DNA of 64,000 nt, from positions 45,404,578 to 45,468,577 of the forward strand of contig CM055895.1 of NCBI GenBank assembly GCA_029582155.1. The letters are read 5' to 3'. This document shows, piece by piece, positions 1 to 64,000 of the stretch. Source of the stretch: Panopea generosa. Lineage: Eukaryota > Mollusca > Bivalvia > Adapedonta > Hiatellidae. The first letter of the stretch is position 1, and each line of letters starts with the position of its first letter. Below the pieces are notes generated by a model that made no database searches, was not told the DNA's origin, and saw only the letters and a list, made by a program, of their open reading frames with translations. The position numbers were made by a program, and so were the translations under genes.

Positions 1-469
1 TATGTGCCGTATAATACAGTATGATTGTAATTTAATTTGATCCCGTTCATGTATACACGCAAGACGCACTTAGTTAAAACATATTTTAGTTCATGAAATC
101 TACAATATTGTTTATAAACATTACAAAGTGAAAAGGGATCAGACATACTTCAGTTGAAAACATGGCAAAACGTAGTGATGATGGTGATTACTCTATTTAT
201 CGTTGCCACCGGTTTCCCGCATAAGTGACGCGTCCAGAAGAGTATAAGTAATTTTAGATTTTTTGGAGGATAGTGCAAAGATACAGAAGACCCTTTGTTC
301 TGTTACATGCCCGGTGTTAAGAACCGATACCATGGGACCTCGATTTTGGTTATAGTCTCATCTAAAAGACTGATAAGTATATTCAAGTTGGAGGAAAGGG
401 AGCCATTAATCAGTTCTAAAACTGTTATTAAGAAAAGTTCAACAAATATATCGCTCTCCTCCCCAGCAG
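1..469. other. Unassigned sequence before the 53-bp array
   Basis: I see no recognisable gene here. By position it should be intron of the exchanger gene that continues at 5022 on the + strand, but no exchanger exon is visible. The short open frame at 295-498 runs into the first, irregular repeat unit and resembles no family I know. Confidence 0.4.
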
Positions 470-3400
470 GCTCGGGAACCAGCTTAAGCCAAACCTAACA
501 AATGTATTACTCTCGTCCACATGTCCAACTTATCGTAAAGTTCAACTTTACAAATGTACCTCTCTCGTCCACAGGAACAAGTTTACCGTCAAGTTTAACC
601 TAACGAATGTACTACTCTCGTCCACATGACCAACTAATCGTAAAGTTCAACTTTACAAATGTACCTCTCTCGTCCACAGGAACCCGCTTACCGTCAAGTT
701 TAACCTAACAAATTTACTACTCTCGTCCACATGACCAACTTATCGTTACGTTCAACTTAACAAATGTACCTCTCTCGTCCACAGGAACTCGCTTACCGTC
801 AAGTTTAACCTAACAAATGTACTACTCTCGTCCACGTGACCAACTTATCGTTACGTTCAACCAAACAAATGTACCACTCTTGTCCACATGAGCCAACTTA
901 CCGTCAAGTTTAACCTAACAAATGTACCTCTCACGTCCACAGGAACCAACTTACTATCAAGTCTAACGTAACAAATGTACCACTCTCGTCCACATGAGCC
1001 AACTTACCGCTAAGTTTAACCTAACAAATGTACCACTTGTCCACAGGAGCAAGCTTAACGTTAAGTTTAACTTAATTTAATGTACCTCTCTTCCACATGA
1101 CCATCTCACCATTAAGTATAACCTAACAAATGTACTACTCTCGTCCACAATAGCCATTTACGGTTAAGTCTAACATAACAAATGTACCTCTTTCCTCCAC
1201 ATGACCAACTTAACGTTAAGTCTAACCTACAAATGTACCAATCTCGTTCACGGGAACCAACTTACCGTCAAGTCTAACCTAACAAATGCACTACTCCCGT
1301 CCACAGGACCAGCTTACAGTTAGGTCTAACCTAACAAATGTACCACTTGTCCACAGGAGCCATCTTAACGTTAAGTATAGTCTAACAAATATACTACTCT
1401 TGTCCACAGGAGCAAACTTACCGTTTATTCTGACTTACAAATGTACCCCTCTCGTCCACAGGAGCAAACTACTTACCGTTAAGTCTAATATAATAAATGT
1501 ACCATTCTCGAACCAGCTTACCACTAAATCTAACCTACCAAATGTTCCACTCTCGTCCACAGCAGCAATTTTACCATTAAATCTAACCTAACAAATGTAC
1601 CACTCTTGTCCACAGGAGTCAACTTACCATTAAGTCTTAACCTAACAAATGTACCACTCTCGTCCACAGCAGCCATTTTACCGTTAAATCTAACCTAACA
1701 AATGGACCACTCTAGTCCACAGGACCCAATTTACCGTTAAGTATAACCTAACAAATGTACCACTCTTGTCCATAGGAACCAACTTACCGTTAAGTCTAAC
1801 CTAACAAATGTACAACTCTCGTTCACGGGAACCAACTTACCGTCAAGTCTAACCTCACAAATGCACCACTTTTGTCCACAGGAACAGCTTACAGTTAAGT
1901 CAAACCTAACAAATATACCACTCGTCCACAGGAACCATCTTAACATTAAGTATAATCTAACAAATATGTTACTCTCGTCAACAGGAGCCAACTTACTGTT
2001 AAGTCTAACTTAGCAATTGCACCACTCTCGTCCATTGGAGCAAACTTACTTTTAAGTCTAACCTAACAAATATGCCACTGTCGTCCACAAGAGCAAACTT
2101 ACCGTCAAGTTTAATCTAACAAATGTTCCTCTCTCATCCACAGGAGCAAACTTACCAGCAAGTATAACCTAACAAATGTACCTCTCTCTTCCACAGGAAC
2201 CAACTTTCCGTTAAGTGTAACCTAATAAATATACCACTTTCGTCCACAGGAGCAAACTTAACGTCAAGTCTAACCTAACAAATGTACCACTCTCGTCCAC
2301 AGGAACCAATTTACCGTTAAGTCTAATATAATAAATGTACCATTCTCGAACCAGCTTACCATTAAATCTAACCTACCAAATGTTTCACTCTCGTCCACAG
2401 CAGCAATTTTACCATTAAGTCTAACCTAACAAATGTACCACTCTTGCCCACAGAAGCCAACTTACCGTTAAGTCTTTACCTAACAAATGTACCCCTCTCG
2501 TCAACATCAGCCATTTTACCGTTAAATCTAACCTAACAAATGGACTACTTTAGTCCGCAGGACCCAATTTACCGTTAAGTATAACCTAACAAATGTACCA
2601 CTCTTGTCCATAGGAACCAACTTACCGTTAAGTCTAACCTAACAAATGAACCACTTTCGTCCACAGGACTAGCTTACAGTTAAGTCTAATCTCACAAATG
2701 CACCACTTTCGTCCACAGGACTAGCTTACAGTTAAGTCTAACCTAAAACATATACCACTCGTCCACAGGAGCCATCTTAACATTAAGTATAATCTAACAA
2801 ATATGCTACTCTCGTCCACAGGAGCAAACTTACTGTCAAGCCTAACCTAACAAAGGTACCACTCTCGTCCACAAAAGCCAACTTACCGTTAAGTCTAACC
2901 TAACAAATGTACCACTCTCGTCCATTGGAGACAACTTACCATTAAGTCTAACCTAACAAATGTACCTCTCTCGTCCACAGGAGCCAACTACTTACCATTA
3001 AGTCTAACCTAACATATGCCACTCTCGACCACAGGAGCCAACTTACCGTTAAGTCTAACCTAACAAATATACCTCTTTCGTCCACAGGAGCAAACTACTT
3101 ACCGTTAAGTCTAACCTAACAAATATGCCACTCTCGACCACAGGAGCCAACTTACCGTTAAGTCTAATTTATCAAATGTAACAATCTCGTCAATTGGAGC
3201 AAACTTACTTTTTAGTCTACCCTAACAAATATGCCACTGTCATCCACAGGAGCAAACTTACCATCAAGTCTAACCTAACAAATGTACCTCTCTCTCTTCC
3301 ACAGGAGCAAACTTACCGTTAAGTCTAACCTAACAAATATGCCACTGTCGTCATCAGGAGCAAACTTTCCGCCAAGTCTAACCTAACAAATGTACCACTC

Positions 3401-5036
3401 TCGTCCACAGGAACCAATTTACCGTTAAGTCTAATATAATAAATGTACCATTCTCGAACCAGCTTACCGCTAAATCTAACCTATCAAATGTTCCACTCTC
3501 GTCCACAGGACCCAATTTACCAGCAAGTCTAACCTAACAAATGTACCACTTTTGTCCACAGAAGCCAACTTTCCATTAAATCTAACCATACAAATGTACC
3601 ACTCTTGTCCACAGGCACCAATTTACCGTAAAATCAAACCAAACAAGTTACCACTCTTGTCCACAGGAGCCAACTAACCATTAAGTCTTACCTAACAAAT
3701 GTACCACTTTCGTCCACAGCAGCCATTTGACCATTAAATCTAGCCTAACAAATGTACCACTCTAGTCCACAGGACCTAATTTACCGTTAAGTATAACCTA
3801 AAAAATGTACCACCATTGCCCATAGGAACAAACTTACTGTTAAGTCTAACCTAACAAATGTACCACACTCGTCCAAAGGACCCAACTTACCGTTAAGTCA
3901 CTTAACAAATGTACTACTCTCGTCCACAGGAACCAACTTACCATTTTGTCTAACCTAACAAATATGCCAATTCGTCCACAGAAGTAAACTTACCATCAAG
4001 TCTAACTTACAAATTTACCTGTCATCCACAGGAACCAACTTACCGTTAAGTCGTATCTAACAAATGTACCACTCTCGTCCACAGGAACCAACTTACCGTT
4101 AAGTCTAACCTAACAAATGTTCCACTCTCGCCCACTAACCAATTTACCGTTAAGTCTAACCTAACAAATGTACCACCTTCGTCCACAGGAACCAACTTAC
4201 CGTTAAGTTCAACCTAACAAATGTACCACTCTCTTCCACAGGAGCCAACTTACCGTAAAGCCTAACCTAACAAATGCACCAGTCTCGTCCACAGGACCAG
4301 CTTACAGTAAAGTCCAACCCAACAAATGCACCACTCTCGTCCACAGGACCTAACTAACCGTTAAGTCTAACCTAACAAATGTACCACTCTCAAACAAGCT
4401 TACTGTTAAATCTGAACTAACAAATGTACCTCTCTTATTCCCAGGAACAAACTAACCGTTAAGGCCAACCTAACATATGTGCCATTCTCGTCTACAGGAG
4501 CCATTTTACTGTTATGTCTAACATAACAAATATACCTCTCTAGTCCACAGGACCAGCTTACAGTTAAGTCCAATCGTACTATAGTACCACTCTCGTCCAC
4601 AGGAGCCAACTTACTGTTACATCCAACTTAACAAATGTACCACTACCGTCCACAGAAGCCGACTTACTGTAAAGTCTTACCTAACAAATGTACCACTCTC
4701 GTCCACAGAAGCCAACATACCGTTAAGTCTAACCTAACAAATGTTCCACTCTTGTCCACAGAAGCCATTTTACCGTTAAGTCTAACCTAACAAATACTCT
4801 TATCCACAGGAATCAGCTTACCGTTAAGTCCAACCTAACAAATGTACCACTCTAGTCCACAGGATCCAACTTACGTTTAAGTCTAACCTAACAAATGTAG
4901 TACTGTCGTCCACAGGAACCAACTTACCGTTAAATCCAACCTCACAAATGTATCACTTTCGTCCACATGACCCAACTTACCGTTAAATCTAAACTAACAA
5001 ATGTACAACTCTCGTCCACAGGAACCAGCTTACCAG
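470..5036 (+). repeat. 53-bp minisatellite carrying a splice-acceptor junction
   Basis: About 86 diverged tandem units with a 53-bp consensus period. In + orientation each unit reads GAACCAACTTACC, then GTTAAGTC, then TAACCTAACAAATG, then TACCACTCTCGTCCACAG. The last unit runs straight into the exchanger exon: its CTCGTCCACAG is the splice acceptor used at 5020-5021, and the next 13 bases (GAACCAGCTTACC) are coding. The first recognisable unit is near 471-483. Units differ by point changes and small indels, so the array is not very recent. Open frames on either strand inside it are by-products of the repeat. Confidence 0.95.
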
Positions 5037-5179
5037 ATACTTTTGCCAGCAAGACGGCTGCCGTGTCTGAGAAAACGGCTGATAATTCGATAGGAAACAT
5101 AACCGGAAGTAATGGTGTCAATGTGTTTTTAGGTCTCGGTCTACCATGGACTATTGCTGCAATATATTGGACTGTTAAG
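5022..5179 (+). CDS. SLC8: Na+/Ca2+ exchanger (SLC8/NCX), penultimate coding exon
   Basis: This exon encodes part of the second alpha-repeat of a plasma-membrane sodium/calcium exchanger, the ion-translocating core. After the last two bases of a Gly codon it reads TSLPDTFASK (the conserved G-T-S-x-P-D-T-F-A-S-K signature), then a short loop, then GSNGVNVFLGLG and a hydrophobic membrane segment ending IYWTVK. The acceptor is CACAG at 5017-5021 and the donor is GTAAGG at 5180. The exon is 158 nt: 2 nt plus 52 codons. It ends in phase 0 and joins in frame to the exon at 5845. Known in the family: the alpha-2 repeat carries residues that bind Na+ and Ca2+. Odd: the acceptor and first 13 coding bases are the terminal unit of the upstream minisatellite. 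The 5' part of the gene lies outside the window. Confidence 0.95.
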
Positions 5180-5445
5180 GTAAGGACATTGGCTCAGTTG
5201 CTATCATTTCCAACGTAACACAAACTTGTTTAATGAACTATAATAGTTGCATTTATTTTGACCCAGTTTTGGTTCATATGGCTTGTTTTTTCCGCATTAG
5301 CTCAGTTCGGCTCATTTGAAGTGATCACAATGTAGTCTATATATAGAACCAGATATCTCCCGACTCAGGTAAATTGACCCCAAATGGAAAAAAAAATAGG
5401 TCTGTTCTACATATGTGTTTGAATATTTAGTGTCATTTTATACCA

Positions 5446-5690
5446 TCGATGGCTAACAGACGATCAGTTAACCTAACCACGCTTTCCTGGAATCTTAGAA
5501 GGTTAACCAGTACCCGAGCATACCCATCTCTGCAAGTAATTGATAAGTTCTCACTTGAAGCCACAAGCGAGACGAATGACGAGACAGTGTCATATATCAA
5601 TCATCACAGAGACTGCATCAGGGCGGGTACCGATATTCGAATTCATGACCACCGGATTGAAAGTAATCGCGCTATCGACAGAGTTAAACA
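5446..5690 (-). repeat. tRNA-derived SINE copy in the exchanger intron
   Basis: Shares its body with copies at 17677-17985 and 56919-57210: the GGCTAACAGAC...CAGTTAACCTAACC segment, the CATCTCTGCAAGTAA segment and the TCATATATCAATCATCAC segment. The tRNA-like head lies at the high-coordinate end and is degraded. It sits inside the 665-bp intron at 5180-5844. The open frame through it (first 132 residues of a 210-residue frame) is not part of the exchanger. Confidence 0.75.
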
Positions 5691-5844
5691 GGACCTGCTT
5701 ATCGGTAATAGAATAGAATTACTTATTAAGTATACAACACCTAGTACCGACCTAAACGGTATTGTTACCGAGCAAAGCCAAGTGTGCTCTAAGATATCAG
5801 GAAACAGAAACAATTATTCAGTTTTACATGTGGTTCTTTTGCAG

Positions 5845-6081
5845 GATAAGACGTTCGAGGTGCCAGCCGGAGATCTTGGTTTCAGTGTTGTGATTTTCAC
5901 CTGCTGTGGCTTGTTGACCATTGGCCTACTGTTGGTACGTCGTTATGTGCCATTATTTGGTGGAGAGTTAGGCGGTCCAAAGGTCCCGAAGATAGCGTGT
6001 GGGGTCGCTCTCATCATACTCTGGGTGTTTTACGTTCTCATGGCTTCATTACAAGTTTACGGCTATATACCAGGATTTTAA
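5845..6081 (+). CDS. SLC8: Na+/Ca2+ exchanger (SLC8/NCX), last coding exon
   Basis: The C-terminal 78 codons plus TAA. The acceptor is TTTTGCAG at 5837-5844. The product begins DKTFEVPAGDLGFS, has a hydrophobic segment, then RRY and the conserved cytoplasmic FGGELGGPKVPK motif, then a last hydrophobic segment and the terminus YGYIPGF. Vertebrate NCX proteins end the same way (GGELGGP, membrane segment, GF at the end), so the terminus is intact. It joins in phase 0 to the exon ending at 5179. No stop or frameshift is seen in either exon, so the gene is probably functional. Alternative starts are irrelevant because this is an internal-to-terminal exon. Confidence 0.95.
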   Translation, partial: DKTFEVPAGDLGFSVVIFTCCGLLTIGLLLVRRYVPLFGGELGGPKVPKIACGVALIILWVFYVLMASLQVYGYIPGF

Positions 6082-6224
6082 AAAAAAAAACATTAATTAT
6101 TGCCAATTTATCAGACACTGTACAAATAGAGACTCAAATATGGTAGTCAATGTTACATTAAATTATATATTATTTAAAAAAACATCTCCTTACTGATTAC
6201 CATTATATTCATAGAGCATGGATA

Positions 6225-6413
6225 CAAGTACATTCAAACCTGTCTTAAGCAGCAGATAAAGGGAAGAGCAAAAATGGCCTTTTAAGACAGATTGATGCTT
6301 AAAACAGGTAGCTGAATTTGCTCTGAAAGCATAGAAATAGAAAATAGCAAATGTGGCTGCTTAAGTCAAGTGGCTGCTTAATACAGGTGACCGCTTGCAT
6401 ATATTTGACTGTA
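6225..6413. mobile_element. Degraded MITE with CAGT-type ends
   Basis: The right end (TATTTGACTGTA at 6402-6413) and inner phrases such as GTGGCTGCTTAATAC resemble the better-preserved element at 47531-47784. The left end, near TACATTCAAACCTG, is weaker. Non-coding. Confidence 0.45.
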
Positions 6414-7357
6414 TATGAAGAGAATATGAAGAGAAAATGGAAATTTAAATTTCGTTAATTTCTATACAAGAAATTTTGTGAGTGTATATATTTTTGTTGG
6501 TCATAATAAGTTTTAACGTAACCATTAAGTTTACGGAAAGTATATATACATGTGATAACATTGATGATAATTCTCATTGTGCGTAGCAAGATATAACAAA
6601 GTACATTTCATTAACAAACCATATATTTTTTACGAAAGATTACTACTTATTTCGGTTAGTGTTATATGCTTCTATGGATCAGTCACTTATGTTGTATGAA
6701 TTAAACAACATAGGTAATTACATATAAAAATGAACAATTTACCATTTAAAACAGTTGTGTAGTTTGTTCCAGGACACGATTAACATGACTGGAAGCATAA
6801 CCTTGTCGCCATTATGGTCATCTTGAACATTATATAGGTCAAACAGCTTCATATATTAATAATGTTAAATTTTAAAATATGATTTAAACAAAAATTGAAT
6901 TTAAGAATGAAGTTACAACATATGAAAAAATACATAACAACAGATTTTGAAATTTTAAGGAATGGAGAAACAGTTATTTATCGTTTTCCCCCCAGTAAAA
7001 CATAATAGTTTAAATTCAGAAGAAAACTGTTAAATAATTAATAATTAGGATTATTGGCCAACATTTTATAAATCAGCTTTACTGATGTACCAAAATAATT
7101 AAACTCAGATAATGGTCAAAAGACTTGTAAAAGAAATTTTAAATGTCCGAATTACTGTATGTTAACCTGCGATCTATATAATGAAGTCACTATAATTAGT
7201 CAATGGACAACAAAATGAAGTTGTCTCCAAACTTTATATTTTTAACATAATCACTTAAAATTTGTATATTTCTCTGTTAGATCTTTAATAGGTTTGTGTT
7301 TATTTCATATGCCTCTGCTGTGTACTAGTACTACAATATGCGCATTCCTTGATATCA
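6414..7357. other. AT-rich sequence, no recognised feature
   Basis: No reading frame, tandem repeat or inverted repeat that I can support. Confidence 0.5.
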
Positions 7358-7860
7358 TTAAAGGCTCATTAAACTTCCGAAACAGTCGTTTTTTTAGTTT
7401 TAATTTAAATCAGTTTTACTCTTCCAGATGATAGAAAATAGGTTTATTTGATCGCTGAGTGACTTTGCAAACGAAAACATAAATATAAACCACATTATTA
7501 GTACATAATTAAGAACGGGTTTTGTTTACGAATTGATGTTCATCTCTTTCCGAATAACACCTTCGGCAAGAGACAGGGAGTTACGAAGCTTGTTCGGAAA
7601 CGCGTCGGTCGGTAATATATGATCACTTCACTTCAGAGAGTCATTACAGAATTACAAAAAGGTAAACTAAAGTTAAAAGCTTGATCCGCTTGTCTAAGAA
7701 ACACATATTTCGATCGAAGTTATTTATTTTCTCGCTTTTTTAAAAACAGTCACTAAGGGGTCTACAGGAATGGTTTTAGCAATACTAAAAACACATTTAA
7801 TTAACATCATTTTTGTTATTATCAAAAAGTGTGCATTTCGGAAGTTTAATGAGGCTTTAA
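7358..7860. mobile_element. 503-bp TTAA-flanked inverted-repeat element
   Basis: The ends are near-perfect inverted repeats: TTAA then AGGCTCATTAAACTTCCG at 7358-7379, and the reverse complement CGGAAGTTTAATGAGGCT then TTAA at 7839-7860. No coding capacity is seen, so this is a non-autonomous element. TTAA target sites are typical of piggyBac-like and Kolobok elements; I cannot tell which. Confidence 0.7.
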
Positions 7861-7977
7861 GGAATTATATAGAGTCTATACACGTCCTTGGTATCATTAA
7901 GGAATTATATAGAGTCTATACACATCCTTGATATCATTAAGGAATAATATACAGTATATACACGTCCTTGATATCAG
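7859..7977. repeat. Three short tandem copies
   Basis: The phrase TTAAGGAATTATATAGAG, followed by TCTATACACGTCCTTG and ATATCA, occurs three times in a row with small changes, starting at the right end of the preceding element. A related CATTCCTTGATATCATTAA lies just left of that element at 7343-7361. Confidence 0.65.
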
Positions 7978-8221
7978 GTAATATTTATTATAATGTAATT
8001 TGGTATCCTGCCAAACTTCACTCCCAGCATTCATTACATACAGAGAATGAAATTGGGAAGGGTACCAGAAATATATCTAATTCAGTGTAGAATATTTCAC
8101 CGGGGTATAGTATTAGATAGTGTCATTTGTAACACATGCTTAGTCATATTTATTAAAATCAATGCGAGTGTTGCTTGTATATACATGTAATATATACATA
8201 TTCATGTGATTCACAGAAGGT

Positions 8222-8475
8222 TTAACCCTTTACTCCATAGATACCAATCACAAAAGGCCTTTGAAAACAGTGCAAGAAGAGTTCAGATTGCTCGTGACGA
8301 GCAATCTGAACACTTCCTGCACTGTTTTCCACTCTGTCAGTTAATATAAACATAATTCACCCAATAATTCAAAAGTCTTCTTTATAAGAGGTGTCCAAAG
8401 GCATCTATATTAGAGGTGTCCAAAGGCGTCTATATTAGAGGTGTCCAAAGGTGTCTATACGTAGTAAAGGTTTAA
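8222..8475. mobile_element. TTAA-flanked stem-loop MITE, copy 1
   Basis: TTAA at 8222-8225 and 8472-8475. The termini are CCCTTTACTCCATAGATA and its imperfect inverse. It contains a long hairpin at about 8262-8331 whose arms include ACAGTGCA(A/G)GAAG and GTTCAGATTGCTCGT. The right half carries three short tandem copies of GAGGTGTCCAAAGGC. Related copies are at 13666-13893 and 16852-17128. Confidence 0.8.
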
Positions 8476-11400
8476 GTTAAATCTTATTGGTACAAGTATT
8501 CTAGCCATGCCGTCCAATTACATATTTAAATCTTATCATGAACATGTTATATAATTTTCAATGTGTTTTGACCGACTGGAACGTAGTAAAAAAGACACCT
8601 GTCCATGGTTTATTTGTTTGATTGTAGATAGTCTATATGAATTTCATTGTACTTCAGATTAACCATTAGGTATTTATACTGTGACACAAAAATCAATATT
8701 ACAAGTATAAAATCTACAAACAAATACTACATTTGTATATTCACATTTGTATGTTGACTTTATTTTGTAGAAATATTAATCTACTGTACAAAAGGTCAGA
8801 TATTCAATATCTGAACAATATACGAGTTTGCAGGCATACAATTGATATTCTATATAAGATATTTATATTTAATGTATGGCAATTTTTGTCCAAATGAATA
8901 TTTAAGGTTTGTTGTAGTACAGGGTTTGAGATAATAAAACCATGCACAACTTGAGAGTTCATTCTCAAGTAAACAAACAAATGCATATGTGGCTTGAGCC
9001 AGATTGTTTTTATTTGTTTGTTTATGGGGAGTGGGGGGGAATAAAAAAAAAATTAGGTGTTTTTACGGATTTTTTTTTATATAAAATGACTAAATTTTTG
9101 TAATTTTTTTTTAATTTCGAGATATTAATCCACATGGTAATGATTTTGTATTGTACACTTTGATTTTGTCAAGGCAGTTGGCAGTTTCTTTTACTGTTTC
9201 TGCTTTGTCAGTATGGGGGTAAAAAGAAAAAATATTTTGACCGTCGAGTCAAATGTTTGCTCTTTGATTTGCATTTTATATGAATCTGGAAATTGTGTTT
9301 CAGTACGCATTTGAGTTGAGCATCAAAAAAGGTTTTATAACCACTGGACTGATCTCACTATAGCATTGTAAAGGGCTCAGGTAGAATATCAAGCTGAAAA
9401 TGTCATAATTTTGTGTTTGATCCCAAACTAGGACAATGAAAAAATGCACTTCATCGCCATTTACTTAAAACTTGCTCCAGTTACATTGTCGGATAACCAA
9501 TTTGGCAAGGATGTGTGTACAAGTCTTTAAACTCAGTTTCATATTCAATGTAAAAAAACATTAGTTTTATTTATTTACAGTCATAAAGAACATTATACCA
9601 TAATTCATATTGAGTACCCAGTTAGACTTACTCTTTGACAATACTTGATATACATTGTTCAAGCCAAATGACGGACCAGTTTTTTATTGTCAATTATTAC
9701 TGTGTATCTATGACTACATTAACTGGCTATGCTATTTATTTATTGGTTTACGGATTTTGACCAAAATGTGATTAATAGATAGATAATAAAGTATTACGGC
9801 TCCAACTTATCAACCAAATTGGATACTTTTGAATGTTTTAGGTGATATTCCAAATAACAATGATTTTGTATTGAATTTTGCATCTGCAATTTCTTGTTTC
9901 TCCTCATTTTTCTGTCATGCCAAATTGAAAAAAAAAAACCAGGTGTAAAATGTAATTTTTTTTTCTCACAAATTGAAAAAATAGTGATAGTGGATTGCAT
10001 AAACTAACAAATGAAAGAAATGTCCCAAGTGTTTTTTTTTATGATAATAACACAGGTATAAAATATTTTTTAATAACCTATTTAAAAAAATAAAATTTTA
10101 AAATTCATCTTTTATAAAGGTTTTTTTTTTTTTTATTATTTTTACTAGGAAATATGATAACGTGTTCACGTGTGATCATTGAGGCATTTGCTAATCATTT
10201 TTATTTATAACTGAATTTTTTTTTTTAAAAATTGTTAAATTTGAAATATTAATTGTTATAATTAAAACTATTATCTACATTTTGTCTGTTCAACTTGTTT
10301 CTGTTTTATGTGTATTAAAATTTTAAGAAAACAGTATTATTAAATATGTGATACATTAAATACATTATTTACAATTGTTGAAAACTAATTCATTATTAAA
10401 ATATCTCTATTCATTAAAGGAGAATTGTTTTTATAGGCAATTTATCCCCACCCCTCCTTCCAGACAGACCAGAGTATGGTAATCAAATGTACCAAATATT
10501 ATACAATATTTATTCAACTGTGATCATTACCTATATACCGGTATACACCAATGGTCAATGAAATGCACCATGAACATGTTTTGTTATTGCTATTTATAAT
10601 TATGTCAAAATTGAATATAAAATCAAATTATGGAGAGAGTTTTTACCAATAACCAATAAAAAAATCAATGTAATGCAAGATTTACAAAATTATGTAAGAA
10701 ATATCAAAATATAATGAGTATATTTCATGGTGTATTTTCATTGACCATCAAATATATGTATTAGTATTCGTTTTTATATATACCTGGCATCTGTTTCACA
10801 AACACATTTAAGTATATACTTAAATCCCAGTCAAGCAGCAAGGAGATGCTGAGTTTAGACTGGTCCCACTTACACTGCATATGGTTTCATTGATATTGAT
10901 TACATAATAGATAAATAACCAGTCAAAATTAAGTTTGAAGTATTTAAGCAAAACTTAAAGAAATGTTGATGAAACAGAAGGCAGGTGATTCCGTTTTGTT
11001 ATAAGGTAATCTATTTCATGTTTTTTTTGTTTGTTTATATTGTCAGTTACATGTCACTTAGAACTCATTATTTGTGTTGAGCGTCATTACTGTTTGTTTT
11101 ATGAAATTAATGGTTTTGAACCTTTGGATAGTTTTATAATATACAACGAAAATCATGGACCATGCACAAGAATGTGAAACGTCTGTTTTCCATTAATGTA
11201 TACATGTAATTTATTTTTGTATAATCTATTTACAGTATGTTATGTGACCTAAGAGTTTTATATGTCCATCTTGTTAGTTCATCCAAATTTTGCAAGCACT
11301 CTTCAATATGTCAAAAAGATTAACATTTACCTTTCAAATCGCTATGTATCTATTCTATTTAACTGGTGTTCACGTTCTTGGAGAGAAATACAATGTAATA

Positions 11401-11650
11401 CAATATTCACCTAATGAATAAACCTTGAACCATAGAAGTAAAAACATTTGTTAGAGTAACAATAAAGCAGGTTGAAACTAACATATATGATTGTTTTGTA
11501 CTTTGTATAAATTTGTTAGAGTAATGTAAAAGCGGGTTAAAATTAACTTTATGATTTTTCTATTTTGCATGACGACAAGCACTATATGCTTTCGTTGAAA
11601 ATAAAATACATGTTCTATTCTTTTATTTATCAGCATTTTTTTTCTTAAAC
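8476..11650. other. AT-rich intergenic sequence
   Basis: No gene found. It contains many poly-T/poly-A runs (for example 10020-10140) and a fragment near 9315-9350 (GAGTTGAGCATCAAAAAAGG) resembling an end of the element at 11655-11908. Small open frames here look random. Confidence 0.5.
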
Positions 11651-11654
11651 TCCA

Positions 11655-11908
11655 GGCCCTGAGGTTATTTAATGTTTTTCATGCTCAACTCAAATTCGTA
11701 CTCAAAACATAATTTCTAGTAGTCGCATACAAACCCAATTTAATGTGCAAACACTTGACTAGATCTTGAATTTCAGAGTATTAATGCAGTTTTGAGGTAG
11801 AAAATTATACGTATTTATGTTTATTTTGTTATAATGAGCTGAGTAATCTTTAGGTTGAGCATGAAATCTTTAGTTGAGCATGGAAAAAATATTTATAACC
11901 TCAGACCA
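11655..11908. mobile_element. Short inverted-repeat element
   Basis: The left end CCTGAGGTTATTTAATG, followed by TTTTTCATGCTCAAC, is matched on the right by GTTGAGCATGGAAAAA and AACCTCAGACC in inverse orientation. About 250 bp, no coding sequence. No target duplication could be fixed. Confidence 0.5.
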
Positions 11909-12289
11909 AGAGGCCTTTTATCTCATTATAGAAAATATTTAAAAAAATAATTTTTACAATTCTTTTGTTTAATACGATAATGTATGTAAATACTCAAAGC
12001 TATTTGTTTCAATATTTTTAAATTAACTGGACACATCATTAGCAACCATGCTTGAACGTAAAATTTATTCTTCACAATTTATTAGTTTTCCATAGTAACT
12101 GTTACTAATAGTATAACAGTAGATGTTTTAATACCTTACATACAAGTGGAGCTAACAGTAGCCCCGGGTCTAGCTGCAGACACAGTTGTTAGCTTTCAAT
12201 CTGTTATATGGCAGTTTTAAATCATGATATTTTTGGGATCAAATACATTTGAAAATTATTATTTCTTTTTGCTTAGTCGATAATACATC

Positions 12290-12530
12290 TATCAATCCAG
12301 GGGTTGCCAGTCCGAATCCCCAACAGGCCAGTCTCTGTGACGATTGATTTACAGCATTGCATCTCATTGTCGTTCGCCTCTCATCGCCTATTCAAGAGAA
12401 AGTTTTATTAGTTACTTACAAAGATAGGTGTGTTTGAGTACTTGTTGACCTTCCAGAATCCAAGGAAAGAGTGGTTAGGTTAATTGAACATCTATTAGCC
12501 CTCAACTATTCAAACACCCAAATTATTTCC
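12290..12530 (+). repeat. SINE copy, 5' part degraded
   Basis: Similar in order to the SINE at 56919-57210: a B-box-like CCAGTCCGAATCCCC, then CATTGTCGTTCGCCTCTCA, then TAGTTACTTACAAAGAT, then GTGGTTAGGTTAATTGAAC. Its A-box region is not clear. Confidence 0.6.
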
Positions 12531-13665
12531 ATGATAATTCCTGAAGTCTTAGTTATTATGTATCTAAAATGCAACAAAATGACATCCATGTATTTGCAAT
12601 ATCTGTATAAATAAATTTGTCATTGTGGTTACAAATTAACAGATTTCAGGGCTACAGCTGTGTCTATCATTTTTCTGTTATCAACGACAGTGCTGCTTAT
12701 ACATCATGTAAATATACAACAGCCTCAACATACCGTCTATAACTGAGTTAAGTTGCTTAATATTTAATAACTTTGTCTTGCATTTGTTCTATCACGAGAG
12801 CAATGGCAATATATTTTCCACTTAACCATAAAATATTGGATGGAACAATTAATTTGCCAGTTTATTATGTTCAAATAAGAATAAATTAAAAGTATTATAC
12901 GAAAATAACAAATCAATTTTTTGTTGTTGTCCCAATACATAGGGTATATATGTTAGTTGATTATTTAAACTGTGATACTCCAATTCTGTATTCTGATACT
13001 GCATTGTATTTTGTCTAAAAATCTTTAAAAACATTCATAAAATACTTGCTGATTAGTGAAGAGTTATTTAAAGAACATGAGACATTTAACATAATTATGT
13101 GATATAGGCTGTTGACAGCTTCTTGTTTTAACTTATTTATTAGTGAAATTATTTCTAGAGATCAAGTTGAAATAAAGTCTTAGACAAAAAATATTGCTTT
13201 TGTTTTTCTTACAGTAAACCATCAATTAAAATCACCTCATATTCCAGTACATATGAAACCTGCAAGATTCACATATTTAACTTTAGCTCTGCTAAAAAAG
13301 GATCCATTTGTTTATATTTATTTACTTGTTATTCTACACTGCCAGGAATTGAGGTGTATTGTACAAAAATAATGTACCCAGTATTTTGACATTTTGTTGC
13401 ACATTATGTTAAACATGCGGTTGTATTGCTCTGCAATGTATCTTGGCACACTACACTACAGTGTATCACCCTTTTTTTATTCTAATGACTTAATTCATAG
13501 CTGAGGCGGCCATTCTTTTTACTTACAGTATTTTTTCAGTTGTTTTGGAAAATTCTTGCTTTGCTACAGGCACAGTCTTATTTACTCTATTGTTCACTTT
13601 TCCAAAACATATTTTAGGAAAGCAGGTGTAGACCACCTTCAATACTCGTTTTTTTTTAAATGCCT
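12531..13665. other. AT-rich sequence, no recognised feature
   Basis: Nothing that I can support as a gene or a bounded element. Confidence 0.45.
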
Positions 13666-13893
13666 TTAACCCTTTACTCCATAGATACTTGTTTTCCCAA
13701 TAATCACAGAAGGCCTTTGAAAACAGTGCAGGAAGAGTTCAGATTGCTCGTAACGAGCAATCTGAACACTTCCTGCACTGTTTTCCACTCTGTCAGTTAA
13801 TATAAACATAATTCACCCATACCTGATATGTGGTGAATTAATGCTTTCAATATTAGAGGTGTCCAAAGGCGTTTATATGAAGAAAAGGGCTAA
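13666..13893. mobile_element. TTAA-flanked stem-loop MITE, copy 2
   Basis: TTAA at 13666-13669 then CCCTTTACTCCATAGATA. The central hairpin is almost perfect: CAGTGCAGGAAGAGTTC with AGATTGCTCGT on the left arm, then AACGAGCAATCTGAAC with ACTTCCTGCACTG on the right arm. The right end (AAAAGGGCTAAG) has decayed from TTAA. Confidence 0.75.
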
Positions 13894-14699
13894 GAAAAGC
13901 AAGCATCAAGGGAAACTAAGATAACAACAAGTGATTGGACATCATTTTGGTTAAACAAGCACCTGCTTCGCACAAATGATGCGTTAATAATGCAGAATAC
14001 CGCATACTCAAATTAAATTGTTCTGTACTCTGTTTTGTATCTGAACAGTGTGGAATACAAGCTATAATGTTTGTTATTGCATACTGACACTCTTCAAGAA
14101 CATTTTTTATTTCTTTTTAATGGATTTTAAATAAATATCAATGCATGAAAACGTAACTGGATCAAGGACTTATATAGAAAGATAAAAAAACTTGCATCTC
14201 TCAACTAAATAATAAAATAACGTGTGAAAAATTAATAATTTGGAAAATTAATCAATTCAGATTTATTACACTAATTACATTAAACTGATTTATTTTACAT
14301 AAAATGTAAGGTGTATATATAAAACTTAGATGATTTACAATGTTTTAAACATGAAAATGATCTTGAATTTCAATATAAAAGTTTGCAATAATTTATTTTT
14401 TAGTTGCAGTATGCAAATTTTGTAATTGTAAGTACTTCAACAATTTTAAGCACAATTAGCTGCGAATGGTCTCGTTTTGTAGAGAATTCCATTGTACAAA
14501 GAAAGAATTTTGATTTGTTAGTCTGAAATTAATGGAAATTAGGATAATTGATAATAAGATTTTGCATAAATACGCGAGTGTTCATAACATCTCAATCAGT
14601 TGCTTTTCCTTCATTAGTCCTTAACTAGACCTATCAAAGAAGGTAATTGGTGATTACTACACCCACAAAACCACCTTAATAGGGAGTGATTTTGACACT
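13894..14699. other. AT-rich sequence, no recognised feature
   Basis: No supported feature. The last 60 bases lead into the 174-bp tandem block. Confidence 0.4.
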
Positions 14700-15570
14700 T
14701 TATGTGGATAAGTGTAATAAGGCTTGTGTAAAGTTTCAATCAAATACATTGAGTGGTTGGCAAGATATGGACTTGATGGTACTTGCATGCAAAACTTTAA
14801 CCAGATTTTTTAAGTCAAACAAGGGCAATATTTTGCATTATATTCATGCAAGATTTATTTAACTCAGTTATTATAGTAGGGTTGATGACTGGGAAGATTT
14901 GTGTAATGTTTAAGTCAATACATGCAATGGTTACTGAGATACGGATATTGATTGTATTTGCATGCAAAACTTTAACCAGATTTTCTAAGTCAAACAAGGG
15001 CAAAAAATTGTATTATATTCATGCAAGAGTTATCTAATTTAGTTATTGTAGTATGTTTGATGACTGTGAAGGCTTGTGTAAAGTTTCAATCAAATACATG
15101 TACACTGAGTGGTTGGTGAGATATAGACTTGACGGCACTTGCATGCAAAACTTTAACCAGAATTTCTAAGTCAAACAAGGGCAATAATTTGTATTATATT
15201 CACTTATCTAACTTAGTTATTTTAGTAGGGTTGATGACTAGGAAGGCTTGTGTAAAGTTTCAAGGCAATACATGCAATGGTTATTAAAATAGGGATTTGC
15301 ATGCAAAACTTTAACTAAGGGGCTACGCCGACGCCCGGGTGAGTAGAATAGCTCTCTTTATTCTCCGAATATTTGAGCTAAAATTTAACAAATTCAACTT
15401 TTGAAACAATAGAACCCACTATTAGAACAAATCTTAATAATGATTCTGTTAAAATGTATTTGAAATTTTAACAAATGGTTTCTAAGGAGTGGTTAAAAGA
15501 AAATGTTCCAAGACAAACGGACAATGGACAGTGTGATCACAAAATCTCACCTGCTGGTCTGACGCTCAGG
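14700..15570. repeat. 174-bp tandem block with a bivalve-type repeat end
   Basis: Units beginning with AAGGCTTGTGTAAAGTTTC start near 14720, 14894, 15069 and 15242, a period of about 174 bp. Each contains TTGCATGCAAAACTTTAACC and AGTCAAACAAGGGCAA. The block is followed by TGTGATCACAAAATCTCACC and CTGACGCTCAGGT at 15530-15572, which resembles the right end of the next element. The two short open frames inside are by-products. Confidence 0.7.
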
Positions 15571-15695
15571 TAATGTCTATAAATCATGAACCATAGCAGG
15601 GATCCCACAAATCCTCTGCCCAAAATTTGGCTTCTAAAAATTGTTTTAAGGTATTTTGCATTGCTACCAGAGAATTCAATTTGAAAAAAAAATAA

Positions 15696-16504
15696 GAGGG
15701 CCAAGATGGCCCTATATCGCTCACCTGACTAACCTTGAGTCACCCAACTTAAATAGATTATATAATACATGAACACTCAAAATTCCAGAGAACGAGATGG
15801 GCAAGTAGTTAGAAAATTTTGATTTGTTTTGAAGATGTAACAGATGCGTAGAGGTTCACCCATGGTAAATGTCAGTGAAATTACATCGAAATCATGTCAG
15901 TAGATTCTGACAAAAAGGCTTTTGAAGTTTTTACTATAGCTGCCTATATAGTAAACTAACACCTCCTGAAAGGTCATGTTTTTTAAAAAAATCACAACAG
16001 CATGAACAAACTTGGTAAAGGGTCACCCATGGAACATTTCTGTGAATTTTTTTTAAAATTGATCAGGTGGTTTCTGACAAGAAGATTTTTTAAGTTTTTA
16101 CTAAAGCTTATATAGTAAACTAACCCCACCCCCGGGCCACCATGTTTTTTGACGAATCAACATGGCTTGAACAAAGAGGGTAGAGGGTCACCCAAGGAAC
16201 ATTTCTGTGAAATTATTTTAAAATCGAGCCAGTAGTTTCTGACAAGAAGTTTTTTAAGTTTTTACTAATTAAACTAGCCCCGCCCCCTGGCGGCCATGTT
16301 TTTTGACGAATCAAGCTGGCTTGAACAAACTTGGTAGAGGGTCACCCAAGGAATATTTATATGAAGTTATAGAAAAAATGGCCCAGTGGTTTCAGAGGAG
16401 AAGTTGTTAGAAGCTAAAAGTTAACGACGGACGACAGACGACGGCCAACGGACACCAGGCGATCACAAAAGCTCACCTGTAAGCCTTTGGCTCAGGTGAG
16501 CTTA
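15696..16504. mobile_element. Non-autonomous repeat with hairpin ends and internal tandem units
   Basis: The left end GGGCCAAGATGGCCC is a small hairpin followed by GCTCACCTG. The right end is a hairpin at about 16469-16504 (AGCTCACCTG...CAGGTGAGCTT). Inside are three ~165-bp units, each with TTTCTGACAAGAAG and AAGTTTTTACTA, starting near 15900, 16068 and 16231. I recall similar repeats as common in bivalve genomes; that is memory, not a search. Confidence 0.65.
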
Positions 16505-16851
16505 AAAACGGTAAATAAAAAAAATCATATTTCCTTACAGTCAGGATATCATGTTAATCTCTTTATCTCCCCCTGGTCCCTATAAACAATCAATTATGAT
16601 ATAAAAGACTTATCATTTGACAACATACTATATATTTCAAACATAGAAACTTTCTTGTCTTAACTGTATCTAAAATCTGCATAATACTTGAGTCTCTTGA
16701 TACAAGTACATGTAAATGTATTTTAAATTTTGCAAATCAGGGAATTATTCAACCATGACCCTTTACCTAAATCCATCCATCATTTTTGAATCTTAAATCA
16801 TCTGTTTTTCAAAAATTTCTAAAATCATTTTTGTAGTTAAAATAATACCGT

Positions 16852-17128
16852 TTAACCCTTTACCCCATAGATATGCGTTTGCCCGCACCAATATCAGAAG
16901 GTCTTTGAAAACAGTGCAGTAAGAGTTCAGATTGCTCGTAACGAGCAATCTGAACACTTCCTGCATTGTTTTCCACTCAGTCATTAAATATAAACATAAT
17001 TCACCCATTGCTGATAATTTCCACTCAGTCAGTAAATATAAACATAATTCACCCATTGCTGATAAGTGGTGTATTTATACTTTCAATTTGGAAGAGTCCA
17101 AGAAAATACTTATGGAGCAAAAGTTTAA
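16852..17128. mobile_element. TTAA-flanked stem-loop MITE, copy 3
   Basis: TTAA at 16852-16855 and 17125-17128. The same hairpin is at about 16906-16973. A ~53-bp segment (CCACTCAGTCA to TTGCTGATAA) has been duplicated in tandem inside the element. The short frames on both strands here are not genes. Confidence 0.8.
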
Positions 17129-17676
17129 AGGGAATATAATTATAAATCAAGATTTTTCAAAATTTTAAAATTGGCCAAAAACAATTTTTCCAATATATCA
17201 TGTATTTATACTCACTGACCAAATATTTCCCAAAGGATATCTATTTCAACATGCCATATTAATTTATTGAAAAGGGATTTCTTAACTTTGGCTACCTGCC
17301 TAGATAAGACTAAAATAGATGTCTCAAACTGTAACATATTTTGTGACATATTATAATTTATAAGTCAAGTGATTTCGTTTTGATTTTAATTTAATCTGTT
17401 TATACAGGGTTACACATGTATACATGTATTAAAAGAAAATCATCTTTGCAAGAGTCCCAATGACGCATAGGTGGTCAAGCAATATTTAAGTGCTGTCTAT
17501 ATTTAGAATGGAGATTTTGTTAAAGTATATCAGAACAATTTAAATAACAATTCTGCTAGGTTTCGGTGGATTTGAAATACCAAAACATTCAGATGGTGTT
17601 TATTAATGATAATGAGCAGTCTGCAAAAAAAAAAAAAGATTTTCAATCGGATTACAATGTTTTCCAAACGTGTTCT
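17129..17676. other. AT-rich sequence, no recognised feature
   Basis: Nothing supported. The sequence ends in a poly-A run at about 17626-17637. Confidence 0.4.
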
Positions 17677-17985
17677 ATAATTGATTGATTGATTGATATT
17701 TTTTGCCTCATTTTAATGCCATAGAGGGCTAACAGACAATCAGTTAACCTAACCACTGTTTCCTAGGATTCTGAAAGGTTAGCCAGTACTCGAGCACACC
17801 TCATCTCTGCAAGTAACTGATAACTTTCTTACTTGAATCAGTGGTGAGAGACAAATGGTAATAAGACAAAATGTCATATATCAATCATCACGCAAACTTG
17901 TCGGGTGGGGATTCAAACTCATAACCCCTGGATTGATAGTCAGATGCGTAACCGACTGAGCTAATCGAGTCCGACTGAATTGTTC
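17677..17985 (-). repeat. tRNA-derived SINE, near full length
   Basis: On the - strand the head reads TTAGCTCAGTCGGTTA (A box) and GAGTTTGAATCCCC (B box), followed by the body shared with copies at 5446 and 56919. The 3' tail is (TCAA)n, seen on + as ATTGATTGATTGATTGAT at about 17681-17698. Pol III promoter boxes are visible, but activity is not implied. Confidence 0.85.
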
Positions 17986-18033
17986 TATAAAGATTCATTA
18001 TTTTCAAAACAACAATCTATAAACAAAGTTCAT

Positions 18034-18239
18034 CTAATATTTCCTCTTATTTTTCATCTTTTTTCGCACTCCTGATGATTCCTCTGTGTCATCCCCAGGT
18101 TCTTCTCGGCCGCCTTTCCTTTTCTTCTTATTCCCAGACTCGTTGATTTCCAACTTTGCATGCCGTTGGGCCTCAGAAACCCTTTCCATCAATAGCATCA
18201 CCTCCTGCTCCTCGGTCTTGTACAGCGGCAACTGTTTAC
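18034..18239 (-). CDS. DDX47: DDX47 coding exon 3 (C-terminus)
   Basis: The acceptor ACAAACAG lies at 18240-18247. The exon begins with the last two bases of Gly381, then [14 protein letters not shown], an acidic and Lys/Arg-rich tail, and ends KNKRKY with TAG at 18036-18034. Confidence 0.95.
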
Positions 18240-21200
18240 CTGTTTGTAAAATTGGAAAAGAACTTTCAGAGTTAAAAAACTTTTTATTATTTTACTTCAA
18301 GCGAAACAAGTTGCAACAAACCATGTTGAAGTCTTTCTCGGCTTGAAGAATATGCAAAAAAAATTTGTCTTGCTCAATGATACCACACAACACCGTGACC
18401 GAGGATCGAACCCACAACCCTCCAATCATGAGGCCGATGCTCTATCAACTTCCAAAGTGATTTTACTCTACTGATGACAGGTTAATGTACAGCTACTGTG
18501 TGGATCTACACATACTGAATCCCAGAAATAATACAAATATTAGAATGCAAGAAATCATCTTTACTTTTAAAACTGACTTAGCCAGGACTGTACATTTTCA
18601 TCTAATAATATTGCTGTCACGGTGTCCGTAAAATGTTCAATGGTTCTTTAAAATACAAAAGTTACTCTATACATGAGTGTTATAGAAAAATGTAGTTTAA
18701 ATATGATAGCAAATATGCAGTATCAGTGATTTTTTCAAAATTATAACTACGTCTGAGAAAGATATGGCTTATTTAAGAGTGTTTAAGATATCAAATGAAA
18801 TGTCCAATAGGGCCCCCCTAAAAAAGGTTTGTTAGTCATTCCAGACTCATACCATTTAAGTCTCCATAGGTAGGTAATTGTTTGTCTTTTCCAATCAATC
18901 AGAGAACCTTTTGAATCTTTATGAATCAGCAGAGAAAGGACACACAATGACCAAGTACATTTTAAATAAAAAAAACACAACAATGTGGGTGGGCCAGAAG
19001 CAGCTCAAACTGGGTCTCCAAATAAGTAATGTAATTCATTAACTATTTAAATTATGACACAGTGCAATGTTAAAATTGACTGTACATACCTAGTCACATC
19101 AGATCAATTTTTAAATAACACCTCTATAACTTCATATGGAAATAGTATCTCCACAAGTTACTATCTGAAATTTCATCGTTAAAAGATATGTAACTTTTTA
19201 AAAAATTTACTTAATATTATACCAATAAAAGCATAAATTTGAAACGTATATGTACTAGTACCTATGATCACATCTTGTAGATTATTCAATTCATTCTTAA
19301 AATTCTTAATTTAAATTTAATAACATCACTTTCATTTTGTGAAACAAATAATATATTATTTATACAATTGTATTTTCTTACCAATAAGATGTTCTATTCT
19401 TTGGTAAAGTTCAACATCATACTGTGTGACGAATGTGATAGACTTTCCCGACCTCCCCGCTCTAGCCGTCCGTCCAACTCTGTGAATGTAGTCCTTAGAG
19501 TGTGTAGGAATATCTAAATTAATTACAACATCCACATGCGGAATGTCTAAACCTCTACTGGCAACGTCTGTCGCAATTAATATGGATCTATTTTTACTTT
19601 TAAATTTTGTTAGTGCACCTAGTCTTTTAGCTTGAGTCATCTGTCCGTGAAGCGGTATAGCCATTAGACCCAAACTTCTCAACATCAGAGCAACTCTCTG
19701 TGTGTTGGCACATGTTGCACAGAACACCATGAATGAGTTACCGGCCAATTCATTTAATATATAAACCAGATATACATCTTTAAATTTGACAGGAATAAAA
19801 ATGTAGGATTGCTGGAGCTTTTCCACTGTTTGGTATTTTGAATTTACCTCCACCCTCACAGGATTTTTTAATGACGCTCTCTGCAATTTTGCAACCTTCT
19901 TTGTCATTGTTGCCGAGAATAGATACGTGTTTCTCTCTCTGGGTATAACCTAGAATGAAAGATAAAAATAATAAAATCAGTTTATAAAAGTAGACAGTGC
20001 AATCCTAGAAGGTTAATCAATAAACAATACTCGAGCACACTCATCTCTGCAAGTAACTGATAAATTTCCCACTTAAATCATCAGTGAGAGATAAATGACA
20101 ATGAGACGCAGAGTTGTACACATAGCCATCATCACAGAAACTGTAGCTAAACTGGTATTCAAACCAATGATTCCTGGATTGATAGATCTAAAGCAAATAT
20201 TTTTCTGTAGTGAAACAGTTAACACAATAACATAAAGTTACCGTATTTTATTAGCGCATTGCCTATAAAACATGGCTAACAATAAAAGGTATCATCAGCA
20301 GCTATCATAATGATAAACAAATATATTTAGGTTTCTATTTTTTTGTATAAAAACATTACAATATTAATATTTATGTGATTGCTGAAGTGATCTTGAAGTG
20401 AGTATCTTCCTTAACTATTAGATTTATTAAATTGTATTAGCTTATTCTAATTAATTTAGAGTGATTGTGAAGAAGCTGAAAAATGTATATGAAAGCTCTA
20501 GAGTCCACTTTCTGGGCAGGACCAGTATTATAATTTGAGAAGCATCAGATAAAACTGGGATCAAACCCACCAGCTCTAGCATGACCAGACTAAGGATCAA
20601 ACCCACCACCTCTAGCGTGACTAGACCGGGGATCAAACCCACCACCTCTAGCATGACCAGACTAGGGATCAAACCCACCACCTCTAGCGTGACTAGACTG
20701 GGGATCAAACCCACCACCTCTAGCGTGACCAAACTAGGGATCAAACCCACCACCTCTAGCGTGACTAAACCGGGGATCAAACCCACCACCTCTAGCGTGA
20801 CCAGACTAGGGATCAAACCCGCCACTTCTAGCGTGACCAGACTTGAGATCTAACCCACCACCTCTAGCGTGACCAGACTTGGGATCAAACCCACCACCTC
20901 TAGCTTGACCAGACTAAGGATCAAACCCACCACCTCTAGCGTGACCAGACTAGGGATCAAACCCACCACCTCTAGCGTGACTAGACCGGGGATCAAACCC
21001 ACCTACTCTAGCGTGACTAGACCGGAGATCAAACCCACCACCTCTAGACCATCCTTAAATAAAAACTTGTTTGCCGTGCTCCTACCTACTCACTCAATAT
21101 TGCTGCTACCCAAACTTTTTTATTGCTTTTTAAAGCATTCAATTTTTTTCATGATTTTTGTCCATTTTCTTTAAAATGATTATGCAAATTCTGTCAAAAA

Positions 21201-24200
21201 AAAAAATAGCAACCTACCTACCACGGCTAGAATTTAACTTTTTATCCACAGGCTTTTTTTAGCCAGTGCAAATACTTCAACGAACATTTTTGTTTAGTTG
21301 AACTGCAAAATAAAAAAAATTCCAAAGTTTTTAAGGTCTTAAACAGGGATGCATGCCGGTAAACGGGCATATAATGGGCATAATACTCATTAAAAAAAAT
21401 AAATAAAAAAAAATTAGAAAAATTATTAGAAAACCATCAAAATTTTAAAAATGAAAATAAAATACTCCGCTCTCCCCGTTTTCAAGAAACTTTTTTTGTT
21501 TATTTTTCTTGTGTTTCTCGCTCTTATTGTGCGACTTCATGGCTGAATACACACTTTCTTTGAGGCATTGTTATCCGTTTATTAATACCATGTGCTTTTG
21601 ATAAAAAAAATTGGTTTTCCCCAGATGACGTCACTAGTTCAAAACACAAGCATTTGACTCTGTTCTCGGTATTTTGGGGTTGTCAAAAGGGTGTTATCGG
21701 CAATTTTTCTGCACAGGTTATGGCAGAACTATTTATCATTAGTCAACAACACACAATATCTATTTTTAAAATTAGAGCAGGTGTGCACTGGTTCCCAGCA
21801 TGCTGCACTGCACAATACTGCTGGGAAACAGATTTGTCAAATTGAGTCTGTAGTAAAACACGCAGTAAAAAAATAAATTTAAGAGGTTGAAAATCAAGCA
21901 CTTTTCAAATCTGTGTGAACCTTGGACTAGATAACGGGGAACAAATTACAAGCGAATGGAATTGTTTTTCTGTTTGATAAAGACGGTCATAATGACATTA
22001 TAAACCAGAATTACATACCGGAAAAGTGGATATACTGTAAGTTTACTTTCAATCATTGTTCAGATACAACTTTTGATTATCAACTGCATAGAATCTTATA
22101 TTCTTTGGAAATATGAACTCGCATTTTTTTGCCAGTGCTAAGAATTTTAACTCACATTTTCTCAAATCCACTTGCCTTTTAAAACAAGTATGAGAGTGCT
22201 AAATTCAACCCTGCCTACCCACATGAAAAAGTACTGGGTCGGAGCACAGGTAACAAACTTTAATTAAAGAATGGCCCTAGTGTGTATCAGGGCTCGAATT
22301 TAAGCACTCGCCACTCGCAAAATGCGAGCTGTATTTTGAAAATGCAAGTTGAAATTACTTAAGCTGGCATTTTTTTGCGAGTGGATTTTAAGTTGAGAAA
22401 ATTACTAATTATATTCATTTTATTGAATTTTGAAAATAAACAAGTATTATCCAGGTAAAAAAACAAGTTCTTGTCAATTTTTGTTTCTCGCGCCAAATTA
22501 CCCACTATCAGCATGATTTTCAATGCCATGTATTAAACAGTTAATATGAGAAGACTGCGTCCAATTGTTTTTGATCACGAGTTCATTCTGTGAAAATGAA
22601 GTAAAGTTAAAACCCGTCAACAACATAAAGAGTAGACTGCGTTTAGTTTGATCTATCGTGCACTCACTCTATAAAATAAAAGTAAAGTTGAAACCCGTCA
22701 AATTTATTGTTTACATATTTTGTCAGCTGTTAAAATGGCTGATAAAATAACATCTTTTTCTCCATTGAACCGATATCACAATATCACACTGGGCTATAAA
22801 CTTGACAATGACGAAATGGTGTGTCAGTTGTAGAAACCACGTGATCGGCAGATCATCCGTAATAATTTAACTATAGTATTATGATATCACAACATTTACA
22901 CATGTTAAACAGTCCTTGGCTAGATCTAGATCTAATTTTAAAACGAACGGCCATTGGCTATTCTAATTCTTTAAATAGAAATGTGTGTATGTCTCAATCT
23001 CAGTCTCTGTACACTTGTTATTATTGAATCCATGATTTATACTTTTGTTTAGTTAATAGTATTTATTTTTGATATATCATTGTATGCATTTATTTATGGT
23101 AGTATAATAAGTAACAAAGACAACTTTATTTTTTAAGTACTGCTTTGAAATTGAAATACCTTAACATATATAATACCTTGATACCATTGTCTATAAAATA
23201 AATACAAGCTAATATTGCATATTAAATAACATGCGGGCTTTGAAACAATTAATTTTGGGTTAAGGTTTATTTACACATTTAGGACTACATGTTTTGCGAA
23301 AATTGGTTTGGCTAGTTGGTTTCAAATTTGGCCAGTTGAAATTTTAGGCACTAGCCAAAATTGCCAGTGCACAAAAAAGTTAAATTCTAGCCCTGTGTAT
23401 ATGAATGCTCTGGAGTCCACTTCCTTGGCAGGACAAAGATTGAGTATGATGTTTTGAGAAGCATCAGATAAAGCTGGGATCAAACCCACCACCTCTAGCG
23501 TAAATATCGAACATTCAACTACACTGCCACTCTGCTTATTTTCTCTGCTGTTGATCACAGGCCCTATCTTACTTCAGCATTTGGATAGCTATATATTTCC
23601 ATTATTTACTATATATAGCTATCCAAAAACTATAGTAAGATAGGGCCTGTGCTGTGTTGATCACCAAATGTGACATAACTTGTAATTGTGCTCAGTATAG
23701 CTTTCAACAATGTGAGTTATATCAGGCCAACCTGTTCTGGAACTATCCTCTAAATGCTGAGCGCCAAGTGAGGAAGCTTTGAGTAATATTTTCAAATATT
23801 TAGTATGACCAGACCAAGGATCAAACCCATGACCTTCCACATAGATCACCACTGCAGTGTTATGACAAAACCATGAAATTGGCTCTTTTTTTTTTATAAT
23901 CAGTGCTCCAGATAAGCTTTTGGCTAAATGCTTATTTTATTCCCTAAATTAAAATGCAATGCTTAAAATGGAAATTGAAAGAGTATTTTCAAAGTTTACC
24001 TTTACTTCTAACCAGACACTGTTAATGCTTGCTTTAATACAGATTTGAGGTTGCCTTCAATTTCATTTATTATCAGCCATGGGAATTTTACTTTCCATGA
24101 TTCAATGGTATTTGTATTGACCTTGCCTCCCATGTATTTTTCGTTTATTTTTTGTGACTTCGTAATACATGCATCAATAACTCACTTTTGAGGGTATTGT

Positions 24201-27038
24201 TTTTTCTTAAAGAAGTGGAACAAGTTATCAGATTATGATTGGGTTTCTGTTGTTTTTTTCCGTCTTCCGACACCAGAAGCAGACAATGCCATTTATATTA
24301 AATAAATAAGATAAAGTAATCAGCTAAAGTAATGCAGGTTCGTTTATAGCAGGCCTCTTTGAAACGCTTGGAAATACTCAACATGTTCCCATGTGCATCT
24401 CAGTGACAATGATCTATGGGAAATAACTCTTACTGTATATAGTTAGTGTGGTTCCCATATCTACCAATAAACAGTTGATTTTTATTGGTAAAGGTCAGGA
24501 AATCAGACTATGTTTTACATAGCAGTAACTTCCCTTAGATTTGTTTATTTCACAGTGTCTACTTCTGTTGTGTAATCCCCGGTCTTTGGAAATATGATAC
24601 GCACAAGATCGCCAATGAAATGCTTGAATTCAATTGTTTATGCTTACCAGTACGCACATCTATTATTTTATATATTTGTATTTATATTAAATAAATAAGA
24701 TAAAGTAATCAGCTAAAGTAATGCAGGTTCGTTTATAGCAGGCCTCTTTTAAACACTTGGAAATACTCAACATGTTCCCATGTGCATCTCAGTGACAATG
24801 ATCTACGGGAAATAACTCTTACTGTATATAGTTAGTGTGGTTCCCATATCTACCAATAAACAGTTGATTTTTATTGGTAAAGGTCAGGAAATCAGACTAT
24901 GTTTTACATAGCAGTAACTTCCCTTAGATTTGTTTATTTCACAGTGTCTACTTCCATTGTGTAATCCCCGGTCTTTGGAAATATGATACGCACAAGATCG
25001 CCAATGAAATGCTTGAATTCAATTGTTTATGCTTACCAGTACGCACATCTATTATTTTATATATTTGTATTTATATTAAATAAATAAGATAAAGTAATCA
25101 GCTAAAGTAATGCAGGTTCGTTTATAGCAGGCCTCTTTTAAACACTTGGAAATACTCAACATGTTCCCATGTGCATCTCAGTGACAATGATCTACGGGAA
25201 ATAACTCTTACTGTATATAGTTAGTGTGGTTCCCATATCTACCAATAAACAGTTGATTTTTATTGGTAAAGGTCAGGAAATCAGACTATGTTTTACATAG
25301 CAGTTATTTTCCTTAGATTTGTTTATTTCACAGTGTCTACTTCCATTGTGTAATCCCCGGTCTTTGGAAATATGATACGCACAAAACGCCAATGAAATGC
25401 TTGAATTCAATTGTTTATGCTTACCAGTACGCACATCTATTATTTTATATATTTGTATTTATATTAAATAAATAAGATAAAGTAATCAGCTAAAGTAATG
25501 CAGGTTCGTTTATAGCAGGCCTCTTTTAAACACTTGGAAATACTCAACATGTTCCCATGTGCATCTCAGTGACAATGATCTACGGGAAATAACTCTTACT
25601 GTATATAGTTAGTGTGGTTCCCATATCTACCAATAAACAGTTGATTTTTATTGGTAAAGGTCAGGAAATCAGACTATGTTTTACATAGCAGTAACTTCCC
25701 TTAGATTTGTTTATTTCACAGCGTCTACTTCTGTTGTGTAATCCCCGGTCTTTGGAAATATGATACGCACAAGATCGCCAATGAAATGCTTGAATTCAAT
25801 TGTTTATGCTTACCAGTGCGCACATCTATTATTTTCAATGCTTTTTTGTCAATTTCAATGCTTATTTACGCAAGTACGCACCTTATCTGGAGCACTGTAT
25901 AATTATGCAAAATCATTTTCTTTTAACTTCAATGTCAAATCAGTAATAACTAATATATACAACTACCACAGTGTTGACTGGTTAATGGTGTAACCCCACC
26001 ACTGATTTTTGTTCTTTATTCTATAGTAAATAATAAAAGTTTGAAGGCTTGTCATTCATAGAGGGTCCCAAATGAAAGAAGTGAAACCTACATTTTACTG
26101 TTTGTCAACCTCTGCACTATCAAAATATGATGAGAAAAGTAGGGGTCATGTGTCATATAAGAGATTTTTTTCTGCTCAGTTTGTACACTGGTGACAAAGT
26201 GAAAGCAGACTTCCGAAATCATGAATTCATACCCCAATTTCCAAGCATCATTTTTTTTTTCTAAATTCTTAATTTAAACATGACAATGCTATCAAAATGT
26301 TCAAAATACATCAATAATGCCATTCAAATAAAAAAAATGAGCATTAAAAATAGGAAAATGCATTTTTAAAGAAGAAGAATTGAGGATTATTTACAACTGC
26401 CATTATGCGACTACCCCACGGAAGCACTTCCTTTTTGCAATGGTGGCACTATGCCTAATACAGACCTTCAAAATTTTGTCGACTTCAGCCTCGAAGTCCA
26501 TATTTAGTATTCTGTCAGCTTCATCCATTACCAAGTATTTCAATGACCTCAAATTGAAACCTTTTGTATTTTCGAGGTGGTCAACAAGTCTGCCAGGTGT
26601 TGCTATAACTATATGTGGTTTCTTTGCCAACATCAACGCCTGTGTCATGATATCAATACCACCGACAATCACGCAACATTTCACGCCAATTCCTGATCCA
26701 AGCGCCTCGAATTGTTCTGATATTTGAAAAGCAAGTTCCCTCGTCGGTGTCAGGATTAACGCATATAACCTCTGGGGATTGTTTAACAGACTTTGAAGGA
26801 TTGGTAACGCAAAAGCGCCTGTTTTCCCTGACCCTGTTTCTGCCAAACCGATTACGTCGTTTCCAGCAAGCCCGACTGGAATTGCTTCCCTTTGAATCTT
26901 TGATGGGGTTTTCCATTTTAAACCTTCACATGCTTCACATAATACATGCTCTACTCCTAGAGATTGAAATGTTACATTATCTTCACTAGGTTCGTCATTT
27001 TCACGTGGTGAAATGTTGTTGTCTTCGAAGTCAGCCAT
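18034..27038 (-). CDS. DDX47: DDX47 (Rrp3-type) DEAD-box RNA helicase, complete gene
   Basis: ATP-dependent RNA helicase. In the family this is a nucleolar protein of 18S rRNA maturation and the small-subunit processome. The coding exons are 26466-27038, 19382-19949 and 18034-18239, giving 448 residues (the human protein is about 455). Motifs in order: Q motif with FQSLGV and a helix ending KIQREAIP (24-53), AETGSGKT (66-73), PTRELA (98-103), TPGR (147-150), DEAD (172-175), SAT (203-205), [10 protein letters not shown] (317-326) and [11 protein letters not shown] (347-357), then a Lys-rich tail that looks like a nucleolar signal. No lesion is seen. The start chosen is MADFEDN at 27038; an in-frame ATG at 27056 would add six residues. 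The intron donors are GTCTGT (weak) and GTAAGA. Intron 2 (19950-26465) is unusually large and full of repeats. Confidence 0.97.
18365..18450 (-). repeat. tRNA-like SINE head in DDX47 intron 1
   Basis: On the - strand it reads AGTTGATAGAGCATCGG, CATGATTGGAGGG and GTGGGTTCGATCCTCGGTC, a clear B box with a tRNA-like spacing. It lacks an aminoacyl-stem match and is followed by SINE-like sequence, so I call a SINE and not a tRNA gene. A weaker relative lies near 41565-41612. Confidence 0.6.
19382..19949 (-). CDS. DDX47: DDX47 coding exon 2 (helicase core, second half)
   Basis: The acceptor CATTCTAG is followed by GTTATACCC (VIPRERN). The exon encodes residues 192-380, motifs III to VI. The donor is GTAAGA at 19381. 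The exon leaves one base, completed by GT of the next exon to give Gly381. Confidence 0.96.
20004..20190 (-). repeat. SINE fragment in DDX47 intron 2
   Basis: Same body as the SINE at 17677-17985 (CTCGAGCACACTCATCTCTG, CAAGTAACTGATAA), with a degraded head ending near 20180. Confidence 0.7.
20485..20580 (-). repeat. SINE body next to the 36-bp array
   Basis: Matches the SINE at 23400-23545 over CTCTAGAGTCCACTTTCTGG, GAGAAGCATCAGATAAA and CTGGGATCAAACCCACCA. It reads on the - strand and merges into the 36-bp tandem array at its tRNA-like B-box region. Confidence 0.7.
20575..21052 (-). repeat. 36-bp tandem array of SINE B-box segments
   Basis: About 13 units of 36 bp, on + CTAGCGTGACCAGACTAGGG followed by ATCAAACCCACCACCT. 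The inverse of the unit contains GGTTTGATCCC, a Pol III B-box-like motif. Because 36 is a multiple of 3, open frames appear on both strands with a 12-residue period; these are not proteins. Units are 85-100% alike by eye. Confidence 0.92.
21217..22218. mobile_element. Non-autonomous element with 5-bp duplication (copy a)
   Basis: The left end is CACGGCTAGAATTTAAC at 21222. The right end is AAATTCAACCCTG, ending at 22213, the inverse of CAGGGTTGAATTT. CCTAC flanks both ends (21217-21221 and 22214-22218). About 990 bp; no coding sequence recognised. The CAGGG-type ends suggest a hAT-like element, although most hAT elements make 8-bp duplications. Confidence 0.65.
22283..23400. mobile_element. 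Non-autonomous element with 5-bp duplication (copy b)
   Basis: The left end is CAGGGCTCGAATTTAA at 22288. The right end is TTAAATTCTAGCCCTG, ending at 23395. TGTAT flanks both ends (22283-22287 and 23396-23400). The right end of this copy resembles the left end of copy a (GCTAGAATTTAACTTTTT and GCCAGTGCA in both), so they belong to one family in opposite orientation. 1,108 bp, no coding sequence recognised. Confidence 0.7.
23400..23545 (-). repeat. SINE with tRNA-Leu/Ser-like head
   Basis: On the - strand: AGCAGAGTGGCAGTGTAG (A-box-like), GGTGGGTTTGATCCCAGC (B box), then a body ending GTGGACTCCAGAGCATTC. It abuts the right target duplication of the preceding element. Confidence 0.65.
23556..23651. 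mobile_element. Hairpin MITE, about 96 bp
   Basis: Near-perfect palindrome: CACAGGCCCTATCTTACT and TTTGGATAGCTATATA on the left, TATATAGCTATCCAAA and AGTAAGATAGGGCCTGTG on the right, with a loop of about 16 bases. It is flanked by CTGCTGTTGAT and CTGTGTTGAT, a possible target duplication. Confidence 0.65.
23895..25903. mobile_element. 2.0-kb element with 16-bp TIRs and TATAAT duplication
   Basis: CAGTGCTCCAGATAAG at 23901-23916 and its exact inverse CTTATCTGGAGCACTG at 25882-25897. TATAAT lies on both sides (23895-23900, 25898-25903). There is no transposase; nearly all of the interior is a four-copy 389-bp tandem repeat. It sits in DDX47 intron 2. The CAGTG ends suggest a hAT-type element; the 6-bp duplication is read directly. 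Confidence 0.75.
24292..25837. repeat. Four tandem copies of a 389-bp unit
   Basis: Units start at 24292, 24681, 25070 and 25458, each with TTTATATTAAATAAATAAGA. The copies look about 98% identical by eye, differing at scattered bases such as TTTGAAACG/TTTTAAACA. Each unit includes an internal inverted repeat, TACCAATAAA...TTTATTGGTA. The high identity implies recent expansion or homogenisation. Confidence 0.95.
26466..27038 (-). CDS. DDX47: DDX47 coding exon 1 (N-terminus)
   Basis: Encodes residues 1-191, through the Q motif, Walker A, PTRELA, TPGR and DEAD, ending EAEVDKILK. The frame stays open past the donor to 26403 but loses family similarity there, so the exon is ended at AAG|GTCTGT. 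Confidence 0.95.
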
Positions 27039-27068
27039 CTTGATTTTGTGACGCACGTTGTTTAGGTA

Positions 27069-27103
27069 AGCGGAAGGGGAATCGGTAGAGCCCCCTACGT
27101 CAT
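27069..27103 (-). promoter_or_regulatory. Possible DDX47 core promoter (ETS-like and CRE-like sites)
   Basis: Within 70 bp upstream of the DDX47 start there is an ETS-like GCGGAAGG (27070-27077 on +) and a CRE-like TACGTCA (27096-27102 on +; TGACGTA on the gene strand). Such sites are common in promoters of housekeeping and ribosome-biogenesis genes. There is no TATA box at a useful distance. This rests on motif matching alone. Confidence 0.35.
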
Positions 27104-27189
27104 CAGCTCATTTAAATATATGTAAATGAAGATATAAAGCTATCACGAATAAAACGTTAATTATATAGCTTTGTAATTTTGGCAAATCC

Positions 27190-29791
27190 CTAGTTGAATT
27201 ATGCAGCTGTAATAATATGCATATTTTAAATGGTAGACTTTTTGGTGATGTAAAAGGTAATTTTACATGTATAGTTAATAATGGAGCTAGTGTAGTTGAC
27301 TACAATATTGTATCAAGCGATCTTTTTACAAATATTTCTGATTTTAACGTTGAAAATCGTGACGATTCGGTACATTTTCCAATTAAATGTCAGTTGAAGT
27401 TTACTACAAAAAGGGATATTTCAAATGGTCCTGAGATCAATATACCTACTGTAAATATGAAAGAATATGTAAAATACAGATGGCAAGATAGGTACCGAGA
27501 TACTTTTATAGAAAAATTCCGAGAACTTTTACGCACATCTCGTGATGATATAATGAATTATGTAAACTCTGATATAAATAAAGCAGTAATTATGCTGACA
27601 GACACATATAAATTTGCAGCTGAATCAATGCGTATTAAAAATAAACATTATAACCATAACAGTAACAAACATCCTCCATGGTGGGATGCAGATTGCGAAA
27701 CACTTAAACAAAGAAAATATTCATTACTGCGAAAATTCCGAACAACAAGTTTAGAAAATGATCTTATTACGTACAAGAATGAACGAAATGCCTTTAAAAA
27801 TATTTGTAAATTAAAAAAACGACAATATGAAACAAAAAAACGACAAGATTTAATAGATTCGCGTACCGATCCCTCTTCTTTTTGGAAAAAAATTAAAGAA
27901 TCAAAACAGTTCTCTCATCAAAAGTATAATACATCGAATGAAGAATGGATTGACTATTTCCGTAAACTTTTATACATTGAAGACAACTCGAATATTGAAC
28001 TTGATTTACAAGATGATAATGCTTTGATAAATATTGACATCACCGCAGACGTGCTAAATGACCCGATTACAGACGCAGACATTATTTCAGGAATCCCGAG
28101 ATTGAAATCCGGTAAGAGTTCAGGTCCTTCTGGAATCGGAGCAGACTTTTTTAAAAATATGGAAACTGAAGTTGTCCCATATCTAAATACAATATTTAAC
28201 AAAATCTTAGATAGCGGTACCTATCCAGATGCTTGGTCAGAAAGTATTCTATGCCCAATACACAAATCCGGATTAAAAGACGACGCAAATAATTACAGAG
28301 GAATTTCGCTAATAAGCATTATGTACAAAATATTTTCTAATATTGCTACGCAAAGAATTTACAGTTGGGCTGAGCGTGAACATAAGATTGATGAGGCGCA
28401 AGCAGGCTTCAGATCTGGTTATTCTGCAATAGATAACTTCTCCTTACAAGCACTTGTACAGAAATATATTTCAAAGAAAGGAGGGCGTTTTTACTGTCTT
28501 TTCGTAGACTTTAGCAAAGCGTTTGACACTTTAATTCATAATAAATTATTTAATAGTATTGCGCGTAAAGGCATTCATGGTAAAATTTTATCTGTATTTA
28601 AATCTATGTATAGTAAAACTAAATGTTCCATACGTACGCCAAATGGTATTACTGATCCATTCCCATGTAATATTGGAACGAGACAGGGGGACATAAGTAG
28701 TCCTATTTTATTTTCACTTTATATCAATGACCTTTGTACATTATTTAGAGAACGCTGTGGTACTGGAATATTTGTCTCTAACGATATACCTGATATCATG
28801 TATTTATTATTTGCTGATGATGTAACAAGCGTAGCTGAGACTGCGTCAAAGCTACAGATTCAACTAAATGTATTAAATGATTTTTGAATTTCTGCAGGCA
28901 TGAACATTAATCTTAAGAAAACTGAAATTATTGTATTTAGAAATGGTGGCAGACTTCGTTTATATGAAAATTGGTCGTACAGAGGAAATCTCATAAAAAC
29001 AACGTCGTATAAATTCATGGGCATTCTGTTGACACCCAAACTGTCGTGGACTTCCGCCAAAAGCAAACTTGCGACACAGGCCAAAAAAGCTATATATTCT
29101 ATTCGAAATTATCAAAGGCCATTTGGACGATTTTTACATAATGAACTATTTAAATTGTTTGATTCAATGGTAAAACCTATATTATGTTATGCATCAGAGA
29201 TATGGGGTTACGAATATTCAAGTGCAATTGAGTCAGTTCAGGCTGATTTTTGTAAATACTTCTTAGGTGTTAATAGTTCTGTAAATAATAGTGTAGCGCT
29301 CGGCGAGTGCGGAAGGCTTCCTTTGTGCGTTACTTATCATACAAATTGCATTAAGTACTGGTGTAAAATAATACATATGCCAAATCACCGATATCCAAAA
29401 CATTGTTATAGAATGCTTAAAGATTTAGATGATGTTGGAAGAAAAACTTGGGCTTCAAGTGTTAAGAAATTATTGTTTCGATATGGATTCGGGTATGTTT
29501 GGATTTCACATGAAGTGGGGGATATTAATATGTTTATTTTAGCATTTAAACAACGACTATCAGATTGCATGACCAAGTACTGGCATGGTAGTATTGCAGA
29601 ATCCACACGTTGTGACACTTATAAGTACTTCAAAACTTTACTAAATCCAGAAAAGTATCTTTGTATTGAAATTCCCTTTTTACATAAAAAATCTCTTGCC
29701 CGTTTTCGATGTTCTAGTCACAAGCTCAAAATAGAAACTGGTCGTCACGAAAATATTGAAAGGCAAGACCGAAAGTGTACATATTGTTATA
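27190..29791 (+). pseudogene. LINE ORF2 fragment: endonuclease end and reverse transcriptase
   Basis: The remnant of the AP-endonuclease reads LNGRLFGD...VVDYNIVSS...FPIKC. After a linker the RT domain follows: LKSGKSSGPSGIGADF, NNYRGISLIS, DFSKAFDTL, GTRQGDISSPILFSLYIND and the catalytic LLFADDV (FADD at 28810-28821). The frame stops at TGA 28885-28887 (after LNVLNDF) and then continues in the same frame as ISAGMNINLKKTEIIVFRNG, so this is one nonsense change where relatives have a Cys-like codon. The C-terminal part continues past 35993 (HANINVIEDEYHVFFLCP) to TAA at 36211-36213. The clade is not assigned; it looks jockey-superfamily-like. Confidence 0.9.
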
Positions 29792-29935
29792 TAGTCTGGT
29801 CGTCAAACATAAAATTTAGGCCTAACCCGGAAAAAAATGGTATAGAAACATGATTGGTATCAAAATACGCATAATTTTTAGTAGAATAACATATCCAAAA
29901 TCCGCTAAAATCGGCTTTGGGAAAAAAAAGTTTTA
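29792..29935 (+). repeat. Left terminal inverted repeat of the transposon
   Basis: Matches the inverse of 35868-35992. Shared blocks include TAGTCTGGTCGTCAAACAT, CCCGGAAAAAAATGGTATAG, GGTATCAAAATACGCATAAT and CCAAAATCCGCTAAAATCGG. The left copy has about 14 extra bases after CAAACAT. Confidence 0.9.
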
Positions 29936-30210
29936 ACGGTTTAAAAAAAAAATTTTCGCTCATGTAATATTTGGTGGAACTATAAAAGTTTTAGATAATC
30001 TGTACTTATTTTAGTGTATTTATGATGAAACACTTGTTATAAACAACACTTTTTTGATAATAAAGCTGACGTGTCATCGTAATTTGTAAGTAAAAAATAA
30101 TTTTTTATTTACCCGAGCGCTTTATAGTCTTTTGGGTTTCCTGTGTAGTTGCCATTCAAGATGGCGTCCTGTCACACGGCGTTATGTCATGTTATCATGT
30201 GAAGATTTAG

Positions 30211-30826
30211 GTAAGTTTAACACAATTATTGTACAAATTTCAAGTATTTTAGAAGCTCACAACAAAACCCAACCTCACAACAGGTATCAATTAGGTATTA
30301 ATAGTGTATTGTGACGTCTCATGGTCTAATAATTGACCCGTGGCCGACCTTTGTTGTGTTACTCGATTTTTGCTTCAATCTATCACGCCATCAATAACAT
30401 ATATCAATGAAAGCAAAACATGTATGTTCACAAAATGTACAATACACTAAACAATACACTAAGTGAATCAATTGTTTGTAGAGCACTTAGATTATTTGTA
30501 TTAATTTTGCAAATCAGGCAGTGATTACATACAACTTTGTACTTGCAAATAATCGATCACTGTTATACATTTACGACTGCAGTTGGCGACAGACGCTAGT
30601 AATCTCATTGATTTTTTTTCATATGCTATAATAAAATATATATATGACATATTGTAACAAACATTATTATCAACATAATAAGATTTCAAACTACAATAAT
30701 TACTTTTTATCATCTGAATAATAAAGAATAAAACTTACACAATAAAACGTTCTATAATTTATTGTAGTTCATGCTGTTAATAGACTGACTATGAATAAAA
30801 AAACCATATCTTGTAATTATTTGTAG
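30211..30826 (+). other. Possible 5'-UTR intron of the transposon gene
   Basis: A good donor, TTTAG|GTAAGT, at 30211 and an acceptor, TTTGTAG, ending at 30826 lie just before the ORF start at 30853. An intron here would give a short leader exon. The frame starting in AAGATGGCG near 30160 is only 13 codons long, which favours a leader role. Based on splice motifs only. Confidence 0.35.
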
Positions 30827-30852
30827 GTTCTGAAACCAATATTTCCTGAAAT

Positions 30853-33800
30853 ATGTCAAACATTAAAGGTGAAAACTGCTGTGTGATATGTAAAGGGACA
30901 TTTAGTGAGAATGAGAAATCTGTGACTGTATCAAAAAAAAGTTTGCTAACTCTTATCAGCTATAGTGAAAAGCGAGACCTTACAGATCTAACTGAGTATC
31001 TAAATGAGCGTAATAGTACATCACCAATTGGTAAAGTTTTGGTACATGCAAAATGCCGACGGGATTTCACTGATAAAAAAAGATCTCTCAGTTCCCCCCG
31101 TAGTAGTGTTGAAGAGCCAGCTGCCAAAAAACTACGGTCAAGCCTGTCGCCATTTAACTGGAATGATGATTGCATGTTTTGTGGTAAACATGCTCAAGTT
31201 GATCCTCGTCATCCTGACAGAGCACAAATATACCAAGTTACAACCCTCCAATTCCGTGATAAAGTTCTAGAGTGGTGTGACACAAGAGGAGACACGTGGG
31301 CAGCTGAGGTTAAAAATCGTCTTCACGGATGCATTGACTTAGTTGCTGCTGAAGCTATCTATCACAGTAACTGTTACACAAGGTTCATGCTGAATAAAAA
31401 GGTCACACCAGAGTCGACAACAATGAAAGGCAGACCAGAAGATCAAGACATGAGACAGTGGTTTGAGGCTTTATGCAATTGGCTGGAATCTGAAGGTGAT
31501 GCAGATTTATACACTCTTTCTGAATTGCATGGTAAGATGGTCGAGTTCAGCGGCGGTGCAGATGTCTACACCATAAAAAGACTAAAGCAAAAGTTAGAAG
31601 ATCGTTATAAAGAGTTTATTTTCTTTGCTGAGATTGAAGGGCGCAGCAATGTCGTTTGTTTCCGTAACATGGCTAGCTACATAATCAATGAAAAATGGTA
31701 CTCAGAAAAGAAAGATGACATTCAGGATGAAGCAAATCGTATTGTGATAGCTGCTGCCAAGATAATTAAGTCAGCCATCAGAGAAAGTAAGTACGATCCA
31801 AAGAAATATCCAACAAATGATGACATTGCGAATGCTGAGCAGAGCAAGAGCTGGATACCACAACACCTCCAGACACTTTTGATGTATATTGTACCTTCAG
31901 AGCTGAAACAGAACAGCATTGGACACTGTATTCTCCAGGCAGCTCGCCCAAGATCGGTTATCACACCAACGTTGTTTGGTTTAGGAGTTGAGGTTGATCA
32001 TGTGTTTGGATCAAAATGGCTGAACAACGAATTGTCCCGTTTAGGGTTCTCTATCAGTTACGATGAAGTTACCAGATATAAGCAATCCGTCATTCAGAGC
32101 GAAAACCTTGAAAACCTTCTCTCAGAATACTTTCCTGGAACATTCACGCAATGGGTAGCTGACAATGTAGACCACAACGTAGGCACACTAGATGGTCAAG
32201 GAACATTCCACGAATGGGAATCATTGCTGTTTCATTTCCTAGAGATAATAGACCACTAGTATCAAGATCTCGTGTGATCAACAGACAACAACGAATGAAA
32301 CCAGAAGAATTGGTGAAGGACAAAGGGGTAGAAATTTTTCAGTACGTCAATGAGCAAGGAAAAGGGCTGGCATCGATGAAATACAAGCCATTGCTTCAAT
32401 TACAAACTCCGTACACGTTGTCATCCGATCTAAGTTCTGATCTGCTCTGGCACTCTGGAAGTATTTTCAGCAACGAGACTCAACCAAGACCGAACTGGTC
32501 AGGCTTTATGCAACATGTGTTCTCTGGTGATCATAATCTGACTCCAAAGTCGGAAGTTCTACTTTTACCAATAATTGACTTAAACCCCTCAGATGAATCC
32601 TGTATTTACTCTACTTTAGTTCATATTGAACGACAGGCCCATAAGTTAAATATCCCAACTCCATGCATTACTTTTGATCAACCCTTATGGTTAAAAGCAA
32701 CAGAAATCGTCACAGCCAAGTCAATGAACATCGTTTGCAGACTGGGAGGATTCCATACTATGATGAGCTTCATGGGAAGCATAGGAACAATGATGAAAGG
32801 ATCCGGGCTAGAAGAGGCATTGGAGACAGTATATGGACCTAATGCTGTAGCTAAAATGATGACTGGGAAGGCTTTTTCTAGAGCTCTTCGAGGGCACTTT
32901 TTAGTGGAGGGTGCACTGGTAAATAAGTTGATGGCAGCAACTTTGCCGCTAACTGCTGGAGAGGAAGATAATGACTTAACAGATGAAGAACAAGCAACTG
33001 AAGGTCGATTGAATAATGAAGAAGTTGAAACGATCAGAGAATTATACGATGGAACCATGAAGAAGTCAATGCCAATCTCTTCGATAGCTGAATCCATTGA
33101 ATTGAAGAAATTGGAACAATGTCTAGCAAAACATAAGGAAAATCTGAGTGCCAGCTCCCCGACAGCAAACCTATGGCTTCAATATATTGAATATGTTGAG
33201 GTACTAAAGCTATTCATACGCGCTGAAAGAACAGGGGATTGGAACCTACATCTAATAGCCTTGACAAAGATGTTAAACTTATTCGCCGCAACAGGACACA
33301 TCAATTACGCAAAGAGTTCGCGTCTATATCTACAACTTATGCTTGACTTGCCGAAGGACCACCGTTGGCTATACAGTTGCTTCCAAGAGCATGGATTCCA
33401 CGTAGTGCGCAGAAGCAATCGCTTTTGGGCAGGACTATGGACAGACCTGACTATCGAGCAGGTTATGATGAAGAGCAGAGGAGGGCTTACAAGAGGACGC
33501 GGAGTAACTGAGACAGTTCTCTTACAGTGGGTTTTGAGTATGCACAAGTGCGCTGCCGTTCACGAGGCCATGACATCTATAACCAATGCCAAGCATAAAA
33601 CTAGTGAACAACATGTAGAACTTGGAGAGTCAAGGAGCAACAGGGATTATTCTGATTTGAACACTGTTAAAGCTTGGTTCGACCAAACATGAGCCCTTTG
33701 ACCAAAATGAAACTCGGCTGCGCTCCCTATCATCAGGATTAACAGCATCTCAAGGGGATGGTGTAAACTGCCATGAGACAGAAAAAGTTGGTAAATACGT

Positions 33801-35303
33801 CCAGCAGAAACTTAATGACGTTAACGTGGCCGAAGCGTCAATCAAAAGAAGTGATCAAGTTAAATCCCTAGAATCCCTTTCCCCAGGAATACAAGTTGAC
33901 AAGCAAAAGGTGCACATCGACCCGAATCATCTTTTCCAGCGATTGATTGCAATTGCACAGTGTGAAAGTGACATGGTGCCATATTTTAGATACGAGCTTA
34001 CATCTATACCAACATCTCTCTTCAAAGGTAGATTCATGCGCAAATCACAAAAGTCACAACTAGCTAAATTCCTGCAAAACGGTGTCAATTCTTCAGTGCA
34101 AAACCCTGGCGCCATGTACGTTATTGATGGCGGTGCCCTTCTACACAGAGTGAAGTGGCAGAAGAAAGTGACCTATAAAGAGATAGTAAACCAATATGTG
34201 AAATATGTACGAACAAGGTATGGTGATTGTTGTGTTGTATTTGATGGCTATGGACACGGACCATCTACCAGGACCATGAGCATCAGCAAAGACGGGGTAA
34301 AACATGTGCAGATATACAACTTTCCGAGTCTATCAAGGCCCATGGTGACCAACAGACTTTCCTCTCTAACGAAAGCAACAAGAGTCAGTTTATCGCATTG
34401 CTGAGTAAAAGCCTGGAAGATGATGGACAAGTTGTGCGCAACAGCACTGGGGATGCCGACACAATGATAGTAGAGTGTGCACTTCAATTTGCAAGAGAAG
34501 GGAGAGAAACTACCGTTGTAGCTGATGATACAGATATCCTAGTTCTTCTGATGTACCACTGGAGGCAAGACATGTCTGACGTTTATTTCCGCTCAGACAC
34601 CAACAGATCACAACAAGGCTTGACAGTGTGGAAAGTCCGAGACCTAACTGCTAAAGCTGACAGTAAAGTTTTATCAAATATTTTATTCATTCACGCATGG
34701 AGCGGCTGCGACACCACTTCCGCAACATATGGACATGGGAAAACTAGCCTGTTGAAGAAAATGAAAAAGTCGGAAGAAATACAAGCCTTGTCACAGACTA
34801 TTATCAGCCCAGAGGCAACCGAACAGCAGGTTGGAGCAGCAGGAGTAAAGATGTTTACAATGTTATATGGAGGCAAAGATGGTGATACTTTAACAAATGT
34901 GCGATACATGAGATACATGGAAATAGTATCAACCAGTAAGACAACTCTCGAGCCACATAAACTTCCTCTCACAGAGAGAGCAGCATATTTTCACAGTTTA
35001 CGTGTACACCTTCAAGTAATACTTTGGCTAAAGCTATCACATGACTTTTTGGATGCAACACAATAGGGGTGGAAAGTTGATGACAACAATCTAACTCCAA
35101 TATTCACAGACTTGGATGCAGCACCAGAGAGTTTGCTGAGTTTTGTGCGCTGTAAATGTAAGTCAACAACGAAGAACCCATGCGGAACCAACAGCTGTTC
35201 TTGTCGCAAACACGGACTCAAATGCGTTACAGCCTGTGGAGATTGCAGAGGTGAAAGCTGCAAAAATGCAGAAGAAGTCACTTTTGATGACGATTTCGAC
35301 TAA
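30853..35303 (+). pseudogene. Transposase-like protein with XPG/FEN-like nuclease region, broken
   Basis: About 1,480 codons, originally one ORF. Order: two zinc-binding-like modules (CVIC...HAKC and CMFC...HSNC, within the first 180 residues); a long middle region without known motifs; then MYVIDGGALLHRV, VVFDGYG, GDADTMIVECAL, VADDTDILVLL and WSGCDTTSATYG, whose acidic residues follow the XPG/FEN1 nuclease pattern; then a Cys-rich tail with nine cysteines (CKCK...CSC...CGDC). Lesions: one base missing near 32213, one extra near 33690, one missing near 34271, and TAG at 35064-35066 where a Trp is expected. Frames continue cleanly after each lesion (32214, 33692 on, 34398, 35067). Start ATG 30853 is the first in frame. 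Probably the element's own transposase, inactive in this copy. Confidence 0.8.
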
Positions 35304-35867
35304 AAACGTTCATTTTTTCTACTTAGTACCTAATACATTGCACACAAGTATCATTTATACATAGCTTTGATTTTTTTTTCTAAAGGCACCCGACCCTTGG
35401 AAAGATCTAACTTCAGGATGTCGACCTTTGGTTGACGGGGAAGGTGTAACCCCATACTGCGGTTTGGGTTAATTCAGTACATTCAATTATTGAACATATT
35501 TAGTATTTTTTTATCAAAGCTATTGGAATAAAAAAGTGCACATTATAGAATGTCGGACTTCAAATACATCAAATGCAGTAAATTGTACATTTATTTGTTT
35601 AATAAATACAACAAACGTCTCATTTTGTAGAGTAGTATTATATATCGAATTTCAGTCAGACACCGACCCTTTCTTCAAAATGGTAGGAAAATTTTGCCTA
35701 TACACATTACACAACTATAGATATATAGCCTAGAAACCTTATATTTTGCTAAATCGATGTTTAAACGTAACATCGTTTCGTCTAAGACTTCTAATTTGCA
35801 AAAAAATACCTTTTTTCTACTCAAAAATATGCCAAAAAATTAAAAATATTCAAACCCTCAAAAAATT

Positions 35868-35992
35868 TTTTCCCCAAAGCCGATTTTAGCGGATTTTGGA
35901 TATGTTATTCTACTGAAAATTATGCGTATTTTGATACCAAATATGCTTCTATACCATTTTTTTCCGGGTCTAAATGTTTGACGACCAGACTA
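35868..35992 (-). repeat. Right terminal inverted repeat of the transposon
   Basis: Inverse of 29792-29935, ending GTTTGACGACCAGACTA at 35992. Confidence 0.9.
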
Positions 35993-36213
35993 ATATTCAT
36001 GCGAATATAAACGTTATAGAAGACGAATATCATGTATTTTTTCTGTGTCCGAGATATGCGGATCTGAGACTACAATGTTTACGGTCTTGGTATTCCGGTG
36101 AAAATAACTTAGAAGATTTTTATCAGCTACTACAACTAAATGACACCTTCAAACTTAGGAAACTAGCTGCATATATCCATTTTATTTTGGTACGAAATGA
36201 ATCACAATTATAA
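35993..36213 (+). pseudogene. LINE ORF2, C-terminal end after the insertion
   Basis: Continues the LINE protein: NINVIEDEYHVFFLCPRY, then a helix-rich tail ending NESQL and TAA. The Cys and His pattern with the CTYC just before the insertion (29776-29787) looks like the zinc-finger-like tail found after RT in many LINE proteins. The apparent ATG at 35974 belongs to the transposon end and is not a real start. Confidence 0.85.
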
Positions 36214-36350
36214 TAGAAAAGAAATATTTCCACATAAATTGTATGCCATATTTCATTTCATATTTTGACACTACTAAATGTTTGTAAATGATATGTATTT
36301 TGGGCCGGAGGCCTCTATTTACGAAATAAAGGATTTGTATTGTATTGTAG

Positions 36351-37303
36351 TCTCTCTATACTATTTTATGATGTAGCACGGCATCGTTCGATTATAAAAT
36401 GAACGACTCAGTACGGTTGTATAGTGTTTAATTTTGAAAATAGAGACATTATTATTTTACACAGGTTTAAACATATCTCCATGCAACTTTTGCATGCTAC
36501 AGAAATAGCAGCTCCTCTTTGTACACCAAATGACAGCATATAGATAAAGTCTTAGTTTTCTATTCCTTTAACTACAAATATACGAGTACTTCTTACATAT
36601 ACATACGTTGCACCACCTTCATTACAACTGATGTCAGATTACTGCCTTCAGGGCCCCAGGAAAGAGTGACTTAGTTAACTGATATCTGCCTGCTCTCTAA
36701 GGGATAAAACCACACCGCAAACATGGTAGGATACACGTTTCTACCAAAAGGCATACCAGACTTTCTAATAAATTCCATGTGAATCTAATTTGTCCTGTAT
36801 CATTTTACCATTATAACTTACAACAGGGTATTACCCCATAACCTTCCTTATTAAAGGAGGTCGAACTATCTCAAGAACACCACTGCGGTATACCATTATA
36901 ACATTGCATATTTCTAAGTGTTTGTATATGGCAAAAGGAAAGAAACATATATAATTTTGGTGAAGACGGTATAGTTTTTTAGTAAGAATATAATTATGTA
37001 TATGTCTACAGCAAATGTATTGTTTTTTATTCAAATGTAATAATGATAAATCGGGGCATATCTGGTGAATAAATAACAACATGCTAGAATTGCATTTTAT
37101 CAAATACATTTTACTTTTTCAACATGTTGATGGTATGATAGGTGACAATCATCAAATCACAATTCAGTAATACATGTAAATAACAATTGAAAAGTTCCAA
37201 TACTTTCTCTCTAAATTTAATTCTGTATTGGGGTAATTTTAAATTAGCAAACAAATTACAACATGGTTTAAATATATTCATAATAACTATTATACAAGTT
37301 TCT
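36351..37303. other. Intergenic sequence with a SINE scrap
   Basis: No gene found. GGGCCCCAGGAAAGAGTGAC near 36651-36671 resembles the 3' part of the SINE family. Confidence 0.4.
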
Positions 37304-40300
37304 ACTGATTCCCCTCAACACTGATATTAAAGTATATGTTATGGTAACATACACAAAGGTGGTTTTACTGATTCCCCTCAACACAGATAAGTATATGTTA
37401 TGGTAACATACACAAAGGGGGTTCTACAGATTCCCCTCAACACAGGTAAGTATATGTTATGGTAAATTACACAAACGTGGTTTTACTGATTCCCCTCAAC
37501 ACAGATAAGTATTTGTTATGGTAACATACACAAAGGTGGTTCTACAGATTCCCATCAACACAGTTATGTATATGTTATGGTAACATACACAAAGGGGGTT
37601 CTACTGATTCCCCTGGTACATGTACAGATTCCCCTCAACACAGGTAAGTATATGTTATGGTAACATACACAAAGGAGGCTCTACTGATTCCCTTCAACAC
37701 AGATAAGTATGTTATGGTAACATACACAAAGGGGGTTCTACTGATTCCCCTGGTACATGTACAGATTCCCCTCAACACAGTTATGTATATGTTATGGTAA
37801 CATACACAAAGGGGGTTCTACAGATTCCCCTCAACACAGTAATGTATATGTTATGGTAACATACATAAAGGGGGTTCTACTGATTCCCCTGGTACCTCTA
37901 CAGATTCCCCTCAACACAGATAAGTTATGTAATGGTATCAGATGCAAAGGTGGTTCTACAGATTCCCCTCAACACAGATAAGTGTATGTTATGGTAACAT
38001 ACACAAAGGTGGTTCTACTGATTCCCCTGGTACCTCTACAGATTCCCCTCAACACCGATAAGTTATGTCATGGTATCAGATGCAAAGGTGGTTCTCCAGA
38101 TTCCCCTCAACACAGATAAGTGTATGTTGTGGTAACATACACAAAGGGGGTTCTACTGATTCCCCTGGTACCTCTACAGATTCCCCTCAACACAGATAAG
38201 TTATGTCATGGTATCAGATGCAAAGGTGGTTCTACAGATTCCCTTCAACACAGATAAGTGTATGTTATGGTAACAAACACAAAGGTGCTTCTACTGATTC
38301 CCCTGGTACCTCTACAGATTCCCCTCAACACAGATAAGTTATGTCATGGTATCAGATGCAAAGGTGGTTCTACAGATTCCCCTCAACACAGATAAGTGTA
38401 TGTTATGGTAACATACACAAACGGGGTTCTACTGATTCCCCTGGTACCTCTACAGATTCCCCTCAACACAGATAAGTATATGTTATGGTAACATACACAA
38501 AAGTGGTTCTACAGATTCCCCTCAAGACAGTTATGTATATGTTATGGTAACATACACAAAGGGGGGTTGTACTGATTCCCCTGGTACCTCTACAGATTAC
38601 CCTCGACACAGATAAGTATATATTATGGTAACATACACAAAGGTGGTTTTACTGATTCCCCTCAACACAGATAAGTAGATGTTATGGTAACATACACAAA
38701 GTTGGTTCTACAGATTCCCATCAACAGAGTTATGTATATGTTATGGTAACATACACAAAGGTGGTTCTACAGATTCCCCTCAACACAGATAAATGTATGT
38801 TATGGTAACATACGCAAAGGGGGTTCTACTGATTCCCCTGGTACCTCTACAGATTCCCCTCAACACAGGTAAGTATATGTTATGGTAACATACACAAAGG
38901 AGGCTCTACTGATTCCCCTCAACACAGATAAGTATATGTTATGGTAACATACACAAAGGGGGTTCTACAGATTCCCCTCAACACAGTAATGTATATGTTA
39001 TGGTAACATACACAAAATTGGTTCTACAGATTCCCCTCAACACAGTTATGTATATGTTATGGTAGCATACACAAAGGTGGTTCTACAGATTCCCCTCAAC
39101 ACAGTAATGTATATGTTATGGTGACATACATAAAGGGGGTTCTACTGATTCCCCTGGTACCTCTACAGATTCCCCTCAACACAGATAAGTGTATGTCATG
39201 GTATCAGATGCAAACGTGGTTCTACAGATTCCCCTCAACACAGATAAGTGTATGTTATGGTAACATACACAAAGGTGGTTCTACTGATTCCCCTCAACAC
39301 AGATAAGTATGTTATGGTAACATACACAAAGGTGGTTCTACAGATTCCCCTCAACACAGTAATGTATATGTTATGGTAACCTACATAAAGGGGGTTCTAC
39401 TGATTCCCCTGGTATCTCTACAGATTTCCCTCCACACAGATAAGTATATGTTATGGTAACATACACAAAGGTGGTTCTACAGATTCCCCTCAAAACAGTA
39501 ATGTATATGTTATGGTAACATACACAAAGGGGGGTTCTACTGATTCCCCTGGTACCTCTACAGATTACCCTCGACACAGATAAGTATATGTTATGGTAAC
39601 ATACACAAAGGTGGTTCTACAGATTCCCCTCAACACAGTTATGTATATGTTATGGTAACATAGATAAAGGGGGTTCTACTGATTTCTCTGGTACCTCTAC
39701 GGATTCCCCTCGACGCAGATAAGTATATGTTATGGTAACATACACAAAGGTGGTTCTACAGATTCCCCTCAACACAGTTATGTATATGTTATGGTTACAT
39801 ACACAAAGGGGGTTCTATTGATTCCCCTGGTACCTCTACAGATTCCCCTTAACACAGATAAATGTATGCCATGGTATCAGATGCAAAGGGGGTTATACTG
39901 ATTCCCCTCAACACAGAAAATATATGTTATTGTAACATAAACAAAGGAGATTCTACAGATTCCCCTCAACACAGATAAGTGTATGTTATTGTTACATACA
40001 CAAAGGTTGTTCTACAGATTCCCCTCAACACAGTTATGTATATGTTATGGTAACATACACAAAGGGGGTTCTACTGATTCCCCTGGTACCTCTACAGATT
40101 CCCCTCAACACAGATAAGTATATGTTATGGTAACATACACAAAGGGGGTTCTACAGATTCCCTTCAACACAGTTATGTACAAGTTATGGTAACATGCACA
40201 AAGTTGGTTCTACAGATTCCCCTCAACACAGTTATGTATATGTTATGGTAACATACACAAAGGGGGTTCTACTGATTCCCCTGGTACCTCTACAGATTCC

Positions 40301-41268
40301 CCTCAACACAGTTATGTATATGTAATGGAAACATACACAAAGGTGGTTCTACAGATTCCCCTTAACACAGTTATGTATATGTTTTGGTAACATACATAAA
40401 GGGGTTTCTACCGATTCCCCTGGTACCTCTACAGATTACCCTCAACACAGTTATGTATGTGTCATAGTAACATATACAAAGGTGGTTCTACAGATTCCCC
40501 TGTTACCTCTACAGATTACCCTCAATACAGTTATGTATATGTCATAATAACATATACAAAGGTGGTTCTACAGATTCCCCTTAACACAGTTATGTATATG
40601 TTATGGTAACATACACAAAGGGGGTTCTACTGATTCCCCTGTTACCTCTACAGATTCCCCTCAACACAGATAAGTGTATGTCATGATATCAGATGCAAAG
40701 GGGGTTTTACAGATTCCCGTCAACACAGATAAGTGTATGTTATCGTAACATAAACAAAGGTGGTTCTACAGATTCCCCTCAACACAGTTATATATATGTT
40801 ATGGTAACATACACAAAGGGGGTTCTACTGATTCCCAAAGTACCTCTACAGATTCCCCTTAACATAGATAAATGTATGTCATGGTATCAGATGCAAAGGG
40901 GGTTTTACTGATTCCCCTCAACACAGATAATTATATGTTATGGTAACATACACAAAGGTGGTTCTACAGATTCCCCGTAACACAAATAAGTGTATGTTAA
41001 GGCAACATACATAGAGGTGGTTCTACAGATTCCCCTCAACACAGATAAGTGTATGTTATGGTAACATACACAAAGGTGGTTCTACAGATTCCCCTCAACA
41101 CAGTTATGTATATGTTATGGTAATATACACAAAGGTGGTTCTACTGATTCCCCTTGTACCTCTACAGATTCCCCTCAACATTGACAAGTATATGTTATGG
41201 TAACATATGCAAAGGTGGTTCTACTGATTCCCCTGGTACCTCTACAAATTCCCCATAACACATAAAGT
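37304..41268. repeat. 4-kb minisatellite of 59-bp and 80-bp units
   Basis: The basic unit is about 59 bp: GATTCCCCTCAACACAGATA, then AGTATATGTTATGGTAACAT, then ACACAAAGGTGGTTCTACA. Many units carry an extra 21 bp, GATTCCCCTGGTACC then TCTACA, giving 80 bp, and some carry a third form with ATGGTATCAGATGCAAAGG. Each standard unit has the inverted repeat TATGTTATGGTAACATA. Mixed short and long units alternate irregularly. The array ends about 9 bp from the stop codon of the USP-like frame at 41277. Confidence 0.95.
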
Positions 41269-41276
41269 AAAATAAG

Positions 41277-43963
41277 CTAATCAATGTAGAGTATTGGTAA
41301 TTGCTTGTAGAAAAGGATGTATGCTTTCCCAATCTCCAGCCTTAGATTTTTGTCAGTCATCTTTGTTATCTATAAAATAGAAACATGGGTTTTAATAAAA
41401 AATGCTTGATGTTATTTGTAATGGTATTATATGGTTTGAATAATTTTTGCTTGAAGTCAATATAAATATTTATACTTATTTACTTCATTTGTGAAACAAG
41501 TTCTTACAACTTTGACAAATAATGCTCAAAGTCTTCGTGGTTGGAACCAGTACTAAACATATGCAGAAATGTGTCTTGCTAAAGAAACCACAAAAAGCAT
41601 GGAGGATCGAACCCACCAAAAATATTTGGTCTATAACATCATTGAAATACAAGACTTCACTTAAATAATGGGTTATATTCAACTGCTGTTTTTTGCTTCT
41701 GAAAAATAATTCAGGAGTTATTTATAAGCAAATGCGGTGTCACAAGTGACTGCCTTTTTGCGAATAACAAAGTTTGCACAACCTAAATTACATGTAAGTT
41801 ACCTTTCTATCATCAATTCTGTACCACTGAAGGCCAAACTTGATATAACAGTAATAATATCCTGCTTGTTTTGTCCCATAGTGGACAATTACACCAAACA
41901 ATGAAGCCTTGTTTTTTTTCCAAATATAAACATTTTAATTACATTGGTATCAATGCAACATTAAATCATTGAAAGCTGTTCACTGGTATTTTGAACTTTG
42001 CAATGATGCAAATAATGTGAAGATGAGCAATTATTGAACTTTTAATTATTCCTGCCCCCCACCCCCCTCAACAGGAGGTTGGGGAACATACAATCAGACT
42101 TAGGTACCAAAGCTGCATAAAACATCCATTATGATTGAGCTTACTGTTTTTGAGAAGAAATCGAAAATGTCATTTGTTTACAGACGCATGATGAGGGACA
42201 AAAGTCGGTCGCAAAAGGTCCCTTGAGACCATGTCTTAGGTGACCTAAAAAAGCTGAGCTAAACTAAACATAAAATTTTTGGTTTTGGTGATAATGGTCA
42301 ATGTATACAAGAGAGCGTCATTGATGTTTAACATATGGTCGCAGTCTAATTTGTTCTGAAATCAGCAGCATATTTGTGTTCTTGTAACCGAGTTCATTAA
42401 ACCTAAAATTAACATTCAATGACTTTATGATTTTATGTACTAGTTTCAAATGTTTCAAAATTACTCATAAATGTCAATATAAAAAACTATAATATTAATG
42501 TTTAAAAAATACCTTTTTAGATGAACAACTAAGTATTTTGGTATCGCACTCAAAGAAACCCTTTTCTGGATATCCACTTTTTCCAAACATCTAAAAGAGA
42601 AATGTTTGAAATTATAACACCATAAATTTTTTTATATTGTGTTTTTATGAAGCCATTTACATATGCTATAAAGATGTAAACATATGAACTGACATACCAA
42701 CAAAAACCTTAATATTATCAATATATGTCCTGAATAATACAGAAACTTATTGATTTCTAAAGTAAAATGTCATTTACACTGATGGAAACCCTCGTTTAAG
42801 AGGTAGTTGTTCAGTATTTCAAAAGCACATTACTTGGCTTAAAACTTTCCCTTGTACAATATAATTATTTCACAATTAACTACCTTTAACCTAGAGGATA
42901 AGGGGATTTAAAATTTTTGTGACACATTGTATTCAGAAACAAAACTAATTTCAATTAAACAGTTTTAAGAGGTATCAAACAACGTGCTTTGTTTCGATTT
43001 ACTGTAAGGTTCTCCACGGCAGAGTGGTCTAAGGTACTGTCGTCCAATTACCACTTACTTTTCACCGCTGGGGTCATTGGTTTGAGACCCGTTTTGTCAA
43101 AATATTTATGTGAGAAAGTTTGCCAGTTACTCGAGTACGGATAGTGATTCAATAAAACTAGATATACCATAATATAAAGATCCACTTTAATGAATGCTAA
43201 ATAAAAATATTGAAGCATATCTAATATAACAAACAAATGGATGTTACCGACTTTAAAAATAAATATGTTACCCTGAGCACTGGAAATCATTTATGGTCTC
43301 TTCAGCGAAGTAATTTGACAGTGCATGATTAAGGTCCAATACCTGTTAAAAAATGCAAAGTTTATTTATCACTCAATGTATGATCATTTAAACGTGTATG
43401 TGTTGAAAATTATAAAAAAAAGTTAATATCACATAACATTGCCAACCAATAAGTTAGGTAACTGCTTGAATTACAATATTGTCCACCCAAAAATTAGGCA
43501 CCTACATCAAATAAACAATTGCCTAATAGGTAATTCAGGTACCTGCATCAAACAAACAATTGCCTGTTTATAGGTATTAAATTCAGATACCTGTATCAAA
43601 TAATATTCATAATTTATGATGTTACTGTTTTACAAGTCATCTGATACAAACAATTGTTTAAAAAGTACATGTATGCAATGACACTGATATATATATGTAG
43701 GTTCCTTTCTTGATTTTGATTATAGGCAAATTATATATGAAGTTTCATTGATATGGCAGAGACTTACTGAGATATGAGCTTGCTAAAAAAAAAATACCAA
43801 CACCAATATCAGAGCAAATACAATAGGCTTCCTTTCTTCAAAAGTTGTGTTAGAAAATTAAGCATTTTAATATCATAATCTTACATTTGTTATAGATATG
43901 CTCAGGCTACTGAACAGCTCCACAGATGATGATGAATGGCAACATTTGGAGCACTTGAGTCGA
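41277..43963 (-). pseudogene. Ubiquitin-specific protease-like domain, catalytic Cys part not found, His replaced
   Basis: Six exons in matching phase: 43885-43963, 43272-43342, 42513-42590, 42333-42402, 41803-41907 and 41277-41369 (TAG at 41279-41277). In order they encode RLKCSKC...ELFSSLSIS, a zinc-finger-side segment LSNYFAEETINDFQC, CLEKVDIQKR then IPKYLVVHLKRF, ISEQIRLRPY, GVIVHYGTKQAGYYY then WYRIDDRK, and the closing AYILFYKQ. This is the order of a C19 deubiquitinase from the fingers to the C-terminus. The catalytic His of the usual GHY is Tyr here (AGYYYCY). The Asp of DD is present. No N-terminal Cys box was found upstream. Open frames and splice sites are intact, so it could also be an expressed pseudo-enzyme. 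The adjoining upstream exons are CaRF-like. Confidence 0.7.
43016..43145 (+). repeat. SINE with tRNA-Leu/Ser-like head
   Basis: GGCAGAGTGGTCTAAGG (A-box region) and TTGGTTTGAGACCCG (B box), then AGAAAGTTTGCCAGTTACTC. It lies in an intron of the USP-like gene, on the opposite strand. A body-only fragment is near 45655-45725. Confidence 0.6.
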
Positions 43964-44139
43964 CTGAAATAAATAATAAAACTATTTTATCGATCAAACA
44001 TTATCAGTTTTCTCGAATATTTCTCAAGTTTTGAAATGGACACAAAAACATTATGTTGTACAAAAAGCATTCAGCACTTTAAAATTGGGTAAAACAATAT
44101 ATTAGTTTTACATTAAAATATAGTGTATCAACAGAGGTC

Positions 44140-44290
44140 GCAAGTTTATTATCCCCTCCTGGCCAGCCACTGTGATGATTGGCTATGAACTTTGTTCTAC
44201 AGTCATGAATGTCCCATCTTTGAATATAGGGGGAAGCAGTCAGTGATTTGCAGAGATGAGGTGTGTTAAGTACAGGTAAACCGCCTAGCC
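44140..44290 (+). repeat. SINE fragment
   Basis: Diverged copy with CGCAAGTTTATTATCCCCTC, GCCACTGTGATGATTGGCT and GCAGAGATGAGGTGTGTTAA in the SINE order, between the CaRF-like and USP-like exons. Confidence 0.45.
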
Positions 44291-44366
44291 GATACCAAAA
44301 ATGCTGATTAGGTGCACTGACTGCCGTTATACTGAAATACTTTTGAAAAAATTAACAATATTTTAC

Positions 44367-46114
44367 CTCACTAAGAGAATGGAACTCATGTGCTTCGTGT
44401 TGTGGAAATTTAATGTAAATGCGATGTTCCTTAGTCAAGGGCAGTCCATCTGTTAGAGCATTCCTGACAGTATCAGTAACTGCATTTCTTCTTTTCTTGG
44501 TATCATTTTCTAACTACAACATATGATATAAATGATAAATTAGAGTTTTAAAAGTTACCTGCAAATTACTGCAGTTTTATCATATAAGCTTACTGTACAA
44601 AATCAAACAAACATTGTGCCTATATTAGTGATGGGGCATTGGTTCGAAATCTGCAACCATTTATCTGTTGAAATCTGTTAGTAAACTGATGCAACTGATC
44701 GATTATAAACGGTTCCATTTCATTTGGCTTTTTACTTACCGGTATTCAGATTCAGATTGTTCTTGGTCAGAGGTAGGTTTTTATTGACTTTTGTAAACCT
44801 GAAGACCTTCCATACCTCCAATTTAGTCTTACAACAAGGGTGGTTATATATCATCACCTCGTTACTTTCATGTGCCATTTTATGTATTAGAGTTACTTCC
44901 ATTTGCTTATTTAATTCGTACTCACGGCTTTCGTACTTTGAACATTCGTACCGACTATAGACTTTTCCGGATGTTCGCACTTAGATTGGAAAATATTACA
45001 CGATTAGTACATAAACATGAAACTAAACTAACCAAAAAATGTATTTTAATTACTCAAGAGAGAAAACTTTGTTATTTTGACCGACTGATTGACTAAAAGC
45101 AATGACTGAATTATTAAATGTCTCTGATCAATGATTGACTCATTACATGTTGCCGAGCAGTGCTGTAAAAACTAAATAAGAAAACTGCCCTATACATCAT
45201 GTTATGTAGAATTAGAAATCCCTGAAAAGAAGCCACATGATAAAAGAATTATTTAAGCCTAATAGTTACCTTAAAATCTGGAAAACGTATCACTTCCGTC
45301 ATTAAGATCTTTGCAGGACACTGTTTCTTTTTGGAGTTTTGCAGCATCTCTCGTCTCTAATGTGGTATAGGATGATCACCCTTATATAATGTTAGTTAAA
45401 AACACATTATTACTTTATATGTTACTTTTATATTCTCTTCTTAAGAATTTAATACCATTTACTTTCTTTTTCTTTAAATATGATTAATCAAAACAAATTA
45501 TTTATAAACAGAAATAACTGTTTTTTTTATTTATTGTATTTTAAAATAGAAAAGAATTGCAGGTTTATTTTGAAATAAGTATTATATCAATCGTTTCAGC
45601 ATCTAGTATTTTTAGAAACCAGCTTTATAATAAATGTGAGGTTTATATAGCCCAGCTTGGTTGAAAAACTTTATATGAGAAAGTTTGCCAGTTACTTGCA
45701 GAAGACAGTGTTCTCAGATTAATTGAGGTCTTTCTCCAACAATAACATTGGATATGCCCTATAGATTATAATACATGTATGTTATGTATTGATAATGGAG
45801 TTAACCAACCTTATGCATGAGCTATCTTAAGGAATTCAAATGATGACCCACCCTCTGTATATAACAAATATTTTCCTATTGATAATAGTATTGATATAGT
45901 TAACAGAGATCAATTATGAATGTCAAGTATTAGTGGACATGCAAACAAATGTATAATAACATGTTATTTCTTACTGCAAGACCCTTCTGGTGCTCCAAAT
46001 GTTTTCTTTCTTTTATGTTTATCCTTTCCAAACACACATGCCCGTACATAGCGGGACATAATTTGGATGGGAACACCATCATACGGTACCACATTCTCTC
46101 CTACATCCCGAAAT
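44367..46114 (-). pseudogene. CaRF-like DNA-binding module, three exon-like segments
   Basis: Segments 45975-46114, 45270-45356 and 44367-44513. They read FRDVGENVVPYDGVPIQI...RACVFGKDK; then KKKQCPAKILMTEVIRFPDFK (29 codons, acceptor TTAG, donor GTAACT); then LENDTKKRRNAV...HRIYIKFPQHEAHEFHSLSE (49 codons, acceptor TTGTAG, donor GTAAAA). The P-Y-D-G-V-P, C-P-A-x-I and F-P-D-F-K signatures recall calcium-responsive transcription factor-like proteins, a family I remember as multi-copy in invertebrates. The last two segments join in phase; the first does not join the second in phase, so an exon is missing or the copy is damaged. Whether it is one gene with the USP-like exons is unknown: the phase at that junction also fails. 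Confidence 0.5.
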
Positions 46115-47020
46115 CTAATGCGGTTGTTTGGCCCAGATCAACAGGAATCATCTGATAAAATATAAACATAAAAACTATATTATAATTAAACTGTAGTTAA
46201 ATTCCAATACGGGTTCTAAATCTGAACCATGTGAAAGAGATTCTAAAAAATGATATCTTTATTATCTTATCCAGTTTATAGCAAGTTGAACATTGGTTTC
46301 CTTATGTACATGAGAATGTATAACGATATTGTTCGCGGTTGGGAGCGAATATTGAATCCCATATCAGGTGGTGCTTTTTGTGTTTTTCTCCCTTGAATAT
46401 ACAGAAACAGAAGTGAGGGTCTGTTAGGTTTTTTTGCATATGCCATATGGGCCCATTCCTTTTTTTGCATATGCCATATCAGGTTATTGATTTTTTCCAT
46501 ATGCTATTCGAAACATTAATAAGGTTAGGCCAAATAAAAAAAATAGTCTGGTTCAGGTAACGTTGTTAAAAAATGTAGGGGGGGAAGGGATTATTATTAA
46601 TTTTTTTTTTTTTTGCATGGGCTCGACATATTGTTTAGATAGTGAAACTTTCTTCCATCATGTGGTAATTGTACATGTCTTGTGCTTGCTGCTTGCTATA
46701 TAACCATTTTAACCATTTATCCTTTGTAATCCTAACTTCTAGACTAGCTTTTTATGTACCCTTTGCCTTTTAGTCACCCTCTGTGCTATGCTAACCTGCA
46801 TACAGAGTTTGCAAAAGATTTGAGTTTTGTGAATTTTGAAATAGTAACATGTGCGCAAGGTGAGTGGTATTGCACATAACCATATTAGGCATTAGCTAGG
46901 CAACCTTAGTGCACCAAGGACCTAGGGGTTCAGGTTAGAAGAGCACTATCATTTAACCTTTTGTAGCTTTAATAAAACATGTCATAAGAAATGCATAATA
47001 ATACATGTATGAATTAACCC
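46115..47020. other. Intergenic sequence
   Basis: No gene found. It contains a small local duplication of TTTTTTGCATATGCCATAT near 46430-46480 and a poly-T run near 46597. Confidence 0.4.
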
Positions 47021-47250
47021 TTAACCCTTTACCCCATATGCTATCTTTAGACTTGACCACAAGGAGAGAACCTGGTGAAAAAGATGAATATATATGCAAA
47101 AGGAAGATGTTATATTTGATTTGCATTAAAAACAGTGTGGGAAATTGGGCATTTCCTCGTTACGAGCAAATGCTCCCATTTCGCACAATGTTTTCAATAG
47201 TCGTCTGCTACAGAGGCGTTGAAATGCATATTTATGGAGTAAAGGGTTAA
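47021..47250. mobile_element. TTAA-flanked MITE, second subfamily
   Basis: TTAA at 47021-47024 and 47247-47250. The ends are CCCTTTACCCCATA and its inverse TATGGAGTAAAGGG. The interior has an inverted repeat around ATTTCCTCGTTACGAGCAAAT. The ends match the stem-loop MITEs at 8222, 13666 and 16852, but the centre differs. Confidence 0.8.
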
Positions 47251-47530
47251 ACTTAACTCTTCTACAAGCATGATGTTTATAATAGTCATATGCACAGAAT
47301 GCAAAGTAACTTGGTATGTCATCTGAGATCAAAGCTGTTTGCAACTCATACTCTATAATTCCCACAACAAATATTTGTATTCAAAACATTGGGCAGCAGA
47401 TGACAGTATTTGAAGCAAAAGAAAAGTTTAGCAGTGGCCTAAATCCTTTAATAGGATATTTGGGGTTGGTACTTTTTTGAGGTACTTTTCCTTCTATTAA
47501 ATTACTTGTAATAATTGCAAAAAGTATACT

Positions 47531-47784
47531 ACAGTAAAACCTGCTTCTAGAGGCCACCCAAAAGGTGATTAATTTTAGAACTTTATTAAGACAGGTGGCT
47601 GCTTAATGCAGGCTGAAAGTAATGCAGAAAGCTCATACAGCTTTCTGCATTAAAGCAGGCTGAAAGTATTAAATACAGAAAGCTCATACAGGAGCTTCTG
47701 CATTTATAATACTTTCATCCTGCATTTAGCAACCACCTGTCTTTGTATCGGAAGAGTGGCCACTTTTAGAGAGGCTTTACTGTA
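47531..47784. mobile_element. TA-flanked MITE with CAGTAAAACC ends
   Basis: TA then CAGTAAAACCTGCTTCTAGA on the left; TCTAAAAGTGGCCAC-type inverse ending GGCTTTACTG then TA on the right. The interior has nested inverted repeats of CAGAAAGCTCATACAG. The TA target and CAGT ends fit Tc1/mariner/pogo-type non-autonomous elements. Confidence 0.75.
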
Positions 47785-50700
47785 TGCTATTGCTATACTT
47801 AATACATTTCAAAACAAGCAACTGTGTCACTGATTTAAATTTTTGCTATGATACTTTTTCTACCACTACATGTATATTAGTTATGCAGTTTCTTGCCCGG
47901 ATTCATGCCGATATTTTCCCCGGCTGAGGAAAATCATGTCACCCGAGTCGTTTAGGTGTGCCTCTCCTGTTGAACTGTGGAATGTATTTATTCACTTGAA
48001 GTCTACGTCAGTATTGACCAATCAAATAATAGTATTTTACTTTGCAGTATAATAATATGGACTGACAACCAGAGGAGATGCTGATCAGAGAAGCTTAACT
48101 TTAATTTTTCTTAGATTTGCCAAATTTTCTTTGGACAATTGGCTCTCTTTTCAGATCTCTGCATTTTTGACAGATGGGAAGAACAGTTTTGTACATTTTC
48201 TTTAACTCCGCATCTGTCTCGGCTCCCATGTCTGCACAGTAGGCACACAGGTCCTTACGACCAAGGTCGGCGGCATAGTAGCACAGTTCAACAGGAGTGG
48301 CACACTGAATTGTTGGTCGGATCACAACTGAATTTCTCAGCTCCAATGGGGCAGAAGGGGGAAACAAGTATGCCCCACATGAAAATTCATACTCGCTTAG
48401 ACAAGTAGCTAACAGAACCTCTTTTCGTTGGCTTAGCTTTATCTTTGAATAGACAATTCGTGGCTTTCTACATTCAATGCAAATTGCTACTGCACGTGCA
48501 TTTTGACTAGAGAGAGGCACTATTGCCCTGTAAGAGGTTCCCGCCTTAGAATGATTCACCTGACCGCTTTCTGTGGCAGTTCCTTGCTCATCGGGCAGCT
48601 GGTTAATCCTCGGATTACCAACTGGTTCATCAATTGCCGGGTTAGGGTTCCCAGGCCCAGGCTCATGTGTCTTCTTTGCCTTTTGAATTTTAAGTGATGG
48701 TCTGTCCTTTTCAGTGGTTTCTTTCTTTGTTGCCTCATTGTATGGAAGGAAGTGCTCGCCTGTTTCATCCAGTTCAGGTTCTGGGAGCCACAGCAGTTTG
48801 TCTTCTCCAATTTACTTTGGGACACAGCAGCCAGCATCAGCGCATTTTCTGATCTGGAAGGTATATTGCGTCTCCCTACAGTGACTTTTCTTCCAGTCAA
48901 CATACTCAACACATCTGCTTGTATGTGCTTTCTGTAGCTTGTCTAGGTCCAAGGCTGGGAATAGCTCCCTCAAATGTCTCTTCAGCAGATCAATGTCGGC
49001 TTCAGAAACTGGTTCCAAACAATGTATTGGCTCATCCTTTAATGTTAGTCTCATAAATCTGCTTTCAATCAGTGACTGAACTGGTTCAATGGATCCAATC
49101 CATTTTGGCTGCAGTTCTGTGTGTTTCTTCAACAACTCTCTTACTGAGGCCACACCGTTGCACCTTTTCAGCATTTTCTCTGTCTCTTCATCTTGCTTTT
49201 CCCTCTCTGTGGCCACATTCTGTAAACCATAGTTGAGAATGGACATGATTCTCTCTGCGGGGTTCACATAGCTTTGGCCAGGTGTACACCTTGCAGTGAT
49301 AAGCATATCAAGGCCAAGTTCCTGAAACAGACAGATATTGGCACATTTCACTTGTTCCAGTGTATTCCGCTGGTCGGTTCCACCATCAGTGTATTTCAAG
49401 ATAACTTTTGGGCTCTTGTTTTCTAATATTTTTGCAATGTGCACTGCGTGCCTAAATGGAGATGATGCCTGTGTTACAGAGTCATTTACAATCGTTGTCA
49501 CCTGTCCTCTAACAAATGATTGGTTGACAGTCTCGGGTACATTGCACTGCAGTACAACACTTGGTGTCAGTGAAGCAGTTTTCATGTCGTGGTCCAAGCT
49601 TGATAATTCTGTATCCACAGGAGCAATACTCAGACGGCCTCGAACCCCAGTAGAAACTGGTCTATCAGGTTCTCCCACGGGCACCTTGGCCTTGTCATCA
49701 GAACAGAATAAAACTCCGTCATCTTTCAGTTCAACTGCCCTGGATTTAAGGTATTTGAATACGGCTGCACAGTAATGGTCATCAGGATGGGATGCTCTCA
49801 GCTGCCGACGCTGTATTTTGTATTGAACTGGAATTCTTGAGGTGAATGTGAGGGCACTTGACGTATATGGATTTCGAGGTGCAAACTGTAATCGAACCAG
49901 AATCTTTGACGGTATTAGCGTTCCATCCGGGCAAAGACTTGCTGTTTCCTTGATCATGTCAGACAAAGATATCCATCTGGACAAATGTGCTACACCCGTT
50001 CCATGCCGGCGTTCATCGGCAGCAGAAAGGTGTTCTACACGCTCACAAAGTTTTTCAAAGAACAAGTCATATTTGTCATTTGGACGCCCCTTATTCATAT
50101 GCCTTAAATCACTTATAAGTCCGCTTTCTCCAAGGGACATCACATGTAACCTATGTTGCATGTCTGGACTTTCAAAAGCAGCAGCATCTAATGCCAATTC
50201 CGAGTACATGTAATCAATAAGAGCTGGTTGTACTTTTGCTTTATTGGAGACTTTCTTTTTAAACATCTTCTTTTGGGACCTAGTATGGAATTCTTTCAAA
50301 CTAGGTTTCATTCTCTGCACGAGCCGTGCAGCATCAGTCATCATTTCTGCTTTGGACCTATTGTCGGGCACATGTGAAATAATAAATGTCGTACCAACCC
50401 CTCCCCCAGGACAGTATTTGACAACATCCACAGAAGCACTCAATTGCAAATTGTCAAAAAAACGAAATCTCTGCATAGCATTCTCAAATGGCTTATCAAT
50501 ATGTAAATCCTCATCAAATAACACAGGATTTCCAATGTCAACATTTGTCACAGCTTTGTCAAGCAATTTGTATGTCTTTAACAACAGATAAAACAGATTT
50601 TTTGCAATGATAAACAGATGCATTTTGATCAACAGTTCTACATGGATGTGGGAGATCCTTATTCTTTGTACTTGTGTTTGCTTGACTGACTAAGTATTGT

Positions 50701-51015
50701 TCATAAGAAGACAGACATAATGCAAGAGCTGCAATACATGAATGTAGTTTTGGCCAGTTCCCTACAGTGGAGTTCACATATGGTTTGTCCATTAAACTAA
50801 AAAGACAGTCTGCATGCCCCTTTAGAGCAGTGCCTGTCATTGGCTGGCATTTCTGTTTTTTTCTTTTCCTCTCGTTGTAACCCGATAATTGATCGAACGG
50901 CGCTGGGACGGGTTGCACGTCTTTCTGCTTCTTGGATGTAGAGTTGATTGTCTCCATCTGATTGGTTATGTACCATACTACATTGGTCAAGACCTGAAAT
51001 GAAAACAAGTCTCAT

Positions 51016-51231
51016 TTAACCCATATCCTACTGTTTGCAACCATAGTTTTATATGCAAACAGCATGAACACGAATGAGATGCCGAACAACTCGGTGTCTC
51101 ATATTTGCCCAAACAGTTCGACAGTCAGCCAATACTGTGACCATGACTGGCGCGAATCGGTGAAAGTTGAAAATGAACTGCTATGAGAAACCGTGTATGC
51201 GCAAAAGTTTGTGTTGTGTTAAAAGGGTTAA
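51016..51231. mobile_element. Possible TTAA-flanked MITE in an intron of the DDE-like gene
   Basis: TTAA at 51016-51019 with CCCATATCC following, and AAAAGGG then TTAA at 51228-51231. Only the CCC/GGG ends clearly match, so this is tentative. It starts 23 bp beyond the exon border at 50993. Confidence 0.35.
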
Positions 51232-51594
51232 CACAACCAAGCTGTTACTAGAAAACAAAGTTTTAAATACTTTTAAATATGGAAACATTCCGAGTGGTAT
51301 AGTGCAACCGACAGTTTCAAGTCCTGAGATGAAAATTTATACTGGCTATTGAAATATTAAATCAAATTCAAACAATTCGAAAATAAAGATTGTGTGTTTT
51401 GAAAGTATAAATATGTGAATGGTGGTTAATTCTAATTCTGGTAAAAGGAAATTATTCTATTTATAATGTTTATTAAACACTAAATAATGACCAGTGATTT
51501 TACTAATACATAACATATGAAAGAATGTGTATACCAAAGTGTTAATTTTCATAGGGTTTAGTATATAAAAACAAGACTATGTTTTAAATAGTAA

Positions 51595-51805
51595 TACAGT
51601 CGAAACTCGATCGTTCGAATTCGATAACTCGGAATTCCTGATTTATAGTCGAATTTATTAGCTTAACCAAAATTACGTTTCATTGCTTTCTGTACTAGCA
51701 TCATGGTTGTGGGGGCTATTTTTACAAGTCCGAAGTGTGAATTTCAGGTGATTCGGGCTTGTAAAAATAGTCCACACAACTTCGAACTATCGAGATTTCA
51801 CTGTA
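51595..51805. mobile_element. TA-flanked MITE, pogo/Tigger-like ends
   Basis: TA then CAGTCGAAACTCGATCGTTC at 51597. The right end is GAACTATCGAGATTTCACTG to 51803, then TA. There is an internal inverted pair, CTATTTTTACAAGTCCGAA and TTCGGGCTTGTAAAAATAG. About 207 bp. Confidence 0.8.
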
Positions 51806-51879
51806 GTATTATTTTACAAATACAGCTACACATACTATTAATTTCTGCCTAGAAAGCCAGCCACCACAAAATGCACCGA

Positions 51880-52305
51880 ATGGGCAGTGTCAAGCAATAA
51901 GGTTCTTTTATGGCTTTTTGTGTTTGCAACTAGCCAATCATGCATTCTGATCAGGACCTACTTAGCCCAATCTTGCATTCTGATCAGGACCTATCTGTTC
52001 AGATGTCACATTCTACACATGTCACTATGGAAAATGGATCATTTGCTTATTTTCCTCCACACAAGTACCTTTTAGCGCCTCTGTAGCAGATGACATTTGA
52101 AAACAGTGTGGGAAATGGAGCATTTGCTTGTTTGTAAACAGTGTGGGAAATGGAGCATTTCCTCATTTACAAGCAATTTCCCACACTGTTTTCAAATGCT
52201 GTTTGCTACAGAGGCGCTAAAAGGCGCTTGTGTGGAGGAAAGGGCTATGCCATTACAGCACAGGCCCCATAAAGTCATACAGTTGCCTTTGCTTGACACT
52301 GCTCA
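51880..52305. mobile_element. 430-bp palindromic element
   Basis: The outer arms GGCAGTGTCAAGCAATAAGG and its inverse (TTGCTTGACACTGCTC near 52287-52303) enclose a stronger inner palindrome at 52050-52245: CCTCCACACAAGTACCTTTT, AGCGCCTCTGTAGCA, AAACAGTGTGGGAAAT and their inverses. Part of the left arm is duplicated (GTGTGGGAAATGGAGCATTT twice). The short frame at 52097-52384 is not a gene. Confidence 0.65.
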
Positions 52306-53579
52306 ATCTAAAGTTACATACACTGATTATATGCACAGCTTTATGAAAAGAAACCATGCCCGCAACCATATTACAAACAGGTGAATATAAAGCAGGATGA
52401 ATAGTGATCTATATTAATATTTGTGACAGCTAAATATGGATTGTATACATACATATGTTCCAGTTGCTCCATCTGTATTTAATAATTAAAATCAAAATTC
52501 AATGAGGAAACTATTGCTATTAATTTTCTATTGAAATACAATTTTTATAAATTGTATCATTAAACATTAATATTCATATATTTTAAAGCACCTTTCAACG
52601 CCGTTGCTGTCAGAGTATACCCAGTTATTTTACAGTAACAACCTTCAGGAATTCAAAATTATTGTTTTCAATTTACCCGATTAATTAAATTCAATTAATG
52701 CTCAAAACCAACTTAATGTAAAACAGCATTATTGAATTTAATCAATTGGGTAATACAGTATACTCAACCTGTTTGTAAATACACACCTGCACAAAGTACC
52801 TTCCATCTGTCTCGGCCGTGTCCTTAGGGAATTTTGCATCCATTCTATCGCACAGGTCTATGATGTCATTATACAGCTCATCCTTTCGGTTCAGTCCAGT
52901 TTGCACCCCAGCACTATAGGAAACAAGATTAAAAACAAATTATTATAATTTGAAAATGCTAAAATTTCATTTTAAATTGTGATATAAATTCCAACAGTAC
53001 TGCAACATGTTTTGGGTAGCAATTTGAGCTTCTATTAAATTGGGAACTTTGCCTTGAATTAGAAGGAAAAGACATTTTTTGCATTGAGAATAACTCAAAT
53101 TTTAACATGAAAGTGTTAAAGCATAAACCTGTGACAGTATGAATAAAACCCGTGACAATACCGTCACGGGCGTCACAGGTTTTAGTAGATCTGAAAAACA
53201 TCTTGCATTTATATTATTTATATTAAAATGACCTTGATGTCCTCTTTGTTGGCAATGCTCTGCCCCCCATCATCAGCATTTGGAAGGCATTCACGGTTTT
53301 GGCAGTGGCTTCTGCTGAGGCCGCTTGCAAGACAGACACAACATCTCCTGACAGCACAGAGGCACAGGCTATTCGCAAGACTTTCACGCCAAATGGTCCG
53401 ATAATGTCACCAAGGGGTACGGTTCCATCAATCTGAAATCATCAATATTTAACATTTAAATACTTTAATGAAAATAAAGAATCTCTCTATAATCTGCACA
53501 GTCCCAGATCATCCTACACAACCGCGAGATCATGGGCCTATATGTATTTTAAAACATCTATGGAGTTTATTATTAGCTT

Positions 53580-53627
53580 TTGAAAACATTATGGGAAATG
53601 CTCCATTCCCATATTATGTTTTCAAAA
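53580..53627. repeat. Short hairpin, MITE remnant
   Basis: TTGAAAACATTATGGGAAATG pairs with CATTCCCATATTATGTTTTC. Similar in sequence to the inner arm of the palindrome at 52050-52245. Confidence 0.5.
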
Positions 53628-54003
53628 CCATTCAAAATTGGCATTTTTGTCTCAGAGATGATTTTCTTCAAACTAAATATAAAGGTATATAGCATATAAT
53701 GAAATGTTCTAAATATAGTGTATCAGGTATTTAAATGGGTTATTATAAACCCTGTAGCTAATAAATATTCATGCAAGACTCCACCTACTTTGTATACTGC
53801 AGCCAAGTTCTGAAGCTCTTGGTTGGTGGTGGGTGGGGAAGTTTTGTTTTAATGTGTATGGTGGTTATGGAGGCATGATCTTTCTTGTTTATTTTTTTTC
53901 AAATCTGGTCACATGAAAATGCGATTTATCCACCTCGATAGTATTAATTTACACTTTTTCTTTTATATAAAATATGTGAACAGAAATGTTCGAAACAAAC
54001 CTC

Positions 54004-54318
54004 TCAAAACGATGCCCCTTGTAGCGCCGTAGAAACTTCGTACTTTAGGACAACACGTTTTACATCTACAGCACCATGTATCTCGTGGAATATTTGATCA
54101 GGCGTGCAAACATTTTTGACTGATTTCATGAGCTGGCGCTCGCCGTGGTGATCGCATTTTAATAGTTTAATTGCGATCACAGTTGAAGAACCGACAGAGG
54201 TATAATAGCAGCTCATTTTTTGAACCATAGCCTCAAACGTTAGCCTCTGTTGAAATTTTAACTGGGGACCAGTTTGTAATTGTTCTGCGTGCTCTTCAAT
54301 TGGAGGTACAGAAAACAT
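54004..54318 (-). CDS. Unrecognised 104-residue open frame, possible first exon
   Basis: I do not recognise the product. It begins MFSVPPIEEHAEQLQTGP and ends KYEVSTALQGASF. Its base composition is richer in G+C than its surroundings, which favours coding. It lies about 570 bp upstream of the first DDE-like exon on the same strand and could be that gene's 5' exon, but the nearest donor (GAGAG|GTTTGT) lies after the stop, so the link is not proven. Confidence 0.3.
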   Translation of the reverse strand: MFSVPPIEEHAEQLQTGPQLKFQQRLTFEAMVQKMSCYYTSVGSSTVIAIKLLKCDHHGERQLMKSVKNVCTPDQIFHEIHGAVDVKRVVLKYEVSTALQGASF

Positions 54319-54479
54319 ACAATTTTATAGTCACGATCATTGGGTGCTTACATTTGAATTAAAAGCAAATACTATGCCGAATACCGGTAAGAAAAAATGC
54401 AAGAAAGACGAAAACAAGAGTAAGATAACATGTTTTTAAGTTTATAAACGATGAATCAAATATTCGAAAAAGAGATATC

Positions 54480-57400
54480 ACAAAGTTGAAACTAATAAGT
54501 GATATCATTTATTCAAGTAGTTGAAATCAGTTATTCATTTCAGATAGTTGATATCACTTATTCATTTAAAAAAAGGTGATATCACTTATTCAAATGTGTG
54601 ATAAGAACTATATGTGATTTGACTCATTTAATTGTTTCAAATAGGTGATATCACCTATGTAAAAAGGTTGATATAACTTATAAATTATACCAATTATTTT
54701 TTGAATGATCAGGTGATATCACATATTTAATACGTGATATCATATAATTTCCTATTTGAAACTAATGTATGGGGTGCCGTTTTACTATCTAACTTCAATG
54801 AGTGATATCATTCATTTGAATAGGTGATGTCATTCATTCGTATAGGTGATATCACTTAATTGAATAAGTGATATCACTTATTTGAATAGGTGATATCACT
54901 TATTCAAATGAAGGTATCACCTATTCAAATAAGTGATATTTAATAAGGGATATCATCTAATTTGTTTCAAATAGGTGATATGACTTATTCAATTAAGTGA
55001 TATCACTTATACCAACAGTTGATATCCCTTATTCGAGTGAGTGATATCACCTATTTGAATGAGTGATATCACCTATTCGAATTAGTGATATTTAATAAGT
55101 GATGTCATCTAATTTCCTATTTGAAACTAATGTATGGGATGCTGTTCTACTATTTTACCTCGATAAGTGGTATCACTCAATTGAATAGATGATATCACTC
55201 ATTTGAATAAGTGATATCACTTATTTGATCGAGTGATATCACCTTATCGAAATTAATAAGTGATATCACTTATTCATATGAGTGATTTTACCTATTCGAG
55301 TGATATCACTTATGAGAGTAAGTGATATCACTTATTCGTTTCATATAGGTTATATGACTTTTTCGATAAAGTGATATCACTCAGTTGAGATGATATCACT
55401 AATTTGAATAGGTGATATCACTTATTCGATTGAGTGATATCATCTATTCAATTGAGTGAAATCACCTTTTCAACTGAGTGATACCTATTATTCGAATAGG
55501 TGATATCACTAAATCGAATGAGTGATATCATCTATTAAAATTATTTATATCACCTATTCGAATAAGTGATATTTTATAAGGGATATCATCTTATTTCCTA
55601 TTTGAAACTAATATATGGGGTGCCGTTTTACTATTTAATCTCGATAAGTGGTATCACTCAATTGAATAGATGATATCAATCATTTGAATAAGTGATGTCA
55701 CTTATTGGATTGAGTGATATCACCTATTCGAAAATAATAAGTGATATCACTTTTTCGAATGGGTGATATCACCTATTCCAGTAAATTATATCACTTATTC
55801 GAGTAAGTGATATCACTAATTTGTTTCAAATAGGTTATATGACATATTCCATTAATTGTTCTATTCAATTGAATGAAATCACCTTTACAAATGAGTGATA
55901 TCACTTATTTGAATAGGTGATACTGCTTATTTGAATAGATGATATCACCTATTCAAATTAGTGATATCACCTATTCGCATAAGTGATATTTAAAAAGAGA
56001 TATCATCTTATTTCCTATTTGAAACTGATGTGTGGGGTGCCGTTTTACTATTCAACCTCGATAAGTGGTATCACTTATTCGAATAGGTGATATCACTCAT
56101 TTGAAAAGATGATATCACTCAATCGAATATCACTTATACAAATAAGTGATATTACCTATTCGAGTAAGTGATATCACTTATTCGAGTAAGTGATATCACT
56201 AATTCGTTTCAAATAGGTAAAGTGACATCACTCAACCAAATAGATGATATCACTCATTCAAATAAGTGATTTCACTTATTGGATTGAGTGATATCTATTC
56301 AATTGAGTGATATCACTTATTTGAATAGGTGATATCACTTAATAGAAAGAGTGATATCACCTATTCGAATAAGTGATATTCAATAAGGGATATCATTTAA
56401 TTTCCTATGGATTGCCGTTTTACTATTTTAACTCGATAAGTGGTATCACTCAACTGAATAGAATAGATTTGAAATTAATTAGTGATATCACTTATTCGAA
56501 TAAGTGATATCACTAATTCGTTGCAAATAGGTGATATGCCTAATTTGATTAAGTGATATCACTCAATTGAATAGATGATATCAATCATTTGAATAAGTGA
56601 TATCACTTATTCCATTGATTGATATCACCTATTTGAATGAGTGATATCGCTTATTCCAAACAAATCAGTGATATAACTTATTCGAATAGGTGATATTGCT
56701 TATTTGATTTATCAAGCAAGAAAAAACAGATGGATCCCTGCTTAAATGATTCAGCCGATATATGTTATCCAGCATTGGATATATGATACTCAGCCCCAAA
56801 AATGGTAAAACGGCACCCCATTCTAATGATGATATTACTTATTCGAATTGTTGGTATCACTTACTTTTTTAAATAGGTGGTAAGCCTGTAACTTATTCCA
56901 ACTTATTCCAATACTTAAGCTGGGTGCGATTATCTCAGTTGGTTATGCATCTGACGATCAATCCAAGGGTCGTGAGTTCGAATCCCCGCCCGGCAACAGT
57001 CTCCATGGTGATTTATACACAACATTGTGTCTGATTATCATTTGTCTTTCACCACGTATTCAAGTGGGAAGGTTATCAGTTACTTGCAGAGATGGTGTGT
57101 GCTCGAGTACTGGTTAACCTTTCAGGATCCCAGGAAATAGTGGTTAGGTTAGCCCTTGATGCCATAAAATGACGCTAAATATTCAATCAATCAATTCAAT
57201 CAATTAGATATTAATATCACATATTTGAATAAATAATATAATCTATTTGAAATAAATGAATGAGTGATATCAACTATTTGGATAAGTGATATCACTCATT
57301 TTTCTAAAAGGTGATTATCACTTATTCAAAATGGGTGATGATTAAAATAATCATTTATTTGAATAAGTGATATCATTTATATGGTTAAAAAGTAAAATGG

Positions 57401-57720
57401 TACCTCACATGTATCACCTATTTGAATAATTAATATCACTAATTCATTGATTTAGGTTATATCACTTATTTGAATAGGTGATATCAGTTATTATGGTTTA
57501 ATAGTAAAATTATACCCAATAGTTATCACTTTTTGAATAAGTGATATCACTTATTCACTGATTTAGGTTACATTTCTTATTCATTTATGTGATATCAGTT
57601 GTTTTAAAAAAAGGTTATATCACCTATTCGAATATGTCATATAATTTTTAAAATAGGTGATATCACTTATTTCAATAGGTGACATCACCTATTTGATTGG
57701 GATATATTAAAATATTTCCC
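54480..57720. repeat. Array of GTGATATCAC palindromes
   Basis: About 3.2 kb made of the 10-bp palindrome GTGATATCAC, or close variants, repeated dozens of times and separated by 10-14 bp of TTATTCGAATA / CTATTTGAATG type, itself close to palindromic. A longer block with TTTCCTATTTGAAACTAATG and GGGGTGCCGTTTTACTAT recurs near 54746, 55122, 55598, 56014 and 56400, giving a higher-order period of roughly 380-480 bp. An inverse copy of that block lies at 56800-56825. No coding sequence. A SINE interrupts it at 56919-57210. Confidence 0.95.
56919..57210 (+). repeat. Full-length tRNA-derived SINE inside the palindrome array
   Basis: The head has GATTATCTCAGTTGGTTA (A box) and GAGTTCGAATCCCCGCCC (B box). 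The body has TTGCAGAGATGGTGTGTGCT and GTGGTTAGGTTAGCC, and the tail is ATTCAATCAATCAATTCAAT. This is the best-preserved copy in the window and a good reference for the family. Confidence 0.9.
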
Positions 57721-57764
57721 ACCAGGATATAAATATATTAATGGAACTGAAATGTTATTTTGTT

Positions 57765-59132
57765 AGTCTCAGTACTAACAAACAGTTGGAGGCTGATAGA
57801 GGTCATACTATGGATACTACTTAGCCTCAGTACTAATGAACTGTTAGAAGCTGATAGAGGCCATATTGTGGATACTACTTAGTCTCAGTACTAATGAACT
57901 GTTAGAAGCTGATAGAGGCCATATTATGGATACTACTTAGCCTCAGTACTAATGGACTGTTAGAGGCTGATAAAGGTCATATACTGGAAACTACTTAGTC
58001 TCAGTAAAAATGAACTGTTAGAGGCTGATAGAGGCCATATTATGAATACTACTTAGCCTCAGTACTTATAGACTGTTAGAGGCTGATAGAGGTCATATTA
58101 TGGATACTGCTTAGCCTCAGTACTAATGAACTGTTAGAGGCTGATAGAGGCCATATTATGTATACTGCTTAGCCTCAGTACTTATAGACTGTTAGAGACT
58201 GATAAACGCCATATTATGGATACTACTTAGCCTCAGTACTAATGAAATGTTAGAGGCTGATAGAGGCCATATTATGGATACTGCTTAGCCTCAGTACTTA
58301 TAGACTGTTAGAGGCTGATAGAGGCCATATTATGGATACTGCTTAGCTTCAGTACTCATGAAATGTTAGAGGCTGATAGAGGCCATATTATGGATACTAT
58401 ATAGCCTCAGTACTAATAAACTGTTAGAGGCTGATAGAGGCCATATTATGGATACTGCTTAGCCTCAGTACTAATGAAATGTTAGAGGCTGATAGAGGCC
58501 ATATTATGGATACTGCTTAGCCTCAGTACTTATAGACTGTTAGAGGCTGATAGAGGCCATATTATGGATACTGCTTAGCCTCATACTAATGAGATGTTAG
58601 AGGCTGATAGAGGCCATATTATGGATACTGCTTAGCCTCAGTACTAATGAAATGTTAGAGGCTGATAATGGCCATATAATGGATACTATATAGCCTCAGT
58701 ACTGATAAACTGTTAGAGGCTGATAGAGGCCATATTATGGATACTGCTTAGTCTCAGTACTAATGAACTGTTAGAGGCTGATAGAGGCCATATTATGGAT
58801 ACTATATAGCCTCAGTACTAATGAAATGTTAGAGGTTGATAGAGGCCATATTATGGATACCGCTTAGCCTCAGTACTAATGAAATGTTAGAGGTTGATAG
58901 AGGCCATATTATGGATACCGCTTAGCCTCAGTACTAATGAAATGTTAGAGGCTGATAGAGGCCATATTTGGGATACTATATAGCCTCAGTACTAATAAAC
59001 TGTTAGAGGCTGATAGAGGCCATATTTTGGATACTATATAACCTCAGTACTAATGAACTTATAGAGGCTGATAGAGGCCATGCTATGGATACTTCTTAGC
59101 CTCAGTACTAACAAACCGTTAGAGGCTGATAG
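57765..59132. repeat. 58-bp minisatellite
   Basis: About 23 units of TAGCCTCAGTACTAATGAAC, TGTTAGAGGCTGATAGAGGC, CATATTATGGATACTGCT. Variants alternate at the end of the unit (ATACTGCT, ATACTACT, ATACTATA). Non-coding. Confidence 0.95.
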
Positions 59133-59283
59133 TAGTTAATACAGATCATTCTGTTTACATAAGGGCATCAATTACATTCATTAACAGTTATATTAATAAG
59201 ATGCTGTTTATTACAAGAAATTGTATGTTATGATTATGTTGTTCATATCATTTTACACATTATACTGTTATTTTTTAATTAAG

Positions 59284-62200
59284 GTCAAGCCATTGCCAAC
59301 ATGGAAAAGAAATGCCAAAAATATGAAGAAACATCTGAATAGACTGGCTAAAATGGTTTGTAACTAATATTTACTAATCATATATGTCAGTGTTTAATCA
59401 TTCAATGAAAACATTGCTCTGTCCGTTTTCATTTTGTACGTCTGGAAAGAAATGGAGAACAAGCATATTGTTGAATATATCACCAGTTTTGTATAATTAT
59501 AATGGTTATAATTGCAATATGGACTAATTAATGATAACCTTTTATTTTCCCTTGCCCTTGTCATACATGTCATTTTTAAATGATTGACTTGATTATTGAA
59601 TTGATGAAAATTAACATTCATTGTTCATCTTGTGCAATACCAGTAACTTTGTAATTGTTGATCAGATTTTAATAACAGTTGGTATATCTCTATAGTGAGA
59701 TAAGTTCCATTAATTATTAATATAAGTTTATTTTCATAAAAAAACCTTTCAGCTAGTGATATCAAGTCAACATTTATTTTTTGTTTCCTTTAAACAGATA
59801 TCACGTAATTCAGCAATGCCAAGGGCCCCACCAATGGCTTTCATCTACCTTCATGGAGTATTTAAAGCTACAGGTATTATTATATCAATAAGACAGTTTA
59901 ATATAAAGACATGCTTAACATAGTTTTTATAAAAACACAATGCATGCATGACCAAATTCTAGCGTTAAGAAAATGAAAAAAATCAGGAATTTTATATGCT
60001 TTTCTTTGTATGAAAAACAATTAATACATATAAATCTCATTAAGTAAGAGAATCTCTATAAATGTTTTTAAAACCTTCTTTGTTTCTTCTTGAGTAATAT
60101 AAAAAAACTATATTTGCATGGAGTCGGTGTTGCAGTGTTAGTATATTAGACCCAGGGTAGGAGAATCTTACGATTGCTTCTTCCATAGCAAATTTGTTGT
60201 CCTTGAATAAGTCAGTCTGTATATGGTCAAAATTTAATGTTATTTTTGCTTATGTTACAAAAAGTATATATTTTTATTTTCATGGTGTTGATGACCAGGG
60301 AGGCATATAGCTTTTGAACTGTAATGAAACTTGGTATACATCATCACCATCGTCTGAACACGTGCATATTGTCTAGCTTTATTGCCAGATTATTATGTAA
60401 GGAGTTATGCCTCTGTATAGTGTAATTGCATTCCTCAATGGGTAGTCGTGTATTATAAACGCATTAAATGTTATTTATTTGTATTTCAATTCTTCAGTAC
60501 AATTTTATATGAACTAAACCTACTGGTAGTATAAAAACATTATTATATTCCATTAGGGTTGTAAATTTGTATTTTATGTTTCAACATAAGGTGTTAAATG
60601 CCTTTCTAAGGTGCCTAATGGTGGAGAGGAACACAGCGGGAGAAGGTCACATTTATGTACTGCCATCTATCTGGCATCATTGTGGGAGGCTGGTTGTTCT
60701 GATGCTTGGTTATACCGAAGTGTAAGTAGTATTATACTCGATCAAACTGATTGCGTTTTGCTGTAAGTATCTTCCTACAACAGGTCAGCAAGTCTGATTC
60801 AAAATATGGAAAGACTGGTTTCAATAATTGGATCAGAAGAGTAGTTGATGGTCATCATTTTAAAGAAAAGTAAAGGATTGGTTAACCAGGTTTCATAATG
60901 AACCTAGACTTGGCGTGATGTGTCTGTTTACTTATTTTTTCACTGTTATGGTAAAACTCATAAATTGTAATCATATAATATTTTTTATTAAATTTTGTTG
61001 AATGCTTACCTTTATTTTGTTTTGACAAATCATGACATTGTGTACAATGCGTTTTACTTTGTATTTTTATTCTTGTTACATTATCAGGTAAAGATATCCA
61101 TGTACAATTGGGTTTTCCTACCTGTGAATGTCAATGGAAACCACTGAGTGTTGATTGCTGCAGACGTCAACCAAAAAAACGTCAGCATTCTGGACTCAAT
61201 GTCCTCAAAACCGAACAGGGTGCTGATTGAAAATGGAGGTATGAATTATATGCATATGAATAATATTTCAGCAGCTGTTTGCTTTTAGTAAGTATATGTT
61301 GGTTGATTCTAATTAAAAGCACATATAGCCGACTTGTGTTTAACATTAAGTAAATTGCTTTACAGAATGCAATTTTGTCATGTACCTTTTTAAGAGGTTA
61401 GCAATCTGAATGTTTATGTTTTTTTATGAAGTCATATTTACAAACAAAATGATTCTTTATTTTGGTAATATTTATCAACTTAAGGAGATTTATGAAAATA
61501 AGGGCTGATGCTACCGGTGAGTCCCTGGACTGGTATATTGGGTCACATACCAGCAGCAAGCAGAAAGACGGGTCAAGCTGTGGACCTTTTGTACTCCTTG
61601 TAGGTTGTTAAATCATGTCTCCCAGTATCAACTGCATTAAAGCTGTCATTATTTCATTTATTATAAATTTGGTAATAATCAATAAATAGTTTATGTTAAT
61701 TAACATATTAATATAAGGCAGATTGAAATTTAGCTTACTCAAATATCACTGAGCATCGAGCTTGATTTGTAAGAAATTGTTTCACATTCGCTGTAAAAAT
61801 TATTATTTTAACAAATAGAAGCAGTTTTACCAATGTTGACTGTATGTTTATTGTTTATATGTCGCCATATAAACTTGCATAGGGTTTGCTTGGAATTGTT
61901 GTTTTCAACATAGCTTGACAAGTTGAAGCGAAACTTGCTGTAGATATATGGATCATTATGTATTGTCTTCCAGATGTTTCAGCATATACGTCATGTAATC
62001 ATATAAGCATCACGCTGTTAATATATTTTGAGGTCCATTTGGCACCAGATGGGCTGTTGCTTAAATGAATTGCTTTTTATTTTCATTAGACTTTACATTG
62101 TAATGCATCATTAAGGTCATTTAAAATATAATTGCAAAGCAGGTAAGGTAAATTAATTGAATGTTTGAAATTTTATAAGAAACAGTAAATGAGGTTTTAA

Positions 62201-62471
62201 ATTTGCAACCAGTAAGAACATAATTATACTTAATATAATAACTACCAAATAAAACCATGTTTGAAAGAATCAGATTACATGCATTGTAATGTCTACTATA
62301 CTTACTTAAGTTAATGGCTTATTTTAATATTTTTTCTAGAATGCAATGGCCTTAATGCATGGGTGTGACTTAAAAGGATTGACCAAACAAGACGGCATCA
62401 GCATGCGCAGTTATGTTGTTTACACACTTCTGCGTCATGCCACTGAACCACTGTCCCAGAAGACTATTTAA
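59284..62471 (+). pseudogene. Ulp1/SENP-like (C48) cysteine protease gene with an in-frame stop
   Basis: Exons read by splice sites and frame: 59284-59355, 59798-59873, 60591-60721, 61088-61238, 61485-61599 and 62340-62471 (TAA). The first four join in phase, and so do the last two. Upstream exons encode VKPLPTWKRNAK..., MAFIYLHGVFKAT and GGEEHSGRRSHLCTAIYLAS, which I do not recognise. The protease part has FLPVNVNGNH (catalytic His), ILDSM (Asp), KQKDGSSCGPFVLL (Gln and Cys) and a final helix KQDGISMRSYVVYTLLRH. This is the order of SUMO/NEDD8-type proteases, known to cleave ubiquitin-like proteins. TGA at 61145-61147 falls where the Trp after the His is expected. The 61238/61485 junction is out of phase, so an exon is missing or a second lesion exists. 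The 5' end was not found. Confidence 0.65.
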
Positions 62472-62675
62472 AGGCTGGTGAAGCCAGGTCACAAAAAGCC
62501 CTGGATTTGTTGTGGAAACTGCGAAAAATGAATCCACTTCACATGTGCTGGGATAACGCAGGTCCCAAAGAAAGATTTTATATGCACTGTGTGCCACGTA
62601 TAGTATTTTTGAACTTTTCCTTTATACATTTGTATTGTTGAATTTATTTGATTTTATGTCATCAAGGGCTAACAG

Positions 62676-64000
62676 ATGTATACCATAACAGTTGTGTTCA
62701 CTGAGGGTGACAGTGGTATGTAAGTTTGTAATAATATGTATACCATAACAGTTGTAAGTTTGACATAATATGTATACTGTAATAGTTGTGTTCACTGAGG
62801 GTGACAGTGGTATGTAAGTTTGACATAATATGAATACCATAACAGTTGTGTTCACTGAGGGTGACCGTGGTATGTAAGTTTGTAATAATATGTATACCAT
62901 AACAGTTGTAAGTTTGACATAATATGTATACTGTAATAGTTGTGTTCACTGTGGATGACAGTGGTATTTAAGTTTGACATAATATGTATACTGTTATAGT
63001 TGTGTTCACTGTGGGTGACAGTGGTATTTAAGTTTGACATTATATGTATACCATAACAGTTGTGTTCACTGTGGGTGACAGTGGTATGTAAGTTTGACAT
63101 AATATGTATACCATAACAGTTGTGTTCACTGTGGGTGACAGTGGTATGTAAGTTTGACATAATATGTATACTGTAATAGTTGTGTTCACTGAGGGTGACA
63201 GTGGTATGTAGGTTTGACATAATATGTATACCATAACAGTTGTGTTCACTGTGGGTGACAGTGGTATGTAAGTTTGGCATAATATGTATACCATAACAGT
63301 TGTGTTCACTGAGGGTGACAGTGGTATGTAAGTTTGACATAATATGTATACCATAACAGTTGTGTTCACTGTGGGTGACAGTGGTATGTAAGTTTGACAT
63401 AATATGTATACTGTAATAGTTGTGTTCACTGAGGGTGACAGTGGTATGTAAGTTTGACATAACATGTATACCATAACAGTTGTGTTCACTGTGGGTGACA
63501 GTGGTATGTTAGTTTGGCATAATATGTATACTGTAATAGTTGTGTTCACTGAGGGTGACAGTGGTATGTAAGTTTGACATAATATGTATACCATAACAGT
63601 TGTGTTCACTGAGGGTGACAGTGGTATGTAGGTTTGACATAATATGTATACTGTAATAGTTGTGTTCACTGAGGGTGACGGTGGTATGTAAGTTTGACAT
63701 AATATGTATACCATAATAGTTGTGTTCACTGAGGGTGACAGTGGTATGTAAGTTTGACATAATATGTATACCATAACAGTTGTGTTCACTGTGGGTGACA
63801 GTGGTATGTAAGTTTGACATAATATGTATACCATAACAGTTGTGTTCACTGAGGGTGACAGTGGTATGTAAGTTTGACATAATATGTATACCGTAATCGT
63901 TGTGTTCACTGAGGGTGACAGTAGTATGTAGGTTTTGCATAATATGTATACCAAAATAGTTGTGTTCACTGAGGGTGACAGTGGTATGTACGTTTGACAT
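62676..64000. repeat. 60-bp minisatellite, runs off the window
   Basis: The unit is 60 bp: TGTGTTCACTGAGGGTGACA, GTGGTATGTAAGTTTGACAT, AATATGTATACCATAACAGT. From about 62941 the period is exact to the window end. Earlier units are irregular. Two variant positions alternate: CTGAGGG/CTGTGGG and CCATAACAG/CTGTAATAG. Because 60 is a multiple of 3, long open frames appear on the - strand in several phases; they are artefacts. Confidence 0.97.

Follow-up and report, generated by a model that had tools for sequence, protein, structure and literature searches.

An intron of a Na/Ca exchanger (NCX) gene in Panopea generosa is largely filled by a 53-bp tandem array that runs over the acceptor into the following exon, which raises the question of whether the repeat was built from the splice junction or the start of the exon was built from the repeat. 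The stretch of DNA analysed, 64,000 nucleotides long and referred to here as the window, holds two exons that encode the C-terminus of an NCX-type exchanger (Table 1). When L009:9607 is joined to 5022 and 5179 to 5845, one open frame runs from QLIFAF to the stop via VALG-TSLPDTFASK. The product carries the Na_Ca_ex domain (Pfam match 2.5e-16) and an NCX1-like C-terminus (human NCX1 match 4.7e-37), which identifies it as an NCX Na/Ca exchanger, and we take the TSLPDTFASK exon to be the alpha-2 repeat.

Table 1. Coordinates of the exchanger exons, the array and the intron that bears it (window positions unless prefixed)
Feature	Position	Strand	Basis and remarks
53-bp array, 87 units	484..5035	+	TRF, wrap-around alignment; final 14 bases are exon
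3' splice site of last unit	4994..5021	+	CTAAC branch-point-like motif, pyrimidine tract, CAG
Ragged leftmost acceptor-like unit remnant	430..483	+	Wrap-around alignment; 476-486 is GAACCAGCTTA, as in the exon
Array-bearing intron, 3' part	1..5021	+	Phase 1; donor L009:9608; total 5414 nt
Dispersed ~220-bp repeat within intron	176..395	.	1688 first-look candidates in genome, 40 scored
Preceding exon	L009:9433-9607		Outside window, ends 393 bases before window start
NCX exon TSLPDTFASK...	5022..5179	+	158 nt; first 13 bases within repeat unit; donor GT at 5180
Last NCX coding exon	5845..6081	+	237 nt including stop

The array was called by TRF at 484-5034 (period 53, 87.0 copies, 77% matches, score 4811), and wrap-around alignment divides 430-5035 into 88 segments, among which segment 0 (430-483) is ragged and segments 1-87 are the units. 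Each unit spans the splice boundary, with 39 intronic and 13-14 exonic bases, and a typical one consists of a CTAAC branch-point-like motif, a pyrimidine tract, CAG and the first 13 bases of the exon; YTNAY is found at the aligned place in 68 of the 87 units. The last unit (4983-5035) shares 48 of its 53 bases with the TRF-phased consensus, and the first 13 exon bases agree with it at 12 (chance of at least 12/13, about 6e-7). The original prediction, that the unit covers the NCX acceptor plus the first 13 coding bases of the exon and that the final unit is the functional junction itself, is borne out here, since the frame is restored at 5021|5022 and this acceptor, judged by sequence, lies inside the last unit. 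Homology extends to the left of 484, where 301-484 reaches a local score of 32 (best of 200 shuffles, 29), while 301-440 alone scores 19, inside its shuffle range. A genome search with 159 bases (three units) gave 39 matches, all within C2:45405061-45409612 and forming one candidate region. No second locus for the unit was found in the 1.47-Gb genome by this search, which skips very common words, and the many loci expected of a dispersed satellite were likewise not seen with it.

A minisatellite built on a splice donor was reportedly described in human IFI6 (6-16) by Turri in 1995. In the accessible text of a later source, the units of this minisatellite provide splice sites (PMC4526556); downstream units are used there as donors, whereas the NCX array sits on the acceptor side. 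Closer counterparts come from amphioxus, in which minisatellite-like duplications of intron-exon boundaries are described for globin genes, the BflGb6 repeat including an intron's 3' end together with the 5' part of exon 2, and the Adh3 case is cited under the name "mirages" (excerpted text of PMC3087553). PGBD5 and TnC were added as further lancelet cases (PMC3902484, likewise in excerpt). The original prediction knew of no minisatellite seeded on a conserved coding splice junction, and these two sources contradict that claim of novelty.

As described in those excerpts, the amphioxus mirages of Adh3, the globins BflGb6 and BflGb9, and TnC resemble the NCX array in being tandem repeats across an intron/exon boundary, with the authentic junction beside its copies and with many, not all, of the copies keeping splice signals. 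In the NCX gene, too, the unit lies over a splice boundary and the terminal unit is the junction. The lancelet PGBD5 repeats of 60 and 108 bp are likewise tandem copies lying on splice sites or overlapping them, but they include an imperfect triplication (3 x 108 bp) and the copies are few (excerpt of PMC3902484). Adh3 mirage units measure 10-72 bp, compared with 53 bp here, and two BflGb6 haplotypes carry 3 and 6 units of 150-160 bp, compared with 87 units of 53 bp. On the accessible descriptions, the NCX array belongs to the known mirage kind and is longer than the globin cases (3-6 units), from which it differs in residing in an NCX gene and in an intron that is missing from the paralogs. 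No mirage outside lancelets was found in the open literature, as judged mostly from titles and the opening of abstracts. Intron 3 of an abalone kinase gene contains a minisatellite of 27 bp, and the accessible text mentions no boundary-spanning repeat; in the available parts of a Conus paper and an hTERT paper the relevant terms occur in reference lists or in descriptions of ordinary gene structure.

The array is very probably a mirage-type minisatellite that was seeded on the acceptor of the exchanger exon. A short stretch spanning this acceptor, with some 40 intronic and 13 exonic bases, would have undergone tandem duplication, and unequal exchange or slippage may have raised the count to 87 units. 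Part of this growth would have been by dimers at the left end and by duplication of larger blocks; a dimeric subarray is found at that end, copies of a 16-unit block are present (units 20 and 36 are identical, as are 25 and 41), and the left array edge retains GAACCAGCTTA. The copy next to the exon would have been kept intact because it is the sole copy translated, and the 86 upstream copies would be intron and decay as if neutral. Mean identity is 80% among the units and 82% to the junction unit, and identity to the junction unit shows no gradient along the array (rho 0.10, p 0.38). The exon-like subfamily, defined by G at column 45, is not more diverse than the rest (0.167 vs 0.185; 403 of 500 permutations gave at least the observed difference), so unit comparison alone does not prove a root. 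A at column 41 is linked to G at column 45 (14/15 vs 25/71, Fisher 3e-5, a value inflated by the block duplications). The original prediction had the junction amplified about 86 times leftward and proposed to align each unit to it and build a unit tree. The array of about 87 copies on the junction stands, but the leftward direction does not, because the alignment gave no signal of the junction as root, no gradient with distance and a negative diversity test. The pattern is consistent with expansion and later mutation with local turnover, and shows no direction.

The upstream copies retain much of the acceptor. Of the 87 units, 64 still have AG at the aligned place and 23 lack it there, and CAG|G is retained in 50 of 87. 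The retention of AG (0.736) is close to that of 52 dinucleotides on average (0.755), 23 of them being retained less well, and this average behaviour gives no hint of selection on AG in either direction. Among the 63 upstream units with AG, 58 have at least the pyrimidine count of the junction, and 36 match or exceed the junction on three simple measures (CTRAY motif, pyrimidine count and CAG|G). With the reading phase given by the upstream exon, all 63 run into a stop before the donor of the NCX exon. The spliceosome is predicted to use the last acceptor (5021|5022), since upstream use would give premature stops. The last copy presumably wins through exon definition. A mini-intron reading of ACC|GTTAAGT, with GTTAAG at 35 of 85 unit joints, was judged fortuitous.

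Against the seeding of the array on the junction stands the opposite order, in which an intronic minisatellite came first and spread rightward over the exon start, leaving the 13 exon bases array-derived. The commonest unit reads AAC opposite the AGC of the exon, the exon resembles one member of a minority subfamily, and unit comparison yields no root; on the junction-first order, the founder unit must then have changed early. However, three paralogs in the same genome (L016, L017 and L018) encode GTSMPD, GTSMPD and GTSLPD uninterrupted, with neither intron nor array, and human NCX1 reads TSVPD at the site, so that nearly the same residues are encoded without any array. Moreover, the commonest unit would encode Asn, while these paralogs, human NCX1 and the window exon have Ser. 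Array-first growth is thus extremely unlikely. As the coding sequence is common to the paralogs and NCX1 while the array appears private, the junction would be the source of the exon-like bases. That the exon is older than the array is well supported by this comparison of sequences, and with the residues kept in the paralogs and NCX1 and the unit at one locus only, the earlier view that the coding sense of the exon predates the array holds. A dispersed 60-bp minisatellite might instead have inserted, brought a ready-made acceptor (TACCACT..CCACAG) and been re-amplified with 13 exon bases. Such an array lies at 62676-64000 on the minus strand; its unit, TACCACTGTCACCC(A/T)CAGTGAACACAACTG..., recurs across the genome at numerous loci and bears a weak resemblance to the 53-bp unit as far as CAG. 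Dimers of the two units align with a score of 42, which was attained by 10 among 20000 shuffled units and by none among 500 in a preceding run, but this corresponds to about 0.01 after correction, because the window allows for some 26 unit-strand comparisons. With at most one mismatch, the shared motif, a pattern chosen after the fact, has 526 genome hits against 7 control hits; 100 places were listed, and most among these are of the 60-bp type, while two hits on C1 (L091 and L092) sit in a different repeat of about 70-bp type and a third (L093) is not clearly an array. In contrast, a profile of the 53-bp units matches the 60-bp array with an E of only 0.26; the match covers 18 model positions and ends at CAG, and an unrelated locus scores no worse (E 0.22). 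The best E of a reversed-profile control is 1.1, and at E up to 10 there are 26 hits against 9 for the control, the 26 including some loci fetched for GAACCARCTTACC. The homology of the two units was considered weak, and derivation from the 60-bp family is very unlikely.

The history of the intron itself, within the junction-seeded reading, is less certain. Four other family members in the same genome, namely L016, L017, L018 and an NCX1-type gene on C4, have no intron at this exact position, VALG|TS; L016 and L017 nevertheless share both flanking intron positions with the window gene. In a small protein tree (6 rows, none of its forks attaining both support marks) the nearest neighbour of the window gene is L016, followed by L017. 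A single gain requires fewer steps than two or three losses, and parsimony suggests that the intron was gained recently on the branch of the window gene. The array accounts for 4538 nt (484-5021) of the 5414 nt of the intron, or 84%, and on the basis that so much of a paralog-private intron is junction-derived repeat, it is tentatively conceivable, if rather doubtful, that the intron was gained after the exchanger duplications and that a mirage of acceptor plus exon was linked to its birth or establishment. In the available text on amphioxus, boundary repeats were indeed proposed to give rise to new introns (PMC3087553). The reverse history, an ancestral array-bearing intron lost in the paralogs with the array alone new, draws on the C4 gene, whose phase-1 intron only 15 nt downstream (donor L089, acceptor L013) implies that the family may long have had an intron in this region, and on the clade of three paralogs having a support of 80/79 only. 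It is unlikely, given the absence of the intron from all three of these paralogs, the flanking introns retained in L016 and L017, and the number of losses needed. The upstream acceptors could also be functional decoys that, as competing 3' splice sites, divert transcripts to stop-containing forms, with copy number tuning exchanger output. The persistence of 63 such acceptors, 36 of them with CTRAY, enough pyrimidines and CAG|G and every one leading to a stop, would suit this role; AG is retained neither clearly better nor clearly worse than other dinucleotides, however, and the amphioxus boundary repeats do not seem to disturb regular splicing (accessible text of PMC3087553), which makes the role highly improbable.

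Apart from the array, the intron contains dispersed repeats. The repeat at 176-395 has at least 40 other matches in the genome, with 75-82% identity among the matches listed. Another dispersed repeat, which we take to resemble a reversed tRNA-like SINE, begins a few nucleotides past the NCX donor and covers intron nt 4-156, by eye perhaps to about 240 (L009:9611-9763, perhaps to about 9850), with 91 first-look candidates, 40 of them scored. A possible target duplication of 11-12 bp, GTAATTTAAGAT / GTAATTGAGAT at intron positions 1-12 and 263-273, suggests that this SINE-like repeat landed in an existing intron, and gain of the intron by SINE insertion was set aside on this ground. An origin of the intron 5' end, or of the intronic part of the unit, as an eroded exon copy was also rejected, as the scores were at or below those of shuffles.

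Tandem arrays are dense in the regions sampled. Counting arrays with a period of at least 10 and at least 3 copies, their share is 25.3% in the window, 13.6% in the 30 kb upstream and 7.1% in 30 kinase loci, and at such density some seeds over splice junctions are expected. The kinase loci were cut out from 30 of 136 kinase matches, most of them near-complete kinase domains in one frame, and gave 78 TRF rows of period at least 10, of which 17 lie in an open frame or no more than 60 bp from one. In two of these loci, L041 and L057, the arrays were inspected by eye and neither crosses a junction. The L041 array (reverse complement, 2174-3632; 32 bp, 48 copies) starts just after a kinase exon donor, within about 20 nt of it, and its unit resembles, by eye, the intron side of that donor. 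An 8-kb array with periods of 26, 52 and 78 bp (L090, reverse complement, 1-8075) was found upstream of the NCX1-type exons on C4 and is probably intronic.

Elsewhere in the window, 19359-27107 on the minus strand carries exons of a DEAD-box helicase gene (Pfam DEAD, Helicase_C), presumably DDX47-like, adjoined by a reverse-transcriptase ORF (RVT_1) at 27169-28884, and 54797-57707 contains densely packed repeats, about 22 bp long, with the palindrome-like TGATATCACTTATTC as their basis. In the genome, GAACCARCTTACC occurs in pairs about 4.4-4.5 kb apart (C1:57877138/57881593, C4:40186745/40191221, C6:24529955/24534356 and C18:3609900/3614353), a spacing that might be that expected of two retroelement ends. 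Matched positions extend to 47 Mb on C18 and 38 Mb on C19 but to just a few Mb on C21 to C28, which suggests about 19-20 chromosomes.

What is new at this locus is an intron that is missing at its exact position from four family members and that consists, over 84% of its length, of a mirage array. The array likely extends the mirage phenomenon to an animal group other than lancelets, with copies far above those of the globin cases as described in the accessible sources. It also provides a natural test of 3' splice-site choice, in which 63 similar upstream acceptors face one that must win. Should the intron prove private to the window paralog, the locus would also have a bearing on intron gain.
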